Source: Alphaproteobacteria bacterium
GTDB lineage: Bacteria > Pseudomonadota > Alphaproteobacteria > Rhizobiales > Aestuariivirgaceae
Length of the DNA: 64,000 nt
Reading direction: 5' to 3'
Assembly (NCBI GenBank): GCA_024640405.1
Contig: JAHEFB010000006.1
Coordinates: 13,471-77,470 of the forward strand
The position numbers and the translations under genes are program-made. Of the stretch, positions 1-64,000 are shown in pieces; positions within the stretch are counted from its first letter, which is position 1, and each line of letters opens with the position of its first letter. The notes below the pieces were generated by a model, which saw only the letters and a list, made by a program, of their open reading frames with translations, did not search any database and was not told the DNA's origin.

Positions 1-298
1 CTTGCCTCAGCACTGCGTGCCGGGATTGGTTTGTTCCGCTCACGCAGGCAGCCTTGCGGCTGCGCTCCGCTAGGGCATGCTTCGCATGACGGCCAGTCGG
101 CCTTGCCTCAGCACTGCGTGCCGGGATTGGTTTGTTCCGCTCACGCAGGCAGCCTTGCGGCTGCGCTCCGCTAGGGCATGCTTCGCATGACGGCCAGTCG
201 GCCTTGCCTCAGCACTGCGTGCTTCGGATTGGAGTTCATCACTACGCTTGTTCAGGTTCGGAGAACGGCCTGAGCGAAGCGAGGACAAGCTGTTCGAC
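1..298. repeat. Hairpin-rich dispersed repeat with 101-bp tandem duplication
   Basis: A 101-bp unit beginning CTTGCCTCAGCACTGCGTGC occurs at 1-101 and again, apparently identical, at 102-202. A third start at 203 diverges after about 20 bases into a tail containing GGAGAACGGCCTGAGCGAAG. The unit holds several short GC stems (for example GCAGCC-TTGC-GGCTGC). The same unit and tail recur at 839-1020 and 18110-18360. No plausible reading frame runs through it, so I read it as a noncoding interspersed repeat. The first copy may be cut by the window edge. Confidence 0.85.
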
Positions 299-309
299 CA
301 CAAAAATAA

Positions 310-335
310 ACACCGCTGGAGATTTCCAGCGGTGT
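310..335 (-). terminator. Rho-independent terminator of the small secreted protein gene
   Basis: A perfect 10-bp stem (ACACCGCTGG / CCAGCGGTGT) with a 6-nt loop lies 27 bases past the stop of the gene at 362-646. On the minus strand it is followed by TTATTTTTG, a U-rich tract. This is a textbook intrinsic terminator. Confidence 0.85.
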
Positions 336-361
336 CAAAGTCTAACGCTGACCGGTTTCAA

Positions 362-646
362 TCAGAAACCGCGGCGGTACATGCAGCGCTCCCAGCGCCA
401 CGTGTGCCAGCCGAACCGGCGTGCGCAACGACGGGCAGAGCGCCTGTAAGCGCGGCCACCACGATAGCCGTAGCCATAATCGCCATAGTATCCGCCATGG
501 GCGTGGGCAGAAGCGATACCAACTGCGGTCATCGCACCAAGGCCAAGGAAGAGTGCGTTCTTCTTGGACAGGGCTTGCGCGGGTGATGCTGAAGCAGCAG
601 CGATTGTCAGGGCAGCTACGGCTGCGATTGCGGTTTTCTTGAACAT
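362..646 (-). CDS. Small secreted Gly/Tyr/Arg-rich protein
   Basis: A 94-residue protein of unknown function. Residues 1-25 form a Sec-type signal peptide (MFKKTAIAAVAALTIAAASA followed by SPAQA), so it is probably exported to the periplasm or beyond. The mature part has a glycine/tyrosine stretch (HGGYYGDYGYGYRGG) and then a basic tail with paired cysteines (RRCARRF, ERCMYRR). The start at 646 is chosen because GGAGA sits about 8 nt upstream and the signal peptide begins there; an upstream in-frame start would add 30 charged residues. It is a single gene with its own terminator. Short exported proteins of this composition are common in rhizobia, but I cannot name a family. Confidence 0.75.
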   Translation of the reverse strand: MFKKTAIAAVAALTIAAASASPAQALSKKNALFLGLGAMTAVGIASAHAHGGYYGDYGYGYRGGRAYRRSARRCARRFGWHTWRWERCMYRRGF

Positions 647-838
647 GGGTCGTCTCCAATTCTCAGGTTTCTGTTTTTGTCTTCTGTAAGCTTGCTTGGC
701 TGGAGCAGAGCGGGTCTTCAATTCAACTGTTCGCAATTTACCGATCAGGTCCTGAACCAGACCTGAGCCACCCGTTCATGTTTGGTTCATGTGGATGGCG
801 TGGAGTTCACCACCTGATTTTTGTCATCCCTTGCCTTG

Positions 839-1020
839 TGCCGGGATTGGTTTAATTCGCTTACGCCAGCAGCCTGTCGGCTGCGCTTCGCTGGGGCGCA
901 CTTCGTGCGGCGGCCGGTCGGCCTTGCCTCAGAGCTGTGCGCTTCGGTAGAGGAATTTGTCACCACTGTAGTTCAGGGTCGGAGAACGGCCTGAGCGAAG
1001 CGAAGAAAGCTGTTCGACAA
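839..1020. repeat. Second copy of the dispersed hairpin-rich repeat
   Basis: Starting from CCGGGATTGGTTTAATTCGC, this copy follows the unit at 1-298 through CAGCCTGTCGGCTG, GGCGCACTTCGTGCGGCGGC and the tail GGAGAACGGCCTGAGCGAAG, with scattered substitutions. It occupies the gap between the small secreted gene and putA. The rest of that gap (647-838 and 1021-1138) shows no gene or clear signal. Confidence 0.8.
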
Positions 1021-1138
1021 GCAAAAAACATGCAAACCCAAGTCCAGCAAATTCTGCTCTCACATAGTCCGTCAGCCTCGAAAACTCATTTACCCTTTAG
1101 ACGGGCTCATAGAATGTTTCCGGTAGTCGATGCGTCAT

Positions 1139-4100
1139 TCAAGAGGATGAAGCGAGCAGGCTGGCGTTGCCGCCCGCCGCTGTTGTGTCGATACACAGAT
1201 GACGCTCAAGCACATAGCGCTCCGGTGAGATGGTTTCCGTGACCAGTGGAATGATTGGACCGCCGCGACTAGCCAGGGCAATGCGCAGCGCTCGCGTCCA
1301 ATCCGACAAGCCTGACGCAGACACAACCGCAAACTCATCCATGGACTGCAGTGTCTCCGGCGCAACCGTGCCGTCCAGCGCCACAACGGGGGCACCGGCA
1401 GCGACCAGTCCCTTCGCGGCTGAAACTGCGCCCGGCGCTACAATCACGACACCACATCCCGCACCCAACGCTTGAACCGCCTGGGCCACTGCCAGGTCGG
1501 CGGTCGGTCCAAGGCACAGAACGTTCCCCCGCGGGAACAGCCGAAGGCGATTGCTCTCGCCGGTTGGGCCCGGCAGTGATTGCGGCGAGGTATCGAAGCC
1601 AGCGGCCGCTGACAACGCCTTGCGGATAACCCCTTGTTTCCCGCTCAGGGCCAGGCGCAATACATGCACCCTGTCTGACCGGGCCGCCCAGTTCCGGGCA
1701 TCGATTGAACCCCGAGCCTTGCCGAGGGTATCAACGCCAACTGCGGGCCCGTCCGGCGCTGCATGGCTTTCGGGTTTTCCTGTCCGGCGGAACCGGGTCA
1801 TATACAGTGGGCCTCCGGCCTTGGGTCCGGTCCCGGACAAGCCTTCACCGCCAAAAGGCTGGCTGCCGACAATAGCGCCAATCTGGTTGCGGTTTACATA
1901 GGCGTTGCCCACCTGGATCCGTTCGACAATCTGTTCGACCCTGTCATCGATTCTTGTGTGGAGACCGAAGGTCAGTCCGTAACGGCGGTCGTTGATGGCA
2001 TCGACAACCTTGTCGATATCGCGTGCCTTGAAAGTCGCCACGTGGAGAACCGGTCCAAAGATCTCGCGCTCGAGATTGCCAATCCCGTCAACCTTGACGA
2101 TCGCCGGTGTCACATAGGTACCTTCCGGTGGTGCAGGCAGGGTCTTGAGCAGGGTTCCGGCTTTTTTGTGAGCCGCGATGTAGCTCGAGATGTCTTTCTG
2201 CGCTTCGGCGTCAATGACGGGTGAAACGTCTACATCCGTGCGCCAGGGGTCGCCGATGACCATGGCGTCAAGCGCGCCCGACAGCATGTGCATCAGACGC
2301 TCGTGTACGTCTTCCTGCACATACAGAATGCGCAGTGCAGAACAGCGTTGCCCGGCCGACTGGAACGATGAAATCAGGATATCACGAACAGCCTGCTCCG
2401 GCAGCGCCGTGGAGTCGACGATCATCGCATTGAGACCGCCGGTCTCTGCAATCAGCACCGCATCCGGACCGGCATTGCCGGCCAGCGCCTTGTGGATGAT
2501 TTGGGCCACTTCGGTTGAACCGGTAAAACACACGCCGGCGATGCGCGGATCGCCGGTAAGCGGTCCGCCGACCGTTGGCCCGTCACCAGGCAACAGTTGC
2601 AGGGCGGCTTCAGGCAAACCCGCTTCGCGCATCAACCTGACGGCCCGGGCCGCGATGATCGGCGTCTGTTCCGCAGGCTTGGCCAGCACGGCATTGCCCG
2701 CAGCCAGTGCGGCCGCGATCTGGCCGGTAAAGATTGCCAGCGGGAAGTTCCACGGGCTGATGCAGACAAAGACGCCGCGCGGTTCACCGGGTTCTTCCTC
2801 GTCCAGCCGCTCAGCCTCGTTGGCGTAATAGCGCAGGAAATCCACCGCTTCGCGCACTTCGGCAATGCCGTCAAGCAAGGTCTTGCCAGCTTCGCGCGTG
2901 GTGATGGCTGTCAGTTCGGCCACGTTTTCTTCGTAGAGATCTGCAAGTCTTCGCAGCACTTCCGCGCGCTCGGCAACCGGGTGGTCCGACCATTGCCTGA
3001 AACCTGATTCTGCGGCCTCGAGCGCTGCGGCCACATCCTTCGGCGTGGCCTCTGTCACTTTGCCCACAACCCGAGTTCTGTCGGCGGGCGAGTAGACTAC
3101 AATCTCCTTGCCGGCAGATTCCGGATTGCCTGCAATCATCGGCCCGGCGGTCCAGGTAGTGTCGGCAAAGTCTTCACGTTTGGCGAGTAGCGGCAGGATC
3201 GATGCCGGTTCATTGATCCGGAAGCCTTTTGAGTTTGATCGTCCGGGCGCGAACAACTCCGGAGGCTGGCGGATCGTCGGGTTTGCTATCTCATCACCCA
3301 GGCTCTGCATTTCGGTTACCGGATCAGTCGAAATCGCTTCCGCCGGGATCGAAGTGTCCACGATCTGATTCACAAAGGACGAGTTGGCGCCGTTTTCCAG
3401 CAGGCGCCTGACGAGATAAGCCAGCAGATCCTGATGCGCCCCGACGGGCGCATAAATGCGGCAGCGGGTTCCTTCAGACTGTTTGACGATATCGTGCAGG
3501 GATTCGCCCATCCCGTGTAAACGCTGAAATTCGAAGCTGTCCTTCTGATTGCCGGCCATTTCTGCAACTGCGGCACAGGTGTGGGCGTTGTGTGTCGCAA
3601 ACTGCGGGTAGATACGGTCGCGCCGGTCCATCAGCATCTGCGCACAGGCCATGTAACTGACATCGGTGTTGTTCTTGCGCGTGTAGACCGGAAAACGCTC
3701 GACACCCAGTTCCTGGGCAATCTTGATTTCGGTGTCCCAGTAGGCCCCCTTGACCAGGCGAACCATGATCTTGCGGTCATACCGTTCGGCCATATCGTAA
3801 AGCGCCTCGATAACCGGGGCCGCACGGCGGCCGTAGGCTTGCACGACGACACCGAACCCGTCCCATCCTGCAAGGCCGGGGTCGGAAAGCATGGCTTCAA
3901 TCACGTCCAGTGACAGGTCCAGCCGATCCTGCTCCTCGGCATCTATGTTGAACCCGATCTGTGCCTTTGCGGCCTGCTTGGCCAGCTCCAGCGCGCGTGG
4001 CAGCAGTTCGGCCATGACTGTTTCCCGGTGGGTATATTCATAACGCGGATGCAGCGCAGAGAGCTTGACTGAAATGCCGGGGCTGGAGCGAACGTCGCCC

Positions 4101-4807
4101 TTTGCCTGCCTGGCAATCGCGGCAATCGCCTTGGCATAGGCCTGGTGATAGCGGATTGCGTCATCGTTGGTCCGCGCCGCCTCACCCAGCATGTCGTAGG
4201 AATAGGTGTATCCCCTGTCTTCCAGTTCGCGGGCGTTCTGGAGGCCTTCGTCGATTGTCTGGCCCAGTACAAACTGCCGGCCGAGGATTTTCATCGATTG
4301 CCCGACAGCAGTGCGGACCACGGGTTCACCCAGGCGCTTCACCAGGCTGCGCAAGACGCGCGCCGGGCCTTTCGGATCGTCATCAAGAACCTTTCCAGTC
4401 AACATCAGCGCCCAGGTCGAGGCGTTGACCAGCGACGATGAGGAGTGGCCCAGATGGGTTCCCCAATTCGACGGCGCAACCTTGTCTTCGATCAGATCAT
4501 CAATGGTTTCGGCATCGGGAACACGCAATAAAGCCTCTGCAAGGCACATCAGTCCCACACCCTCGTCGGTCGACAGCCCATACTCAGCCAGAAATGCCTC
4601 CATCATCGTCGGCGATGTTTCCTTGCGGACACGCTTGACATACTGGGCACCTGCAGCGGCCACCCTGGCGCGGTCTTCCGGTGAAAGTTTGATTTGCGCC
4701 GCCAATGACTTGATCACGGTTGCTTCATCGACAGTATAATTAGCTCGCACACGTGCGCGAAACCGGTTCTTGCTATCTGAGGTTTCAACCGAAGTCGTGT
4801 TGATCAT
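1139..4807 (-). CDS. putA: Bifunctional proline dehydrogenase / P5C dehydrogenase (PutA)
   Basis: Oxidises proline to glutamate in two steps: FAD-linked proline dehydrogenase, then NAD-linked pyrroline-5-carboxylate dehydrogenase. The product has 1222 residues, the usual length for alphaproteobacterial PutA lacking the N-terminal ribbon-helix-helix repressor domain. An N-terminal helical arm is followed by the PRODH barrel (roughly 170-470, with GISVKLSALHPRYEY and VRLVKGAYWDTEIK) and an aldehyde dehydrogenase domain (roughly 550-1000). The latter shows ISPWNFPLAIFTG, VCFTGSTEVA, the glutamate in AETGG and the catalytic cysteine in SAGQRCSALR. A C-terminal domain of about 220 residues follows. 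The start at 4807 has GGAGAA upstream; the frame stays open 33 codons further 5' without family resemblance. No Lrp-type PutR gene lies next to it here. Confidence 0.96.
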   Translation of the reverse strand: MINTTSVETSDSKNRFRARVRANYTVDEATVIKSLAAQIKLSPEDRARVAAAGAQYVKRVRKETSPTMMEAFLAEYGLSTDEGVGLMCLAEALLRVPDAETIDDLIEDKVAPSNWGTHLGHSSSSLVNASTWALMLTGKVLDDDPKGPARVLRSLVKRLGEPVVRTAVGQSMKILGRQFVLGQTIDEGLQNARELEDRGYTYSYDMLGEAARTNDDAIRYHQAYAKAIAAIARQAKGDVRSSPGISVKLSALHPRYEYTHRETVMAELLPRALELAKQAAKAQIGFNIDAEEQDRLDLSLDVIEAMLSDPGLAGWDGFGVVVQAYGRRAAPVIEALYDMAERYDRKIMVRLVKGAYWDTEIKIAQELGVERFPVYTRKNNTDVSYMACAQMLMDRRDRIYPQFATHNAHTCAAVAEMAGNQKDSFEFQRLHGMGESLHDIVKQSEGTRCRIYAPVGAHQDLLAYLVRRLLENGANSSFVNQIVDTSIPAEAISTDPVTEMQSLGDEIANPTIRQPPELFAPGRSNSKGFRINEPASILPLLAKREDFADTTWTAGPMIAGNPESAGKEIVVYSPADRTRVVGKVTEATPKDVAAALEAAESGFRQWSDHPVAERAEVLRRLADLYEENVAELTAITTREAGKTLLDGIAEVREAVDFLRYYANEAERLDEEEPGEPRGVFVCISPWNFPLAIFTGQIAAALAAGNAVLAKPAEQTPIIAARAVRLMREAGLPEAALQLLPGDGPTVGGPLTGDPRIAGVCFTGSTEVAQIIHKALAGNAGPDAVLIAETGGLNAMIVDSTALPEQAVRDILISSFQSAGQRCSALRILYVQEDVHERLMHMLSGALDAMVIGDPWRTDVDVSPVIDAEAQKDISSYIAAHKKAGTLLKTLPAPPEGTYVTPAIVKVDGIGNLEREIFGPVLHVATFKARDIDKVVDAINDRRYGLTFGLHTRIDDRVEQIVERIQVGNAYVNRNQIGAIVGSQPFGGEGLSGTGPKAGGPLYMTRFRRTGKPESHAAPDGPAVGVDTLGKARGSIDARNWAARSDRVHVLRLALSGKQGVIRKALSAAAGFDTSPQSLPGPTGESNRLRLFPRGNVLCLGPTADLAVAQAVQALGAGCGVVIVAPGAVSAAKGLVAAGAPVVALDGTVAPETLQSMDEFAVVSASGLSDWTRALRIALASRGGPIIPLVTETISPERYVLERHLCIDTTAAGGNASLLASSS

Positions 4808-5040
4808 GACGTTCTCCGTTAAGAATTGATCTTTTCGGGCTTTGATGCTCGGGCACCTGCCATCAGCGGTTTCATGCCATCGGGGAAATGTTGTGCACGG
4901 TCTCAAACCTCTAGCCCATGCTGGCGTTTGTCAACAGGATCTGATCAAGGTGGCTTCCCCAATAATTGCATATGCGTCAGTTTAAAAAGAACACTCCAGG
5001 CCCGCCGCAGCCAGGGGCATGCGACAGGCAGCCAGCCCGA

Positions 5041-5096
5041 CCGGATCAAATCCGGAACCAGCCTCTATACCAGATCGCTGTTGCTGAGATCTGGTA
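5041..5096 (-). terminator. Paired hairpins directly after the gene at 5097-6305
   Basis: Immediately after the TAG stop (minus strand) comes a 9-bp stem, TACCAGATC (5068-5076) with GATCTGGTA (5088-5096), loop 11 nt. A second hairpin, CCGGAT-CAA-ATCCGG (5041-5055), follows. There is no strong U-tract, so factor-independent termination is only likely, not certain. The rest of the gap up to putA (4808-5040) shows nothing else. Confidence 0.5.
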
Positions 5097-6305
5097 CTAG
5101 TCAGTCAGTGCCAGGAACCTGACGTACCCGATAAATGCACTCAGCGCGTGCTGCACATAATCGATACGGACTTCGCTGGCTCGTGTGTTGAATTTGACGG
5201 CATCCGGGTGAGACGACTGGATTCGCAGGGGGCTGCGCGGAATAGCACCCTTGTAGCGCTGGCTCTTGATCTGTGTTCTGAGCAGAAAACGGATCCCCCA
5301 GCTCATTGCTATGTGCAGCCGGCGATGAAACTCGGGCTCGTCGCGAAAAAGCCTCTCTGCGGCCAGCAGACCTTCCAGCCTCGTGGCAGCCGGGGCCGTT
5401 CGGGCCGCGCGGTTGAATCCACCATGGGCGATTGAGTCTTCCCGCCAGAACTGCTGGCTCAAAATAAATGTCACCACTTGCCGCGCATGCTGTTTGAACA
5501 TCTTGCGGTCATTGCCATCCAGATGCGGCCATAATCTGCCGGTGGCTATGAGCGCCCAGTGATCAGCCGGTACTTCCGTCTTGCCTTTGCGGCTGGCGGA
5601 CAAAAACCGCAGCGTCTTGCGCGCTCCCTCAAGCCAGTCGGGATTCTTGTCCTGCTCATATAGCATGGTCAGGCCCAGAGCTGCTTCACCGGGATAATAC
5701 AGTGAAGTCCATTTGTCGCTTCGCCCCCCGGTTCCGGGCGTATATTTGGAGTAAAATGAGCCGTCCGGTTTCTGCATGGCCAGAATGAAGCGGGCAAGCC
5801 CGGTCTGCAGGTCTGTTGCGACCGTACCGGGTTTGATCCGCTCCAGTGCGGTTAGTGCAACCAGGGCAAGGCCTGCGCCGCCGAGTTTGGCAGTCCGCGG
5901 TGATGAGGAGCCAGTTATCTTGGGGTCGCTCCACACGGCGAGGCTGCCGGGCAGATGATCGACCCAACCGATAGCGCGGCGTTGCATATAGGCAGCACCT
6001 TTGACGATAACGGGGACAATGTCCGGTCTTCGGGTTGCATTGTAAAAATCTGCCAGCGCATACAGTGCCCCCGCGTGCCGCAGCCAGTTGTAGTCGAATT
6101 TCAGCAGCACAGCGGGATCCATATTTATCCTGTAAACGAACGAACCGTCCTTGTTGGCTTGCGAAACAAGATAATCGCCAGCCAGTATCGTTGCGGCTTC
6201 CAGTTGCGATCTGTCGATACTCGCCGGTTCGCTGGGAGCAGACATTGCAGGGCCGTGCACAAGTATTGCCAGCCATAACAGTGTTACTCGGATGCACGGC
6301 AGCAT
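5097..6305 (-). CDS. Secreted alpha-helical-barrel-like protein of unknown function
   Basis: About 402 residues. The N-terminus is a signal peptide (MLPCIRVTLLWLAILVHGPA followed by MSA). Repeated motifs such as KDGSFVYR, WLRHAGALYALADF, KPDGSFYSKY and YYPGEAALGLTMLYE resemble the paired helices of (alpha/alpha)6 barrels seen in terpenoid cyclases, lanthionine-synthetase-like proteins and some glycosidases. I see no catalytic motif that fixes a reaction. The start at 6305 is chosen for the signal peptide; it lacks a good ribosome binding site, and in-frame ATG and TTG codons lie at 6350 and 6356. It appears monocistronic. The gap 6306-6596 shows nothing recognisable. Confidence 0.6.
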   Translation of the reverse strand: MLPCIRVTLLWLAILVHGPAMSAPSEPASIDRSQLEAATILAGDYLVSQANKDGSFVYRINMDPAVLLKFDYNWLRHAGALYALADFYNATRRPDIVPVIVKGAAYMQRRAIGWVDHLPGSLAVWSDPKITGSSSPRTAKLGGAGLALVALTALERIKPGTVATDLQTGLARFILAMQKPDGSFYSKYTPGTGGRSDKWTSLYYPGEAALGLTMLYEQDKNPDWLEGARKTLRFLSASRKGKTEVPADHWALIATGRLWPHLDGNDRKMFKQHARQVVTFILSQQFWREDSIAHGGFNRAARTAPAATRLEGLLAAERLFRDEPEFHRRLHIAMSWGIRFLLRTQIKSQRYKGAIPRSPLRIQSSHPDAVKFNTRASEVRIDYVQHALSAFIGYVRFLALTD

Positions 6306-6596
6306 GCGGTTGCGACCTGGCAAGTGGCAAGATTCGCTGAAACAGATCATGCCCAAGACTGCAATACTGTCTTGTTGAATTCAAGCCGGCACTCAGCCCG
6401 GCCGCCGTCAGAAATGCCGCTTCACGCCGGCGCGCACGATATGCGGCTGGTTGCCGGAATTGATGTTCTCGAACCCTGTATCATGGTCACTGGTTTCATC
6501 ATGAATGATACTGGTGTCGGATATGCAGCACAAAAATGTTCTCCCTTCAGTAAATTCAGCAGAATACGGAAAACGTGAGTGAAACGGGTCCGGAGA

Positions 6597-7427
6597 CTAA
6601 ACCAGCCTGGCAATCATTTCCAAGGGGGCAATGCGTCCAGCGGCAATATTGTCGGCCATGTTTTTGACTTTCACCGCTCGGCTCTCGCCCATCAGCACGT
6701 GTATGCCAAGCGGTGGCGGGCCGCCTGTTGCCTGGGTCTTGGCGGCAAGGTCGGCAAAGAATGCAATTGCGAATTCGCGCCGGTTTCGTTCAGCAGTGAT
6801 TTCGAACCCGGCCTTTTCCAGTGCACCCTTGTAGTGCTCAGGCGATGCCAGCGCACTGGTTGCGGGTGTTTCCGCCCATGGCACCGGATAGCTGATCTCG
6901 TCTTCAGCCGTCTGCATGACGTCATAGACGCCGAAAGTGCTGCCGGGTTTCAGCACCCTGGCAACCTCTGCAAACAGGTCTTCCTTGTCGGCAATGTTCA
7001 TGCCCACATGCATCATGTAGGCCGCATCGAACTCCGCACCGTCAAACGGCATGTCCAGCGCGCTGCCCTCCACCAGCTTGACGGTCGTATTCAGCCCAAC
7101 CCACCGGCACAGTTTCTGGCCGGACTGAACGAATTCTGCTGTCAGGTCGATACCGGTGACACGGCAGCCATAACGATTGGTGGTAAAGCGCGCCGGGCCA
7201 CCCAGACCGCAACCCACGTCGAGCACATGGCTGTCGGCAGTCAGTGGCAACTGGTCAAGAAACTCAATCGACGCGGCCCGGCCGCCAATGTGAAACTCGT
7301 CAATAGCGCTGAGATCGTCAATCGTCACAGTTTCAGGTGTCTTGCCGATTTCGGCGATGCCCTTGCTGATCGCATCAATCAGCGCGCCGTGGGTGTAATG
7401 ATCTGCAACCTCGTTTGGACCAGCCAT
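6597..7427 (-). CDS. Class I SAM-dependent methyltransferase
   Basis: A 276-residue Rossmann-fold methyltransferase. Motif I is VLDVGCGLGGPARF (about residues 69-82), followed by the acidic end of strand 2 (VTGIDLT) and the post-motif region LDMPFDGAEFDAAYMMHVGM. The pattern resembles small-molecule N- or C-methyltransferases such as the sarcosine/dimethylglycine and sterol/tocopherol groups; the substrate cannot be read. The start at 7427 is supported by AGGGGAA upstream. It is divergent from the LysE-family gene at 7539. Confidence 0.8.
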   Translation of the reverse strand: MAGPNEVADHYTHGALIDAISKGIAEIGKTPETVTIDDLSAIDEFHIGGRAASIEFLDQLPLTADSHVLDVGCGLGGPARFTTNRYGCRVTGIDLTAEFVQSGQKLCRWVGLNTTVKLVEGSALDMPFDGAEFDAAYMMHVGMNIADKEDLFAEVARVLKPGSTFGVYDVMQTAEDEISYPVPWAETPATSALASPEHYKGALEKAGFEITAERNRREFAIAFFADLAAKTQATGGPPPLGIHVLMGESRAVKVKNMADNIAAGRIAPLEMIARLV

Positions 7428-7538
7428 GAAAATTTCCCCTTGTTTATAATCCGTTTTGCAGTTGAACAATCGCCATTGCGCCGTATGTTTTAATTCACAT
7501 CTGTGCCGCTGTCTGCACCTGCTTCGAAGGACATGCCC

Positions 7539-8150
7539 GTGAGCGTTGAATTTCTGCTGACCTCGATTGTCGTCATTTTGCTGCCGGGAACCGGGGTGTT
7601 GTACACGCTGGCCATCGGGCTTGGCAGGGGGTTCAGGCCCAGCATAGCCACAGCGTTTGGCTGCACGCTGGGCATCCTGCCTGCAGCGATCGCCAGTATC
7701 GTAGGGCTTGCTGCAATTCTGCACACCAGCGCGCTGGCCTTTCAGATCATAAAATATCTCGGCGTCGCTTATCTGTTCTACATGGCCTGGAGCATCATGA
7801 AGGAGGGCGGCACGCTGGATGTCGCCGAGGACAAGACCGCAATACCGACGGGCAGGACGGTTTTGAACGGCATGCTGCTCAATGTTCTGAATCCCAAACT
7901 GTCGTTGTTTTTCCTTGCTTTCCTGCCACAATTCGTGCCGCTTCAGGCAGAAAACGCCACGCTCAGCCTTGTTGTTCTGGCCGCCGTGTTCATGGCGCTC
8001 ACCTTCATCATCTTTGTCTGTTATGGCGCCTGTGCTGCGGCTGCCCGCGATTATGTCATTTCACGGCCGGTAGTCATGACATGGCTGAAGCGCACCTTTG
8101 CCGGAACTTTCGGATTTCTCGGCTTGCGGCTTGCGCTGTCCGACAGGTAG
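7539..8150 (+). CDS. LysE-family amino-acid exporter
   Basis: A 203-residue inner-membrane protein of the LysE/RhtB family, which exports amino acids or related metabolites. It begins VSVEFLLTSIVVILLPGTGV, the typical family opening with the PGTG/PGP turn after helix 1, and shows about five to six hydrophobic helices. GTG at 7539 is chosen as the start because AAGGA lies 7 nt upstream; an in-frame ATG at 7533 would leave only 1 nt of spacing. Its last 90 bases overlap the end of the convergent MarR-GNAT gene. Substrate unknown. Confidence 0.85.
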   Translation: MSVEFLLTSIVVILLPGTGVLYTLAIGLGRGFRPSIATAFGCTLGILPAAIASIVGLAAILHTSALAFQIIKYLGVAYLFYMAWSIMKEGGTLDVAEDKTAIPTGRTVLNGMLLNVLNPKLSLFFLAFLPQFVPLQAENATLSLVVLAAVFMALTFIIFVCYGACAAAARDYVISRPVVMTWLKRTFAGTFGFLGLRLALSDR

Positions 8151-9125
8151 TGCGGTGGCTAATTGATTCTGCCGCCGGATGAATTTTTGCTCCGTGACGC
8201 TGGTTCCCCACTGGTCGCCCTGATATTCATCGGCAAGCTCAAATCCGGAATCTTCGTAGAGTTTGCGTGCTGCATCCAGTCCCTTGACGGTCCATAAATG
8301 TATCTCGCGATATCCGTGCCCATCGCAAAACTCCAGGGCGCGCGAAAGCAGTTCCCTGCCGGTGCCGGCGCCGCGGGCTTCCTCGCCGACGACGAACCAG
8401 CGCAAATGGGCATAGCCGTCATCTGAATGATGCCCGTCGATTGAGATGCTGCCAATTATCCTGCCGTTACATTCTGCTCGCCAGATGCAGTTCCCGGGTT
8501 CGTCGATCCGCGACATGAACTCAACCAGATCCGATGCAATCCGCCTCTCGAACGTCAGGCCAAATCCGTAGTGCTTGTTCATGTGGGAATGCATCATGGC
8601 AACGACACTGCCTATCAGGGCAGGTGCGTAACCGGCCTTGGTCTGAAACCTTTGGGTCTGGTGTTCGTGGTCAGGCTGACTGGACGGTGAACCCAGTGCT
8701 GCCGAGTACTCCCGCAGTCCCTTGAGCACACCTCGCTGCGATCGATGTGTGAGCTTTCCGAGTGCACCGGATACCCGTGCGTTGGTGAATTTTTCGATCG
8801 CTTCAAATGTTCCTTGGCCTTGCCGGGTCAGGTGAAGGTGCTTGATCCGGGCATCGTTGCCCGATCTTGTTTCGGAAACTTCTCCCCTGACCGCGAGCGA
8901 CTTCACCAGCCGGCTGATCGTCGACTTTTCCAGCAACAGTCTCTCACCAAGCTGCTTTGAGGAAAGCTCTCCGGTGTTGCCCAGTTCGATGATGGCATGA
9001 ACGGCTGAAATCGAGAGATCGGTTCCGGCAACGGTCCGGCTCATCAGTCCCAGCTGACGGACAAGATCACGCGACGCCGAACGAACTTCCGTAACAATAG
9101 GCGAGGGGGCGGTTATCTGTATCAT
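8061..9125 (-). CDS. MarR-type regulator fused to a GNAT acetyltransferase
   Basis: A 354-residue two-domain protein. Residues about 10-150 form a MarR winged helix (ELSSKQLGERLLLEKSTISR as recognition region). Residues about 175-320 form a GNAT domain with the acetyl-CoA loop EEARGAGTGRELLSRALEF and a typical end (AARKLYEDSGFELADEY). Such fusions are known in bacteria; the acetylation substrate is unknown. ATG at 9125 is preferred over a TTG six codons upstream. A MarR-like palindrome lies just before it (9131-9143), suggesting autorepression. The last 30 residues, basic and serine-rich, overlap the 3' end of the LysE gene and may be a less constrained tail. Confidence 0.85.
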   Translation of the reverse strand: MIQITAPSPIVTEVRSASRDLVRQLGLMSRTVAGTDLSISAVHAIIELGNTGELSSKQLGERLLLEKSTISRLVKSLAVRGEVSETRSGNDARIKHLHLTRQGQGTFEAIEKFTNARVSGALGKLTHRSQRGVLKGLREYSAALGSPSSQPDHEHQTQRFQTKAGYAPALIGSVVAMMHSHMNKHYGFGLTFERRIASDLVEFMSRIDEPGNCIWRAECNGRIIGSISIDGHHSDDGYAHLRWFVVGEEARGAGTGRELLSRALEFCDGHGYREIHLWTVKGLDAARKLYEDSGFELADEYQGDQWGTSVTEQKFIRRQNQLATALPVGQRKPQAEKSESSGKGALQPCHDYRP

Positions 9126-9130
9126 ATTGG

Positions 9131-9143
9131 TTGCATAATACAA
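9131..9143. promoter_or_regulatory. MarR-type operator before the MarR-GNAT gene
   Basis: TTGCATAATACAA is an inverted repeat of the half-site TTGNAT around a one-base centre, the classic MarR-family box. It ends 5 bases upstream of the ATG at 9125, where a bound repressor would block initiation. The motif AACCAATAT overlaps its start-proximal side and ACCAATAT recurs farther upstream on the same strand. Confidence 0.6.
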
Positions 9144-9253
9144 CTATATTGGTCGAGTCAATCTCTGAAGGTTCTTGATTCTGCCAAACTGGTGACGAGG
9201 AGTTGCGTTGCCACATCTTCGATGTACGGAAGTTTTGTGTGCTGAACTGACCC

Positions 9254-9691
9254 TCAAGTGAGTTTAGCCAAAAGCTCTGACAGCTGTTTCGTCTGCGCCG
9301 AAGTCAGTCTTTGTCCTATTGCCTGTTCAATTGCCGGGCCATACACTTGCCACATGTCCTGGCGAAGTTTCTCGCCGGCCTTCGTGATGACTAGTCGCTG
9401 CCCGCGTTTGTCGCCCAGACATTTGTTGCGGCGCAAATAACCCTGCTTTTCAATTTTTTCAATGAGGCGAGATACGCCATATTGTGGCAGCAGCAGTTCC
9501 CGCTCCAACTCGAAAGGGCGCAGTCCAGCTTGTCCTGCTCGCTCCAGTTCGAGCAATACATCGTACCAGGTCAGTGGCGGAAAACCGTTTTGTTTCAGCG
9601 CTTTTTCAACGAGGAAGTGTGCTGAATGCTGCGCGCGGACGAGCCGTGCCCAAGCTTGCACGGTGGATTTTGTCGGAATGGACATGGGCAT
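9254..9691 (-). CDS. MarR-family transcriptional regulator
   Basis: A 145-residue winged-helix protein with the usual MarR layout: dimerisation helices at both ends, helix-turn-helix around LRPFELERELLLPQYGVSRL, and wing residues YLRRNKCLGDKRGQRLVITK including the conserved D-x-R. It is divergent from a glutathione S-transferase gene with an 80-bp shared promoter region containing two palindromes, so it probably represses itself and the GST gene in response to an electrophile or aromatic ligand (inference). Starts at 9691 or two codons later at 9685 are equally possible. Confidence 0.85.
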   Translation of the reverse strand: MPMSIPTKSTVQAWARLVRAQHSAHFLVEKALKQNGFPPLTWYDVLLELERAGQAGLRPFELERELLLPQYGVSRLIEKIEKQGYLRRNKCLGDKRGQRLVITKAGEKLRQDMWQVYGPAIEQAIGQRLTSAQTKQLSELLAKLT

Positions 9692-9693
9692 TT

Positions 9694-9754
9694 ATACATG
9701 CAATCGCATTGACTTTCAATCTATGAATATGCATAGTACATGCAAATGCATGTA
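9694..9754. promoter_or_regulatory. Two palindromic operators in the marR/GST intergenic region
   Basis: At 9737-9754 TACATGCA-AA-TGCATGTA is a perfect 8-2-8 inverted repeat. At 9697-9708 ATGC-AATC-GCAT is a weaker related palindrome that lies over the ribosome binding region of the marR gene. Both contain the word ATGCAA or its complement, as expected for two sites of one MarR dimer. Confidence 0.65.
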
Positions 9755-9771
9755 AATGAGGATCTGACACC

Positions 9772-10437
9772 GTGACGAAATTCCGCCTGATTAGCCATCA
9801 TCTGTGCCCCTATGTGCAACGGGCAGCAATTGTTCTTGCAGAGAAAAAAATCCCGCACGAGAGGACGTACGTCGATCTTGCAAACAAACCGGACTGGTTT
9901 GTCAGATTGTCGCCGCTGGGCCGGGTGCCAGTTTTGCAAACCAACACGGCAATTGTATTTGAATCCCAGGTGATTGCTGAATACCTGAACGAGATTACAC
10001 CTGGTACCCTGCATCCCCATGACCCCCTCGACAAGGCACGGCATCGTTCATGGATTGAGTTTGGTTCGCAAACACTGGCCGCAATTGCCGTCTTTTATGG
10101 AGCAGGCGACGCGGAAAGTTTTGAGCACAGGCGATTGTTGCTGCGTGAAAAGTTTGTGCGAGTGGAAAATGAACTCTCCGGCCCGTTATTTGCTGGGGAT
10201 GGATTTTTCATGATCGACGGAGTTTGGGGAACAATTTTCCGCTATTTCGACGTATTTGATCAGATAGCGGATTTTGGTGTTATGGCCGGCCTGGACAAAG
10301 TTCAGACCTGGCGGAAAGCCATCTCTCAACGACCGTCGGTGGCACAGGCATCTCCCGCGGGATACTCAAAACGCCTAACGGTATTCCTGCAAAACAGGAA
10401 TTCTCACTTGTCGGAACTCATGCGCGCAACTGCCTAG
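9772..10437 (+). CDS. Glutathione S-transferase family protein
   Basis: A 221-residue cytosolic GST. The N-terminal thioredoxin fold starts FRLISHHLCPYVQRAAIVL with a CPYV active-site motif as in omega/beta-like and DHAR-type enzymes. LGRVPVLQ carries the conserved cis-proline and FESQVIAEYL contributes to glutathione binding. The C-terminal half is helical. It starts with GTG at 9772, GAGGA about 10 nt upstream. Control by the divergent MarR protein is likely. The role is probably conjugation or reduction of electrophiles, but the substrate is unknown. Confidence 0.88.
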   Translation: MTKFRLISHHLCPYVQRAAIVLAEKKIPHERTYVDLANKPDWFVRLSPLGRVPVLQTNTAIVFESQVIAEYLNEITPGTLHPHDPLDKARHRSWIEFGSQTLAAIAVFYGAGDAESFEHRRLLLREKFVRVENELSGPLFAGDGFFMIDGVWGTIFRYFDVFDQIADFGVMAGLDKVQTWRKAISQRPSVAQASPAGYSKRLTVFLQNRNSHLSELMRATA

Positions 10438-10553
10438 AGCAACACGGATTTACTTGAACCCCCAAAAGTTCATCTAACACTTTGACAGCGATCAGGTTTA
10501 TGGCATTTGATTGAAACAGCCAAAAGTCATCCTGATGCGGTGCCAGTCAGGCA

Positions 10554-12404
10554 TCAGCCATGCCATTTGTTGCTTGGGGTGAACGACGAGACCACGGGTT
10601 CACGCGGTTCGTTGACCCACAACTGCCGGTCAGGATGCATGCCGGCGCCCTGAACGGCTGGAACGGCAGACCGCCGCATGCGGTTGAGCAGGCGGGTATC
10701 GGCGTCGCCGCACGATGGGTGGATGCCGCCGTTCGCCTCGACTGTCTTCGTCCATGCCGCCTTGCGCTCAGCCAGGATCGCCGGGTCGTTCAACTGAGTG
10801 CAGTTGAGTTCATTCTTGTTCAGATCGGCAGTAATCTCGTCTCCGTTCTCGATGAAGGCAATCGGTCCGCCAAGCGCTGCTTCAGGCCCGACATGTCCGA
10901 TCACCAGGCCAACCGAACCACCGGAAAAGCGCGCATCGGTCATCAGGGCGACGACAATGCCGCGCTCGCGGCACAGGGCGGTAATCCGCGATGTCGAGTC
11001 GAGCATTTCAGGCATCCCGGGCCCACCGCTTGGGCCTTCGTAGCGCATGATGATCATGTCGTGATCCTTGAAGCTGTCAGGATCTGTGTCGAGCGCATCG
11101 AGCAGACCCTGTTCACCGTCGAACACGCGTGCGGTACCTTTGAACATATTGTCGTCCAGCCCGCCCTCGACGCCTGCCAGTTTCAATACGGCGCTGAATT
11201 CGGGAGACAGGTTGCCGCCCAGAACCCGCAAACCCCCGGTTGGCTTGTAAGGCTTTTCCACGGAGTAGACGACCCGCCCGTCGGCCGCGGGTGTCTCGAG
11301 CCGGGCAACCTGTTCAGCCAGGGTTTCCCCGGTGCAGGTCGGTGCATCGCCGTTCAACAGGCCAGCTTCCAGTAATTCCTTCACGATGACCTGAACACCG
11401 CCGACCCTGTCGATATCCACCATGGAGTAAAGGCCGTATGGCCGGGCGTCGGTGAGTACCGGCACAACGTGCTGCGAGATATGGTTGAATTCCTCCGGTG
11501 TGATGATGTCCTTCCAGAAATTGCCGTAACCGGCGGCACGTGCGATTTCGGGTGCATGCAGCACAACATTTGTGGAACCGCCAACGGCCATTGCTACAAT
11601 TAATGCATTGCGGATGGAGTCCCGTCCCACGATATCTCTTGGTGTGGTGTTGGTTTCGATCAGATTCCTGAGGTAACCGACCAGCTGGTCCGGGAATTCG
11701 TTCATCCGGCGCGGGTCATCGGAAGCCGGTGCCACCATGTTGAGCGGTTGCATGCCCACAACACCAATGAAGGTCTGCATGGTGTTGTAGGTGAACATGC
11801 CGCCGCAACTGCCATATCCGGGACAGGCAATGCAGGAGATGCGCATGCGCTGTTCCTCATCCTTGTTGCCGGCTTCCTGGTAGGCGGTGACAAGATCGAC
11901 AGGGGTGTTGGACTTGGGATCAATTCCGGGGTGAATGGAACCATCCGACATCATGATCGCCGGCCGATTGTGCTCAAGCAAGGCTGCCAGCGTCCCGACC
12001 GGCGGCTTGTCGCACGCCACAACGGCGATGGTGCCGTCCAGGCCACTGGCGCTCAGGTGCTCACACACTGAATCATTGGTAACCTCGCGTCCGATCAGCG
12101 AGTAACGCATTTCACGCGTGCCGTTGCGGATGCCGTCAGAGGTGGCGACTGTGTATTCCGGCTGCACCAGGCGCATCGGCATTTTGCCGGGCTCGGTGCC
12201 GATGTTGGCAAGTAGGCTCTGGTGAATAGCTTCAACCTTGCCCTGGACCCCGATGTAGCACTGGCTGTCGCCCTTGTTTCCGATTACCCCGACAGACGGA
12301 TTGTGAATGAGATCGGGGTCGGTGCCAAGCTCCCGAGCAATGCCGAATGCCTGGGCACTGCGACCGGGATGTTTGTCAATGATGACGGTCCTGTTGTTTG
12401 ACAA
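10554..12404 (-). CDS. IlvD/Edd-family dehydratase
   Basis: A 616-residue iron-sulfur dehydratase of the dihydroxy-acid / sugar-acid family, acting on 2,3-dihydroxy acids or aldonates. Likely cluster ligands are the cysteines in KGDSQCYIG, VVACDKPPVG and CPGYGSCGGMFTYN; the conserved C-terminal serine is in DARFSGGSVG. Isolated from ilv genes, it may be a catabolic sugar-acid dehydratase rather than the biosynthetic IlvD, but substrate cannot be assigned. TTG at 12404 is the preferred start (MSNNRTVI...) because GAGGAG lies 9 nt upstream; an in-frame ATG at 12425 has no ribosome binding site and would itself encode that GAGGAG. Convergent with the GST gene; the 10438-10553 gap holds nothing clear. 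Confidence 0.88.
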   Translation of the reverse strand: MSNNRTVIIDKHPGRSAQAFGIARELGTDPDLIHNPSVGVIGNKGDSQCYIGVQGKVEAIHQSLLANIGTEPGKMPMRLVQPEYTVATSDGIRNGTREMRYSLIGREVTNDSVCEHLSASGLDGTIAVVACDKPPVGTLAALLEHNRPAIMMSDGSIHPGIDPKSNTPVDLVTAYQEAGNKDEEQRMRISCIACPGYGSCGGMFTYNTMQTFIGVVGMQPLNMVAPASDDPRRMNEFPDQLVGYLRNLIETNTTPRDIVGRDSIRNALIVAMAVGGSTNVVLHAPEIARAAGYGNFWKDIITPEEFNHISQHVVPVLTDARPYGLYSMVDIDRVGGVQVIVKELLEAGLLNGDAPTCTGETLAEQVARLETPAADGRVVYSVEKPYKPTGGLRVLGGNLSPEFSAVLKLAGVEGGLDDNMFKGTARVFDGEQGLLDALDTDPDSFKDHDMIIMRYEGPSGGPGMPEMLDSTSRITALCRERGIVVALMTDARFSGGSVGLVIGHVGPEAALGGPIAFIENGDEITADLNKNELNCTQLNDPAILAERKAAWTKTVEANGGIHPSCGDADTRLLNRMRRSAVPAVQGAGMHPDRQLWVNEPREPVVSSFTPSNKWHG

Positions 12405-12579
12405 TTCACTACTCTCCTCAAGCATATTTCGGCGCTGCGCATAGTCGCTGCGACCGGGTCGGGACTGGTTCTTAAATGATCACTCGCATCGTGACCAGAC
12501 GAGATGACCTTGTATGCGCCGACAAATAGCAACCAATCACGGGATCGTCACGCGCTTTATACTGCACACAGTTTGCCGA

Positions 12580-12631
12580 TTGACAAATTAGGACGTGCGT
12601 CCTAAAAATTGGATAGGTCGAGCGTCCTAAA
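12580..12631 (+). promoter_or_regulatory. Promoter and operator of the tetR operon
   Basis: A perfect -35 box TTGACA (12580-12585) is followed at 17 nt by TAAAAA (12603-12608), a fair -10. Between and partly over it lies TTAGGACG-TG-CGTCCTAA (12588-12605), a perfect 8-2-8 palindrome. The half-site CGTCCTAA recurs at 12623-12630. A dimer bound here would exclude RNA polymerase, so the downstream TetR gene is probably autorepressed. Confidence 0.75.
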
Positions 12632-12708
12632 GGCAAAATGAGTGTATCGATTGTCTGATGCGCCTGACAGGCCGATGTCACGCAGTTGAACCGGGAAAGT
12701 TTCTGATC

Positions 12709-13284
12709 ATGAGCGAGAGCACGACACGTGATCACATTGTTGAGGCTGCAGACAAGCTGTTCTACGAGCAGGGTTATGAACACACTTCGTTCACGCACAT
12801 AGCTGATGCGGTCCGGATATCCCGGGGCAATTTCTATTATCATTTCAAGTCGAAGGACGAGATCCTGGATGCAGTGATCAATGAACGCCTGGCCAACACC
12901 CGGTCCGCGCTGGAGCAGTGGGAGGCGGAAAACAGCAAACCTGCCGATCGCATCCGGTGTTTCATCCAGATCATGATCAATAACCGGGACAAGATTAAAC
13001 TTTATGGCTGTCCGGTCGGCACCTTGAGCACAGAGCTTACCAAGTTGAATCACGCCTCGAAGGCCGGAGCTAACGAGCTGTTTTCGCTCTACCGGACCTG
13101 GTTGTGCAGGCAGTTCATGCTGCTGGGACGCAAAGCGGACGCAGATCAGCTGGCGATGCATCTGCTGGCCCGCAGCCAGGGCGTCGCGACACTTGCAAGC
13201 GCATTTCACGATGAGGCATTCATCAGGCAGGAGGTGCGCATACTGTGCGACTGGCTGGCAGGGCTTAAGGAGAAAAATTCCTGA
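12709..13284 (+). CDS. TetR-family transcriptional regulator
   Basis: A 191-residue repressor. The N-terminal helix-turn-helix is standard (RDHIVEAADKLFYEQGYEHT then ISRGNFYYHFKSKDEILDAV). The remainder is an all-helical ligand/dimer domain with several cysteines (KLYGCPVG, WLCRQF, ILCDWL). The ATG at 12709 follows GGAAAG. The gene heads a compact run with the YciI-like gene (1-base overlap, ATGA-type junction) and tag. The palindrome between its promoter elements is the likely operator. Confidence 0.9.
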   Translation: MSESTTRDHIVEAADKLFYEQGYEHTSFTHIADAVRISRGNFYYHFKSKDEILDAVINERLANTRSALEQWEAENSKPADRIRCFIQIMINNRDKIKLYGCPVGTLSTELTKLNHASKAGANELFSLYRTWLCRQFMLLGRKADADQLAMHLLARSQGVATLASAFHDEAFIRQEVRILCDWLAGLKEKNS

Positions 13285-13571
13285 TGTTTATCGTGCTACT
13301 CAGATTTTCCGCCAACAAAGCCCAGGCAAACCAGTTCATGGATGGTCACAACGAGTGGATCAGACGCGGCTTCGATGAGGGCGTTTTCCTGCTGGCAGGC
13401 AGTCTTCAGCCCGGACCGGGCGGTGGAGTTCTGGCGCACAATATTACGATGGCAGAGCTTCAGGTCAGGGTGAGCGAAGACCCGTTTGTTGCCGAAGATG
13501 TTGTAACGGCTGAAATCCACCAAATCACGCCGGCAAAGGTAGATGACCGGTTGCAATTTCTGTTGCCGTGA
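13284..13571 (+). CDS. YciI-like small protein
   Basis: A 95-residue protein with the ferredoxin-like YciI pattern: MFIVLLRFSANKAQ, then HNEWIRRGFDEGVFLLAGSL, then a strand-rich C-terminal part. Family members are small dimeric proteins of uncertain enzymatic role, some acting on aromatic intermediates. The start codon shares one base with the tetR stop, so the two are translationally coupled and probably co-regulated. Confidence 0.75.
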   Translation: MFIVLLRFSANKAQANQFMDGHNEWIRRGFDEGVFLLAGSLQPGPGGGVLAHNITMAELQVRVSEDPFVAEDVVTAEIHQITPAKVDDRLQFLLP

Positions 13572-13597
13572 AGTGAACCCAGCCAGGGAGCAGCAAG

Positions 13598-14212
13598 ATG
13601 AGCGAGATGTTTGTGGGCCCAGACGGTAATTCGCGCTGCCGCTGGTGCGGCGCTGCACCGGAGTTTCTCGACTATCATGATACCGAGTGGGGCTTCCCGG
13701 TCAGCGATGATCAGAACCTGTTTGAGAAACTGTGTCTGGAGAGTTTTCAGTCCGGGTTGAGCTGGCGCACCATTCTGGCCAAACGCGAAAACTTTCGCGC
13801 TGCCTTTTGCGGATTTGACTTTAACCGGGTTGCCGGGTTTGGCCAGCAAGACGTCGAGCGTTTGCTGAACGATGAAGGAATCGTCCGCCATCGCGGCAAG
13901 ATCGAGGCCACCATCAACAATGCGCAGAAGGCCAAAGAGATGGTGCAGGACGAAGGGTCTCTTGCAGCATTCATCTGGCGATATGCGCCCGATCCGCCGC
14001 ACAGTTCAAAACCGCAGGCCGCGTCCACGTCGGCACAGTCGGTCGTCTTGTCGAAAGACCTGAAAAAACGCGGCTGGAAATTCGTCGGGCCGACTACCGT
14101 GTATGCCTTCATGTAGGCAATGGGCCTGATAAACGACCATGCAGAGGGTTGTGTGATCAGGGCTGATGTCGCCGCGACACGGAAGAATTTCAAGAACCCG
14201 GCGCGCAGATAA
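13598..14212 (+). pseudogene. tag: 3-methyladenine DNA glycosylase I with in-frame amber codon
   Basis: Tag removes 3-methyladenine from alkylated DNA. From 13598 the reading frame matches the family closely: CRWCGAAPEFLDYHDTEWGF, then LCLESFQSGLSWRTIL, GIVRHRGKIEA and LKKRGWKFVGPTTVYAFM. A TAG codon (14114-14116) stops it at 172 residues, where E. coli Tag has Gln (SFMQACGLVNDH). The same frame continues for 32 codons (AMGLINDHAEGCVIRAD...) to TAA at 14212. The lost part contains the His and Cys of NDHAEGC, which correspond to two of the four zinc ligands of Tag. CAG to TAG is one transition, so the lesion may be recent, a sequencing error, or suppressed. Last gene of the tetR run. Confidence 0.8.
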
Positions 14213-14454
14213 CCCGGGCTCGATACCGGCGCAAGTCTGAAAATCTGATACTATTCGCCAGCACCTGCAGCCCTGCTGACAACTGGAGCGTACTGCAGAA
14301 ACCCAGGCGCCAGCCGCACGATTTTCTTACGTCAGTCTCATGTCAGGAATGTGCGGTTAAGGTCTATTGCAAGATTGTAAGAACGTGGGCAAATCTGTTT
14401 TTGTCAAAGCACGGCAACCTATCGTTTTCCCTCTTTCCGGAACAGTGAATTGGA

Positions 14455-15378
14455 ATGACGTCCCTCAGCGGTCCAGCAGCAAGAAACAATGTGCCGCGAG
14501 CCGTGGTGTCCATAGTGTTTGCGGTTCTGGCGCTGTCGTTGGGTGACGCTGTCATCAAGTCTGTCAGCGTGAGTTTTCCGTTGTGGCAGCTTTATGTTCT
14601 GCGCTCTGCAATCGGTCTGCCCATCCTGCTGTTGTTGATCAGGTTGTATTACCCGCAAACAAGGCTGATGCCCGCGACTCCTTTCTGGGTCATGGTCAGA
14701 AGCTGGTTACTGGCAGTTATGTGGGCAGTCTATTATGTGGCGTTGCCACATTTACAACTGTCGGTGGCAGCAGCGGCCTACTACACCCTTCCGCTTTTCA
14801 TTACGCTGTTTTCCGGCATCTTCGTCGGCGAGAAGGTTGGCAAGGCCGGATGGCTAGCCATCACGTTGGGTTTTACCGGCATTCTGGTAATGCTGCGCCC
14901 GGATGCAGACGGGTTCAACGCCTATGCCCTGCTGCCAGTACTGTCGGCAATTCTCTATGCGCTGGCAATGATACTGACCCGCACCAAATGCCGGGGTGAA
15001 AGTCCTTACGTTCTGTCTGCAGCACTCAATCTCATGTTCATTGTTATAGGTCTGATCGCGTCCGTCAGCCTGGCGGTGGCCGGCCTGGATGCCGACACGG
15101 TAGCAGCGAACAGGTTCCTGCTTGCTGGCTGGATCGGATTGGGCGGCAGGGAGTTCATTGCGCTGGTCGCGCTGGCCGCTGCAATCCTGATCGGTAGTAT
15201 CTTTGCCGCCATCGCCTATCAGACCGCGCCGTCTTCCACGGTGGCGACGTTTGATTATTCCTATCTGGTGTTCAGCGTGATGTGGGGAATAGTTTTCTTT
15301 GCAGAGGTGCCGGACACATTAACCATTGTGGGCATCGCCATGATAGCAGCGGCGGGAATATTTGCAGTTCGTCGATGA
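14455..15378 (+). CDS. EamA/DMT-family transporter
   Basis: A 307-residue inner-membrane protein with ten predicted helices and the internal EamA duplication (helices 1-5 and 6-10). Recognisable stretches are GDAVIKSVSVSFPLWQLYVL, LPHLQLSVAAAAYYTLPLF, LGFTGILVML and AYQTAPSSTVATFDYSYLVF. Family members export or exchange small metabolites; the substrate is not predictable. The start at 14455 has only a weak ribosome binding site. Single gene, convergent with the amidotransferase gene. The 14213-14454 gap holds no clear signal. Confidence 0.88.
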   Translation: MTSLSGPAARNNVPRAVVSIVFAVLALSLGDAVIKSVSVSFPLWQLYVLRSAIGLPILLLLIRLYYPQTRLMPATPFWVMVRSWLLAVMWAVYYVALPHLQLSVAAAAYYTLPLFITLFSGIFVGEKVGKAGWLAITLGFTGILVMLRPDADGFNAYALLPVLSAILYALAMILTRTKCRGESPYVLSAALNLMFIVIGLIASVSLAVAGLDADTVAANRFLLAGWIGLGGREFIALVALAAAILIGSIFAAIAYQTAPSSTVATFDYSYLVFSVMWGIVFFAEVPDTLTIVGIAMIAAAGIFAVRR

Positions 15379-15432
15379 CAAAGTTCGGACCTGAATCGTC
15401 TCCTGCCAATCATGCCTGCGGCACAACCGGTT

Positions 15433-16143
15433 TCAGACCTGGTTCAGGAAGTTTTGGCAGAGCTTCCCGGCGTTCGATGTGAAATCCGCCATGTTGCTGT
15501 CGGCGTCGCGGGTCATGGTCTCAAATCCTGTCTGACCAATTGAGGCCATCAGGGCGTTGTAATACGCTGGTACAGTTGCCCAGTTCGCGACCGTGTCGGG
15601 TTCCAGTTCGACGTGATACTGCATCGACCAGGCATTTCCACCAACCCGCATCGCCTGAACCTTGCAGTCTTTTGAGCTTGCCAGAAGAACGCTGTCCTTC
15701 GGTGGCTCTGTTACCTGTACCGAATGCCATTGCAGGCACTTTTGCTGTACCGGCAGGCCGGCAAACAGCGGGTCGGCCTGACCAGCGGCGGTAAGCTGGA
15801 TATCGAGAATGCCGATTTCAGGTGGGGTCTGGGGCCCACAGGCTCCGCCAAGTGCATCGGCCAGCAGCTGATGTCCCAGGCATAATCCGAGATAGGGTCT
15901 TTTCAGTTCGCGCACCCAGTTCCGTATGGCGGCCTTTTCCGCCACAAGCCAGGGATGTTCCTCGACATCCCACACGTCCATCGGGCCACCCATGACCCAC
16001 AAGCCATCATAAGGTTGAGGGTCCGGTATGGCGTCGCCCTGATCAAGGTTTACCGCGTCCCACTCAACGCCTGCAGCGTCGAGAAACTGGCGTAGCGATC
16101 CGGGATGTTCACACTCTATGTGCTGAAAAACAAGCAAACGCAT
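15433..16143 (-). CDS. Class I glutamine amidotransferase domain protein
   Basis: A stand-alone 236-residue class I glutaminase domain. The nucleophile elbow is LGLCLGHQLL (cysteine at about residue 88). The catalytic His-Glu pair is in SMQYHVELEPDT, and WVMGGPMDVW forms the oxyanion-side loop. Such proteins resemble GuaA-like amidotransferases and gamma-glutamyl hydrolases (PuuD/YfeJ types); no synthetase partner is adjacent. The start at 16143 (MRLLVFQHIECEHPG) fits the family; an ATG five codons upstream is possible. Confidence 0.85.
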   Translation of the reverse strand: MRLLVFQHIECEHPGSLRQFLDAAGVEWDAVNLDQGDAIPDPQPYDGLWVMGGPMDVWDVEEHPWLVAEKAAIRNWVRELKRPYLGLCLGHQLLADALGGACGPQTPPEIGILDIQLTAAGQADPLFAGLPVQQKCLQWHSVQVTEPPKDSVLLASSKDCKVQAMRVGGNAWSMQYHVELEPDTVANWATVPAYYNALMASIGQTGFETMTRDADSNMADFTSNAGKLCQNFLNQV

Positions 16144-16331
16144 GAGGCAAGTTATCATCCTGTGTGATGGTAATGCCGCCGGATGACCGGCAACAAGAAT
16201 TCAGACTAACTTTCAATCGGCAGCATGAACAGACCGTCTCGTATTGTTTGCAAGCCAGGAATTCCGGGCATAAATATTGCCCTAAGGTAATTCTATTGTG
16301 TTAGGCTGTGCGGCAGTATGTAGAGGTGATG

Positions 16332-16748
16332 ATGACCCAAGAAAACAAAAACGTTGAGATTTTGCGCAAGGCCTATGCGGCCTGGTACGAGACCAGGGGG
16401 GATGCCGGCATCTGGATGAACATTCTGGCAGATCAGGTCAAATGGGGATCGCTGGCCGATGGTAAGCCCGGCATGGAGTTCACCAAATCCCGCGCCTCCC
16501 GCCACGAGGTCGTTGAGTATTTCAAGGGGTTGCTGAACGACTGGACCATGGAGTTCTACCATATCAATGAATACGTGGCCCAGGGCGGCCGCGTTGTCGC
16601 CCTTGGCGAGTGCTCATGGACCAACAAGAACACCGGCAAGACCGCCACATTGTCGAAAGTAGATGTCTTCAGGTTTGAAGGCGGCAAGATAGTCGAGTTC
16701 ATGGAGCATTTCGACACGCACACTGCGATCCAGGCCAGCCAGGACTGA
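16332..16748 (+). CDS. SnoaL-like (NTF2-fold) protein
   Basis: A 138-residue protein with the cone-shaped NTF2 fold pattern of SnoaL-like polyketide cyclases and ketosteroid isomerases: an N-terminal helix pair (NVEILRKAYAAWYETRGD), then strands ending in VDVFRFEGGKIVEFMEHFDT. Family members may be enzymes or ligand-binding proteins, so no reaction is assigned. ATG at 16332 is preferred (AGAGG 5 nt upstream) over the ATG just before it. Single gene. Confidence 0.75.
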   Translation: MTQENKNVEILRKAYAAWYETRGDAGIWMNILADQVKWGSLADGKPGMEFTKSRASRHEVVEYFKGLLNDWTMEFYHINEYVAQGGRVVALGECSWTNKNTGKTATLSKVDVFRFEGGKIVEFMEHFDTHTAIQASQD

Positions 16749-16798
16749 GTTCTGGTATCACCCGATGGCTGACGCGAAATGCACCCCGGAGAGTTGCC

Positions 16799-17284
16799 CT
16801 AATCGCCTTTGTTTGCCGGTCTTGTTACGATTTCAGGTGCATATGTAACCGGAAAGTTTACTGATCTGGCGATGAAGCAGTAGTTGTGGATTTCATTGTG
16901 AAGGTCCATGGCCTTTGCCAGATCGGTCCCGTTGTCGACAACGATCCTGGGACGTAATTCTGCGCTCAGGAACCTTCCGGATCCGTCCGGCATGTTTTCG
17001 CCCACCGCAATCGGTTCATCCTGATAATCCTGGACCACGATGCCATTGTTGCTGGCAAGGTGCAGATACCAAAGCATGTGACATGCTGAAAGCGACGAGA
17101 GCAGCATATCTTCCGGGTTCATCAGGGCAGGGTCGCCTCCCAGCAAAGGATCATTGGAACAGTGTATGACCGGCTTGCCCGGCACTGCCACATCCCATGT
17201 CCGCTGGTAACCGCGGTAAGTTCTGGTCCCCGCGCCGGAATTTCCGGTCCACCTGACTGTTGTTGTGTAGTTGTGATTGGCCAA
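16799..17284 (-). CDS. OsmC-family protein (organic hydroperoxide-type)
   Basis: A 161-residue OsmC/Ohr-family protein, which reduces organic hydroperoxides via a reactive cysteine pair. The two cysteines lie in LSSLSACHMLWYLHL and HNYCFIARSVNFPV at the expected positions. The start codon is TTG (17284), with GGAG 8 nt upstream and no ATG or GTG nearby in frame. It is isolated between the SnoaL-like gene and a small secreted gene; no OhrR-type regulator is adjacent. Confidence 0.85.
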   Translation of the reverse strand: MANHNYTTTVRWTGNSGAGTRTYRGYQRTWDVAVPGKPVIHCSNDPLLGGDPALMNPEDMLLSSLSACHMLWYLHLASNNGIVVQDYQDEPIAVGENMPDGSGRFLSAELRPRIVVDNGTDLAKAMDLHNEIHNYCFIARSVNFPVTYAPEIVTRPANKGD

Positions 17285-17417
17285 CTGGTATTCTCCTTGT
17301 CAGCGGAGCTGCTGCACACAAACCCCGGCAATGCCCGCCGGCATCGCACGGCAAAAGGATATGACAGCATTCAGATCCGGAAAATACCGAAATGCTGATG
17401 GCAGGTCTGCGTCTGGA

Positions 17418-17798
17418 TCAGTTGTGGAAATATCCGGCATTGTGCAGCCGGATGCGCGAGCGGCGGAACTCTGCTGCCCGATGTACCCGGATTCCACGGT
17501 GACGATACCGAACGTGGTGGTGCAGTGTGACCTGCACATTAACGTGCGGACAGCAACACGATGCCACCTGATCGGTACTCGCCGGCGGGCGACTTCTTTC
17601 GCGGATACTGAACTCCAGAAACTCGTCCAGTTGAAAACCCCGCGGATACACATAGTTTACAACGGGAGAGCCTTCGTCAGCCGAAGAGTTGGCAACCTGG
17701 AAAATCCGGAATGCATTTGCTTCCGGCACAAACAGCAACAAACCAATCGTTGCCAGCACGAAACAGCGAACTGGCAACAGGAAAGATCTGGACATCAT
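17418..17798 (-). CDS. Putative small secreted protein, possibly frameshifted
   Basis: The N-terminus is a convincing signal peptide (MMSRSFLLPVRCFVLATIGL followed by LLFVPEANA) with AAGGA upstream of 17798. About 40 mature residues (FRIFQVANSSADEGSPVVNY...) follow. Beyond about residue 75 the frame becomes unusually rich in Cys, His and Arg, while the neighbouring minus-strand frame (17300-17600) reads a more ordinary sequence (FGIVTVESGYIGQQSS...). This suggests a possible frameshift with the real C-terminus ending near 17300, but it is not proven. No family recognised. Confidence 0.45.
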   Translation of the reverse strand: MMSRSFLLPVRCFVLATIGLLLFVPEANAFRIFQVANSSADEGSPVVNYVYPRGFQLDEFLEFSIRERSRPPASTDQVASCCCPHVNVQVTLHHHVRYRHRGIRVHRAAEFRRSRIRLHNAGYFHN

Positions 17799-17919
17799 GA
17801 GTCGAATCCTTTCGACAAACTGCAAAGACGGCCGCATCCTTGTTCAGGTATTTAAGCACCGGGAATGAACGCGAGTAAAGAGCCGGTGAGTAATTGATAA
17901 CGGGGGTGTTCGCGTTTGC

Positions 17920-18060
17920 CGCAGCACTGCGTGCCGGAGAAGGAAGATTGTCACACTCATTTGTCATTCTCGGCCTTGTGCCGGGAATCCATGAGCGGTT
18001 GATGCTAGCTGCAATGACTGGATCCTCGGGACGGCGCCCGAGGATTGTTCGTTATAGATG
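17920..18060. repeat. Intergenic palindromic repeat
   Basis: Contains the words GCAGCACTGCGTGCCGG and CATTTGTCATTCTCGGCC followed by CCTTGTGCCGGGAATCC, and a hairpin ATCCTCGGG (18022-18030) with CCCGAGGAT (18037-18045). This style of sequence is frequent between genes in alphaproteobacteria. It shares short words with the 839 repeat (CCTTGTGCCGGGA) and directly precedes the full copy at 18110. No gene is visible in 17799-18388. Confidence 0.6.
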
Positions 18061-18109
18061 TGTAATTGTGTGTTGTCGGTTTAGTGACCGGCGACGGACA
18101 GGCCGTTCT

Positions 18110-18360
18110 TTTTGCTGGTCGAACAGCTTTACTCAGCACTTCGTGCTCTGTTTCTTATCGCTCACGCCAGCAGCCTTCGGCTGCGCTCCGCCAGGGCGCA
18201 CTTCGTGCGACGGCCAGTCGGCCTTGCCTCAGCACTGCGTGCTTCGGATTGGAGTTCATCACTGCCGTTGTTCAGGGTCGGAGAACGGCCTGAGCGAAGC
18301 GAAGAAAGCTGTTCGACCAGCAAAAAGAACGGCCCGCCGCAGGCGGAAAAGCCGTTCGAC
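18110..18360. repeat. Third copy of the dispersed hairpin-rich repeat
   Basis: Runs from GCTCACGCCAGCAGCCTTCG through GGCGCACTTCGTGCGACGGC and CTTGCCTCAGCACTGCGTGC to GGAGAACGGCCTGAGCGAAG. It is closest in order and tail to the copies at 1-298 and 839-1020. It ends in further short stems (GCCCGCCGCAGGCGG) just before the terminator of the cyclase gene. Confidence 0.85.
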
Positions 18361-18365
18361 AACAA

Positions 18366-18396
18366 AAAAGACTATCCCGCTGATGCAATCAGCGGG
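18366..18396 (-). terminator. Terminator overlapping the cyclase stop codon
   Basis: On the minus strand CCCGCTGA (18396-18389) pairs with TCAGCGGG (18383-18376) around a 5-nt loop, then ATAGTCTTTTTTG follows. The TGA stop of the gene at 18389 is the last triplet of the left arm, so translation ends inside the hairpin. Confidence 0.8.
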
Positions 18397-20230
18397 CCTG
18401 CGCCAGCCGGTACACCCGGATCCGGCCCAATCTGCCGCGGACCTGCACATCGCCCAGGTCATCAAGCAGATATTTTGAGGCCAGCTGGTCCACGGTTGCG
18501 GAGGTGAGCAGGGTTGTCGTTGCGGCGTCCGGCGATGTATCGACCGCAAACTGCTTGCCGAGTTGTTCGAGTCGCTGGGCAATATTCACATTGTCACCGA
18601 TGATCGTGTAATTGAGCCTGTCAGGCGCGCCGATGTTGCCGACGGTTACCGGACCGCTGTGAATGCCGATGCGAATTCTAATTGCCGCTTCACCTGCCGC
18701 TTCACGCAGCTTATTGTCCTCATCAAGTGCCAGTCTGATGGCTTGTGCCGCGCGCACTGCTCGATCGGCATGGTCGTCAAAGTGATCAGGCGCCCCCCAG
18801 AACGCCATGACGCTGTCGCCAATGAATTTGTCGACTGTGCCGTCTTCTGCCTCTATGCATCGCGACAGAATTCCAAAGTGCCGGTTCAGCAGTCTGGCAA
18901 TTTCATCCGCCGCAATGCCTTCCGACAGGCTGCTGTATCCGACGATATCGGTGAACATGACAGTAATGTCACGTTCAACTGAAGACGAGGCCGCCGCCGC
19001 GTCCTGGCTCATCAGCCGTTTCACCAGCTTTTTCGGCACATAGGTCTCAAACCATTTCAGGCCGACCAGCATGGTATTGAAAGCCTTTGCCTGATCATTG
19101 AGTTCGCGAAACGCGCTTCCCGACAAGGCCGGTGTGTCGGAAATTTCAAGCTGCCCGATGCGGGCGGCCGCCCGCGCAGTTTCAACCACGGGCCGAGCGA
19201 TTCTCCGGCCCAGCCAGACGGCACCTGCCAAAGCCACAATGAGAGTGACCAGCCCCGCCATTGCCGCGCGTATCAAGCGCATGAACTCATCGTCCACATC
19301 GGAGCTGCGGAAGTACGCACCGACCGTCCACGGTCTGCTGGCAAATCCCACAAGGTCACGATAGATGAAAACATACTCGTCGCCAAACAGTTGCAGTACA
19401 TGGCCTTTGAGATTGCGACCCTCCGTAATTTCGAGTGGAAACCTGTTTTGTGCCTGCCAGATTGCCGCCAGAACCGGATCTCCGGTCTCTGCCAGATCCG
19501 GCAGAGGATCAGCCTCGGTGCGGCTGCCTCCCCGGCCGGCCAGGTTGGGATGTGCCAGAACTTTATCCCTGTCATGCAGAATGTAGATGTTACCGCCAGT
19601 ATTGGGGTCGAGGTCGCCCAGGTAAGAAGACAATTCGCTTACCGTGACCGACGCCACCAACAGTCCGGTTTTGCCACCCGGATAACTTACCGGAGCGCGG
19701 TAATTCAACAGTGTTTTCTTGAATTTGGGCAGCCATATCGGTTCCCCCCAATACGCCTTGCCTCCTGTCAGCGCTTCTTCAAAACCATCACGCACGGTTT
19801 GATCGGACGAAAAATCGCGCAGAATTTCGATGAAACCAGCCTCTGACCGGGCCACGCCAACACCCTGGTGGGCGTCGTTGATAAACAATACTGAATCGAG
19901 TTGTGGCGCTGCCGCCAGTCCACCCTTGAAAGTATCGATTACCTTGTCGCGTTGCGCCGGATCAAGCTCGCCGGCCGCAACAAGCTTCGCAAGAAGGGTG
20001 ACCTGACTGCGGGCTGGTTCAAGGTGTGTCTTCACCTTGTCGGATGTTGTCGACAGGATAAGTGAAGCCTCCTTCTGCAACAGGATCTGCGTGTTTTTGG
20101 CCCCGCTCCAAAGTCCGATAAAGAGAACGCTGGTCACTGCGACCAGCAACAACGCGCTGATACTTGTTGCAAGGGTGACTGTCAAAGACACCCCGCCGCG
20201 ATCACGGACAAATCGTGTTAGCCCCAGCAT
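18389..20230 (-). CDS. Membrane-bound class III adenylate/guanylate cyclase with extracytoplasmic sensor
   Basis: A 613-residue receptor-type cyclase. Helix 1 spans about 17-39, a periplasmic Cache-like sensor about 45-320 (including GGNIYILHDRDKVLAHPNL), and helix 2 about 328-350. A HAMP-like linker (RRIARPVVETARAAARIGQL) precedes the catalytic domain, about 425-610. That domain shows VMFTDIVGYSSLSE (metal-binding aspartate), DKFIGDSVMAFWGAP, RIGIHSGPVTVGNIGAPDRL and IGDNVNIAQRLE, so it should make cAMP or cGMP on sensing a small ligand. The start at 20230 follows GGGAG. It is transcribed away from the envelope protein gene at 20470. Confidence 0.92.
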   Translation of the reverse strand: MLGLTRFVRDRGGVSLTVTLATSISALLLVAVTSVLFIGLWSGAKNTQILLQKEASLILSTTSDKVKTHLEPARSQVTLLAKLVAAGELDPAQRDKVIDTFKGGLAAAPQLDSVLFINDAHQGVGVARSEAGFIEILRDFSSDQTVRDGFEEALTGGKAYWGEPIWLPKFKKTLLNYRAPVSYPGGKTGLLVASVTVSELSSYLGDLDPNTGGNIYILHDRDKVLAHPNLAGRGGSRTEADPLPDLAETGDPVLAAIWQAQNRFPLEITEGRNLKGHVLQLFGDEYVFIYRDLVGFASRPWTVGAYFRSSDVDDEFMRLIRAAMAGLVTLIVALAGAVWLGRRIARPVVETARAAARIGQLEISDTPALSGSAFRELNDQAKAFNTMLVGLKWFETYVPKKLVKRLMSQDAAAASSSVERDITVMFTDIVGYSSLSEGIAADEIARLLNRHFGILSRCIEAEDGTVDKFIGDSVMAFWGAPDHFDDHADRAVRAAQAIRLALDEDNKLREAAGEAAIRIRIGIHSGPVTVGNIGAPDRLNYTIIGDNVNIAQRLEQLGKQFAVDTSPDAATTTLLTSATVDQLASKYLLDDLGDVQVRGRLGRIRVYRLAQAR

Positions 20231-20469
20231 TTGCTCCCATCTTCCATCGCTACATTAGCAACGATATGCCATGCTGCCTTATTCGCAAAGTGATGAAAGG
20301 TGCTTGCGGAAAAGTCGAGTACCGGCATCCAAGTTTGCAGCCGAACGGCACCGTGGTAAAAATGTCACACATTTGAAAATTCCGTTAAGTAAGATCAGTT
20401 TCATATGGCTCTTCCTTGAGTTGTGCATTAATTATTGAATGAATCAGTTTCCTGGCAGGGGTCAGTTCT

Positions 20470-21423
20470 ATGAAAAAGTTTCTCACACTCGTTCTCGGCA
20501 GCACTGCTTTGATGGGCGTTTCCATGATGGGGGCCGCGCAGGCAGAGTCCGATTACCCATTTGCAGCGACAGGATATGTCGGCGGAGGCGGCTCTTGGCT
20601 CAGCCCTGACAATGACGGTGACGACGATGACGATGATGACATTGCAACCATAATTGCCGGTGGTGATATCGTACTCCCGCTCAGCGGCTACTGGAATGTC
20701 CAGTTGGGCGGCGGCTTCCATGTTGACCACATCCACTTCTCTAGAGGTAAATCCGATGCCGCTACCCAGTTTCAGGGCGGTGTCATTGGATTCTGGCGTG
20801 ATCCGATGACAGGTGTTTTCGGTATAGAAGCCGGCCTGTTCAGCCCGACCGGCAATGAAGGCTCGAGCAGACGCAAGGCTCAGAACAGTGTCAAGATTGG
20901 TGGTGTTGCGGAATATTTCTTTTCCGACATGGTCACCTTTGGCGCATTTGGCGGTGCGTTGATTCCGCTTGATTCAAATCCGGAATTACCTGTAATCAAC
21001 AATAACAAGGCTATCGGTAAGGCCCTGGATTATGATACCGGTTATTATGCAGGCGGTCATCTGACCTACTATGCCAGTGACACGCTGGCATTTGCCGGTT
21101 TCGCCCGGTTTACCGAGCTGAACGATAGCGGTAACTTTGGCGGGGGAGACGAATCCACCAGCAAACGGTCTATTCTGGTTGGTGGCAAGGTTCGTTATCT
21201 CACGTCAATGCCCGGTGTTGAAGTCTATGCTTTGGGCGGTTACCACAAATGCGAGATTGAGTTCGATAATCCCGAGGGCGGCAACACGTTCCACGAGGAC
21301 GGCGCCCAATTGATGGGCGGAGTAAAGATTCGTCTTGGCGGGCACACGGACAGCCTGGTCGGCATAGACCGGTCCAACGCAATCGACACCCGAGCATGGG
21401 CATGCCTGGAAACTCGACGATAA
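20470..21423 (+). CDS. Putative outer-membrane beta-barrel protein
   Basis: A 317-residue exported protein: signal peptide MKKFLTLVLGSTALMGVSMM then GAAQA. Alternating hydrophobic strands with aromatic belts (YWNVQLGGGFHVDHIHF, FGIEAGLFSPTGNEG, YYAGGHLTYYASDTLAFAGF, VEVYALGGYHKCEIEF) suggest a small beta-barrel. A loop near residue 50 holds seven consecutive aspartates (DNDGDDDDDDD), possibly cation-binding. The C-terminus (AWACLETRR) lacks the usual terminal aromatic residue of outer-membrane barrels, so the 3' end may be altered or the protein not a canonical barrel. Family not recognised. Confidence 0.6.
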   Translation: MKKFLTLVLGSTALMGVSMMGAAQAESDYPFAATGYVGGGGSWLSPDNDGDDDDDDDIATIIAGGDIVLPLSGYWNVQLGGGFHVDHIHFSRGKSDAATQFQGGVIGFWRDPMTGVFGIEAGLFSPTGNEGSSRRKAQNSVKIGGVAEYFFSDMVTFGAFGGALIPLDSNPELPVINNNKAIGKALDYDTGYYAGGHLTYYASDTLAFAGFARFTELNDSGNFGGGDESTSKRSILVGGKVRYLTSMPGVEVYALGGYHKCEIEFDNPEGGNTFHEDGAQLMGGVKIRLGGHTDSLVGIDRSNAIDTRAWACLETRR

Positions 21424-21465
21424 CGACAGAACGGTTGTCGTCGATCCCGAGGTTACGGGGCGCCT

Positions 21466-21487
21466 AGGGTCCTGACCCTGACTTTTT
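21466..21487 (+). terminator. Terminator-like hairpin after the barrel protein gene
   Basis: AGGGTC-CT-GACCCT followed by GACTTTTTCC lies 42 bases past the stop at 21423. A second inverted repeat, ACGACA/TGTCGT, lies just before (21424-21445). The remaining gap to 21745 shows no gene. Confidence 0.55.
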
Positions 21488-21745
21488 CCGTCCTTTCATT
21501 TTTCTGGCCGATGTCCTCTGGCATTGTGCATTCTGCGGTGTGAAGAGCAGGGGCTTGAAGTGATCCTGCTGGTATGAAAATCATAAATTGCGGCTGAAGC
21601 TTTTCCAGCGGCAGCGGATTATGATTGTGGAAGGTTGCCCTCAATGGCAATAAGTTTATCTGCCGCGGCGCAGTTCTGGACCCTGCACGTTCAGAACTGT
21701 GCCTGAGTTCCCTGTCCCTGGGCTCACCGGCTGGGAGGATCCACA

Positions 21746-24745
21746 ATGGAACGCAGGCTTGCAGCCATCATCGCCGCAGATGTGGTGGGCTACTCGAAAC
21801 TGATGGAGCAGGACGAGGCGGGAACATTGTCGCTGCTATCTGCTCTCATCAAGGATCAGATCCGCCCGATCATTTCCCAACATCGCGGCCGGATCGTCAA
21901 GTTGATGGGCGACGGGGTTCTGGCCGAGTTTGCAAGCGTCGTTGACGCGGTCAGTTGCTCGATTGCATGGCAGGAACTGCTGGCAGCCCACGAAAGCAGT
22001 TTGCAGTTTCGCATCGGCGTCAATCTGGGTGACATCATCATTCAGGACGATGATATTTTCGGCAATGGTGTGAATGTTGCAGCCCGCCTGGAAGGGCTCG
22101 CCGATGCGGGCGGTATCTGCCTGTCCGAGACAGTTCACCGGGAGATCAGAAACGTTCTTGATGTCACCTGCGAAGATCTCGGTGAGCGTAAGATCAAGAA
22201 CATTGCCGAGCCGGTACGCGCCTTTCGTGTATTGCTGGGTGGTAAGGGCGACCGGCAGGCATCCAGATCATTCGAAGCATCAATCGGGCTGGATTTTTCC
22301 GTCCCTGATTATCCATCTATCGCAGTGCTGCCGTTCACGGTGATGAGTACAGATCCGGAGCAGGAGTTTTTTGCCGACGGCGTCGCCGAGGACATCATTA
22401 CAGCGCTCTCCAAGGTCAACCGGTTGCTTGTCGTGGCGCGCAACTCAACCTTTGTTTACAAGGGTAAAGCCGTGGACGTGAAGCAGGTAAGCCGCGAACA
22501 GGGCGTGCGCTATGTGCTTGAGGGCAGTGTGCGCAGTTCTGCGGGCCGGGTGCGTGTCACTGCCCAGCTCATCGATGCGACAACCGGCCTGCATGTCTGG
22601 GCTGAGCGGTACGACCGTGAACTGCAGGATATTTTTGCGGTTCAGGATGAAATTACCCGGGAAATCGTTGTTGCCATGGACGTGCAGCTGAGGGAAGGGG
22701 AACAGCATCGGGTCTGGTCGGGCGGAACCAAAAATCTCCAGGCCTGGGAGTGCGTGCGGTTGGCAACCGATGCGGTTCTGGGTGGATCTGCCGAACAGCG
22801 GCCCAAAGCACAAAGCCTGATTGACCGGGCTCTGGAAATCGATCCCGAGTACGCATTCGCCTGGGCCCTGCGCGCGTGGATTCATTTCAGCCAGGCGGAT
22901 GTCGGCAGTGGTATTGGTTACAATGAACATTTTGAAGCTGAGCAGGCGTCAGCCTTTCGCTGTGGCAGACGGGCGCTGGAACTGGATCCTGACTGTGCCG
23001 AAGCCTACGGCATTCTGGCGCTGACCCATCTGAATGCTGGCGAACATGACAAGGCGCTGGAATTAACGGAGAAAGCCATCCTGCTGGCGCCCAACAATGC
23101 AGAGATATTGGGCGGTGTAGCCTCTGCCGTGATGCGCAAGTCGGGACAGCCGGAACGTGGTGCGGAACTGGTCAGGAAGGCCATGCGGCTGTCTCCATTC
23201 TATCGGCCCGGACTGTTGCGGGCGCTGGGCAACAATTATCGGTTGTCGGGCAGGCTGGAAGAAGCTGTTGCCTGTTACAGGGAGTCGCTGAAGCGCGAGA
23301 GTGGGTATCTGGCGCCTTATGTGAACCTGGTCTCGGCACTTGGAGAACTGGGCAGACCGGAAGATGCCCGGCAGGAAATTCAAAAAATCTACGAGCTGGA
23401 ACCCGGTTTTTCCGTTTCGTCCTATGTGAAGGGGCTGTCGTACCGCAATCAGTCTGACGCAGATCGCATCAGGGACGGGCTGGTGAGCGCAGGGTTATCG
23501 GATGATACGGTGAAGCAACCGCAATCCGGCGGGCAAGACAAACCTGCCATAGCCGTTTTGCCCTTCACCAATGTGAGTGGCGATCCCGAACAGGGATACT
23601 TCAGTGACGGGATCTCGGAAGACATCATTACCGGCCTGTCCCGCTTTAGAACCCTTTTTGTAATCGCCCGGAATTCCTCGTTCAGTTTCAGGGGGCAGGA
23701 TCAAAGCAGCAGGGAGATCGGCGAGAAGCTGGGAGCTCAATATCTGGTGGAGGGCAGTGTTCGAAGGGCCGGCGGCAGGGTCCGTATTTCCGCCCAGCTG
23801 GTTGAAGCCGAATCCGGCAACCACCTGTGGGCTGAGCGTTATGATCGCGATCTTGAGGATGTCTTTGCGGTTCAGGACGAAGTTGCGCAGAGCATAGTCG
23901 CCGTGCTTCCCGGTCGCGTTCAGATCGATGTGGCTGATCGCGCAGCACGCAAACCGACCAGTAACATGAGGGCTTACGAATTGCTCCTGCAGGGCAAGGC
24001 CCTGCGCGACGGGCTGAATGCCGAGGACACGGCGAAAGCCCGTGTGCTTTACGAGAAGGCTTTGCAGCTCGACCCGCGCTATGCCCGGGTCTACATGTAT
24101 CTCGCAGATACCTATGTCGTTGATGCCTGGCTCGGGCTGGCTGACGAGCATGCACCGCGACATGCGCTGGAAATTGCCCGCAAGGGAGCAGCGCTCGATA
24201 ACAGGGATGTCTACATTCAGGATCAGCTCGGGTATGCGCTGCTGTGCGCCGGTCTGTGGGATGACGCCGATGTGCAGTTTGAAAAGGCCCTGTCGCAGAT
24301 CGTCAATGAGGCAGAATCCATGGCCTGGTGCGGCTATGGCTTTCTGCTGTTGGGGCGTCATGAAAAGGCTTTCAAAGTGGTGTCGGAAGCCATGCGCCTC
24401 GATCCGCTGCACCCGCCGGCGCTTGACTGGATTCTTGGTCAGATACATTTTTTCATGAAGCGGTATGACGATGTCATCCGGGTATTGATTGGTGAGGCGC
24501 TGCTGAATTCTCTGGCCCATGCCTTCCTGGTTTCAGCCTACGCTCATTCGGGCCGCAGCGAAGAGGCAAGTGCAGCCTTGAAATCGTTCATTGCTCACCG
24601 GCACTCAGAGCTCAACAGCAGGGGGATTTCCGTGGACACGAATTCAATTTCCACGCTGGCTGCCGGTTTTAGAAAAATGTGGAGGTCTGACGGCGACTGG
24701 GAGCACCTGGCATCCGGTTTGAAAAAAGCCGGTTTGCCGGAATAA
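21746..24745 (+). CDS. Class III cyclase fused to two TolB-like/TPR modules
   Basis: A 999-residue protein. Residues 1-165 are a class III nucleotide cyclase domain (AAIIAADVVGYSKLMEQDEA, IVKLMGDGVLAEFAS, FRIGVNLGDIIIQ, IFGNGVNVAARLE). Next come two successive modules, each a TolB-N-like domain plus TPR helices: one starts at about 190 (SIAVLPFTVMSTDPEQEFFA), the other at about 602 (AIAVLPFTNVSGDPEQGYFS), an offset near 411 residues. Proteins of this family in rhizobia normally carry a single such module. GGGAGGA lies directly before the ATG. No transmembrane segment is evident, so it is probably cytoplasmic, with TPRs mediating protein contacts. Confidence 0.9.
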   Translation: MERRLAAIIAADVVGYSKLMEQDEAGTLSLLSALIKDQIRPIISQHRGRIVKLMGDGVLAEFASVVDAVSCSIAWQELLAAHESSLQFRIGVNLGDIIIQDDDIFGNGVNVAARLEGLADAGGICLSETVHREIRNVLDVTCEDLGERKIKNIAEPVRAFRVLLGGKGDRQASRSFEASIGLDFSVPDYPSIAVLPFTVMSTDPEQEFFADGVAEDIITALSKVNRLLVVARNSTFVYKGKAVDVKQVSREQGVRYVLEGSVRSSAGRVRVTAQLIDATTGLHVWAERYDRELQDIFAVQDEITREIVVAMDVQLREGEQHRVWSGGTKNLQAWECVRLATDAVLGGSAEQRPKAQSLIDRALEIDPEYAFAWALRAWIHFSQADVGSGIGYNEHFEAEQASAFRCGRRALELDPDCAEAYGILALTHLNAGEHDKALELTEKAILLAPNNAEILGGVASAVMRKSGQPERGAELVRKAMRLSPFYRPGLLRALGNNYRLSGRLEEAVACYRESLKRESGYLAPYVNLVSALGELGRPEDARQEIQKIYELEPGFSVSSYVKGLSYRNQSDADRIRDGLVSAGLSDDTVKQPQSGGQDKPAIAVLPFTNVSGDPEQGYFSDGISEDIITGLSRFRTLFVIARNSSFSFRGQDQSSREIGEKLGAQYLVEGSVRRAGGRVRISAQLVEAESGNHLWAERYDRDLEDVFAVQDEVAQSIVAVLPGRVQIDVADRAARKPTSNMRAYELLLQGKALRDGLNAEDTAKARVLYEKALQLDPRYARVYMYLADTYVVDAWLGLADEHAPRHALEIARKGAALDNRDVYIQDQLGYALLCAGLWDDADVQFEKALSQIVNEAESMAWCGYGFLLLGRHEKAFKVVSEAMRLDPLHPPALDWILGQIHFFMKRYDDVIRVLIGEALLNSLAHAFLVSAYAHSGRSEEASAALKSFIAHRHSELNSRGISVDTNSISTLAAGFRKMWRSDGDWEHLASGLKKAGLPE

Positions 24746-24891
24746 GGCGTGTTGTGGCCATGCAGTTTGATTCAAAGTCATGAATGATTAATATAACAAT
24801 TTGAAAAATAACAGGTATTTGCATTAGCTGCAGTGATGTGTGAACGCCAGCCGAATTGAGTTTTCCGACACGTTTTAATGCTGGCCCGCAA

Positions 24892-25923
24892 TCAGTTTGC
24901 CGGCGTCGCTATTTGCGCAATGCGCTGGTACTTGCGGCGGTAAGCGGCGGGCGGTAATCCCACGCGGCGTTTGAACACCCTGCGAAATGAAGCCGGATCT
25001 TCATATCCCACCGACGCGCCGATCTCTTCAATTCCAAGGCCGTCGCTTTCCAGCATCTGCTTGGCTTCCTCGATGCGAAGTGCCTGCACATAGTCGATCG
25101 GAGCGTACCCGGTAGCAGCACGGAACCGCCTGGCGAACGTGCGCGCATTGAGCCCTGACCGCTCCACCATGCGTTCGACCGGATTGACGCAGGCATAGTT
25201 GTCGGCGATCCAGCTCTGGCAATCCGATATGGGGCCGTCGGTGTTCTCCATCGGCCGGGTCATCACGGCATAGGGCGATTGCCCTTCCGAGTGACCGGAA
25301 ATCAGAAATACCTTGGCGGTTTCGATTGCCTGTGTCTGGCCACAGAAGCGGGTGATCAGATAGACGGCCAGATCGTGCCAGGCGCTGACACCGCCTGCCG
25401 TCAGCACTCCGTCGTCAGCCGACGTCAGGCACAACATCGATTCACTCTTGAAACGCACCTTCGGAAAATGCCGCTGGAACATGTCGCGGTATGCCCAGTG
25501 CGCCGTGGCGGTTCGATCATCCAGCAAACCGGCCTCGGCCAGCAACAACGAACCGGAACATACTGAACTGATCAATGTGCCGCGCGCGTGCATGCGGCGC
25601 AGCCATGCGATTTCGCGCGGATATCGCCCGAGCGGTGAAGCATGGATCGAGGTGTACATGTCGCAAACGACGATGGCGTCCGGTGCGGCAATGTCCTCAA
25701 TCGAAGCGTGCGGCGACACCGGCACATTGGCGACGCAATGAAACGGTCTGCCTTCGGCTGTCACTATCTGCACGTCGAGCAATTCATGGCCGGGTGTTCC
25801 CGTGGTCATGTCGAGATAGACCGCCCCGGCAGATACCAGCACGTCATACAGCCCATACAGCACGGATGAAGAGGTCTCAGGGGCTGCGAGCAATGCTATC
25901 AGCGGTCTGGCGGGCTGCGACAT
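24892..25923 (-). CDS. GlxA-like AraC regulator with DJ-1/PfpI domain
   Basis: A 343-residue regulator. The N-terminal half is a DJ-1/PfpI fold (LIALLAAPETSSSVLYGLYD, then the elbow-like SSVCSGSLLLAEAGLLD). The C-terminal third is an AraC helix-turn-helix pair (LNARTFARRFRAATGYAPID and IEEIGASVGYEDPASFRRVF). Such proteins usually sense small nitrogenous or aldehyde metabolites. ATG at 25923 follows AAGGAA. It is divergent from an FAD oxidase/methyltransferase pair, the likely target operon. Confidence 0.9.
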   Translation of the reverse strand: MSQPARPLIALLAAPETSSSVLYGLYDVLVSAGAVYLDMTTGTPGHELLDVQIVTAEGRPFHCVANVPVSPHASIEDIAAPDAIVVCDMYTSIHASPLGRYPREIAWLRRMHARGTLISSVCSGSLLLAEAGLLDDRTATAHWAYRDMFQRHFPKVRFKSESMLCLTSADDGVLTAGGVSAWHDLAVYLITRFCGQTQAIETAKVFLISGHSEGQSPYAVMTRPMENTDGPISDCQSWIADNYACVNPVERMVERSGLNARTFARRFRAATGYAPIDYVQALRIEEAKQMLESDGLGIEEIGASVGYEDPASFRRVFKRRVGLPPAAYRRKYQRIAQIATPAN

Positions 25924-26069
25924 GCGATCGGTTCCTTGTCTATTCTGGCTCTGTTTTGTCGGATTCGCCCCCACACTGAGTCAACTATGCCTTTGTTTTG
26001 GCAATTATGCCACTGGCGCGGTCTCGGCCTCGATCTAGGCTGGTCACACATCAATGACGGAGAAAACAA

Positions 26070-27467
26070 ATGATTGATTTCGATACGAGTGCCAAAAGCT
26101 TGCGTCGCGGGCTTGAAGGTGAGGTCATTATACTTGGCGATGACGATTATGACGCCGCGCGGGCTGTCTGGAATGCCATGATAGACAGGCGACCAAAACT
26201 GATCGCACGTTGTCGCGGCGTTGGCGATGTGATTGCAGCGGTGAAGTTTGCCCGGAAACAGGGCTTGCCGGTCTCGATCCGCGGTGGCGCGCACAATGTC
26301 GCCGGACACGCGGTCTGCGATGACGGTGTGATGATTGATCTGTCCCTGATGCGTTCGGTGACTGTCGATCAGGCAGCGCGCCGGGCTGATGTTGAAGGTG
26401 GTGCCATTTGGCGTGACGTGGATTCGGCGACCCAACCGTTCGGCCTGGCAACCCCTGGTGGTCTGATATCGGACACCGGCGTGGCAGGCCTGACGCTGTC
26501 CGGCGGTATCGGCTGGTTGCGTGCGCAGCATGGTCTCAGCATAGACAACCTGATGGCCGCAGATGTGGTCACCGCGCAAGGTGACGTCGTGCACTGCAGT
26601 GAAACGGAAAATCCGGACCTGCTGTGGGCGCTGCGCGGCGGCGGTGGCAATTTCGGTGTCGTGGTGAAGTTCCAGTTCGCCCTGCATGAAGTGGGGCCGG
26701 AAGTGATGTTTGCTGCGCCGATCTATCCTCTTTCAGCCGGTGCTGAGCCGATCAGAAAGTGGCGGGATTTTCTGGCTGCAAACAGTGACCGCGTTGCCTC
26801 CTTGTGTGAGTTCTCAACCGCAGCTGAGGGCGAGGATTTCCCGGAAGAGTTCTGGGGAGAACGTGTCTACACCCTGGCTTGCGTCTATAATGGCGATGCG
26901 CAGGAGGGTGAAGCCCTGCTGCAACCGCTGAGCGAACTCGCGCCGCTGGCCACGGACTTTTCCGGCCGCATGAACTATGCGGACGTTCAGCAACTGTTCG
27001 ATCCCTTGATCCCGTTCGGCGACTATCGGTGCTACTGGAAAGCCCGTTATTTGTCGGGTCTGTCTGATGACATGATTGACCTGGCAATCTCCAATGCCCG
27101 ATCCGCACCTTCCGACAACACCATCTCATCTCTATGGAACTTTGGCGGGGCCACCGCCAGGGTCGCGACCGACGCAACCGCATTCGGTGATCGTTCAATG
27201 GGCTGGATGTATTCGCTCGACGCCATCTGGCCGAATGAAGCCGATGACAATCAAAACATCGCCTGGTCCCGCGACGGCTGGAATGCTGCGGAGCCTTACG
27301 CCCAGGAAGGACGCATTTACCTGAATTTCCCCGGCCATGGCGAGGACGGCGAGGACCTGACCCGCAAGGCGTTTGGCCCCAACTTTGCCAGGCTGGCCCA
27401 GATCAAGGCGAAATATGATCCTGACAATGTCTTCCGGTTCAATCAGAACATCACCCCGGAGGCTTGA
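26070..27467 (+). CDS. FAD-linked oxidoreductase (PCMH/BBE family)
   Basis: A 465-residue flavin oxidase/dehydrogenase of the berberine-bridge/6-hydroxynicotine-oxidase type. The FAD-binding PCMH domain has SIRGGAHNVAGHAVCDDGV, where the histidine of GGAHN is the usual covalent FAD attachment site, plus LSGGIGWLRAQHGLSIDNL and LLWALRGGGGNFGVV. The C-terminal BBE segment is KYDPDNVFRFNQNI. The substrate is unknown; family members oxidise alkaloids, sugars and amines. It is followed after 1 base by the homocysteine-methyltransferase-like gene, so the two are almost certainly co-translated. Confidence 0.9.
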   Translation: MIDFDTSAKSLRRGLEGEVIILGDDDYDAARAVWNAMIDRRPKLIARCRGVGDVIAAVKFARKQGLPVSIRGGAHNVAGHAVCDDGVMIDLSLMRSVTVDQAARRADVEGGAIWRDVDSATQPFGLATPGGLISDTGVAGLTLSGGIGWLRAQHGLSIDNLMAADVVTAQGDVVHCSETENPDLLWALRGGGGNFGVVVKFQFALHEVGPEVMFAAPIYPLSAGAEPIRKWRDFLAANSDRVASLCEFSTAAEGEDFPEEFWGERVYTLACVYNGDAQEGEALLQPLSELAPLATDFSGRMNYADVQQLFDPLIPFGDYRCYWKARYLSGLSDDMIDLAISNARSAPSDNTISSLWNFGGATARVATDATAFGDRSMGWMYSLDAIWPNEADDNQNIAWSRDGWNAAEPYAQEGRIYLNFPGHGEDGEDLTRKAFGPNFARLAQIKAKYDPDNVFRFNQNITPEA

Positions 27468-27468
27468 G

Positions 27469-28425
27469 ATGAACATTCAGCCGCAGTTCCCCGAAGCCGA
27501 ACCGGGTGAACTCTTCCTGACCGAGGGCGGGACCGAGACCGAGATCATGTACAAGCATGGTTTCGAGCTGCCTGAATTCGCCATGTTCCCACTGCTGGAG
27601 AACCCTGCGGCTGTTGCTGCCATGAAGCACATGTTCCGCAGTCAGCTGGATGTGGCAGCTGAATTTCAGATGTCGATGATGCTCACCGGCATTGATTATC
27701 GCGCCAGTCCGGACTGGGGGGCGAAGCTCGGATATTCATCACAGGGGCTGGCGCAGGCCACGATCGAATCCATTGAGTTTCTGCGTGAGCTCGCCGTTGA
27801 ATATGACGGCAGAATACCGCGCACGCTGATTGGCGGCATCATCGGCCCGCGCGGCGATGCATATCAGTTGAACAAGACGATTACTGTAGAGGAGGCAGAA
27901 AACTATCACGCGGTGCAGATGACAACACTGAAGTCAGCAAATGTCGATTTTGCGTGCGCCGCCACATTCAACAATGTCCCCGAGGCAGTGGGTGTTGCAA
28001 GGGCTGCCGATGCGATCGGCATACCGTTAATCATCTCGCTCACCGTTGACGGCTCGTCGCGTTTGAAGTCCGGCGTCACGGTGGCCGATGCAATCGAAGC
28101 CATTGATGTTGCATCAGGTGACGCGGCACCGGCTTCCTATCTGCTCAACTGCTCGCACCCGGTAGAATTTGCCCCGGCACTGACAGACGGCACCTGGACC
28201 AGCCGACTGCAGGGTTTCCGCCCCAACGCCTCGAAAATGGAAAAGCTGGCGTTGTGCAAACTCGGCCATCTTGAAGAAGGTGACCATGTTGAACTCGGGC
28301 GCCTCATGGGCGATCTGGCGCTGCGCTATCCTCATATGAATATCTGGGGCGGGTGCTGTGGAACCGGGGATAAACACCTGCGCGAGATTGCGAGAAATGT
28401 TCGCCAGGCACGTGGCATTTCCTGA
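27469..28425 (+). CDS. Homocysteine S-methyltransferase family protein
   Basis: A 318-residue zinc-dependent methyltransferase barrel of the MmuM/BHMT family. The zinc cysteines are in SYLLNCSHPVEF and MNIWGGCCGTGDKH, and the N-terminal LFLTEGGTETEIMYKHGFEL is typical. These enzymes transfer methyl from S-methylmethionine, betaine or similar donors to a thiol such as homocysteine. Coupled to the upstream FAD oxidase gene (1-base gap, GGAGG within its 3' end), so it may demethylate the same imported compound. True acceptor unknown. Confidence 0.88.
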   Translation: MNIQPQFPEAEPGELFLTEGGTETEIMYKHGFELPEFAMFPLLENPAAVAAMKHMFRSQLDVAAEFQMSMMLTGIDYRASPDWGAKLGYSSQGLAQATIESIEFLRELAVEYDGRIPRTLIGGIIGPRGDAYQLNKTITVEEAENYHAVQMTTLKSANVDFACAATFNNVPEAVGVARAADAIGIPLIISLTVDGSSRLKSGVTVADAIEAIDVASGDAAPASYLLNCSHPVEFAPALTDGTWTSRLQGFRPNASKMEKLALCKLGHLEEGDHVELGRLMGDLALRYPHMNIWGGCCGTGDKHLREIARNVRQARGIS

Positions 28426-28452
28426 AGTGGCTCGTTCTTTTTTGGTTGTTAC

Positions 28453-28845
28453 CTACTCTTCATGTCTACCTTCGGAGTCACGATCCCGGTCATAGCGTCT
28501 AGCGAGCGGAAACGGCGGTAACCAGGACTCGCGTCGGACGATCCAGCTCTCGTAGGTCGGCATCAGTTGGTCGGTGAAATCCAGAGACCCCAGATTGACT
28601 TCGATTTCATCTGCGGTGCGGGCGAAAACCGACGAGCCGCAGCGGGGGCAGAAATACCGTCCGGCGTAATCACGTGTTTCGCCTTCGATTGACACGGCGT
28701 TTTCAGGAAATATCGCGGATGCGTGGAACAACGCTCCATGATGCTTGCGGCAGTCGAGGCAGTGACACAGGCCAACCCGATAGGGATCTCCTGACGCCAC
28801 TATTCGGACATCGCCGCACGTGCAGCCGCCTGTGAACAGTTTCAT
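28453..28845 (-). CDS. GFA-family zinc protein
   Basis: A 130-residue glutathione-dependent formaldehyde-activating-type (Mss4-like) protein. Zinc cysteines appear in GGCTCGDVRI, GLCHCLDCRKHHG and YFCPRCGSSVF. The original Gfa was proposed to speed S-hydroxymethylglutathione formation; most family members have no tested function. ATG at 28845 follows GAGGAG. It faces the 3' end of the methyltransferase gene. Confidence 0.85.
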   Translation of the reverse strand: MKLFTGGCTCGDVRIVASGDPYRVGLCHCLDCRKHHGALFHASAIFPENAVSIEGETRDYAGRYFCPRCGSSVFARTADEIEVNLGSLDFTDQLMPTYESWIVRRESWLPPFPLARRYDRDRDSEGRHEE

Positions 28846-29034
28846 GTTGCGTCTCCTCAAAGTCAGAGCGGGAGGAACGTGTACAACGAACAACACTTTG
28901 ATGGCAATTTTCCGCTAAGCGCGGTGCCGCAAAAGAGGGGTGCGAGAAGGGGCCAATGCTTGATCGATCTCTCCCGCGCACAACCCGCGAAAAAATCACT
29001 GCGGTCAAATGATCAAAACTTACTTCATCCTGCT

Positions 29035-30297
29035 CTAGTTTTGTTTACCGAGTTCCGTGAGAAGGCGGACGACCAGATACAGATGGCGCGGGATTGCATC
29101 GATTTCAATATACTCATTGCTGGCATGATAGTCGGCACCTGGAAGCCCGAAGCTTTCGACCACCGCGGCCTTTCCTGAGCGGCCTGCATAGCCTGCATCC
29201 GTGGCTCCCTTGACCATGGGAATAATCCACAGGTTTCCACCGCGAACTTCGTCATAGATTTTTTTTGCGAGGTGCGCCACCGCATAGCCGGCCGGCGTTG
29301 CAACAAATCCAGGTCGGATGATTGTCACGGTTACAGTGGTTTGTGTGTCGGGAACCAGCTTGCTGCTGTCCACCTTGGCCTGCAAAGCCTCCTGAAGCGT
29401 CTTTTCAACGTCTGGAACGGTAATGCGGCCGTCACCAACCGCGACTGCCCTATCGGGTATCTGGTTGAACGCCTTGTCCGAAACCACGTTGGTCCAGTTG
29501 AGTTGAGCGCCCGGTATTGTCTTTGCCACGTCACGCGTTGCGAGCAACTGATGCGCAAGTTCAATAACCGCATTCCGGCCCGTTTGAGGCGACGACCCGG
29601 CATGCGAGCCGCGACCTTTGACCTCCATGCGGACACTGGCGTAAGCCGCTGTCCCCAACAGCAGCCAGGCGCCGCTGGATTTTGTGCCGGTGGGTTCAAA
29701 TGACAGGACAGTATCGGACTGGTCGGCCAGCCGGGAGATGGTTTCGCCAGATCCGTGCGAGCCAATTTCTTCGTCTGGATTGAACAGAACTTTCAATGTG
29801 GCGTAGTCCGTCCAACCCATTTCGCGAAGAATCTTCAACGCGTGAAGTATGAGCGCAATACCGCCCTTGTCGTCTGCAATGCCCGGTCCGTACAGCTTGT
29901 TACCCTCAACCTTCCACGGTTGGGTCTGAAGAATACCGGTCTCGTAAATGGTATCCATGTGAGCCATCAGCATGATCTTCTGGCGGCCGTTGCCGGTAAT
30001 TGTTCCAATGACAGTGTCAGCTCCGACATCAGTGGAGGATTTTTGCCGTTCGGTCGTAAATCCCAATGCCTGCAAGCGGGCATCCAGATTATCCGCCATA
30101 GCGGCTAGGCCCGGCGCATCATTGCTGCCGGACTCGATCATTACGAGGTCCTTAAGAGTTTCAATCAAAGATGATTGCTCACGGTTGGCGGCCGTCAGAA
30201 TTTTTTCATCAGGAGCGGCGGTGGTCGGCCCGGTAAACACCGACAGGAAAAGATTGAAGCACAGAACAGCACCGGTCAGGACGGATCTCATTGCCAT
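29035..30297 (-). CDS. Secreted M20 metallopeptidase (glutamate carboxypeptidase-like)
   Basis: A 420-residue two-zinc amidohydrolase of the M20/CPG2 type, cleaving C-terminal glutamate or similar amide bonds. A signal peptide (MAMRSVLTGAVLCFNLFLSV) directs it to the periplasm. Metal and catalytic residues are visible in MLMAHMDTIYE, YGPGIADDKGGI, LFNPDEEIGSHGS, LSFEPTGT and LPGADYHASNEYI. The start at 30297 follows AAGGGAAA. It is a single gene; possible substrates are folates, gamma-glutamyl peptides or dipeptides. Confidence 0.9.
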   Translation of the reverse strand: MAMRSVLTGAVLCFNLFLSVFTGPTTAAPDEKILTAANREQSSLIETLKDLVMIESGSNDAPGLAAMADNLDARLQALGFTTERQKSSTDVGADTVIGTITGNGRQKIMLMAHMDTIYETGILQTQPWKVEGNKLYGPGIADDKGGIALILHALKILREMGWTDYATLKVLFNPDEEIGSHGSGETISRLADQSDTVLSFEPTGTKSSGAWLLLGTAAYASVRMEVKGRGSHAGSSPQTGRNAVIELAHQLLATRDVAKTIPGAQLNWTNVVSDKAFNQIPDRAVAVGDGRITVPDVEKTLQEALQAKVDSSKLVPDTQTTVTVTIIRPGFVATPAGYAVAHLAKKIYDEVRGGNLWIIPMVKGATDAGYAGRSGKAAVVESFGLPGADYHASNEYIEIDAIPRHLYLVVRLLTELGKQN

Positions 30298-30399
30298 CAG
30301 ATTTCCCTTCGACTAATCGTGAGCTGAAACTGGTGCAACTCCCCTGATAGTGCGGGGATTATAGTGATCCGGCCCTTTATGGTGCAACAGGGTTCGTCG

Positions 30400-32820
30400 T
30401 TATGTACTGGGTAAAGTGGTCATCGGATCGTAAACGCACGGTTCAATAACGCTTGCTTCCACAAGGTCGCCCAGAACATCGATCTGTACCTTGTCGCCAA
30501 TCGATGAATGCGGTGGATCGACAAACCCCATGGCGAGGTTTTTTTCCACCCGATGCCCCCAGGCCGCCGACGTGATCGTACCGATGATCTTCCCGTCCAG
30601 CATGATGCTGTCGCCGGGGTGTGCCGGCGCTTCGTCGCTGTGCAAGTGAAGCGAGACGAACTGCCGGCGCTTGCCGGAAGCAATCATGGCTTCCAGGCGG
30701 TCCTTGCCGACAAAGTCCTTGTCCATCTGCACGAACCGGTCCAGACCGGTTTCGAACGGGTTGAACTCGGTGATCAGATCGGCCTTCCAGTGTCTGTAGC
30801 CTTTTTCCATACGCATGGCTTCTGCCGCATAAAGGCCGAACTGCGCCAGTCCGAAATCCTTGCCCGCCTCGACAAGCTCCTTGTGAACGCCCTGCAATGC
30901 TTCGTTGGGGACGTGCAGTTCCCAGGCCAGTTCGCCTGAAAAGCTGACCGACATGGCGATGACCGCATAATGGCCGATATGCACCTTGCGTGCGCTGAGC
31001 CAGGGAAAGGCCTGTTTCGACCAGTCCGTGCGTGTTGACACCGTTTTAAGCAGGTTGCGGGATTTTGGTCCGGCCACAACCAGGATTGTATGACTGCTTG
31101 TCAGGCTTTCAATGCGGATCGAACCGTCCCGCGGCAATCGTGATGTCAGCCAGTCCATGTCGTGAAACTCTGCTGCAGCAGCCGAGCCGTACCACACCCG
31201 GCCATCCGCCAGATTGGCCACAGTGGCCTCGCCCTTGATATTGCCCTGCTCGTTGAGGAAATAGGTCAGTCCAACCTTGCCAGGCTTGCGGGGAATGCGC
31301 GAACACATCAGTCCGTCGAGCCAGTCATGTATGCCTTCACCGGTAATCTCATACCGGTTGAAGCCGGATACCTCCATCAGACCGACCCGCTCCTGCACGG
31401 CTTTGACTTCAGCCGCCACTATATCGAATGTGTTGTTGAAGCGGAAAGAATGGTTCTCGCGGAAGTCCGCCGATGGCTTGAAGAACATCGCGCGCTCCCA
31501 GCCATTCACGGTGCCGAATTCGGCCTGGACCTGCTGCAGTGTCTCGTAAAGTGGTGTCGTGCGGACAGGCCGGCCCGCCGGGCGGTGCTCATGCGGCATG
31601 TGAAACCGGAACTCGTTCTGATAATCCTCGACTGCCTTCAGCGCGGTGTACTCAGTGTTGGCATAGCGCGCAAACCGGCGCGGATCGAGACACCATGTGT
31701 CATAGCAGGCCTCGCCATGCACGATCTGCTGGGCCAGCAGCCAGCCGTGCCCGCCGCCTTCACCCAGCCCGGCGCGCAGCCCGGTGATGCACCAGGCATT
31801 GCGTTTGGCCGGAATGCGCCCCACCAGCGGCAATCCGTCCGGCGTATAGGTGATCGGACCATTGATGATGCTATGGATACCCGCTTCAGCCAGGCAGGGT
31901 AGGCGTTCGAAAACGTTCTCCAGAACCGGCAGCACCCGGTCCGGGTCATCCGGACTCAGGGCATTGGTGAAATCAGGATCGATGCCGTCCAGTCCCCATG
32001 TCTTGCAGTCCTGTTCATAGAATCCGACCAGCAGGCCGGACTTTTCCTGACGCGAATAGAAATCATCTGTCGGACAGCGGATCAGTGGCGTGCGAAAAGC
32101 CAGCGCCTCGATCTCGGCGATGGTCTCGGTGAGGAAATATTGATGTTCCATCGAGGCAACCGGGTGTTCCACCCCCATCATCGCGCCCACTTCATTGCAG
32201 CGGTATCCGCCTGCGTTGACTATGTGTTCGCAGGCAATGTCACCCTTGGCAGTGTGGACGATCCAGTCTCCGCCGGGTTGCTGGGTCAGGCCGGTGACCG
32301 GTGCGTGCCGGTAAACCTCGGCGCCGGCCTTGCGGGCACGTCTTGCCAGCGCCTGGCACAATTGCGCCGGATCAATGTCGCCATCCAGCGGATCCCACAG
32401 CGCACCCAGCAGATTGTCCGTGGTGATCAGAGGATGACGTTTTCTGCATTCCTCGGCATCAATGATTTCAAATTCCACTCCCATTCCCTTGGCCATCGAC
32501 CGGAAATGCATGTAGCCATCGAGGTGATCCTGCGTTGATGCCAGTCGCAGGCCGCCCGTGGCATGGTGATAGTTGATGGGGTAATCCGGATCGTCGGCCA
32601 GTTCCTTGTACAGCTTGATGGAATGGCTTTTCAGGCCCACCATGGTCTGCACCGCGCCAAAATTTGTCACCTGTGCTGCTGAATGCCAGGTGGTGCCTGA
32701 GGTCAGTTCATCGCGTTCCAGCAACACAACATCGCTCCATCCTTCCTGTGTGAGGTGATAAAGCGTAGAACAACCGGCGATACCGCCGCCAATGACAACG
32801 ACACGGGCTTGAGATTTCAT
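30400..32820 (-). CDS. Dimethylglycine/sarcosine dehydrogenase-like flavoprotein
   Basis: An 806-residue protein joining an FAD-dependent amine dehydrogenase domain (about 1-430) to a GcvT-like folate-binding domain (about 440-800). The dinucleotide motif is VVVIGGGIAGCSTLYHL, and the TSGTTWHSAAQV segment carries the histidine used for covalent FAD in mammalian homologues. The C-terminal half has RVGLMEVSGFNRYEITG and YAAEAMRMEKGYRHWKAD. Expected chemistry is oxidative demethylation of an N-methylglycine with transfer of the one-carbon unit to tetrahydrofolate. It is divergent from a non-Pyl MttB gene, as in glycine-betaine degradation loci. Confidence 0.9.
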   Translation of the reverse strand: MKSQARVVVIGGGIAGCSTLYHLTQEGWSDVVLLERDELTSGTTWHSAAQVTNFGAVQTMVGLKSHSIKLYKELADDPDYPINYHHATGGLRLASTQDHLDGYMHFRSMAKGMGVEFEIIDAEECRKRHPLITTDNLLGALWDPLDGDIDPAQLCQALARRARKAGAEVYRHAPVTGLTQQPGGDWIVHTAKGDIACEHIVNAGGYRCNEVGAMMGVEHPVASMEHQYFLTETIAEIEALAFRTPLIRCPTDDFYSRQEKSGLLVGFYEQDCKTWGLDGIDPDFTNALSPDDPDRVLPVLENVFERLPCLAEAGIHSIINGPITYTPDGLPLVGRIPAKRNAWCITGLRAGLGEGGGHGWLLAQQIVHGEACYDTWCLDPRRFARYANTEYTALKAVEDYQNEFRFHMPHEHRPAGRPVRTTPLYETLQQVQAEFGTVNGWERAMFFKPSADFRENHSFRFNNTFDIVAAEVKAVQERVGLMEVSGFNRYEITGEGIHDWLDGLMCSRIPRKPGKVGLTYFLNEQGNIKGEATVANLADGRVWYGSAAAAEFHDMDWLTSRLPRDGSIRIESLTSSHTILVVAGPKSRNLLKTVSTRTDWSKQAFPWLSARKVHIGHYAVIAMSVSFSGELAWELHVPNEALQGVHKELVEAGKDFGLAQFGLYAAEAMRMEKGYRHWKADLITEFNPFETGLDRFVQMDKDFVGKDRLEAMIASGKRRQFVSLHLHSDEAPAHPGDSIMLDGKIIGTITSAAWGHRVEKNLAMGFVDPPHSSIGDKVQIDVLGDLVEASVIEPCVYDPMTTLPST

Positions 32821-32905
32821 GGGTCAGACTTTCCAAGGGCGCGAGCGTGGGTGTTTATTGCCATAACGGGTCACATCACCGGGTCCCGCACAAGGGAAAC
32901 CGGGA

Positions 32906-32935
32906 TTGTTAAGTAATTTTGACCGGTTTGTTCAA
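32906..32935. promoter_or_regulatory. Candidate LysR sites between the DMGDH-like and mttB-like genes
   Basis: TTGTTAAG (32906-32913) and TTGTTCAA (32928-32935) are 14 bases apart. The same two words, same order and nearly same spacing (15), occur on the opposite strand before the LysR gene at 36500-37555 (positions 37662-37632). The second word sits in the small palindrome TTTG-TT-CAAA. Confidence 0.5.
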
Positions 32936-33017
32936 ATTTTCGGACCCTCTTCATTTCTGGTCAGATACCGGCGCACAATCGCTCCCGAAAGTTTGCCATT
33001 TGAGATCGGCCAGCCGC

Positions 33018-34580
33018 ATGACATCGGAAGAGACCAGACCGGGAAGAAGAGGCGGCGGCCGGGCAGCCCGTGTGTCGGCTCGCTCGCAGGAAGGGCAGGA
33101 GGTAAACCCGAGCCCGCCGGGACAGCAAGGCGGCACCTACAAACCCCTTCGCGAAGCCGATCTGAAGGCCATCCATGACACCGCACTGAGGCTGCTGGCT
33201 GAATTGGGCATGGGCGATGTACCGGCAGGCTTTCGCGACATTGCAATCAGCCGCGGTGCCTGCCTGAACGATAAGGGCCGCCTGGTCTACCCACGCTCGC
33301 TTGTTGAAGATGTAATTGCCGGCGCGGCCGGAAGCTTCGTCTATCATGGCCGTGATCCGAAACATGACTTCGAAATCGGCGGAGAAGCGGTACGCTTCGG
33401 CACTGGCGGCGCAGCGGTGCAGACGCTTGACATGGAGACCGGGACCTATCGGCCCTCGACATTGCATGACCTGTATGACTTCACGCGGCTGATCGACACG
33501 CTGACCAATGTCAGCTGGTTCACCCGGTGCTGCGTGGCAACCGATGTGCCGGACAATTTCGACCTCGACGTCAACACCGCCTATGCGCTGCTCGCCGGCA
33601 CCACAAAGCCGGTTGGTACCAGTTTCACCCTCGCCAGCCATGTCGATCCGATCATCGACATGTTTGATCTGGCACTGGGTGGCGAAGGCCGCTATCGCAA
33701 GCGCCCGTTCTGCAAGGCGCATATCTCGCCGGTGATTTCCCCGATGCGCTATGGCGAAGACGCTGTTGACGTCACCATGGCCTGTATCCGCCGCCGGGTG
33801 CCGATCAATGCCATCATCGCGGCCCAGTCGGGCGCCACGGCGCCGGCCCCGCCGGCGGGCTTCCTGGTCCAGTCGCTGGCGGAAACACTGGCCAGCCTGT
33901 TGCTGGTGAACCTGATCGAGCCGGGCTACCCGATGATCTTTTCAAACTGGCCGCTGGTCATCGATCTGCGCACCGGCGGTTTCAGCGGCGGCGGTGGCGA
34001 GAATGCATTGATGAATGCGGCCGCTGCCCAGATATCCAACTGGCTGGGGCTGCCGTCCGGGGTTGCCAGTTCCATGAGCGACGCCAAGGCGGTGGATGCC
34101 CAGATGGGATCGGAGAAGGCTTTTTCGGCGCTGGCGGCCGGACTTGCCGGTGCCAACATGGTCTATGAGAGTTCCGGCATGATGGCCAGCCTGCTCGGGG
34201 CTTCGTTCGAGGCCTTCGTGGCTGACGACGAAATGCTGTCGCACGTCTACCGGATCATCCGCGGCATAGAAGTAAATGAGGAAACGCTCGGCTTCGAAGC
34301 CATCTGCAACGCCGTACATGGTGAAGGCCATTTCCTGGGCGGCCCGGACACCATCGCTGCCATGCAACGCGACTATTTCTACCCGGCACTGGCGGACCGC
34401 GATGAACCACGCACCTGGGCAGACAACGGCGCGCCGGACCTGTGGCGCAAGGCAGGAGACCGGGCCCGCTCGGTATTATCCAGCCACTATCCAGATTACA
34501 TCCCGGGTAGCGCGGATCGCGCCATACGCGACCGCTTCAATATTCTGCTTGCACCGGACCGGATGCGACTGCATGTCTGA
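33018..34580 (+). CDS. Non-pyrrolysine trimethylamine methyltransferase family protein (MttB-like)
   Basis: A 520-residue member of the MttB superfamily of corrinoid-linked methyltransferases. The frame has no internal TAG, so it belongs to the pyrrolysine-free subgroup, of which some members demethylate glycine betaine, proline betaine or carnitine. Typical stretches are ETRPGRRGGGRAARV at the N-terminus, FGTGGAAVQTLDMETGTYRP, FSNWPLVIDLRTGGFSGGGG and EGHFLGGPDT. ATG at 33018 is chosen because the arginine/glycine-rich opening is usual in this subgroup; no strong ribosome binding site is seen. Its last codons (RAIRDRFNILLAPDRM) are duplicated at 36481, encoding an alternative end QPPA instead of RLHV. 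No corrinoid protein gene is adjacent. Confidence 0.88.
   Translation: MTSEETRPGRRGGGRAARVSARSQEGQEVNPSPPGQQGGTYKPLREADLKAIHDTALRLLAELGMGDVPAGFRDIAISRGACLNDKGRLVYPRSLVEDVIAGAAGSFVYHGRDPKHDFEIGGEAVRFGTGGAAVQTLDMETGTYRPSTLHDLYDFTRLIDTLTNVSWFTRCCVATDVPDNFDLDVNTAYALLAGTTKPVGTSFTLASHVDPIIDMFDLALGGEGRYRKRPFCKAHISPVISPMRYGEDAVDVTMACIRRRVPINAIIAAQSGATAPAPPAGFLVQSLAETLASLLLVNLIEPGYPMIFSNWPLVIDLRTGGFSGGGGENALMNAAAAQISNWLGLPSGVASSMSDAKAVDAQMGSEKAFSALAAGLAGANMVYESSGMMASLLGASFEAFVADDEMLSHVYRIIRGIEVNEETLGFEAICNAVHGEGHFLGGPDTIAAMQRDYFYPALADRDEPRTWADNGAPDLWRKAGDRARSVLSSHYPDYIPGSADRAIRDRFNILLAPDRMRLHV
34518..34552. repeat. Direct repeat, left copy (mttB 3' end)
   Basis: These 35 bases, starting CGCGCCATACGCGACCGCTT, are identical to 36481-36515. 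The match stops sharply to the left but continues weakly to the right for about 70 bases. On the minus strand that right part encodes GNDVEPVRHAVASGPVQAEY, a diverged copy of the C-terminus of the LysR protein whose intact gene starts at the other copy. Confidence 0.9.
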
Positions 34581-34730
34581 CTGGCTCGACGTCGTTACCG
34601 AAGGTCATCACCTCCCGTACGACCCATACCAATTGCTGTATTTCCCAGTTAACACTCCTATCGTGCTTCCGGGCCCGGGGCGGTTCTCTATCCCGACGGA
34701 GTAAATTGGATTGGTGGAGCTTCGAATGCA

Positions 34731-35603
34731 ATGAGCCAGATATTGACCTATGAAGTAGGCTCTCAAATCCTGCAACACATTTGGGCGCGATTTGGAAGTT
34801 CCAGCGAGGTGCGTAAGCGACTGGAACATGACGGATTTACGGCTCAGAACGCTGATTTGGAATTTTCGGCGTATCACATCGAAGATGAGAAAATCCGTTC
34901 CAAACGTGAGCAAATGTACATCAGGTACAATCACGAAGTTTCGTTTCTGAGACAAGCGAGAATTCTGCTTGGCCCGCAACAGGCAGCAAAGGTACCTGAT
35001 CCGCTACCTGAATTGCCACCTGATCCGTTTCAGCGAGATGGAATCGACCATTTTAAGAATATCAATCGTTTGGCGAACTGGCGCCGGGAAAAGTTCGCGA
35101 ATTGTGTTACCCGTCAACGTGATAAATTGAGCCGACATCCGCAGTTCCGGCACACCAGGCGAGGGTTGATAAACCTTACTTTGGAAGTGGCTCGAGAATG
35201 TGGTGAGCCTTTGGGCCTCCAGTTTGACCGAAAGCGGTCTCACAAGGATCAGCCATCTGCATTTGTACCCGTCAATGCCAACTGGAACTTGCGTTGGTAT
35301 GTTAGAAGTACAAAGTTTTGGATGCCGGCGAATACCATCAGCGGGCCTGGATTTCCGCCCAGAATCCTGTGCCAGTTTGAACTGGTCCTCTGCCGAAATG
35401 ATATCTCACCGCCGGTGGAAAAGTTTCGCCATGAAAGAGGACTTGTTTTGCCCATACCATACAGGTTGTTCGTTACTGGATTTGGTGCAGGATTTGGTGG
35501 TTGCGACGATCCCGAAGGACTGGAATTCATCTTGCGGGCAGATTTTTCGTTACTGCGACAGGTACACACATACATTCGCGAAGTAGTGGCGGAGTATTTC
35601 TAG
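34731..35603 (+). CDS. Hypothetical protein in the inserted segment
   Basis: A 290-residue protein that I do not recognise. It is rich in charged and aromatic residues, with a proline-rich link (KVPDPLPELPPDPFQRDGID), a basic middle (KFANCVTRQRDKLSRHPQFR) and a strand-rich C-terminal half (NANWNLRWYVRSTKFWMP, LVLPIPYRLFVTGFGAGFGG). No signal peptide or membrane helix is seen, so it is probably cytoplasmic. The DNA is clearly more AT-rich than the neighbouring genes, and it lies between the two direct repeats with a toxin-antitoxin pair, so acquisition by transfer is likely. ATG at 34731 has GGAG about 13 nt upstream. Confidence 0.6.
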   Translation: MSQILTYEVGSQILQHIWARFGSSSEVRKRLEHDGFTAQNADLEFSAYHIEDEKIRSKREQMYIRYNHEVSFLRQARILLGPQQAAKVPDPLPELPPDPFQRDGIDHFKNINRLANWRREKFANCVTRQRDKLSRHPQFRHTRRGLINLTLEVARECGEPLGLQFDRKRSHKDQPSAFVPVNANWNLRWYVRSTKFWMPANTISGPGFPPRILCQFELVLCRNDISPPVEKFRHERGLVLPIPYRLFVTGFGAGFGGCDDPEGLEFILRADFSLLRQVHTYIREVVAEYF

Positions 35604-35774
35604 AAGTACTGTAGTTCCTGTGCCATCAACGAAGAGGAATTTCACAGCTTAAGGCTTCTGGAACATCAATGGGAAATTGATAATGGGTTCGACATTCTAA
35701 TCCGGTTTTGAATCGGAAGCTGCACCGGGCTTAGCTTACGCAGGAAATCCGCTAGGCTACCACACCTGCCCATT

Positions 35775-35817
35775 TTGCAATTATTGCTCAATATTGTTAT
35801 AATGAATGTAATAACAA
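35775..35817 (+). promoter_or_regulatory. Promoter and operator of the AbrB-Doc module
   Basis: TTGCAA (35775-35780), a 17-nt spacer and a perfect TATAAT (35798-35803) form a strong sigma-70-type promoter. The inverted repeat TTGTTAT (35794-35800) / ATAACAA (35811-35817) covers the -10 box, as expected for autorepression by the antitoxin. The stretch 35604-35774 shows nothing else. Confidence 0.7.
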
Positions 35818-35833
35818 ATGGGATTATTACGCT

Positions 35834-36061
35834 ATGACCAGTCTCAAAGTCCGTCAGATCGGAAATTCCCTTGGCGTTGTTCTGCCCAAGGAGGCGCTGT
35901 CCAGGCTGAACGTTGCCAGTGGTGACATGCTGTATTTGTCGGAAGCACCCGATGGCTCCATGCGCATTACGCCGTTTGATCCGGCGTTTGACGCCCAGAT
36001 GCAGGCTGCGCGCAAGGGCATGAAGAAATACCGTAATACTCTGCGTGAGCTTGCAAAGTGA
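35834..36061 (+). CDS. AbrB/MazE-type antitoxin
   Basis: A 75-residue protein with the swapped-hairpin AbrB/SpoVT DNA-binding fold: SLKVRQIGNSLGVVLPKEAL, then NVASGDMLYLSEAPDGSMRI. The C-terminal tail (QMQAARKGMKKYRNTLRELA) is helical and basic and should wrap the toxin. It overlaps the downstream doc-like gene by 4 bases, so the two are translated together. Confidence 0.88.
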   Translation: MTSLKVRQIGNSLGVVLPKEALSRLNVASGDMLYLSEAPDGSMRITPFDPAFDAQMQAARKGMKKYRNTLRELAK

Positions 36062-36456
36062 GCGAGCCGGTCTGGGTGTTGCGATCGGTGATCGATGTCA
36101 TCCACGAAATGCAGTTGGCCGAGCACGGCGGTGCTCCGGGCGTTCGCGACGAAAACATGCTGGCATCAGCGCTGGCTCGCCCGGTCAACGCTCATGCATT
36201 TGGTGAAACCGACCTTTGCGCGCTGGCTGCCAGTTATGCATTTGGCATCGCCCGCAACCATCCGTTTGTCGACGGCAACAAACGCACAGCGTTTCTTGCT
36301 GCCTTCGTGTTCTTGAACATGAACGGCGTGGATCTGATCGCTGAAGAAGTGGGTGCAACATCGGCCATGCTTGACCTGGCAGCAGGTGAGGGCGGCGAGA
36401 AAGTTTTTGCAGACTGGCTCCGCTCAAACACCAGGCCAGTTGATAGCTCGGCCTAG
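36058..36456 (+). CDS. Doc-like Fic-domain toxin
   Basis: A 132-residue death-on-curing protein. The Fic/Doc motif NHPFVDGNKRTAFLAAFVFL fits HxFx(D/E)GNKR. Doc phosphorylates and inactivates EF-Tu in phage P1; the same activity is likely but unproven here. GTG start at 36058 inside the antitoxin's last codons (GTGA overlap). The partner is AbrB-type rather than the Phd-type antitoxin of P1. The C-terminus ends just before the right-hand direct repeat. Confidence 0.88.
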   Translation: MSEPVWVLRSVIDVIHEMQLAEHGGAPGVRDENMLASALARPVNAHAFGETDLCALAASYAFGIARNHPFVDGNKRTAFLAAFVFLNMNGVDLIAEEVGATSAMLDLAAGEGGEKVFADWLRSNTRPVDSSA

Positions 36457-36480
36457 AGTTGGTCAGGTCTCGTTGCAAAC

Positions 36481-36515
36481 CGCGCCATACGCGACCGCTT
36501 CAATATTCTGCTTGC
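36481..36515. repeat. Direct repeat, right copy (mttB 3' end / lysR 3' end)
   Basis: Identical to 34518-34552. Read in plus orientation it encodes RAIRDRFNILLAPDRMQPPA then TGA, an alternative end for mttB; read in minus it overlaps the last codons of the lysR gene at 36500. Sequence to its left (36457-36480) is unrelated to mttB, so the insert boundary lies at 36481. Confidence 0.9.
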
Positions 36516-37555
36516 TCCAGACCGGATGCAGCCACCTGCCTGACCGGTTCGCCGTCATTGCCCAGGATCATGATCTCGTGTCCGATCCAGCCGGGCAGGG
36601 GCGCAAGTTCCCTTTCCAGCCGTTCAGTCAGCAACCGACGGGTCAGTTGCGCCAGATTTTCAGGCAAAAGCCCGAGTTCTTCACTGCGGGTAATCAATCT
36701 AATGGTTCGGCTGAATGCTGCAAACGGCAGGCGAAAGCAGTCCAACTTTCCGATGTCGGACCTGCTGTCCAGCAGGCACAGGGGCGTTGTTATCGCCCAG
36801 CCGTTTGATTTCCGGGCCATGGCAAAAATCGAGCGGGAGGCATCGAACGAAGCAAGCGGATCGAGCTTGATGCGCAGCCGGCGCAGTTGCTGCGATATCG
36901 CCTGCCCGATAGGCATGGTTGTGTTGTACTGGATGTACGGAAATCGCTCGATCTGGTTACGCAGGTCCCGTTGGCCGTCCAGCAGACCGGGCGGGGCAAC
37001 AATCACGAAGGGTTCGCGAAGAACCGGAAAATCCTGGTATCGCACTTTCGCTTCCGGCAACTGACCTGACAGGATGATGTCGGCAGATCGGTTTTCCAGT
37101 TGTTTCGTCAGATCATCGGACCTGCCGGAGGTGACCGACAGCAGTGCTCTTGGAAACCGCTGCCGCAAATGGGTCACCAGTTCAGGTGTGATCGAGGCAT
37201 CCAGGTCGTCGATAATTCCCAGGCGAAGTTCCGCCAGTGTTGAAAGCGACACTTCCATCAACTCGGTGCGGGCATCGCTCATCGCCTCCAGTACACGATG
37301 GGCATGGCGGCGCAGGATATTGCCGACCGGCGTAAGCGTCAGCGGGCGTGCCGTGCGGTCCAGAAGCTCGGCTCCCAGCATGTTCTCCAGATTGCCGATC
37401 TGCTGGGACACAGCAGATCGGCTCGCCCCGATGCGGACAGCAGCAAGCGTCATGGAACCGGTTTCTTCAACCGCTACGAACACCTGCAGCGACCGCAGGC
37501 TGATATCTGCAAGCTCAAGCTTGTTATTTTGGCCGGATGGCGTTTTTCTGTTCAT
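36500..37555 (-). CDS. LysR-family regulator, probably of the DMGDH/mttB locus
   Basis: A 351-residue LysR-type regulator. The winged helix is LRSLQVFVAVEETGSMTLAA then GASRSAVSQQIGNLENMLGA; the rest is a periplasmic-binding-like effector domain. The N-terminus has about 15 extra residues before the helix-turn-helix. ATG at 37555 follows AGGACC. Before the insertion at 34.5-36.5 kb its gene would have been convergent with mttB, with overlapping 3' ends. Paired words in its own upstream region match those between the DMGDH-like and mttB-like genes, which supports it as their regulator. Confidence 0.88.
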   Translation of the reverse strand: MNRKTPSGQNNKLELADISLRSLQVFVAVEETGSMTLAAVRIGASRSAVSQQIGNLENMLGAELLDRTARPLTLTPVGNILRRHAHRVLEAMSDARTELMEVSLSTLAELRLGIIDDLDASITPELVTHLRQRFPRALLSVTSGRSDDLTKQLENRSADIILSGQLPEAKVRYQDFPVLREPFVIVAPPGLLDGQRDLRNQIERFPYIQYNTTMPIGQAISQQLRRLRIKLDPLASFDASRSIFAMARKSNGWAITTPLCLLDSRSDIGKLDCFRLPFAAFSRTIRLITRSEELGLLPENLAQLTRRLLTERLERELAPLPGWIGHEIMILGNDGEPVRQVAASGLEQAEY

Positions 37556-37628
37556 AAGATCAATGGGTCCTGACCCTGAACACGCGATGTGAAAGCGTGT
37601 TGAAAACACCAAACTGGACTGTTTAGCA

Positions 37629-37662
37629 AACTTGAACAAGTTATTGTCGCTTAGCTTAACAA
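37629..37662. promoter_or_regulatory. Candidate LysR autoregulatory sites
   Basis: AACTTG-AA-CAAGTT (37629-37642) is a perfect 6-2-6 palindrome. CTTAACAA follows at 37655-37662. On the minus strand these read TTGTTAAG then TTGTTCAA, the pair also found at 32906-32935. Confidence 0.55.
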
Positions 37663-37720
37663 CAGCAGTTTCAGGTATCTGGTGTGTGTGGTGTAGGTTC
37701 CCGCTTTCTGGAGTAGGGTG

Positions 37721-38518
37721 ATGAATTTCGATTTCGAGGATACTGGAACCGGGCCGCTGCTGTTGTTCGTTCCCGGCTCATACAGCACCAGATCCGCCTG
37801 GAAGGGAGTTCAACAGGCGCTGAAGGGCACATACAGGACGGTTTCAATCAGCCTGCCGGGATATGGCGGCAGCGATGAAGTGCGCAGCGATGACGTCGCG
37901 GACATGTCCTTGATGTCTGATTTTCTGGCGCATGTGGTAGACCATGTTGGAGAGAGAGTTCACCTGGTCGGCCATTCTTTTGGAGGTCTGACGGCGTTTG
38001 CCTCGCTGCTCGGTGGCAAGGTCTCGCCGCTCAGCGTGATTACGTTCGAAGGTAACCCGGTCTTTTCACAACCCGACGAGGGTGAGTTTGCCTGGCAGGC
38101 TGACATCGCAGACATGAAACAGCGATTTGAAACAGCGTTTGCGGACGGCGATCCCGACGCTGCTGGCCTCATTATTGATTTCTGGAGCAAACCGGGCGTT
38201 TTCCAGTCCATGCCGGAGCCGGTTCAGAACTTCTGCCGGTCCACCGCATATACCAATGTTCTCGACTGGCGCTCAGCTTCAGGTTTTACTCCTTTTATCT
38301 CGGATTACGCGGCGATTGATGTGCCGTGCACCATTGTGCGTGGTGAGTTTGCCATCCAACCCATGATCGACATATCAATCGGTATTGCCGGGCAGGCTTC
38401 TGACGCGACACTGCACGTGGTCCCGGGCGCCGGGCATTTTCTGATTTCCACCCATGCCGAAGCCTGCGCGGCGATTATCGACCGACACATGTCGGCCTAC
38501 GCGGCAATCAACCTCTGA
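37721..38518 (+). CDS. Alpha/beta hydrolase
   Basis: A 265-residue alpha/beta hydrolase. The oxyanion region is LLLFVPGSYSTRSAW, and the nucleophile elbow is VHLVGHSFGGLTAFAS (serine of GHSFG). The catalytic histidine is in VVPGAGHFLISTH near the C-terminus. The substrate may be an ester, an enol-lactone or a similar compound. ATG at 37721 is preferred to the adjoining GTG at 37718. It is divergent from the LysR gene and may be a further target. Confidence 0.85.
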   Translation: MNFDFEDTGTGPLLLFVPGSYSTRSAWKGVQQALKGTYRTVSISLPGYGGSDEVRSDDVADMSLMSDFLAHVVDHVGERVHLVGHSFGGLTAFASLLGGKVSPLSVITFEGNPVFSQPDEGEFAWQADIADMKQRFETAFADGDPDAAGLIIDFWSKPGVFQSMPEPVQNFCRSTAYTNVLDWRSASGFTPFISDYAAIDVPCTIVRGEFAIQPMIDISIGIAGQASDATLHVVPGAGHFLISTHAEACAAIIDRHMSAYAAINL

Positions 38519-38551
38519 ATCGGATTTCGCAAACTCTTTCTAGAACGGCAC

Positions 38552-39226
38552 TTAACGGGCCAGTATTTCTTTGCCCAGGAAAAAAACGGCCAGCGGAACC
38601 GGTGATACCGCGACTGCTACGGTTATGAGAAACAGAGGCAGTGAGAACAGACGGCTGACGCCGGCGAGTAGTGCGATTCCACCTCCGCCGCCAATCATAA
38701 AGTTTCCAGGAATGTTGAGAATTACAGCCAGCGCAAAATACCGGTATTTCAACATCAATGGCAAAAACCGAACAGGTGCATTTTTGGCCAGTGCCTGCAG
38801 ACGTTGTTGACCGTCCAGCGGTTCAATGGATTTGAGCAATGCGGATGTTTTCGCCAGCCCCAGCCCTTCTACAAATTCAATAAGCAGGTTCAGAGGAATG
38901 AGCCTGCCCACCAGAAAACTTATTGTGAGCCCGGCAACGGTGCACACGTAAACCAGAAAGGCGATTGGAGGACCCAACATTGCGAACAGGGCAATTCCAA
39001 TCTCCGCGCCCGGTACGAATGGAATGGCCAGCAACAGGGTATAGACTGTTGCTGCGACGAGAATGCTGCGGTGAACTACTTCCTCATTGGTTGGCCGTAT
39101 ATCAAAATCGAGCGCCGTTGCAACGGCATGGGTCAGATAGTTTCCAATGACTATCAGGCAAACCAGCAGTGCAAATTTCGCAATCGTCTGCCAACGAAAC
39201 ATGCTTGGGGGCGGGCCTTTGCCCAT
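38552..39226 (-). CDS. TVP38/DedA-like membrane protein
   Basis: A 224-residue polytopic inner-membrane protein with about five to six helices. The segment LLLAIPFVPGAEIGIALFAM and the later glycine-rich GNFMIGGGGGIALLAGVSRL resemble the re-entrant loops of the VTT (SNARE-associated/DedA) superfamily, whose members move lipids or support membrane homeostasis. It has no ribosome binding site of its own, but starts 1 base after the stop of the upstream secreted-protein gene, so it is translated by coupling. Confidence 0.7.
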   Translation of the reverse strand: MGKGPPPSMFRWQTIAKFALLVCLIVIGNYLTHAVATALDFDIRPTNEEVVHRSILVAATVYTLLLAIPFVPGAEIGIALFAMLGPPIAFLVYVCTVAGLTISFLVGRLIPLNLLIEFVEGLGLAKTSALLKSIEPLDGQQRLQALAKNAPVRFLPLMLKYRYFALAVILNIPGNFMIGGGGGIALLAGVSRLFSLPLFLITVAVAVSPVPLAVFFLGKEILAR

Positions 39227-39227
39227 A

Positions 39228-39707
39228 CTACTGGGCGCTTGCTAGTGGCGGAGTCGATTGTTCGAGTTTGCCTGAGAATTCAAATTTTTTTTCAAACGTC
39301 CAGTACCATCGCCTGACTGTCCAGGTCGCAACTCCCTGTATCGTGTCACCCGATACAGTTCCCCGCCAAACAATGGTCGCGTCCTTCTTGGGGCATTTTG
39401 TTTTACTTGAAAATGCAATATTTCCATCAGATTTCTCTACGGAGTAGGGTCGTGCCGGATATTTGCAGCGCAGTTCACACTCCTTGGAAACGAACGTGCC
39501 GTTGGAGAAAACAAAACGATCCGCCACATCTTTCGGCTTGCCGTCCGGACCTACAGCGCCAGCAAAGGACATACCGTCAAGCGGCCCCTTGGCTCCAAGA
39601 TTTTCGTCCTGACCTGCTGCGGCCGGATTTGCAAGATTACTGGCAACAAGGACACCAAGTACGGCCCATAAGGCGGCTGTGTGATGCCTAGATCGAAAGA
39701 TTTTCAT
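39228..39707 (-). CDS. Secreted protein of unknown function
   Basis: A 159-residue exported protein: the N-terminal hydrophobic segment (TAALWAVLGVLVASNLANPA, then AAG) is a signal peptide. The mature part is strand-rich with three cysteines (SKECELRCKYPARP, SKTKCPKKD) and a motif GTVSGDTIQGVATWTV typical of small lipocalin-like or other beta-sandwich proteins. AGGAG lies 8 nt before the ATG. It leads a two-gene operon with the TVP38-like membrane protein. Confidence 0.7.
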   Translation of the reverse strand: MKIFRSRHHTAALWAVLGVLVASNLANPAAAGQDENLGAKGPLDGMSFAGAVGPDGKPKDVADRFVFSNGTFVSKECELRCKYPARPYSVEKSDGNIAFSSKTKCPKKDATIVWRGTVSGDTIQGVATWTVRRWYWTFEKKFEFSGKLEQSTPPLASAQ

Positions 39708-39884
39708 CCTGTCGCTCCTGTCGCTGTCTCGCTCGCAAGGATCATAATATGCATCCCGACCTCGGCTCGGGTGACCATCTTACGTTTCGTGAGTATAGAT
39801 GATTAGGTGATAGCCCAACAAGTCCGGTTGGAAGTTGCCCGGAAGGTGTGCAGCTAACCGCGACAAATCACCGAAACTGACCAC

Positions 39885-40046
39885 TAGAACAAATTTCGCC
39901 CAGATAGAAGCGTTTGACCGGTTTTCTGTTTTCGCTGGCAAGGCGCGGTTTCCGCCGTGATCTGGTTGACCACAAGAAAGCCGCAACGCTGTCCAGCGGA
40001 CCCAGAAAACCGGTCAAACGCTTCTATCTGGGCAAAAATTGCTCTA
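39885..40046. mobile_element. MITE-like element with long terminal inverted repeats
   Basis: The arms 39898-39928 and 40003-40033 are perfect 31-bp inverted repeats (left arm begins GCCCAGATAGAAGCGTTTGA). With three mismatches the pairing extends outward to 39885 and 40046 (TAGA ... TCTA), giving 44-bp arms. The 74-bp centre holds a smaller stem, CGCTGG/CCAGCG. No gene lies inside. Size and structure fit a miniature inverted-repeat transposable element or a large folded RNA. The rest of the 39708-40090 gap is unremarkable. Confidence 0.7.
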
Positions 40047-40090
40047 AACCGAAATGTTCATTCGGCCACATGACACACAAAAGATCAGCT

Positions 40091-41161
40091 TCAGTCTTGC
40101 GGCGGGATCAGCACCAGTTTGCCGGGGTGTTTTTTCGCCTCGAAATCTGCCTGTGCCGTCGCTATGTCGGCCAGCGGATAGGTGTTCGAGATCAGCGGCT
40201 TGAGGCGCCCGGCATTGATCAGGTCGATCAGTTCGCCGAACACTTCGTGCGGTGTGTAGGTACACCCGAAAATCGTCAGGTCGTTGAGGTAGATCGTGCG
40301 CAGATCGGCCTCAATGATGGGTCCGGCAATGGCACCTGAAGTTGCATAGCGTCCGGCGGGCTTCAATGCGTTGATCACCCCGGACCAACCGGAGCCTCCC
40401 ACTACATCGATCACCACGGTGGCAGAGCCTTCCTTCGGCACCTCGTTGCGGTCCAGCAGTAAATCGGCGCCGGCCGCGCCGACCGCTTCCTGCTTGCCGG
40501 CGCTTGCGATGCCGGTGACATGGGCGCCTTTGAGTTTGGCAAGTTGCACTGCCGCCATTCCCACCCCGCCTGACGCACCGGTAATCAGAACCTGATCGCC
40601 CGGCCCCACCCTCGACCGGCTTAACAGGTTATACGCGGTGCCGTAGGCACACGGTAGTGCGGCGATCTCGATATCACTCAGCGGTGCGGCGCTGACATCG
40701 TGCAATTGCGCTGCGGGTATCTTGCAATACTGGGCAAATGCGCCATCGTACTCCGAGCCGATTGCGACGAAACGAGTAGGTGCATCCGGTGTCGGGTTGG
40801 GCTGGTTGGTAGGGCAGGTCACCCGCATTCCCCGAGTGACGTTCATAACACCGTCACCGAGGCTGACAACTTCGCCACAAACGTCGCCTCCCTGAATCAG
40901 CGGGAACTTCAGCGCACCGGCCCAACCGCCGTCATCGACATCAGCATTTGTATCAACATCACCGGTGCTGCCGGAGATGTCCTTTGAGTACCAGCCGATC
41001 CGGGTGTTGATGTCGGTATTGTTGACACCGGCCGCCAGCACCTTGACCAGCACTTCGCCTGGCCCTGGTTCCGGTACCGGAATTGCGTCGTTCCACACAA
41101 GTTTCTCCGGGCCGCCGTGACCGGTCAGTTGAACTCCCTTCATGGCAGCGGGTAATGACAA
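40091..41161 (-). CDS. MDR-superfamily zinc-independent quinone oxidoreductase-like protein
   Basis: A 356-residue medium-chain dehydrogenase/reductase. The N-terminal GroES-like domain has PGPGEVLVKVLAAGVNNTDI and LIQGGDVCGEVVSLGDGV; the NADPH-binding motif is VLITGASGGVGMAAVQLAKL. Metal ligands of alcohol dehydrogenases are absent, so it fits the quinone-oxidoreductase group. TTG at 41161 is the likely start because AAGGAAA lies 8 nt upstream; the ATG six codons later (41143) has none. It is followed upstream by the PanE-like gene in the same direction, 54 bp apart. Confidence 0.88.
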   Translation of the reverse strand: MSLPAAMKGVQLTGHGGPEKLVWNDAIPVPEPGPGEVLVKVLAAGVNNTDINTRIGWYSKDISGSTGDVDTNADVDDGGWAGALKFPLIQGGDVCGEVVSLGDGVMNVTRGMRVTCPTNQPNPTPDAPTRFVAIGSEYDGAFAQYCKIPAAQLHDVSAAPLSDIEIAALPCAYGTAYNLLSRSRVGPGDQVLITGASGGVGMAAVQLAKLKGAHVTGIASAGKQEAVGAAGADLLLDRNEVPKEGSATVVIDVVGGSGWSGVINALKPAGRYATSGAIAGPIIEADLRTIYLNDLTIFGCTYTPHEVFGELIDLINAGRLKPLISNTYPLADIATAQADFEAKKHPGKLVLIPPQD

Positions 41162-41215
41162 TTTCCGTTTCCTTCAACTAACAGGCTTATTGGACCGGTA
41201 TCCGGTCTGGATGGA

Positions 41216-42136
41216 TTACCGGGCGCCGTGCCGATAGGGGCTCAACAGTGCATATACGGTCTTGTTCACCGGGGCCTGTAACCCGCTTTTTTCCGACAGC
41301 CGTGCTACAGCACCGGAAATCCACTCGATCTCCAGCGGACGGCCGTTTTCCAGGTCAATGGCCGTTGAGGCCCGCATGTTTGCGGGCAGGGCCATTGCGG
41401 CAGACCAGATGTCGGTTTCAATTGTGTCCGGCAGAGAGACGCCGCGCGCCCTGGCGAGGCTGGCGGTTTCCGCAATGATCGCCTGAAACAATCCGGTCAG
41501 ATGATCATTTGCAATAATATCGCCTATTGTGCAGCGAACAGCCGCGGTGACACCGGACACTGCCGAGAACAGTACAAACTTCGACCACAGGTCGCGCTCG
41601 ATGTCATCTGTCGCCGGTGCAGATGATCCGGCCTTGTTAATCGCATCCCTGAGCGCGTCAATTCTCTCAGATGGCCGGCTGTCGCGTTCGGCAAATATGA
41701 AACGGTTGAACTCGCCGGTCTGCTTGATATGGCCGGGTGCGGAAATTGTTGTCGAAATCTGCGCAACACCGTTGGCTACATTCTTTTCCGGCAGGATTTG
41801 CGCCAGCCTGTCCGACGCTTCAACGCCGTTGAGAAACGGTATGACGACAGTGTCGTCACCTACCATCGGAATACAGGCCCTTGCGGCAGCTTCCAGACCA
41901 TCGCCCTTGACGCCGAAAATTATCGCATCAACCTTCCCGACCTCTGCAGGATCGCTCGTGGCGATCCACGGCCGCACGCAGTGGGTACCGTCATACCCAT
42001 CAAGCTTCAGTCCGTCTTGCTGGATGGCTTCAAGGTGCGCGCCGCGGGCGATGGTAACCACCTGATGCCCTGAATTTGCCAGGCGCACCGCCAGGTACCC
42101 ACCGATACCCCCGGTAGCCATAGTCGCAATTTTCAT
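41216..42136 (-). CDS. 2-dehydropantoate 2-reductase family protein (PanE/ApbA)
   Basis: A 306-residue NADPH-dependent ketoacid reductase. The N-terminal Rossmann motif is MKIATMATGGIGGYLAVRLA, slightly changed from the usual GxGxxG opening (ATGGIGG). The C-terminal helical domain has DDIERDLWSKFVLFSAVSGV (conserved lysine) and IEWISGAVARLSEKSG. It may make pantoate for CoA, or be a catabolic paralogue. ATG at 42136 follows AGGACCGGG. Probably in one transcript with the MDR gene. Confidence 0.88.
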   Translation of the reverse strand: MKIATMATGGIGGYLAVRLANSGHQVVTIARGAHLEAIQQDGLKLDGYDGTHCVRPWIATSDPAEVGKVDAIIFGVKGDGLEAAARACIPMVGDDTVVIPFLNGVEASDRLAQILPEKNVANGVAQISTTISAPGHIKQTGEFNRFIFAERDSRPSERIDALRDAINKAGSSAPATDDIERDLWSKFVLFSAVSGVTAAVRCTIGDIIANDHLTGLFQAIIAETASLARARGVSLPDTIETDIWSAAMALPANMRASTAIDLENGRPLEIEWISGAVARLSEKSGLQAPVNKTVYALLSPYRHGAR

Positions 42137-42358
42137 ATTCCCGGTCCTGTTCTTGTTTAATGGCATCGCGAAATGATGGATACTAATTTTGCGGGCAACC
42201 TGGCGCAATGGGTCTACGGTCAGGGCCCGGCAAGAATGGACGTTGCCGTTTAACCTACATGACCTAGACTGCCGGTAATCGGTATCCCGGCCCGGCATCG
42301 CTGTCTTGTCAGGGCAAGATGACAGTATTGACGGAGTTTAAATCAGGCGGGACTACAG

Positions 42359-43783
42359 ATGTCAGGAACGATAACTTTGCCTACCTGGTTTGCCGTACTT
42401 GCCGTTGTTCTGGCAACGTTGGCGGTGTTCAATCACTTTCTGCTGCCTGCAGCCCGCTGGATGGCGCGCCGCTCGGTCAACAGGGCAATCGCCGATGTCA
42501 ACAGGCGCTTCGATCTCAAGCTGCCGTTGTTTCAACTGACCAAGCGCCAGGTGCTCATTGACCGTCTCGTCTACGATCCTGAGGTTTTGGCTACTGTTGC
42601 CCGGATCGCCAATGATCGCGGCGTGCCTCGCGATGGTGTGATGATGGAAGTCGTGGCGTTCGCCCGCGAGATGGTGCCGTCGTTCAACCCCTACATTTAT
42701 TTCAACCTGGGTTACAGGATGGCCCGCCGTTTCCTGCGCTACTTTTATCAAGTCAGGGTTGGTTGGGTGCATGATGGGGCGGGCAGGGAAATTCCGCCAA
42801 ACACGTCGATGGTTTTCTTCATCAATCACAGGAGCAATCTGGACTATCTGCTGGTGACCTATCTTGCATCCCGAAGAGCCGCTTTGTCCTACGGCGCCGG
42901 TGAATGGGCGCGAGTCTGGCCATTCAAGATCATTTTGCGGCTGGCCGGCGCGTACATCCTGCGCCGCAATCTGGACGATCCGGTGTATCGTGTGGTGCTG
43001 AGGCGCTATGTGCAGATGGCAACTGCCGCTGGTGTCCCGCATGCGATTTTCAGCGAGGGGGCACTGTCAAGGAACGGTATGGTCAATGAGCCGAAACTGG
43101 GCCTGCTCAGTTATATCTGCCGAAATTTCGACCCCGCAGGTGAAAACGATATCGTGTTTGTTCCGGTAGGCACGAACTTTGATCGCGTGATGGAGCAGCG
43201 CACGCTGATTGCAAATGTGGACACTGATTTTCGCGGCAGAGGCACGGTTTTCGTTCTTGGCTCAACGCTGCTTGTTCTCCTGCGCCAGGTTTGGTTGAAG
43301 CTCACCTTACGGTGGCAGGGCTTTGGAATGGCGGCGGCAAACTTTGGCGAACCACTGTCTCTTCGTGACTGGTCGAAACGCAATGGCTTATCCTTGACTT
43401 CGCTCCAACAAAAGCCGTTGTTCGAGGCAATCGAAAGCCTGGGCAACGAGCTGCGCAACAGGGTCATCGACACTATTCCGGTGCTTGCTGTTCCTCTGTT
43501 GTCCATGCTGGTGCTCGAAACAGATGAGCCGATGACCCGGGATCAACTGACGGACAAGGCATTAAAGAGACTGAATCATCTTCGCAATCTGGGTGCGCAT
43601 CCCGGTATCAGGAAGGGCGCTGAAAAAGTCGCCATCACGGACGGCTTTGACCTGATGTACCGATTGGGATTGATAACCATCGATGGAGATGAAAAGGTCG
43701 AACCGCACGTGGATGAGCGGGACATGCTCCAGTACCATGCAAATTCGATTATTCAACTGAGCGCTTCGCTCGAGGCGAAATGA
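42359..43783 (+). CDS. PlsB-type glycerol-3-phosphate acyltransferase-like protein
   Basis: A 474-residue membrane-associated acyltransferase. One N-terminal helix (residues 8-30) anchors it. The HX4D motif is FFINHRSNLDYLL; the second and third blocks are IFSEGALSRNGMVNEPKLGL and FVPVGTNFDRVMEQ. Much shorter than E. coli PlsB (over 800 residues), it is closer to compact PlsB-like proteins of actinobacteria and some proteobacteria. The step would be acylation of glycerol-3-phosphate or a related alcohol. Followed 13 bp later by an alpha/beta hydrolase gene, so likely one operon. Confidence 0.82.
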   Translation: MSGTITLPTWFAVLAVVLATLAVFNHFLLPAARWMARRSVNRAIADVNRRFDLKLPLFQLTKRQVLIDRLVYDPEVLATVARIANDRGVPRDGVMMEVVAFAREMVPSFNPYIYFNLGYRMARRFLRYFYQVRVGWVHDGAGREIPPNTSMVFFINHRSNLDYLLVTYLASRRAALSYGAGEWARVWPFKIILRLAGAYILRRNLDDPVYRVVLRRYVQMATAAGVPHAIFSEGALSRNGMVNEPKLGLLSYICRNFDPAGENDIVFVPVGTNFDRVMEQRTLIANVDTDFRGRGTVFVLGSTLLVLLRQVWLKLTLRWQGFGMAAANFGEPLSLRDWSKRNGLSLTSLQQKPLFEAIESLGNELRNRVIDTIPVLAVPLLSMLVLETDEPMTRDQLTDKALKRLNHLRNLGAHPGIRKGAEKVAITDGFDLMYRLGLITIDGDEKVEPHVDERDMLQYHANSIIQLSASLEAK

Positions 43784-43796
43784 TGGCATCTGCGTC

Positions 43797-45188
43797 ATGA
43801 AAAAACTGCAGCGCCCAACTTTCCAGGAACTTCTGGTAGCAGCATTGAGGACACCGCTGGGAAGTCTGGTGGCGCGACCATGGTTTGATCATGTTGCGCT
43901 CAACACAGTTGCATACTGGTTTTTCCCATTATCTCGATTGTGGGCATCAGCGCGCGCCGCAGAGGGCTCAGCGGAGCGTTTTTTCGAGAACGCGCGCATT
44001 ACACCATCACCGAAACTCACCGAAAGGGCCAAGCGTAACCTGGCTGAATTCGAAACCGTTCGTCACCGTGTGCTGGGCACTGAACGGAAATGGGAAAGCG
44101 TCATTTTCGGGGTCGAAGAACCTGCACCTGATGCCGCGTTGGATGCCGAGCATGAACGCCTCGGCAATCGCAACCAGTACAACAACCTGCGCCGCATGTT
44201 CATTCCCTTGCGACTGGCAAGGAGTGTGCAGCCGGTACGCTGGCAAATTCCGTCACCTGCCGACGTAGGTGCGGTCTACGATATGCTGCTTGCCGATCCG
44301 GCAAAGGCATTCAGGCCTCCTGATCCGATGCCGCAGGTAACGGTTTCGCACCGCCTGGGGACAGTTGAAGAGGGGCAGAGTTACTGGCTTCGGTTCAATT
44401 CTCCTTCGCCTCGCATGAACGATCAGGTGATTGCGCGCGTGTATGAGCCTGCCTGCGCGGAGAATGCGCCTACCTTGATTTTCGGACACGGCATCTGCGT
44501 CGAGTTCGATCACTGGAAAGGTCTGGTGGACGAAGTTGAGGCCATGGTGAAGATGGGTATCCGCGTTGTTCGTCCGGAAGCACCCTGGCACGGTCGGCGT
44601 GTTCCAGATGGCATGTATGGCGGCGAAAAATTCATCGCGACCGCCCCGATGGGTGCGCTGGACCTGTTCACATCGGCGGCACAGGAGTGGTCTGTCATCA
44701 TCGACTGGCTGAGACGCACCACCGATACGCCGATCGCCATTGGCGGCAGCAGCCTAGGCGCGATGACATCCCAGATTATCTGTGACAAAGCACGCTACTG
44801 GCCTGAACGCCTGCAACCTGACGCTGCATTCCTGGTTACTCATTGCGGCCATATAGAAGATGCCGTGGTCCATGGAAAACTGGCCGAAGTCTGGGGCATT
44901 GCAAAGGCGACGATAGACCAGGGCTGGCGCACCGACTTGATCAGGCGCTACATGCCATTGTTCGAGGCGGAGGGCCTGCCGATCATCCCGCCCGAGAATA
45001 TTGTCACCGTGCTCGGCGACCACGACAATGTAACACCGTTCAACAGTGCACGGACACTGATCGATGAGTGGAGTGTTCCCGAGGAAAACCAGTTTGTATA
45101 TCGGCGTGGCCACTTCAGCGTGCCGGTCGGCATGATGCGTGATCACGCTCCGCTGGTGAAGTTACGGCAAATCCTCGACGAGCTTTAG
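43797..45188 (+). CDS. Large alpha/beta hydrolase
   Basis: A 463-residue alpha/beta-hydrolase with a long N-terminal extension of about 220 residues. The oxyanion loop is LIFGHGICVEFDHW, the nucleophile elbow IAIGGSSLGAMTSQII, and the acid and histidine lie in VLGDHDNVTPFNSA and YRRGHFSVPVG. Function unknown; the adjacent acyltransferase suggests lipid ester metabolism (inference). Its stop overlaps the stop of the convergent AtuA-type unit by 3 bases. Confidence 0.8.
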   Translation: MKKLQRPTFQELLVAALRTPLGSLVARPWFDHVALNTVAYWFFPLSRLWASARAAEGSAERFFENARITPSPKLTERAKRNLAEFETVRHRVLGTERKWESVIFGVEEPAPDAALDAEHERLGNRNQYNNLRRMFIPLRLARSVQPVRWQIPSPADVGAVYDMLLADPAKAFRPPDPMPQVTVSHRLGTVEEGQSYWLRFNSPSPRMNDQVIARVYEPACAENAPTLIFGHGICVEFDHWKGLVDEVEAMVKMGIRVVRPEAPWHGRRVPDGMYGGEKFIATAPMGALDLFTSAAQEWSVIIDWLRRTTDTPIAIGGSSLGAMTSQIICDKARYWPERLQPDAAFLVTHCGHIEDAVVHGKLAEVWGIAKATIDQGWRTDLIRRYMPLFEAEGLPIIPPENIVTVLGDHDNVTPFNSARTLIDEWSVPEENQFVYRRGHFSVPVGMMRDHAPLVKLRQILDEL

Positions 45189-45571
45189 ACGCCGGGCAGG
45201 GCAGGCGGAAAATCATGCCGGTCAATCCAGCCATCTGGCGCGGGGATTTTCATGTCAAGCAGCACATAGCCAAGCGTCTTGCCATGCCGGTCCAGTTTCA
45301 GGTTGACGTTGACCCCGCCACCCAGTGCGCCTTCCAGCACAAAATTCATCGCACCGATTTTTGGCAGGACATAGCGGGTGACACTGCCCGGCGGATCAAG
45401 CGCAAACGCCTGCAGACACAGTTCCTCCGTGACATGAGCCTTCAGATGGCCGAAGTGTTTGTCGTCGAACGCGATCACCGAGATGTTCAACCGGTCGCCC
45501 TTGTCACCGGCTCGCCCGTGGGCCAGATATCGAATCGGTATCATCTCTGCAGGCAGATTTTCTGCTGTCAC
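45185..45571 (-). CDS. Small AtuA-associated protein
   Basis: A 128-residue protein matching the short domain found C-terminal to, or encoded beside, AtuA/DUF1446 proteins: IRYLAHGRAGDKGDRLNISV, then GAMNFVLEGALGGGVNVNLK. AtuA was described in acyclic-terpene utilisation, but the biochemical role is unclear. The start overlaps the end of the larger AtuA-like gene by 4 bases (ATGA), so they form one translational unit; in other genomes the two parts can be fused. Confidence 0.85.
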   Translation of the reverse strand: MTAENLPAEMIPIRYLAHGRAGDKGDRLNISVIAFDDKHFGHLKAHVTEELCLQAFALDPPGSVTRYVLPKIGAMNFVLEGALGGGVNVNLKLDRHGKTLGYVLLDMKIPAPDGWIDRHDFPPALPGV

Positions 45572-46860
45572 AGCGTTTCCTCCAGCAGATAGCCGCGTGA
45601 AACAGCTTCGTGCTGACGCACACGGCCTTCCACCGTTGCTGTCCGGGCAGAGATAGTCATGCGGATGCCACCGCCACCGGCAGGGCCGTTCAGATAGAGT
45701 GCTTCAAATTCATCGAACAGAAGCTGTATATCCTGTCGGTCGGTACTGGCGGCAGCCATCCTGAGACGCACGTCACGTGGGCGGTATTGGCTGTTTGTAA
45801 CATCATCATACATTGCGCCGATTATATCGAAGTGCGGAGATGCTTCAGGCGCGATGAGGTCAAGGCGTTCCTGCAGTATGGATTTCGCCATCACCGCACG
45901 CTCAAGGCTGGTGTCGCCCATGTAGGATATCTCGGCTTCTCCCATCCAGCCATTGTCAACGCAGGTAAGTGTTTTCAATGTGTCGGGTCTGGGCAGGCCC
46001 CGGCAGCCGGTAAGGGTGACCTGGTTCGCGCGGCTCTGATGCATTGAAACATCGGAAATATCCATCACCACGTCGGGCGTCAGATAACATGCCGGATCAT
46101 GTATTTCGTACAGCAATTGTTCTTTCACGGTGGCTGTCGTCAGGATGCCGCCGCCAAGGGGCTTACTCAAAATAAGCCGCTCGTGGTCACCGGAGATACT
46201 GGCGATAGGAGCGCCGGGCCGGGCGAGGCCCGGTACTGTTTTGTTGCCACTGTCGGCAAAATATCCGCCACAGACCTGGGTTCCACATTCGATCAGGTGA
46301 CCCGCAAGTGTGGCTTGCGCAAGTCGGTCCCACTGGCTCCATTTCAGCCTGAGCTCGTGAACCACCGGCCCGACGACAAGCGACGGATCCGCCACTCTTC
46401 CGGTAACCACAATGTCAGCGCCGGCGGCCAGCGCCTCGACGATGCCGCGGGCCCCGATATAGGCATTGCGGGCAATTGCACCGGCACCATGATCATCAAC
46501 CTTGACCGGCAATTCATCGCCAAGCACATAGCCCACTTTCCGCCAAAGATTGTTCTGCTGGAGAAAACCGGTGATGGCTTCTGCCACTTCCCTGGGCGCG
46601 CTGCCGCCGAAATTGCTGATGATCCTGATGTCATTGCGCACGCAGGTGTTGATGCAGGCTTCCAGGTAGCTGATCGCCCGCTCGATCTGCCGGCGTCTGC
46701 CATCGGCGCTCTGGGCAAGCGCAAGTGTTCGTTCGGCCAGGCATTCGAAAATCAGGTACCTTCTACCCTGAAACAGTGTCAGCGACTGGGCTGCGATTTC
46801 ACCCAGTTCTCGCCGGTCATTTGCAAACCCCGCCCCCGCCGCAATGTGGACCTCAGTCAA
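45568..46860 (-). CDS. AtuA-family (DUF1446) protein
   Basis: A 430-residue AtuA-like protein. Characteristic stretches are VHIAAGAGFANDRRELGEIA, RIISNFGGSAPREVAEAI, DIVVTGRVADPSLVVGPVV and ISGDHERLILSKPLGGGILT. Family members occur in terpenoid and branched-chain acid degradation clusters; no acyl-CoA genes are adjacent here. The frame starts with TTG at 46860 (MTEVHIAAGAG), with GGGA about 10 nt upstream and no ATG nearby. Confidence 0.87.
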   Translation of the reverse strand: MTEVHIAAGAGFANDRRELGEIAAQSLTLFQGRRYLIFECLAERTLALAQSADGRRRQIERAISYLEACINTCVRNDIRIISNFGGSAPREVAEAITGFLQQNNLWRKVGYVLGDELPVKVDDHGAGAIARNAYIGARGIVEALAAGADIVVTGRVADPSLVVGPVVHELRLKWSQWDRLAQATLAGHLIECGTQVCGGYFADSGNKTVPGLARPGAPIASISGDHERLILSKPLGGGILTTATVKEQLLYEIHDPACYLTPDVVMDISDVSMHQSRANQVTLTGCRGLPRPDTLKTLTCVDNGWMGEAEISYMGDTSLERAVMAKSILQERLDLIAPEASPHFDIIGAMYDDVTNSQYRPRDVRLRMAAASTDRQDIQLLFDEFEALYLNGPAGGGGIRMTISARTATVEGRVRQHEAVSRGYLLEETL

Positions 46861-47100
46861 AATTCAAATCCCGCCTCGATGTTTGACCGTCAGTAACTGA
46901 TTCTGATGATACAGGATAATGCGCCGGGCCGGATATGAAATGAAAACCGCTAGTTTTTGCTACCCGATTCTGCGCGCGGTTTGTATTTCCGGCCGAGCCG
47001 GTATGAATACATGTGCTGATAGTGCGGCAGAGCCCGCTCATGGACCTCTCGGACGCGCCCGGGTGTCTTGTCGCCTGAACACTGGACCGGCATTCCAGGA

Positions 47101-47421
47101 CTTGCGTTATCCTAGGACAATTCCGGCCGGGCAACCTGGGAGCACTGGTTCAATGCCCAGGGTTGAAACACACCTCACGCACCGGTGGCGTTGTTTGACA
47201 ACTATGTCTACGCGCTTGAGGCCGCTACAGGGGCTGAGGGAATGGTGCTCGCCTGGCGCGGATTTGCAGACGCGTACCTGGAATCCGGCCAGTTGCTGCC
47301 CGTGCATGCAAGCTGGTATGCCAGCGGCGCCAGGCCTTATGCAATTGCGACCCGGAACGGGAGTGTGAAACCGGTGGTAGCAAACTGTCTCCGGTTCTTT
47401 TCCAAACGGCTACCAGAATAA
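47101..47421 (+). pseudogene. Decayed LysR (GcvA-like) gene, 3' remnant
   Basis: One frame reads TWEHWFNAQG, then after a TGA (47164) NTPHAPVALFDNYVYALEAA and TGAEGMVLAWRGFADAYLES, then GQLLPVHASWYASGARPYAI and more to TAA at 47421. This is the usual end of a GcvA-type LysR effector domain (FDNY...GxGxALGWR...L.SG.L). A TAG at 47113 and the TGA break it, and nothing upstream (46861-47100) encodes the DNA-binding half. The remainder of the gap to 47595 holds only short stems such as GACGGG/CCCGTC. Confidence 0.7.
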
Positions 47422-47595
47422 AGAAAGCCGGTCATTTTCGCCAACCGACCACAATTTGCAAGACGGGCTTTAGTCCCGTCACCACACTGTAACAAACCCG
47501 GTGCAGATATTATCGCATCGGGCAGACAGAGTTTTTCAAAAACGTTGCGACTTGCAACATTGGTACATGAGTTGGCGTGTGTGAAAAGCGGAACG

Positions 47596-47657
47596 TTCAA
47601 ATGAAGCTTTTATCGCGTAAAAAATATTCATTTGAAAATAATTGATGCGCACTTGAA
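47596..47657. promoter_or_regulatory. Candidate DeoR operators
   Basis: TTCAAATGAA (47596-47605) and its inverted form TTCATTTGAA (47627-47636) are 31 bp apart centre to centre, about three helical turns, and ACTTGAA follows at 47651. The TTTGAA word resembles half-sites of GlpR-type DeoR regulators. They lie 40-100 bp before the deoR-type gene that opens the transport operon. Confidence 0.55.
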
Positions 47658-47695
47658 AATTATGTGTCACGATCTGGTGGGAAGGAGAGGCCTAC

Positions 47696-48481
47696 ATGCA
47701 TGACATGCAGCTGTCCGAACGCCAGGTCGAAATTGCGGAACTGGTGCGCGAGCACGGGTTCCTGACGGTCGAGAAATTGGCCGGACATTTTGGTCTGACC
47801 ACCCAGACAATCAGGCGTGATTTGAACGTAGTATGTGATCACGACCTGGCCCGGCGGCGTCATGGCGGCATCGAGAGTTCGTCCAGATCCGAAAACATTA
47901 CCTATGAAAGCCGCCAGATACTGGCACGCAGTGCCAAACAGGCAATTGGACGCGAGGTCGCTCGTCACATTGCAAACGGGTCTTCCCTGGCCTTCAGCGT
48001 TGGAACCACACCGCAGGTTGTGGCAGAGGCGCTGCTTAACCACGACAGTTTGCGAGTGTTCACCAACAACCTGAACATCGCCATGCTGTGCTGCGGCAAC
48101 CTCACATTTGAGGTGAACATTGCAGGCGGCAGGTTGCGCAATTCCGACCGCGATATACTGGGCACCGGTCTGGATGAATTCCTGTCGTCCTATATGGTTG
48201 ATATCGGCATTTATGGCGTGGCCGGAGTTGCCGAAGATGGCACACTGCTGGACTTCTACGAAGAAGAGGTACGGGCCCGAAAGCTCATTCGGGAAAACAG
48301 CCGTGAGACATTTCTGGTGCTTGATCACACCAAGTTCGAACGCGCTGCCCATGTCCGCGGCGGCAATGTCGGCGAAGCGACAAAGGTGTTCTGCAATGCT
48401 TATCCGCCGGAGAACATTCTGGAGATACTGGCCGGTTCCGGGACCGAACTTGTTGTGTGCGGCGAGGAAGCGGCAACATGA
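47696..48481 (+). CDS. DeoR-family regulator of the ABC/EEP/HAD operon
   Basis: A 261-residue GlpR-like regulator. The DeoR helix-turn-helix is LSERQVEIAELVREHGFLTV then TTQTIRRDLNVVCDHDLARR with RRHGG. The ligand domain has SLAFSVGTTPQVVAEALL, which normally senses a sugar or polyol phosphate, and VFTNNLNIAMLCC. AAGGAGAGG precedes the ATG. It overlaps the ABC ATPase gene by 4 bases, so it is the first gene of the operon it probably controls. Confidence 0.92.
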   Translation: MHDMQLSERQVEIAELVREHGFLTVEKLAGHFGLTTQTIRRDLNVVCDHDLARRRHGGIESSSRSENITYESRQILARSAKQAIGREVARHIANGSSLAFSVGTTPQVVAEALLNHDSLRVFTNNLNIAMLCCGNLTFEVNIAGGRLRNSDRDILGTGLDEFLSSYMVDIGIYGVAGVAEDGTLLDFYEEEVRARKLIRENSRETFLVLDHTKFERAAHVRGGNVGEATKVFCNAYPPENILEILAGSGTELVVCGEEAAT

Positions 48482-49536
48482 GTGGCATCCAGATACACAA
48501 CCTGGTCAAGCAATGGGATGAAGTGCGTGCCGTTGATGACGTGTCGTTTGAGGTCCCTCAGGGCAGCCTGACGGTTTTGCTTGGCCCGTCAGGGTGCGGC
48601 AAGTCAACCATACTGCGGATGATTGCCGGGCTCGAAGACGCCAGTGACGGTGAGATACTCATTGATGGAAACGATGTCACCCGCGAAGACCCGTCCAGGC
48701 GAGGCGTCTCGATGGTGTTTCAATCCTATGCGCTGTTTCCTCATCTGAGTGTGCGCGAGAATATTCTGTTTGGCCTGAAAGTCCGCCGCGTGCCGGTTGC
48801 CGAGCAGGAAAAGCGGCTGCTGGAAGCTGCTGAACTTGTTGGCCTGGCACATCTGCTTGACCGCAAGCCGGCCAACCTGTCCGGTGGGCAGCGCCAGCGT
48901 GTCGCCTTGTCCCGGACCATTGTGTCCAACCAGCCGGTGTGTCTGATGGACGAACCGTTGTCGAACCTGGATGCCAAGCTAAGAGCCGAAATGCGCGACG
49001 AGATCTGTGCGCTGCAGCGCAAGCTTTCGCTGACCATGGTATACGTTACCCACGACCAGATTGAGGCCATGTCGATGGCCGACCAGGTAGTGCTGTTGAA
49101 GGGCGGACAGGTGGAGCAGGTCGGTACGCCGACGGACCTGTATGAAGCTCCTCAGACAACGTTTGCCGCCAGCTTCCTGGGAATGCCGCCCATGAATGTC
49201 ATTCCCTTGGACCAGATTTCTGGCGGTGAGGCACTGCAGGGTGGTTTGCCGCAAGCCAGGCCGGACTGGTTGCTGGGCATTCGCCCGGAACAGATCCGGA
49301 TTGCGGAGAATGGAATACCGGTCGAGGTTACCGCTGCCGATTACATGGGGGCTGAAACGGTATTGCGCCTGCAACACGGGAAGCAGGTTGTCATGGCGCG
49401 GGTTCATGGCCGCCCACCTGCAGACGTTGGGGACAAACTGCGGATCGCCTGGGCGGCTGACGACATACATCTGTTTGACGAAAACGGGGCAAGACGGGGA
49501 GGCCCGGACACAGCGGTGTCACAACCGGCTTTGTAG
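48478..49536 (+). CDS. ABC importer ATPase, UgpC/MalK type
   Basis: A 352-residue ATPase of the carbohydrate-uptake (CUT1) class. Walker A is LLGPSGCGKSTILRM, the Q-loop FQSYALFPHL, the signature LSGGQRQRVALSRT, Walker B VCLMDEPLSNLDA and the H-loop VYVTHDQIEAMSM. The C-terminal third is a TOBE-type domain (WLLGIRPEQIRI). The start at 48478 overlaps the deoR stop (ATGA). It energises the two permeases encoded downstream. Confidence 0.95.
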   Translation: MSGIQIHNLVKQWDEVRAVDDVSFEVPQGSLTVLLGPSGCGKSTILRMIAGLEDASDGEILIDGNDVTREDPSRRGVSMVFQSYALFPHLSVRENILFGLKVRRVPVAEQEKRLLEAAELVGLAHLLDRKPANLSGGQRQRVALSRTIVSNQPVCLMDEPLSNLDAKLRAEMRDEICALQRKLSLTMVYVTHDQIEAMSMADQVVLLKGGQVEQVGTPTDLYEAPQTTFAASFLGMPPMNVIPLDQISGGEALQGGLPQARPDWLLGIRPEQIRIAENGIPVEVTAADYMGAETVLRLQHGKQVVMARVHGRPPADVGDKLRIAWAADDIHLFDENGARRGGPDTAVSQPAL

Positions 49537-49617
49537 TGATGTTGTGCCGGCAACGCTAACGGGATGGGCAAAGTGGATCCCGGAACCTGAAATTGTAAAG
49601 GAGAGGAGTCGTATCAA

Positions 49618-50910
49618 ATGTTTAAACTTATCACAAAGACAATGGCCGGCATCGTCGCTGCTGTCTGTCTGTCAATCATGGCAGCGAGCCTGTCGACAGC
49701 GGCCTATGCCAAAACCAAACTGACTATGTATTATCCCGTCGCGGTTGGCGGGCCATTGACCAAAATCGTTGATGGTATGGTCGCGGACTTTATGAAGCAG
49801 AATCCGGACATCGAGGTAAATGCCATCTATGCCGGAAACTACAACGATGCCCGTATCAAGGCGCTTGCCGCCTTGAATAGTGGTCAACCTGCCCAGCTTT
49901 CGGTAATGTTCTCAATCGATCTGTACGAGCTCATTGAACAGGATGCCATTGTCGCCTTTGATGATGTGGTCAAGACCGATGAAGAAAAGGACTGGCTGAA
50001 ATCGTTCTATCCGACGCTGATGCAAAACGGTACCACCGGCGGCAAGACCTGGGGAATTCCGTTCCAGCGCTCGACCATCGTGATGTACTACAACAAGGAT
50101 GCCTTCAAGGCTGCAGGACTGGATCCTGAGAAGGCACCTGCATCCTGGGACGAACTGGTCGCGGCAGGCAAAAAACTGACCAAGAGCGACGGTTCGCAGT
50201 GGGGTATGATGATCCCGTCGACCGGCTATCCGTACTGGATGTTCGGTGCCCTGTCGATGCAGAACGACCAGGTGCTGATGAACAGCGCCGGCAACCAGAC
50301 CAACTTTGCTGAACCGGCAACCATTGAGGCCCTGCAGTTCTGGAAGGACCTGGGGTCAAAACACAAGGTAATGCCGGATGGCACCATTGAATGGGGCACG
50401 CTCCGCAAGAATTTTCTTGAAGGCAAGACCGCCATCATGTGGCATTCGACCGGCAATCTGACCACTGTAAAGAAGAAAGCTGCATTCGATTTCGGTGTGG
50501 CCATGCTGCCGGCCAACAAGCGCCGCGGCACACCGACCGGCGGTGGCAACTTCTATATCTTCAAGAAGACCACACCGGAGGAGCGTTCGGCGTCCATGAA
50601 GCTGATCAAGTTCATGACCAGCCCGGCACAATCTGCCAACTGGTCAATGCAGACCGGTTACATGGGTATCAGCCAGGCTGCATATGACACCAGCGAGCTG
50701 CAGGAATACGTAAAGGGTTTTCCTTACGCAGCCGTGGCTCGTGACCAGTTGGAATTCGCCACTGCCGAACTTTCGACTTACGAGACAGGCCGGGTGCGCA
50801 AGTCACTGGATGATGCCATTCAGGCGGCACTCACAGGCAGCAAGACGCCGGAAGAGGCGCTGAAGGAAGCTCAGGCAACAGCAGATCGCCTGCTCAAGCC
50901 TTACCGCTGA
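49618..50910 (+). CDS. ABC importer substrate-binding protein, UgpB type
   Basis: A 430-residue periplasmic binding protein. The signal peptide has the core GIVAAVCLSIMAASLSTAAY ending before AKTK. The mature protein shows the UgpB/MalE-type fold (LTMYYPVAVGGPLTKIVDGM, ARIKALAALNSGQPAQLSVM, WGIPFQRSTIVMYYNKDAF, GTPTGGGNFYIF). UgpB binds glycerol-3-phosphate and glycerophosphocholine; the ligand here is probably related but not proven. AAGGAGAGG precedes the start. An 81-bp gap separates it from the ATPase gene. Confidence 0.93.
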   Translation: MFKLITKTMAGIVAAVCLSIMAASLSTAAYAKTKLTMYYPVAVGGPLTKIVDGMVADFMKQNPDIEVNAIYAGNYNDARIKALAALNSGQPAQLSVMFSIDLYELIEQDAIVAFDDVVKTDEEKDWLKSFYPTLMQNGTTGGKTWGIPFQRSTIVMYYNKDAFKAAGLDPEKAPASWDELVAAGKKLTKSDGSQWGMMIPSTGYPYWMFGALSMQNDQVLMNSAGNQTNFAEPATIEALQFWKDLGSKHKVMPDGTIEWGTLRKNFLEGKTAIMWHSTGNLTTVKKKAAFDFGVAMLPANKRRGTPTGGGNFYIFKKTTPEERSASMKLIKFMTSPAQSANWSMQTGYMGISQAAYDTSELQEYVKGFPYAAVARDQLEFATAELSTYETGRVRKSLDDAIQAALTGSKTPEEALKEAQATADRLLKPYR

Positions 50911-50990
50911 TACCGGACAAGCCTGGCATGGGGCACACACGTTGTTGTCGCCCCATGTCTATTGCACTGAACTTCGACCGGAGTTGGTAA

Positions 50991-51875
50991 ATGCATCTGT
51001 CGCGAGACACCATGAGACACGTACACGGCTGGTTGCTGCTGACACCAGCTGCCGTCCTGCTGGTGTCCTTTACCCACTATCCAACCATTGCGACAGTCAT
51101 CAACAGCTTCTTTTCAAAGGGGAATTCAGTACGCCCGTCGCGCTTCATCGGCATAGACAATTATCAGGCGATGACCCAGGATCCGATTTTCTGGAAAGTG
51201 CTTGTCAACAATATGTGGTTTGCCGTGGGCACCATTCCGACCTCCATCGCACTGGCCATCATCATGGCACTTCTGGTCAACCGCGCCATGCCGGGCCGTT
51301 CATTCGTGCGTATGGCATATTTTACGCCGACCATTCTGCCGATGATCGCCGTTGCCAACATCTGGCTGTTCTTCTATTCGCCGGATATTGGCCTGATCGA
51401 CCAGATTACCAGCTGGTTCGGCATTTCCGGACATAACTGGCTGGGGGATCCCGACACGGTCCTGTCGGCGATAATCGTCATGACGGTTTGGAAAGAGGCA
51501 GGGTTTTTCATGATTTTTTACCTGGCCGCCCTGCAACATATTCCCCCTGAACTGGGCGAAGCGGCCAAGCTGGAAGGCGCATCGCGCTGGTACTATTTTC
51601 GCCGGGTGTTGTTCCCGCTTTTGATGCCGACCTCGCTGTTCGTGCTGATCAATGCGGTGCTCAACTCATTCAAGCTGGTTGATCATCTGTTTGTGTTGAC
51701 CAAGGGCGGGCCTGACAATGCCAGCAACCTGCTGCTCTACTACATATTTGAAAACGCGTTTTCCTATTTTGACACCAACTATGCCGCGACGCTGACAGTA
51801 GTACTGCTGGGCCTGCTGGCGATCATGGCGCTGGCACAGTTTTTCGTTCTTGACCGGCGGATACACTACCGATGA
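50991..51875 (+). CDS. ABC importer permease, UgpA type
   Basis: A 294-residue inner-membrane permease with six helices. The EAA loop that contacts the ATPase is PPELGEAAKLEGASRWYYFR. It begins with helix 1 (GWLLLTPAAVLLVSFTHYPT) and ends LAQFFVLDRRIHYR. GGAG lies 9 nt before the ATG. It overlaps the second permease gene by 4 bases. Confidence 0.93.
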   Translation: MHLSRDTMRHVHGWLLLTPAAVLLVSFTHYPTIATVINSFFSKGNSVRPSRFIGIDNYQAMTQDPIFWKVLVNNMWFAVGTIPTSIALAIIMALLVNRAMPGRSFVRMAYFTPTILPMIAVANIWLFFYSPDIGLIDQITSWFGISGHNWLGDPDTVLSAIIVMTVWKEAGFFMIFYLAALQHIPPELGEAAKLEGASRWYYFRRVLFPLLMPTSLFVLINAVLNSFKLVDHLFVLTKGGPDNASNLLLYYIFENAFSYFDTNYAATLTVVLLGLLAIMALAQFFVLDRRIHYR

Positions 51876-52702
51876 CCAGGCCAGCCCACACCACTCGAAG
51901 TTATACCGAGATTCTCGAGTACATCGGGGCCTGGGTGCTCGCCTTGCTGTGGATCGCGCCGCTGCTGTATGCATTCTGGGCGGCTTTTCATCCCAGTGAA
52001 TACTCAACAAACTTCGACCTGTTGGCACCACTGACGCTGGACAATTTCCGCGAAGCGCTGTCGCAGGCACCGTTCCTGCGCTACGGGATAAACACCTTCC
52101 TGCTCGTCACCATGCTTCTTGCGGCCCAGATGGTGGTCGGCACGCTTGCAGCCTATGCCTTTGCCCGTTTTCAGTTCTTTGGCAGCAATGTCGCCTTTGG
52201 GCTGGTTCTCGTGCAATTGATGATCACTCCGGAAATACTGATCGTCGAGAACTACTCCACGCTTGCAAAACTGGGCTTCGTCGACACCATCACTGGCATT
52301 GGTCTGCCTTACATGGCCAGCGCTTTCGGCATCTTCCTTTTGCGCCAGGCATTCAAATCGACACCGAAGGAACTGGAGGACGCGGCCCGGTTGGAAGGCT
52401 GCGGCATGTTCGGCATCCTCATGCGGGTATATGTTCCACTTGCACGTCCGACTTATCTGGCCTTCGGCCTGGTTTCCATCAGCCACCACTGGAACAATTT
52501 CCTCTGGCCGCTGGTCATCACCAATTCGGTAGAGACCCGGCCGTTGACCGTCGGGCTGGGGATTTTCGGTGCTCCCGAATCCGGTGTCGACTGGTCGATT
52601 GTCTCTGCTGCCACTCTGTTGTCGGTGGCTCCACTGCTGATTGCCTTCCTGCTGTTCCAGAGGCAATTCGTGCAATCCTTCATGTATGCGGGCATTAAAT
52701 GA
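51872..52702 (+). CDS. ABC importer permease, UgpE type
   Basis: A 276-residue permease with six helices, partner of the UgpA-like protein. The EAA loop is PKELEDAARLEGCGMFGILM; the C-terminus is FLLFQRQFVQSFMYAGIK, the usual CUT1 ending. Both its start and stop overlap neighbouring genes by 4 bases (ATGA), showing tight translational coupling with the permease before and the phosphodiesterase gene after. Confidence 0.93.
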   Translation: MTRPAHTTRSYTEILEYIGAWVLALLWIAPLLYAFWAAFHPSEYSTNFDLLAPLTLDNFREALSQAPFLRYGINTFLLVTMLLAAQMVVGTLAAYAFARFQFFGSNVAFGLVLVQLMITPEILIVENYSTLAKLGFVDTITGIGLPYMASAFGIFLLRQAFKSTPKELEDAARLEGCGMFGILMRVYVPLARPTYLAFGLVSISHHWNNFLWPLVITNSVETRPLTVGLGIFGAPESGVDWSIVSAATLLSVAPLLIAFLLFQRQFVQSFMYAGIK

Positions 52703-53562
52703 CCGTTATTGCGTCGTGGAACATCCAGAATGGCAAGGGCACAGACGAGATCGTCTCACTGTCACGCATCGCTGACGTCATCTTCAATATGGGCGATCCG
52801 GACATTATCTGTCTGCAGGAAGTGTCGCGGCATTTACCTCTATTTGGGGCTGACAATGCTGTCGACCAGATCGCGGAACTGTCCGGTCTGTTTCCCGGCT
52901 ATGAAGTTATCTTCGGCGTTGCGATCGAGGCAGCGAGTTCAGGTTCCCCACAACGGTGGCAATACGGCAATGCCACGCTGACCCGGTTGCCGGTTCTTTC
53001 TGTGTTTCATCATCCGTTGCCCCAGCCCGCCCACGCCGGTGTGCGCCAGATGCCGCGCCAGGTAACCGAAACAACCGTTTCTGCCGGCTCCGGATCATTG
53101 CGGGTAATGAACACACACCTGGAATTTCACTCCCGGCGACAACGGCTGGCGCAGATCGAAAGACTGCGGGAACTTCAGCAACAGGCAGCTGCAAATGTGA
53201 TTGACCCGCCAGATCATGATGCGGCCGGCAGTTACCAGTTGCTCAACCGGCCCGAGAACTGCGTCGTGTGTGGTGACTTCAATATTGAGGTGGACTCGCA
53301 GGAGTATCATGCCATGCTGGCTCCACTGGCGGATCATCCAGCGGGTTTTCGCGATGCCTGGGGCATTTGTAATGCCGGTCGCGCCCATGATCCGACCTGC
53401 GGGGTGCATGACAATGTGCAGTGGCCGCAGGGTCCGCACTGCCGCGATTTCTTCTTTGTCGCCGGGGCTGTGTCACAATGCCTGCAAGACGTTGGGGTCG
53501 ACACCGCGACCAATGCCTCGGATCACCAGCCGCTGATGCTGACGATCAGCGATGCGGTTTGA
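52699..53562 (+). CDS. Endonuclease/exonuclease/phosphatase-family hydrolase
   Basis: A 287-residue member of the EEP superfamily (DNase I-like fold), which cleaves phosphodiester or phosphomonoester bonds with a divalent metal. Key blocks are IASWNIQNGKG, DIICLQEVSRHLP (metal-binding Glu), MNTHLEFHSRRQRLAQIERL, VVCGDFNIEVDSQEYH and TNASDHQPLMLTI. No signal peptide is seen, so it works in the cytoplasm. Joined to the importer genes by a 4-base overlap, it probably cleaves the imported phosphodiester, the place held by GDPD-type UgpQ in classical ugp operons. Confidence 0.88.
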   Translation: MTVIASWNIQNGKGTDEIVSLSRIADVIFNMGDPDIICLQEVSRHLPLFGADNAVDQIAELSGLFPGYEVIFGVAIEAASSGSPQRWQYGNATLTRLPVLSVFHHPLPQPAHAGVRQMPRQVTETTVSAGSGSLRVMNTHLEFHSRRQRLAQIERLRELQQQAAANVIDPPDHDAAGSYQLLNRPENCVVCGDFNIEVDSQEYHAMLAPLADHPAGFRDAWGICNAGRAHDPTCGVHDNVQWPQGPHCRDFFFVAGAVSQCLQDVGVDTATNASDHQPLMLTISDAV

Positions 53563-53577
53563 GCGGAGACAGGTGCG

Positions 53578-54498
53578 ATTATTTTAGCCGTCGACAGCGT
53601 CATCTCCAGTTCCTGGGCGATAAACCGTTATGAGGCGGCGCGTTTCAGGCTTCCCGGCGCAGTGTTTCCGAAACACAGCATGGTTGCAGCAAGTCTCGAT
53701 GAGTTGAAAGACCTGTTCGACGCGTTTGTGTTCGACTCGTTTGGCGTTCTGAATGTCGGGGAAACTGCAATTTCTGGCGCATGTGAGCGCGTCGCGGAAT
53801 TGCGTGGTGATGGAAAGCAACTGGTTGTACTGACCAATGCTGCGACCATACCGCTTGGCGGTCTGGTGCAGAAATACGCAGGTCTGGGTTTTCGGTTCAC
53901 TAGTCGGGAAATTGTCAGCAGTCGCGAAGTGCTGGCCAAGGGGATGCCGTCTTACGGTGATAATTGGAAATGGGGTATTGCAGCACCGCCCCAATCGAAA
54001 GTTCATGAGTTGCCCGGCCACTGCCACAACCTGGCTGTTTGCCAAGGCAGTTTTGACAACAGTCATGGATTTGTGCTGCTCAGCAGCAGCGGCTGGACTG
54101 ATCAGCTGCAATCCATGCTGGTCACTGCCATGCGGGAGCGCCCGCGCCCCTTGCTTGTCGGCAATCCGGACGTGGTTGCGCCGCGTGAGGACGGCCTGAC
54201 GCTGGAACCCGGCGCATTCGCCCACGACATGGCCGATGCTCTGGGTGTGGCGCCGATATTCTACGGTAAACCGTTCGGCAACGCGTTTGACGAGGTTGAA
54301 AGCCGACTTGAACCTGTAGTCGATCCAAAGCGGATCGCCATGATTGGCGACAGTCTACACACCGATATTCTGGGTGGTGCGGCGGCAGGATGGCGAACTG
54401 TCCTGGTAACGGACCATGGACTTGCAAAGGGACGGAACGTTGATGAATTGATCAGCTCTACCGGCATCGTGCCCGACTTTATCATTCCGTCGATCTAA
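53578..54498 (+). CDS. HAD-superfamily class IIA phosphatase-like protein
   Basis: A HAD-IIA (NagD-like) protein, 306 residues if started at ATT 53578. Motif I reads FVFDSFGVLNVGETAISGAC, where the usual second Asp of DxD is Phe, a replacement I recall in one HAD-IIA subgroup. Later blocks are LVVLTNAATIP (motif II), FYGKPFGNAFDEV (Lys) and IAMIGDSLHTDILGGAAAGW (motif III). Upstream codons SSWAINRYEAARFRLPGA look like genuine family sequence, yet no ATG, GTG or TTG precedes them; ATT at 53578 has GGAG 9 nt upstream and follows the EEP stop by 15 bases. GTG at 53662 or ATG at 53680 would give a shorter protein. Likely dephosphorylates the EEP product. Confidence 0.8.
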   Translation: MILAVDSVISSSWAINRYEAARFRLPGAVFPKHSMVAASLDELKDLFDAFVFDSFGVLNVGETAISGACERVAELRGDGKQLVVLTNAATIPLGGLVQKYAGLGFRFTSREIVSSREVLAKGMPSYGDNWKWGIAAPPQSKVHELPGHCHNLAVCQGSFDNSHGFVLLSSSGWTDQLQSMLVTAMRERPRPLLVGNPDVVAPREDGLTLEPGAFAHDMADALGVAPIFYGKPFGNAFDEVESRLEPVVDPKRIAMIGDSLHTDILGGAAAGWRTVLVTDHGLAKGRNVDELISSTGIVPDFIIPSI

Positions 54499-54563
54499 GG
54501 CGTGTGCGGTTAACCGCGACACGCTTGTATTATGACACTTGCAGCTACTGTGCGACGAATAAT

Positions 54564-54598
54564 CCACTGCACGCCACTTCATTTATGGCGTGCAGTGG
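54564..54598. terminator. Perfect 13-bp hairpin after the transport operon
   Basis: CCACTGCACGCCA and TGGCGTGCAGTGG pair perfectly around a 9-nt loop, 66 bases after the HAD stop. The plus strand lacks a following U-tract, so it may be a Rho-assisted terminator, an mRNA 3' stabiliser or a protein site. The stability of the stem is clear. Confidence 0.5.
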
Positions 54599-54763
54599 CA
54601 GTGGCTGGACCGGCACATCACCTTCACATGGAAGTGACGCGGATTGATTTCCCATTGCAACACGTTGCTGGTCACAATGATCCACAGGATTCAGGAGTTA
54701 AATCAAGTGGATCGGGCCTGCACATCGCGAACTCAGTACTCCGGTGATTGTTTCTGGAAAAGT

Positions 54764-55450
54764 ATGGTTGGTGCGAGGAACCTGGCGGCATTGACTCTGG
54801 TCATTGCAATCTCGGCGGGGTCGGTGTTGTCAGCTGCTGCGCAGGTCAATCGGGCGGATGTGGACGATGAAAGGGAACCAGTTCGCACCGGTCCGATAAA
54901 ACAGGCCGAAGACCCCAGCGGACCGCGCCGGCATTTTCGCTTGAGAAATCCAGCCCGCCTGAGCGGCGAAGAGGCCGAGCGTCTGTACGGCCAAATCAAG
55001 CAGGAAATGGCAAAATGCTATGGCATCTCGAAGCTGCCGGCCACCGGCGATTACCTGAACTGGAAACGCTACAACAATGCCCCGTATCCGAGCGTGTCGC
55101 ATGGCAACAGATTTGTCAGTAATTATGCAAATTCCGAGGCCGGTGCTTATGGGCGATACGAACAGACCGGGCGGCTGCCCGTAGGTTCCATTCTTGCGAA
55201 GGACAGTATTACGGTCGGCAAGGACGGTGTGGCCATACCGGGCGCGCTGTTCCTGATGGAAAAGATGCCGGCGGGCTTCAACTATGTCAGCGGTGATTGG
55301 CGTTACACCATGGTCATGCCGGATGGCAGCATTTTCGGGATCACAAATGGAGTAGGCTCGGAGCGGGTGAAATTCTGCATTTCCTGTCATCTGGCCGTCG
55401 AAAAACAGGATCACCTGTTCTTCATTCCGGATGAATACCGGGTCAAGTAG
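54764..55450 (+). CDS. Secreted cytochrome P460-like protein
   Basis: A 228-residue periplasmic protein with signal peptide (ARNLAALTLVIAISAGSVLS before AAAQ). The C-terminal domain ends in VKFCISCHLAVEKQDHLFFI, whose CxxCH binds one c-type haem. The preceding block (GNRFVSNYANSEAGAYGRYE, GALFLMEKMPAGFNYVSGDW) fits the cytochrome P460 domain. P460 enzymes oxidise hydroxylamine or detoxify nitrogen oxides, but the family is broad. ATG at 54764 is preceded by GGAAAAG; the frame is open 40 codons further upstream without sense. It sits alone, convergent with a LysR gene. Confidence 0.78.
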   Translation: MVGARNLAALTLVIAISAGSVLSAAAQVNRADVDDEREPVRTGPIKQAEDPSGPRRHFRLRNPARLSGEEAERLYGQIKQEMAKCYGISKLPATGDYLNWKRYNNAPYPSVSHGNRFVSNYANSEAGAYGRYEQTGRLPVGSILAKDSITVGKDGVAIPGALFLMEKMPAGFNYVSGDWRYTMVMPDGSIFGITNGVGSERVKFCISCHLAVEKQDHLFFIPDEYRVK

Positions 55451-55486
55451 GGCGGATTTGGTTTAATCTGCCATCCTCGATTTTCA

Positions 55487-56407
55487 CTATTGCACAACGA
55501 GAGCGTTGGCAGAACGTGTCGAAAAGTATTGCCGGGTGGCATCAGTAAAGGCCTGCACCAATCTGCGGGGATTGCCGCCTGCATGGCCAAGCACAAGTTT
55601 TAACGGTCTTGTCTCGGGGCGAAACGGGATGGCCATTACCCGGTCACCTGCATATGTGGTCGCGGCCGCCGGGCGCATGTTGAGAATTGAGTATCCGACA
55701 CCGGCGCCAACCAGGCTGCGAACCATTTCATGGGTAGAAACCGTTGCTACAACATTTGCGAGCCGATCCGCATCACCTGCCAGTTCCCGGTAGTACTGGT
55801 TTGTCATTGGCAGATCGAGCAGCACCATAGGTTCGCCCTTCAGATCTACCCGTGTCACGAATTCACGGCCGCAAAGGGCATTGTCATGTGAAACCAGGAC
55901 GTAGGGCGGAGCATCGATCAAGGGGTGACACTTGATGCCGGAATGCACATTTTCAGCAACGAACAGGATCACATCGTATTCGCCATTCAATAGACCGGCC
56001 TGCACAGATTCATTATCGCTTTCCAACAGGTTTACTTTAATGCCGGGATGTTCTCGAACCAGTGGTGCCACGATTGCTGGCAGGAATGCCGGTGCAACCG
56101 GCGCATAGTATCCGATGGTGATGCTGCCGGACAAAGCCGTGCGCAGCTCAGTGCCCTCGAGGAAAACCGTGTCATACTCCTCGATCAGGCGGCGGACCTT
56201 GCGCATGATTGCAAGACCAGCGGCGGTCGGCCTGATCCCTTTGGCCGGATATCGCTGCACCAGTTGCAACTGGAAGTCGCTTTCAACCAGGTCAATCGCA
56301 TTGGATATGGCGGAAGGCACAACATTCAGTTCTTCGCCGGCTTTGGAAATCGAACCAAGCTCTGCTGCGCGCAGAAAGTAGTTCAACGCCTTGATTGAAG
56401 TTCGCAA
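55487..56407 (-). CDS. LysR-family transcriptional regulator
   Basis: A 306-residue LysR regulator. The helix-turn-helix is ALNYFLRAAELGSISKAGEE then VVPSAISNAIDLVESDFQLQ, and the effector domain begins GSITIGYYAPVAPAFLPAI. TTG at 56407 is the likely start (LRTSIKALNYF...) because AAGGA lies 7-8 nt upstream; an in-frame ATG at 56434 has no ribosome binding site. It is divergent from the sterol desaturase-like gene, a plausible target. Confidence 0.88.
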   Translation of the reverse strand: MRTSIKALNYFLRAAELGSISKAGEELNVVPSAISNAIDLVESDFQLQLVQRYPAKGIRPTAAGLAIMRKVRRLIEEYDTVFLEGTELRTALSGSITIGYYAPVAPAFLPAIVAPLVREHPGIKVNLLESDNESVQAGLLNGEYDVILFVAENVHSGIKCHPLIDAPPYVLVSHDNALCGREFVTRVDLKGEPMVLLDLPMTNQYYRELAGDADRLANVVATVSTHEMVRSLVGAGVGYSILNMRPAAATTYAGDRVMAIPFRPETRPLKLVLGHAGGNPRRLVQAFTDATRQYFSTRSANALVVQ

Positions 56408-56538
56408 AGCAACGTCCTTCGATAAGCAAAACATCAATTAAAATGCGGTTATGGCGCATAATGTTCTATTTTTCAAACATTATGGATTGTGGAATAGTTG
56501 TGCCGTCGCGAAAACTCACCAGCTGGATGCATGCTGCA

Positions 56539-57555
56539 ATGACGCAAACGATTGAGAATACAGCAGCTTCAAACAACAGCAACTTTGCCCGGCAATGGCA
56601 TCACCGTCCGCCGGTGCCCATCCGGGTATCGCCGTTCTTTTCCTGGCCACCTGAACCGGCCAGGATGCTGCGCTGGATTTCCGATCGCTGGTTTTCGATT
56701 GCGGAAAACTCGATTCTTGTCGTGGTCGCCTGCATCACGTGGCGCTGGTTCCAGCCAGACCTGGAACAGGCGGCGACCCTGGCGCCGGGTTGGATTGCGC
56801 AGATATATGTCCGCAATCTCGTCCTGCTTGTCGTCGTGGCAGGCGGTCTGCATCTGTACTTCCATACCTGGAAGAAGCAGGACAAGCGCCTGAAGTTTGA
56901 CAAGCGCGAGATGTCAAGGGGCACCAGCAGTTTCACTTTTAAAAATCAGGTGTACGACAACATGTTCTGGTCGCTCGCATCGGGCGTTACCTTCTGGACC
57001 GCTTATGAGGTCGCGATATTCTGGGCCATGGCCAACGGTTATGCGCCGGTCCTGTTGTGGACGGATAACCCTGTGTGGTTTGTGGCGCTGTTTCTTCTCA
57101 CGCCGGTGTGGATTTCTTTTCACTTCTATTGGGTTCATCGCTGGCTGCACTGGCCGCCGCTGTATCGTCTCGTCCACGCGCTGCATCACCGAAATACCAA
57201 TGTCGGCCCCTGGTCGGGTTTCTCGATGCATCCGGTTGAACATCTGATTTTCCTGTCTTCGGTGCTGATCCACTTTGTGCTGGCAGCTCACCCGATCCAT
57301 ATTCTTTTCCACATGCAGCACCAGGCCCTGACGGCAGCCACGTCGCATACCGGATTTGAAAACCTGCTGGTCAGGGACAAGGCCAGGCTGGCGCTCGGTA
57401 CGTTCCATCACCAGATGCACCACCGGTATTTCGAATGCAATTACGGGAACCTGGAAGTGCCATGGGACAAGTGGTTCGGCTCCTTCCACGACGGCACCGA
57501 TGCATCGCATGCAGAATTCAAACAGCGCCGCCGCCGCTTGTCGCAGACATCCTGA
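56539..57555 (+). CDS. Fatty acid hydroxylase / sterol desaturase family protein
   Basis: About 338 residues, membrane-bound di-iron oxygenase family. Histidine clusters are in place: FHFYWVHRWLHWPP, LVHALHHRNTN, and FHHQMHHRYFECNYGNLEVP, with HPVEH between. Four or so helices precede and separate them. The family hydroxylates or desaturates sterols, carotenoids or lipid tails; the substrate here is unknown. The start is uncertain: ATG at 56539 or 56527, neither with a strong ribosome binding site, and an in-frame region upstream remains open. Convergent with the methyltransferase gene. Confidence 0.85.
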   Translation: MTQTIENTAASNNSNFARQWHHRPPVPIRVSPFFSWPPEPARMLRWISDRWFSIAENSILVVVACITWRWFQPDLEQAATLAPGWIAQIYVRNLVLLVVVAGGLHLYFHTWKKQDKRLKFDKREMSRGTSSFTFKNQVYDNMFWSLASGVTFWTAYEVAIFWAMANGYAPVLLWTDNPVWFVALFLLTPVWISFHFYWVHRWLHWPPLYRLVHALHHRNTNVGPWSGFSMHPVEHLIFLSSVLIHFVLAAHPIHILFHMQHQALTAATSHTGFENLLVRDKARLALGTFHHQMHHRYFECNYGNLEVPWDKWFGSFHDGTDASHAEFKQRRRRLSQTS

Positions 57556-57573
57556 TGGCGAACACTGCCGCCA

Positions 57574-58419
57574 TCATTTGACAGTTGCCGAGAAAACATG
57601 CACTGCGGCGGGTATTCGGATTCCATCGTTACACAGGAACGGTTCAAACCGCTTTGCGATGGTGTTCATGATGGCACTCAGATCCTCCGCTGTGCCGTTC
57701 TTGGCTTTGAGCATTCGCGCGACCGGGCCGACGTGCGGGGCGATCTGCAGGACTGGCTTGAGCCCGCCGGGGTGGTGCAGGTCGATTTCCACCTGCACTG
57801 ACTGACAGTCAGTCAATCCTGTGTCCTGCAAGATGCCGATAACCCGGTCTGCATCACGGAAGGCCAAAGGCCCTGGCGCGTGAGGGTCCGCCGGTTCAGC
57901 GGGCCCGAGGTGTTCAGCCGCCGCCTCTTGCGGCAGGGAAAACCACGGATTGTGTTCCGGGCCGGCCCAGGCGGCAAACACCAGGCGCCCGCCGGGACGA
58001 ATGCATCCCGCTATATTCCTGAATGCCTTTTCCGTATCGGAAAAAAACATCACGCCGAAGCGGGAAACCGCGACATCGTAGTCGCCGGAGCCGAGTTGCT
58101 GTTCCTGCGCATCTGCAATGGCAAACGACACATTGTCGGCGCTCAGTTCCTGCTGCCGCTGCCTGGCGCGCGTGATGAGTGGTTCGGAAACATCAATGCC
58201 GTGAATCTTGCCGCCAGGAGCGATCAATTCGGCAAACTCGAACGTCGACGCGCCGGCGCCGCACCCCAGATCGACAATTTTCTGGCCCGCTTGCGGTTTG
58301 ACAGCCGCGATCAGCTGGCTCGTGACCGAGCCAAGCAGTGTGTCAAGATCGCTTTGAAAGGTGACCCAGTTCTGGCCCTGTTTGGAATTCCAGTATTCCG
58401 CCTGGGCGTCGTTTGCCAT
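57574..58419 (-). CDS. Class I SAM-dependent methyltransferase
   Basis: A 281-residue methyltransferase (Methyltransf_11/25 type). Motif I is KIVDLGCGAGASTFEFAELI; the acidic loop is IHGIDVSEPLI; motif IV is YDVAVSRFGVMFFSDTEKAF; then IRPGGRLVFAAWAGPEHNPW. This opening, with N-terminal YWNSKQGQNWVTFQSDLD, is common in alphaproteobacterial methyltransferases of unknown substrate. ATG at 58419 follows GGAAGGTGAGGAAA. Single gene. Confidence 0.85.
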   Translation of the reverse strand: MANDAQAEYWNSKQGQNWVTFQSDLDTLLGSVTSQLIAAVKPQAGQKIVDLGCGAGASTFEFAELIAPGGKIHGIDVSEPLITRARQRQQELSADNVSFAIADAQEQQLGSGDYDVAVSRFGVMFFSDTEKAFRNIAGCIRPGGRLVFAAWAGPEHNPWFSLPQEAAAEHLGPAEPADPHAPGPLAFRDADRVIGILQDTGLTDCQSVQVEIDLHHPGGLKPVLQIAPHVGPVARMLKAKNGTAEDLSAIMNTIAKRFEPFLCNDGIRIPAAVHVFSATVK

Positions 58420-58579
58420 TTTCCTCACCTTCCAACTTCAGGTCCCTGTTGCCCGCGGACAGTATTGTTCGCAAGGAACCGGTCAAGCGGAAAAACTGAT
58501 CCGGACAGCCCGTCAGCGAACCCGATGCGGCAAGCAGGCAATTGGAGCATGCTCACGACTGCCGGCTGACGCTGTCTGT

Positions 58580-59368
58580 TCAAGCGCGAAGACGTTTGCC
58601 GGGCCTTGAAAAAATCTCTCCAAAGCCGTGTATCCTGTCAGCGATACCTGCACGCCGCAGGCAGCTCCAGAACTGTGCCTGATTGCTGGTGATGACCGGT
58701 TTACCGGTCGCTTGTTCTATCTCGTCCACCACTTCCAGCGAGCGGATGCCGCCGCATGATAGGAATATCGCATCTGCATCGGGCCGGTCGATTTCGCGTG
58801 CGAAGGCTTTCCAGTAGGCAGGCGTTACGCAGCCGAACTCGATACCGGTGGTCAGGTTCAACCCCTGAATGTCGAGAACCTCAAAACCCTTGCCGACCAG
58901 GAATTCTGCTTCTGCTGTGTTGATTTCATCCAGATAAGGCGTGCCGACAACCAGTTTCCTGGCTCCGAGTTCACGCAGGGCATCTACCACACCCGTTACC
59001 AGGCACATAGGTTTTGCCCACGGCGCGCCCTTGGAGATCTCATCGAAGATCCGCTGTTCGCCAATGACGATGGAACCGCTGGTGCAACTGTAGCTGATGA
59101 CGTCAGGCCGCGTGTCAGGCTGAATGCGCGATGCGGCATCCGCCATGTGTTCGATGTGCCGGGCAAGGGTTTGTTTTGTGGTGTAGTCATCGGTTTTAAG
59201 GCGGGTGATATGCACCGCCACGCCGTCCGGGGCCATGGCGAAAAAGTCGGCCTCAGCCGCCAGATCGGTCGACATCAGGATGAACCCCAGTTTGGCGCGA
59301 TGGTGTTTGCCCTGATCCAGTTCGGGTGTGCGGGTCTTGGATTTCACCATGTTGCCGGATTCAAACAT
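58580..59368 (-). CDS. Maleate isomerase / arylmalonate decarboxylase family protein
   Basis: A 262-residue Asp/Glu-racemase-superfamily enzyme. The two reactive cysteines are in ISYSCTSGSIVIGE and IFLSCGGIRSLEVVDE, as in maleate cis-trans isomerases and arylmalonate decarboxylases. Other blocks are LGFILMSTDLAAEADFFAM and LVVGTPYLDEINTAE. The substrate is probably a small dicarboxylate. ATG at 59368 has AAGG about 10 nt upstream; a TTG two codons earlier is too close to it. Upstream in the same direction lies the DUF4242-like gene. Confidence 0.82.
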   Translation of the reverse strand: MFESGNMVKSKTRTPELDQGKHHRAKLGFILMSTDLAAEADFFAMAPDGVAVHITRLKTDDYTTKQTLARHIEHMADAASRIQPDTRPDVISYSCTSGSIVIGEQRIFDEISKGAPWAKPMCLVTGVVDALRELGARKLVVGTPYLDEINTAEAEFLVGKGFEVLDIQGLNLTTGIEFGCVTPAYWKAFAREIDRPDADAIFLSCGGIRSLEVVDEIEQATGKPVITSNQAQFWSCLRRAGIADRIHGFGEIFSRPGKRLRA

Positions 59369-59520
59369 GTCCAATTGCCTTCTGTCTGATCAGCGATGTC
59401 GTTGGGCAATGATCATCTGACAGGCACTCCAAGGGCAATTCAAGAAATTTTTCAAGCGCAATGCAGTATTGCAGGCAACAGGGCAGGCGGCTTTGGCTTC
59501 ATCGCCGCCTGCCGACAGGG

Positions 59521-59805
59521 TCAGGACCCCTTTTCGGTTGTGGGATCGATCATCTTGCGTACTTCGGTTATTTTCGTGGCCGGAAATCCGCTGATCTCTG
59601 CGTGCTTGTTGATGGTTGCTTCGTCTTTGGCGAGATAGACACAGAATGTCTTGTCTGCGGTCACGAAACTCTCCAGCCATTGAATGTCGGGTGCAAGCTG
59701 ATTGAGCGCCTCGTTTGACTTGGCCGCAGCACCTGCCAGTTGCTCGCGTTCCAGGCTGCCGACTTCCGGAATGTCCCGCTCGATAATGTACTTGTTCAGT
59801 GCCAT
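59521..59805 (-). CDS. Small DUF4242/SCO4226-like protein
   Basis: A 94-residue ferredoxin-like protein: KYIIERDIPEVGSLEREQLA, then IQWLESFVTADKTFCVYLAK and HAEISGFPATKITEVRKMI. The homologous fold in Streptomyces SCO4226 binds nickel; here I see few metal ligands, so that role is doubtful. AGGAGAA precedes the ATG. It is divergent from an HxlR regulator with a perfect palindrome between, so it is the likely regulated gene. Confidence 0.78.
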   Translation of the reverse strand: MALNKYIIERDIPEVGSLEREQLAGAAAKSNEALNQLAPDIQWLESFVTADKTFCVYLAKDEATINKHAEISGFPATKITEVRKMIDPTTEKGS

Positions 59806-59882
59806 CTTGTTCTCCTGTTTGAGCCAGAATTGATGCTGGTTGCATCTGACCGCTAGCTTTGCCTGTAACTCATGCCTTCACA

Positions 59883-59899
59883 AGTACAGAAACTGTACT
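59883..59899. promoter_or_regulatory. HxlR-type operator
   Basis: AGTACAG-AAA-CTGTACT is a perfect 7-3-7 palindrome located between the divergent DUF4242-like and hxlR-type genes. HxlR-family dimers bind AT-flanked GTAC/AGTA-type palindromes, so this is the obvious candidate. Confidence 0.65.
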
Positions 59900-59960
59900 C
59901 GACAGCTGCCGGATGGTTCGGCAATCTGGTCCCAACGTGTCAACAGTCGGGATTAGGCCA

Positions 59961-60653
59961 ATGTCTCAAGCAGGATACAAGCAGTTTTGCCCGGTCGCGA
60001 TGGCGGCCGAAGTGCTGTGCACGCGATGGACAATGGTGCTGCTGCGCGAACTGATTGCGGGCTCCACAAGGTTCAATGATCTTCGCCGTGGCGTGCCCAA
60101 AATGTCACCCACCTTGTTGTCGCAAAGGCTCAGGGAACTGGAGACAGCCGGTATTCTGGAGCGCAGAGAGGTGGCTGCCGAGAAGGGGATCTACGAATAC
60201 TGCCTCACGCCCGCCGGCCAGGACCTGGGCGGCATCGTCGAAGCCATCGGTGTGTGGGGGCAAAGCTGGGTTGAATCTCAGCTTTCGCTGAAGAATCTGG
60301 ACCCCTCGTTGCTGATGTGGGACATGCGGCGCAATCTCAATGCCGATCCGTTACCTGCCCGCAAGGTGGTGATCCAGTTTCTGTATCCCGAGCTTCCTGC
60401 GTCAAAACGCTTCTGGTGGCTGGTGGTCGAAGCAAACGGCATTGTTGATCTGTGCTGGGCCGATCCCGGTTTCGAGGTGGACCTTTATGTCTCCACAGAC
60501 CTGCGCACAATGACGGCAATCTGGATGGGACTGGTAAAGGTCGAAGGTGAGCAGGACAAGCTGCAACTGACCGGTGACAGGAAAATCGCCCGCACCATGC
60601 AATCCTGGCTGGGATTGAGCCCGTTTGCCTCTACACAGAAGAAAGTCGCCTGA
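59961..60653 (+). CDS. HxlR-family regulator with C-terminal SCP2-like domain
   Basis: A 230-residue regulator. Residues 1-110 are an HxlR winged helix (QFCPVAMAAEVLCTRWTMVL, RFNDLRRGVPKMSPTLLSQR, YEYCLTPAGQDLGGIVEAIG), with a cysteine at the usual redox-sensing place near the N-terminus. The C-terminal half (VVIQFLYPELPASKRFWWLV...) looks like a sterol-carrier-type ligand domain, so a hydrophobic ligand may be sensed. ATG at 59961 is chosen from the family N-terminus. Probably controls itself and the divergent gene. Confidence 0.88.
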   Translation: MSQAGYKQFCPVAMAAEVLCTRWTMVLLRELIAGSTRFNDLRRGVPKMSPTLLSQRLRELETAGILERREVAAEKGIYEYCLTPAGQDLGGIVEAIGVWGQSWVESQLSLKNLDPSLLMWDMRRNLNADPLPARKVVIQFLYPELPASKRFWWLVVEANGIVDLCWADPGFEVDLYVSTDLRTMTAIWMGLVKVEGEQDKLQLTGDRKIARTMQSWLGLSPFASTQKKVA

Positions 60654-60686
60654 GATATGGGGTTGGCTGGCCAGTGACGGCCTGAT

Positions 60687-61604
60687 TCAAGAGGCCGGCA
60701 GATTGCCGGTTTCCCGCCACACGTCCTGCGGCAGTTCCAACAGCCTGTTCAGCATCCACTGGCCAGCCACGCCCAGGGCGCGCTGTTCGGTCCACACGGC
60801 ATCCACACCATGCAGGATGTCGCTTTGTTGAAATCCGTAGTTCAGTTGAACCAGATCACCCGTCTTTATGCCGTCTGCGACAATGGAATGCGGAAGTTCT
60901 GCCCAGCCAAACCCCTGAAGCACCAGATCCAGCACCAGCATGGGGTTTTCCGCATACCAGATGGATGGGCTCTTGCGGTTGCCTGGGCTGCCGGTTTGGG
61001 CCGTTGGCCTGATTTGCGGCACCAGTTCGCGGTGCTGTCTGAGGTCTGCGTGCCTGACTTGCGACAATCGGGCGAGTGGATGATCGCGTCCTGCCACCGG
61101 CACTGTTCTGGAATAGCCGACACCGCGAAACTGAAACCCCACCGGGTAACCTTCCTGTTCAATCATCAGGCCCAGTTCGGCGCGGCCCCGTTTCAATATG
61201 CCGGCCATATCGGCTGGATCCGGGGTGACGATTTCAAGCGACACATGGGCGAATGTGGTGCTGAAGTCGCCGAGCAGGTCGAGCAGGGGGCGGATGCTGA
61301 TGCCCTGTTCGATCGCGATGCAAAGGTGGCCCTCAACACCTTCAGACATGGATTTGGCCCGGGCCAGGAATTCCTGACTGCCCAGCAGGATGCCTTTTGC
61401 ATTGGCCAGCAGCGCTGCGCCCGCTTTGGTCAGGACCGGATTTCGGCTGCTGCGGTCGAACAGCAGGACGTCACAGTCGATTTCCAAATTTGCTATCGCG
61501 GTTGAGACCGCAGACTGTGCCTTGCCCATCTGCCGTGCTGCTGCGGAAAACGATCCCAATTCCGCGGCCAGAACGAAAGCCCTGTAATTCTCGATGCTCG
61601 GCAT
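60687..61604 (-). CDS. LysR-family regulator beside a PACE exporter
   Basis: A 305-residue LysR regulator. The helix-turn-helix is IENYRAFVLAAELGSFSAAA then KAQSAVSTAIANLEIDCDVL, and the effector domain begins GHLCIAIEQGISIRPLLDL. ATG at 61604 has AGGTGAA upstream. It is divergent from a PACE-family gene; in Acinetobacter the PACE gene aceI is likewise controlled by the divergent LysR-type AceR. A 7-3-7 palindrome lies in the intergenic region. Confidence 0.9.
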   Translation of the reverse strand: MPSIENYRAFVLAAELGSFSAAARQMGKAQSAVSTAIANLEIDCDVLLFDRSSRNPVLTKAGAALLANAKGILLGSQEFLARAKSMSEGVEGHLCIAIEQGISIRPLLDLLGDFSTTFAHVSLEIVTPDPADMAGILKRGRAELGLMIEQEGYPVGFQFRGVGYSRTVPVAGRDHPLARLSQVRHADLRQHRELVPQIRPTAQTGSPGNRKSPSIWYAENPMLVLDLVLQGFGWAELPHSIVADGIKTGDLVQLNYGFQQSDILHGVDAVWTEQRALGVAGQWMLNRLLELPQDVWRETGNLPAS

Positions 61605-61613
61605 CGTTTCACC

Positions 61614-61630
61614 TATCTGAAAATCAGATA
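61614..61630. promoter_or_regulatory. LysR operator before the PACE gene
   Basis: TATCTGA-AAA-TCAGATA is a perfect 7-3-7 palindrome containing the LysR T-N11-A pattern. It sits 9 bases before the lysR start and 61 bases before the PACE start, suited to autorepression and activation of the exporter. Confidence 0.65.
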
Positions 61631-61691
61631 TAAACTGACTATTAAATAACCTGATTTGTGATATGGATGCAAAATATTCCGGAGCACACAA

Positions 61692-62135
61692 ATGTCACAA
61701 ACAGCAGTCATGCGGACCGGCAGGGACCGTCTGCGCTACACAGTTACCTTTGAGGCCTCATTGATGATGGTCCTGATCCCGGCAGGGGCAGCGTTTTTTG
61801 ACAAGGGGCTGGCCGATATCGGGCTTCTGGGCATCATTCTATCGCTCAAGGCAATGCTGGTGAACCTGGTCTATAACCGGGTGTTTGATCATGTTGACGC
61901 ACGGGCAAACCGGATATCGTCTGACCGCTCTAACATCGGCCGCATCGTGCATGCCGCAGGTTTCGAGACCACGTTGATGATCACTTCGCTGCCGATTTAC
62001 ATGTGGTGGCTCAACGTCACCCTGTTGCAGGCATTCATGACGGATGTGGTGGTGACATCATCCGTCGTCGTCTACACCTACGTATTCACGCTGGGGTATG
62101 ACCGCTTGTTTCCGGTCGTGCGGGCCACTTCATGA
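61692..62135 (+). CDS. PACE-family (AceI-like) efflux transporter
   Basis: A 147-residue inner-membrane protein with four helices in two tandem pairs, the bacterial transmembrane pair arrangement of PACE transporters. The first repeat begins RDRLRYTVTFEASLMMVLIP, with the membrane glutamate (FEA) needed for proton coupling in AceI; the second has IVHAAGFETTLMITSLPIYM, with an equivalent glutamate. AceI exports chlorhexidine and short diamines. GGAG lies 8 nt before the ATG. Confidence 0.9.
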   Translation: MSQTAVMRTGRDRLRYTVTFEASLMMVLIPAGAAFFDKGLADIGLLGIILSLKAMLVNLVYNRVFDHVDARANRISSDRSNIGRIVHAAGFETTLMITSLPIYMWWLNVTLLQAFMTDVVVTSSVVVYTYVFTLGYDRLFPVVRATS

Positions 62136-62180
62136 ACTCGCAATTGGGATCGAAAGTACGACGAAAACGCTACAGTCAAT

Positions 62181-63344
62181 TCAGGGGATTTGTTTGTCCA
62201 GCCCGCGCGGGATGCGTTTGTCCGGGTCATAGAACGGCAGATCAACAATCTCGCAGGGGACAAGTTTGCCGTCTGCATTTTTCATGGACAGTTTTTTGCC
62301 TGCCCAGTCACCCGCATCATTGAAGCGCGCATAGCCGACGCCTGCATCAAGAAAAGGCGACCATGCGCCAGCGGTGATGCGCGCAACAGTGCCGTCGCCG
62401 TCAATGATTTCACCGTGATAAAGTGGCACGGCGTTTGCACATTTCACGCCGAAAATCCGCGTACCGGGCCTGGCGTCCAGAAGCGCTTTACGCCCGACAA
62501 AATCTTGCTTCTCGAGATCGACAAATGCGCCCAGTCCAGCCTCAAATGGTGTCATGGTAGTGTCGAAATCAGTGCCGTTGTCCAGAATGCCAGCTTCCAG
62601 CCGGCGAATTTCCATGGATGAAATACTGCTGAACATCATGCCGTGCGGCTCGCCGGATTCCACAAGATGATCCCACAGGCGCGGGCAGTCGGTTTTATCG
62701 CCAAGCGTATAGATTTCATAACCCAGTTCTGCGGTCCACCCGGTGCGCGAAACATAGACTTGCTGACCGCCGATATCGAAGAAACCGGAGTGGAAATATC
62801 CCATGGTTTCATCGATGGCCCCGCCGGAGGCCGCGCACATGATGTCAAACGAGGTTGGCCCCTGAATCTGCAGGACCCTCGAATGCGGGTCAGAGATCGT
62901 GACATCGAAACCTTCACTATGCGCCAGCAGCCAGCTCTCCAAAGCGCCGTCCGGCTGAACGTACCAGAACCTGTCGGCCGTCAGCTTGAACAATATGCCA
63001 TCCATGAAAACGCCGCCTGCTGGTGTGCAGGCAATCGCATAGCGCCCGCGGCCTTCTTTGAGGCTGGAAATCGGCCGTGCAAACACACGCTCCATTAAAT
63101 CTACGGCATCCGGACCGGAAATCTCCACTGGCCGTTCCGGCACATCGTAAAGTGCCGCCTTGCGGCGCAAGGCCCAATAGGCCTCGATGGTGTCTTCGCC
63201 ATTGAACACGCTGTAATAGCGCCCCGCATAAACCCCCATAACCGTACGCTCGTTTTCCCAGCAGTTCTGGAAGGGAGAAGTTTCGAAACGCCGCGCACTT
63301 ACCCGGACGGTTTGCCTGGCATCTGAATGGATGGAGTTGGTCAT
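62181..63344 (-). CDS. GcvT-like aminomethyltransferase family protein
   Basis: A 387-residue folate-binding protein of the GcvT/DmdA/YgfZ fold. Recognisable stretches are YWALRRKAALYDVPERPVEI, VLQIQGPTSFDIM, VYVSRTGWTAELGYEIYTLG, IRRLEAGILDNGTDFDTTMT and PFEAGLGAFVDLEKQDFVGR. Members move one-carbon units between an amine or sulfonium donor and tetrahydrofolate; this one lacks the other glycine-cleavage genes beside it, so it may demethylate a different donor. GAGGCG precedes the ATG. It is divergent from a GcvA-like LysR gene. Confidence 0.85.
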   Translation of the reverse strand: MTNSIHSDARQTVRVSARRFETSPFQNCWENERTVMGVYAGRYYSVFNGEDTIEAYWALRRKAALYDVPERPVEISGPDAVDLMERVFARPISSLKEGRGRYAIACTPAGGVFMDGILFKLTADRFWYVQPDGALESWLLAHSEGFDVTISDPHSRVLQIQGPTSFDIMCAASGGAIDETMGYFHSGFFDIGGQQVYVSRTGWTAELGYEIYTLGDKTDCPRLWDHLVESGEPHGMMFSSISSMEIRRLEAGILDNGTDFDTTMTPFEAGLGAFVDLEKQDFVGRKALLDARPGTRIFGVKCANAVPLYHGEIIDGDGTVARITAGAWSPFLDAGVGYARFNDAGDWAGKKLSMKNADGKLVPCEIVDLPFYDPDKRIPRGLDKQIP

Positions 63345-63453
63345 TATCGCGCCTCATGTCTTCGGGGGAAATCCCAGAGAAAGCTACGCCTTGATCGCTT
63401 TCGGTCAAAGTCATTTGATTTACAGCCAAAGGTTAGTTTATCTATCGTTTCAT

Positions 63454-64000
63454 ATGAGCAACTGGCTACCATCACTGAATGCCCTGAAAGCCTTCGAGGC
63501 CGTATCCCGGCACCTGAATTACGCCCATGCCGCCGAAGAACTGGGTGTCACGCCGGCAGCGGTCAAGCAGCTTGTCGGCAAGCTGGAAGCAGCGCTTGGA
63601 ACACCTCTGGTAAAACGGGACGGGCGGGGGCTGGCGCTGACCTCATCCGGTCATTCAGGCCGCGAGGCGCTGGCCGGCGGGTTTGCCCAGATACGCGACG
63701 CAGTGGAAAAAATGCGCGTACGGGACACGCGCAAACGCCTGATTGTCTCGGTCGAGCCCTCGTTCGCAACGGCATGGCTGGTGCCAAGGCTGGAGCGTTT
63801 CAGGCAAAGCAATGGCGATGTTGATGTGCTGATCGACTCGTCCTTGAAGATTGTCGACCTTGAGCGCGGCGCGGCGGACCTTGCGGTCCGGTTTGGCCCG
63901 CATCCGGACAAATCCCTGGAGTCTCACCGGCTGTTCGATGAACAGCTGTGCGCCTTTTGCAGCCCCTCGCTGACATCCGGCCCGCGGGCATTGAACGATC
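63454..64000 (+). CDS. GcvA-like LysR regulator (partial, runs off the window)
   Basis: The first 182 codons of a LysR gene are visible. The helix-turn-helix is LNALKAFEAVSRHLNYAHAA then GVTPAAVKQLVGKLEAALGT, the hallmark of the GcvA subgroup, and the effector domain starts LIVSVEPSFATAWLVPRLER. The gene continues past the window edge. The 109-bp region to the divergent GcvT-like gene is the probable control region; its likely target is that gene. Confidence 0.9.
   Translation, partial: MSNWLPSLNALKAFEAVSRHLNYAHAAEELGVTPAAVKQLVGKLEAALGTPLVKRDGRGLALTSSGHSGREALAGGFAQIRDAVEKMRVRDTRKRLIVSVEPSFATAWLVPRLERFRQSNGDVDVLIDSSLKIVDLERGAADLAVRFGPHPDKSLESHRLFDEQLCAFCSPSLTSGPRALND

Follow-up and report, generated by a model that had tools for sequence, protein, structure and literature searches.

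What does an ABC importer of the Ugp kind bring into the cell when its companion phosphodiesterase gene encodes an EEP-fold enzyme, and how would the imported compound be processed? This question is raised by seven genes, all on the + strand, at positions 47696-54498 of the window, by which we mean the whole 64,000-nucleotide stretch of DNA analysed here (Table 1). The domain identities of their products were checked against Pfam and NCBIfam. As the sequence-only reading had proposed, the genes run in one direction with 4-base overlaps between the DeoR and ATPase genes (48478-48481), the two permease genes (51872-51875) and the second permease and EEP genes (52699-52702), and the coordinates confirmed this. 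For the ATPase, an extended open reading frame from the GTG at 48457 was considered less likely than a start at 48478. The operon is genuine, and since the order of transporter and EEP genes recurs across many genomes, its arrangement goes beyond chance.

Table 1. Genes and candidate operator of the locus, in window coordinates.
Feature	Position	Strand	Basis
Paired palindromes, candidate DeoR operator	47596-47636	.	TTCAAATGAA 47596-47605 + TTCATTTGAA 47627-47636
DeoR/GlpR-like regulator	47696-48481	+	PF08220, PF00455; best NCBIfam model NF008154 (PRK10906, DeoR/GlpR family) 223.1 bits vs cut-off 331
CUT1 ABC ATPase, UgpC-like	48478-49536	+	NF008653 UgpC 400.2 bits vs cut-off 432; ATGA overlap with DeoR
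Periplasmic binding protein (SBP), UgpB-like	49618-50910	+	NF008211 UgpB 173.6 bits vs cut-off 411
Permease A (PermA), UgpA-like	50991-51875	+	PF00528; NF007852 108.6 bits vs cut-off 335
Permease B (PermB), UgpE-like	51872-52702	+	PF00528; NF008210 120.5 bits vs cut-off 297
EEP-fold metal-dependent phosphoesterase (proposed intracellular phosphodiesterase)	52699-53562	+	PF03372 E 8e-19
HAD-IIA-like hydrolase (proposed glycerol-phosphate phosphatase)	53578-54498, start uncertain	+	PF13344, PF13242; TIGR01460 92.2 bits vs cut-off 100.15

In an order-level scan of 297 genomes, 10 including the genome of the window were EEP-positive, and eight of the nine others displayed the order ATPase-SBP-PermA-PermB-EEP. 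The ninth (G018) is cut by a contig edge, with part of PermA, PermB and EEP visible; in all nine, EEP comes after the second permease. A wider scan of genome contigs, scored by script, identified the cassette (EEP after the second permease) in 31 of 80 kept loci, and one further cassette locus (L158) was judged by eye. The ATGA overlap was seen in 16 of 46 cassette loci, or in 15 of 45 when L019 and L089, which are one contig, are merged. EEP relatives were also found apart from any such transporter, in Burkholderia, Cupriavidus and Paraburkholderia loci. The number of EEP gains was not settled by a quick version of an SBP tree.

The top PDB matches of the window SBP were the UgpB structures 6x84 and 4aq4 (E 5e-38), and its only Pfam matches were PF13416 and PF01547. 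AccA, the SBP of the agrocinopine (Acc) importer, presumably belongs to a different SBP family of the peptide-binding type. An agrocinopine-type substrate, suggested earlier, was left unsupported: the SBP scores as a UgpB-like CUT1 protein, and its family gives no indication of Acc-type import. By alignment, the phosphate contacts Y64, S143, S266 and Y342 of Phaeobacter UgpB correspond to Y75, S152, S277 and Y348 of the window SBP. The four contacts were also kept in 18 aligned family members, with Thr at the third position in seven, and the set is missing in three other CUT1 binders (0 of 4 in MalE and in the SBP of L011, the first contact only in that of L138). According to the passages of PMC12718374 on these proteins, the four residues distinguish phosphate binders from glucose binders. 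This agrees with the proposal that the SBP is UgpB-like and takes a phosphorylated ligand. Among the glycerol-side contacts, Gly303, Arg393 and Trp191 of UgpB are retained as G309, R394 and W207, while E88 and W188 are replaced by S99 and Y204.

The locus resembles E. coli ugpBAEC-ugpQ in combining a CUT1 importer, with UgpB-like SBP, UgpA/E-like permeases and UgpC-like ATPase, with a gene for an intracellular phosphodiesterase at the 3' end. It differs in that the diesterase is an EEP and not a GDPD enzyme, that the ATPase gene precedes the SBP gene, that a DeoR gene lies within the operon, that all transporter subunits score under the curated Ugp cut-offs, and that one Trp and one Glu of the ligand pocket are changed.

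The slot behind PermB was inspected in a second sample of 32 other SBP-positive loci, in 31 of which the PermB end was visible. EEP occupied it in five, a Metallophos enzyme in two (L064 and L068) and neither in 24. The L068 enzyme, the one of the two that was compared, was nearest in the PDB to GpdQ (2dxl/2zo9, E 1e-25) and then to Rv0805, and the SpdA/CpdA models also matched it, below their cut-offs; 2ZO9 is named as GpdQ in a passage of PMC6205647. GpdQ-type metallophosphodiesterases differ from EEP in fold and family. The view that EEP takes the diesterase place of a ugp-like locus is supported by its conserved partnership with the importer and by the Metallophos enzymes in the same slot. 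EEP does not stand in for GDPD in genomes that lack it, as GDPD-family (PF03009) genes were present in 38 of 38 genomes tested, including one partial match (E 1.4e-17) in the genome of the window. UgpQ-like open reading frames were absent from the 32 SBP loci and from the 15 related loci scanned first; among the 80 wider-scan loci only two had one, L146, where it precedes the EEP cassette by about 2 kb, and L111, near a free-standing EEP. Given these genes, a gap left by a missing GDPD does not by itself account for EEP.

A same-strand open reading frame follows closely behind EEP in 25 of the 31 cassette loci. They come from mechanical calling, and there may be shadow frames among them. Pfam searches with 19 of them gave, among the matches listed, at least two inositol-phosphatase, at least one HAD Hydrolase_3, at least one NUDIX and at least one Na/Pi-cotransporter match; no common family emerged among these matches, the remainder being unrelated or without a match. 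The HAD gene follows EEP only in the window, in G018 and in a gammaproteobacterial MAG (L094) among the loci examined. The earlier reading had set conservation of the two genes in relatives as a check on itself; EEP passed this check and HAD mostly failed it, the neighbourhood scans ruling out a conserved operon membership of HAD for nearly all loci.

Read from its first ATG, GTG or TTG codon (the GTG at 53662), the HAD open reading frame comes out too short. In this frame the sequence stays open back to the codons right behind the EEP stop (53560-53562), and the upstream segment is conserved, with Y18 and P26 (numbering of the longer protein) invariant in 14 aligned relatives. Judged from these data, the predicted frame must begin upstream of 53662. 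As no ATG, GTG or TTG occurs in frame between the EEP stop and that position, the start would be an ATT-type codon, possibly at 53578, or the draft assembly contains an error. PF13344 and PF13242 scored above their cut-offs and TIGR01460 below, and the PDB matches were 2hx1 (E 3.5e-16) and the glycerol-3-phosphate phosphatase 7po7 (E 4.5e-11), both HAD-IIA-type hydrolases. In HAD-IIA phosphatases motif I reads DxD, the second Asp being the acid/base. Motif I of the window protein is D53-S54-F55, with Phe or Tyr at the third position in 14 of 14 aligned proteins (an alignment that leaves out L192 and the HAD proteins of G113, G094 and G006); 7po7 has Asp there, whereas 2hx1 has Phe like the window protein. 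The missing second Asp argues more strongly than any other observation against an ordinary phosphatase.

Relatives of the HAD protein accompany a different type of transporter. In eight genomes (G113, G094, G006, G391, G559, G337, G460 and G660) they lie within 3 kb of a gene of the type of gpxB, which specifies the Phaeobacter glycerol-1/3-phosphate importer described in the sections of PMC12718374 on GpxB, and in three more loci they adjoin such transporters. The G660 SBP matched 9lf9 with 498 bits; the nine GpxB ligand residues given in those sections fit the 9lf9 numbering and were all kept in the G660 protein, by a hand count along the alignment. Furthermore, in a class draw of 385 genomes, gpxB or a window-type SBP was present in 12 of 13 HAD-positive genomes and in 34 of 372 others, in tests of co-occurrence that ignore phylogeny. 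GpxB belongs to the PhnT family, unlike the window transporter, and no gpxB was found at E <= 1e-60 in the genome of the window or in G018, in both of which HAD follows EEP. In G628, G561 and G430 gpxB lies on another contig than the HAD relative, and the HAD neighbours scanned in G628, G561 and G635 were not glycerol-related (threonine aldolase, malonyl-CoA synthase, SDR and an MFS protein).

Conceivably, the HAD gene is a passenger, an independent gene behind the operon with another role. This concerns the last step and is compatible with the other alternatives discussed below. The rarity of HAD behind EEP, the gap before HAD with no clear start codon and the atypical motif I would all suit it. 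We nonetheless regard it as rather unlikely, given the correlation of HAD with gpxB or the window-type SBP and a locus (L068, in G449) in which a HAD relative is divergent from the same type of transporter. Of the proposed cutting and subsequent dephosphorylation of the imported diester, the second step is thus backed by the company that HAD relatives keep with gpxB and with this transporter, and weakened by the scarcity of HAD behind EEP and by a motif I without the acid/base Asp.

Upstream of DeoR, the paired palindrome is the sole site of its kind in the 4.37-Mb genome. Of 32 related DeoR loci, 16 have TTCANNTGAA close to the start of DeoR, with 0.024 occurrences expected per 380 bases, in a survey that left out DeoR matches weaker than E 1e-20. 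In all 16, DeoR identity was at least 44%; the palindrome was not found near DeoR in the other 16, which include all 13 with identity below 44%. A palindrome-free DeoR (<44%) lies directly before the EEP cassette in five mutually non-duplicate loci (L020, L021, L022, L058 and L093) and also in L019. We infer from these patterns that the palindrome pair may be the operator of DeoR, and the inducer of DeoR is likewise putative. DeoR missed the cut-off of NF008154, which we take to represent E. coli GlpR, yet this was the top of 12 models. Control by a Pho box found no support, as the top-scoring site, at 47476 and matching in 10 of 14 positions, does not exceed chance, with 0.28 such sites expected.

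The EEP product carries N8, E41, H140, D193, N195, D275 and H276, residues of catalytic type present in 48 of 48 aligned sequences, and presumably these positions have a catalytic role. Its AlphaFold model (pLDDT 95.6) matched 4ruw with Z 28.4 and rmsd 3.6 over 251 residues. Both its fold and the conservation of its metal/catalytic residues place the protein in the EEP superfamily; the comparison of the model with the PDB recovered the EEP fold and did not indicate a substrate. The nearest solved folds include enzymes that act on nucleic acids, with TDP2 at Z about 26 and enzymes of the ExoIII type at Z about 23-24, as might be expected if the importer carried a dinucleotide or short oligonucleotide. 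EEP would then be a small nuclease, and the role of nucleotidase would fall to HAD or, in relatives, to other phosphatases. Along the same line, a UgpB-related CUT1 protein binds uridylyl-guanosine through the same four phosphate contacts, according to a passage of PMC12718374, and in Bradyrhizobium a NUDIX gene follows EEP. However, the HAD family keeps company with gpxB and ugp-like genes, DeoR is closest to the DeoR/GlpR model, and the single slot-mate compared is nearest GpdQ, albeit with Rv0805 close behind and matches to SpdA/CpdA below cut-off, so we hold a nucleotide substrate to be improbable. Likewise, that the importer carries a phosphomonoester and EEP itself is the phosphomonoesterase for it would fit EEP-fold phosphomonoesterases such as the mannosyl-6-phosphatase Bt3783 (4c1r, Z 26.0 with the model) and the binding of glycerol phosphates by UgpB itself (PMC12718374, in its part on UgpB), but appears doubtful because the second phosphatase-like gene behind EEP in several loci (HAD-IIA, HAD-IA, inositol-phosphatase family or HAD Hydrolase_3) would then be redundant.

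On balance, we favour a pathway in which a locally regulated Ugp-like importer would bring a small organic phosphodiester into the cytoplasm, where EEP would hydrolyse it to a phosphomonoester, for instance glycerol phosphate, plus an alcohol, and the HAD-IIA-like enzyme would strip the phosphate from glycerol phosphate. The glycerol released along with phosphate could then be used by the glycerol kinase that the same genome encodes. We infer the substrate as well as the EEP and HAD activities; most likely, the importer takes up a small phosphate diester of a kind related to the headgroups of membrane lipids, a glycerophosphodiester or a close analogue. A bolder and unlikely extension would make the HAD-IIA-like family the phosphatase that is missing from glycerol-1-phosphate use in bacteria, common to this operon and the GpxB importer. 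EEP would in that case form a third class of glycerophosphodiesterase, unrelated to the others, whose stereo- or regioselectivity might differ from that of GDPD. If this were true, EEP would be retained beside the genomic GDPD because of its different selectivity, and might release glycerol-1-phosphate from such compounds as glycerophosphoglycerol or archaeal headgroups.

By title and abstract, no paper on this operon was found among the matches listed, an absence weakly tested, with subscription literature thinly covered. The operon is a variant of the Ugp kind that is apparently new. It points to an uncharacterised and widespread proteobacterial route for organic phosphate, in which a Ugp-like importer has its diesterase exchanged for EEP, and in which two enzyme classes, EEP and Metallophos, alternate in one slot of the importer locus. 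The main text of PMC12718374 (2025) names no dephosphorylating enzyme or hydrolase under the terms searched, and the HAD protein, an uncharacterised hydrolase, is by its gene neighbourhood a candidate for this missing step in the use of imported glycerol-1-phosphate.

All seven operon genes (encoding a DeoR regulator, ATPase, UgpB-like binding protein, permeases PermA and PermB, EEP enzyme and HAD-IIA-like enzyme) are located on the plus strand, and the names given to them in the sequence-only reading agreed with Pfam and NCBIfam. Its 4-base overlaps were also confirmed, with 4 bases at each of the DeoR-ATPase, permease-permease and permease-EEP junctions. Since every transporter subunit scored below the curated NCBIfam Ugp cut-offs, the system is called Ugp-like here and not Ugp. 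It can be seen as a novel Ugp-type variant.

Coordinates of the operon, its flanking genes and neighbours of EEP in related loci
Locus	Feature	Coordinates	Strand	Position
Window	AtuA-family protein and AtuA ferredoxin-like domain protein	45185-46860	-	divergent from operon
Window	Operon	47696-54498	+	
Window	EEP gene	52699-53562	+	after PermB
Window	Cytochrome P460 domain protein	54644-55450	+	directly 3′ of operon
L146	UgpQ-like ORF	1944-2726		near EEP
L111	UgpQ-like ORF	10718-11473		near EEP
L148 (Bosea)	Inositol-monophosphatase-family gene	9834-10652		immediately 3′ of EEP
L150 (Bosea)	Inositol-monophosphatase-family gene	5191-6006		immediately 3′ of EEP
L011 (Bradyrhizobium)	NUDIX gene	8838-9215		immediately 3′ of EEP
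L100 (Bradyrhizobium)	NUDIX gene	9779-10219		immediately 3′ of EEP

The binding protein was aligned with 9lff, whose residues match the numbering in PMC12718374. According to that paper, Phaeobacter UgpB contacts phosphate through Y64, S143, S266 and Y342; the window equivalents are Y75, S152, S277 and Y348. These contacts are retained in 18 aligned family members (the third being Thr in 7), and also in more distant EEP-linked binding proteins of loci L015 and L016. MalE lacks all four, as does a sugar-type CUT1 binding protein from L011; a CUT1 binding protein from L138 shares just the first. Of the residues that contact glycerol in UgpB, the window protein retains Gly, Arg and one Trp, whereas Glu88 and Trp188 are replaced by Ser99 and Tyr204; the Arg is also altered in 6 of the 18 members (Thr takes its place or, in one further member, Tyr). 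Because the phosphate contacts are retained and the glycerol side is partly changed, the pocket looks suited to an organic phosphate, while differing in part from that of UgpB.

Among 297 genomes of the same order, EEP (E <= 1e-30) was detected in 10, own genome included, and the ATPase-SBP-PermA-PermB-EEP arrangement recurred in 8 of the 9 others, the remaining contig being cut. The L020 binding protein gene is split over two ORFs. A class scan of 385 genomes with the binding protein as query (E <= 1e-120) gave 33 positives, own genome included, and PermB was complete in 31 of the 32 other loci. EEP directly followed PermB in 5 of these 31 and lay ∼5.5 kb beyond it in one (L074); a calcineurin-like (Metallophos) phosphoesterase gene took its position behind the same Ugp-like transporter in two (L064 and L068), and 23 had neither gene (the L059 contig has just 600 bases remaining). 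One of the 23, L075, has a PhoX alkaline phosphatase gene 128 bases downstream. From an 84,980-species collection, the best 80 of 92 loci were taken: at least 31 contained the importer with EEP directly after PermB by script, and L158 was added by eye. The transporter lay at least 2 kb upstream of EEP in L091 and L136, L140 was cut, and in the other loci among these best 80 of 92, many from Burkholderiales, no such transporter adjoining EEP was found. Among the matches listed, the 4-base overlap was repeated in 16 of 46 such cassettes, distinct cassette counts being lower by one because L089 and L019 share a contig.

In the E. coli ugp operon the last gene is the GDPD gene ugpQ. The L068 Metallophos enzyme, the one of the two compared with the PDB, best matched 2dxl/2zo9, which PMC6205647 describes as GpdQ, the glycerophosphodiesterase of Enterobacter aerogenes. 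Since Rv0805 followed close behind and the SpdA and CpdA models also matched, with scores under cut-off, this enzyme may be akin to cyclic nucleotide phosphodiesterases. The occupation of comparable positions behind related importers by three unrelated phosphoesterase families argues that the imported compound would be a diester. UgpQ-like ORFs near EEP in two of the matches listed mean that two diesterase types are able to co-occur.

The catalytic-type residues of EEP are unchanged in 48 of 48 aligned sequences. Its structure model (pLDDT 95.6) best matched 4ruw, an uncharacterised EEP (Z 28.4, rmsd 3.6, 251 aligned), followed by bacterial EEPs, TDP2 and mannosyl-6-phosphatase (Z about 26). 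As modelled, the fold by itself is compatible with diester, monoester and nucleic-acid substrates alike. Less closely related EEPs (identity around 31-33%) adjoin other CUT1 importers in L015 and L016, on Phyllobacterium and Nitratireductor plasmids, in clusters that also contain a HAD-IA or Metallophos gene. In Comamonas L014, a PhoX gene lies slightly past EEP on the opposite strand. The Bosea inositol-monophosphatase-family neighbour may point to different diesters in this lineage.

The HAD frame is in phase with that of EEP and stays open after the EEP stop. Because relatives conserve an N-terminal segment encoded there, translation must begin before the GTG at 53662. As no ATG, GTG or TTG precedes this GTG within 53560-53662, an ATT-type codon (possibly 53578) or an assembly error remain as possible explanations.

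Among the matches listed, HAD directly follows EEP only in the window, G018 and L094; in G449 (L068), a HAD relative is divergent from the transporter that has the Metallophos gene. Eight genomes (G113, G094, G006, G391, G559, G337, G460 and G660) carry HAD relatives, that of G006 with one internal stop, at most 3 kb from a gene resembling gpxB, which encodes the binding protein of a glycerol-1/3-phosphate importer. The G660 protein belongs to PF12974 and matches 9lf9 at 498 bits. We equated 9lf9 with the GpxB protein of PMC12718374, since the nine ligand residues listed in that paper (T111, G112, Y138, S168, N169, S170, H199, R223 and T247) sit at the same numbers in 9lf9; the G660 protein retains all nine, and the other seven proteins are 62-79% identical to it. 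The G660 HAD gene has this system on one side and, on the other, a genuine ugpB (631 bits, cut-off 411).

In the 385-genome class draw, 8 of 13 HAD-positive genomes had gpxB and 10 had this binding protein; one or the other occurred in 12 of 13, versus 34 of 372 other genomes (Fisher p 2.5e-11, kinship ignored). In the sole exception, G324, HAD lies ∼3 kb from an ATPase gene above the UgpC cut-off. HAD and gpxB are on separate contigs in G628, G561 and G430; none of the genes scanned beside HAD in G628, G561 and G635 was glycerol-related, and no gpxB was found in the own genome or G018 at E <= 1e-60. Through its association with gpxB and ugp-like genes, the HAD family is linked with glycerol phosphates. 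Motif I reads D-S-F, the second Asp being absent in 14 of 14 aligned sequences, as in 2hx1 but not 7po7, which counts against a simple phosphatase role.

Upstream of DeoR, TTCAAATGAA and TTCATTTGAA start 31 bases apart; the own genome has this pair once, and 3 of the 6 genomes searched contain it. Of 32 related DeoR loci, 16 have TTCANNTGAA close to where DeoR begins, namely 16 of 19 with DeoR identity of at least 44% and 0 of 13 below 44%. Within this branch, DeoR therefore probably acts as a local repressor that also controls its own gene. The resemblance of DeoR to a DeoR/GlpR model would be compatible with a glycerol-phosphate-like inducer. A glycerol kinase gene is present in the own genome.

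Together, context and residues support well a predicted role of the operon in importing and then cutting a small phosphodiester. That this is a glycerophosphodiester, with HAD then acting on the released glycerol phosphate, is a good inference, both steps being predicted. The G660 cluster (L182) brings together a gpxB-type system, HAD and a genuine ugpB, the last accompanied by genes for a permease, an ATPase and DeoR, and is a good site for studying glycerol-1-phosphate use.
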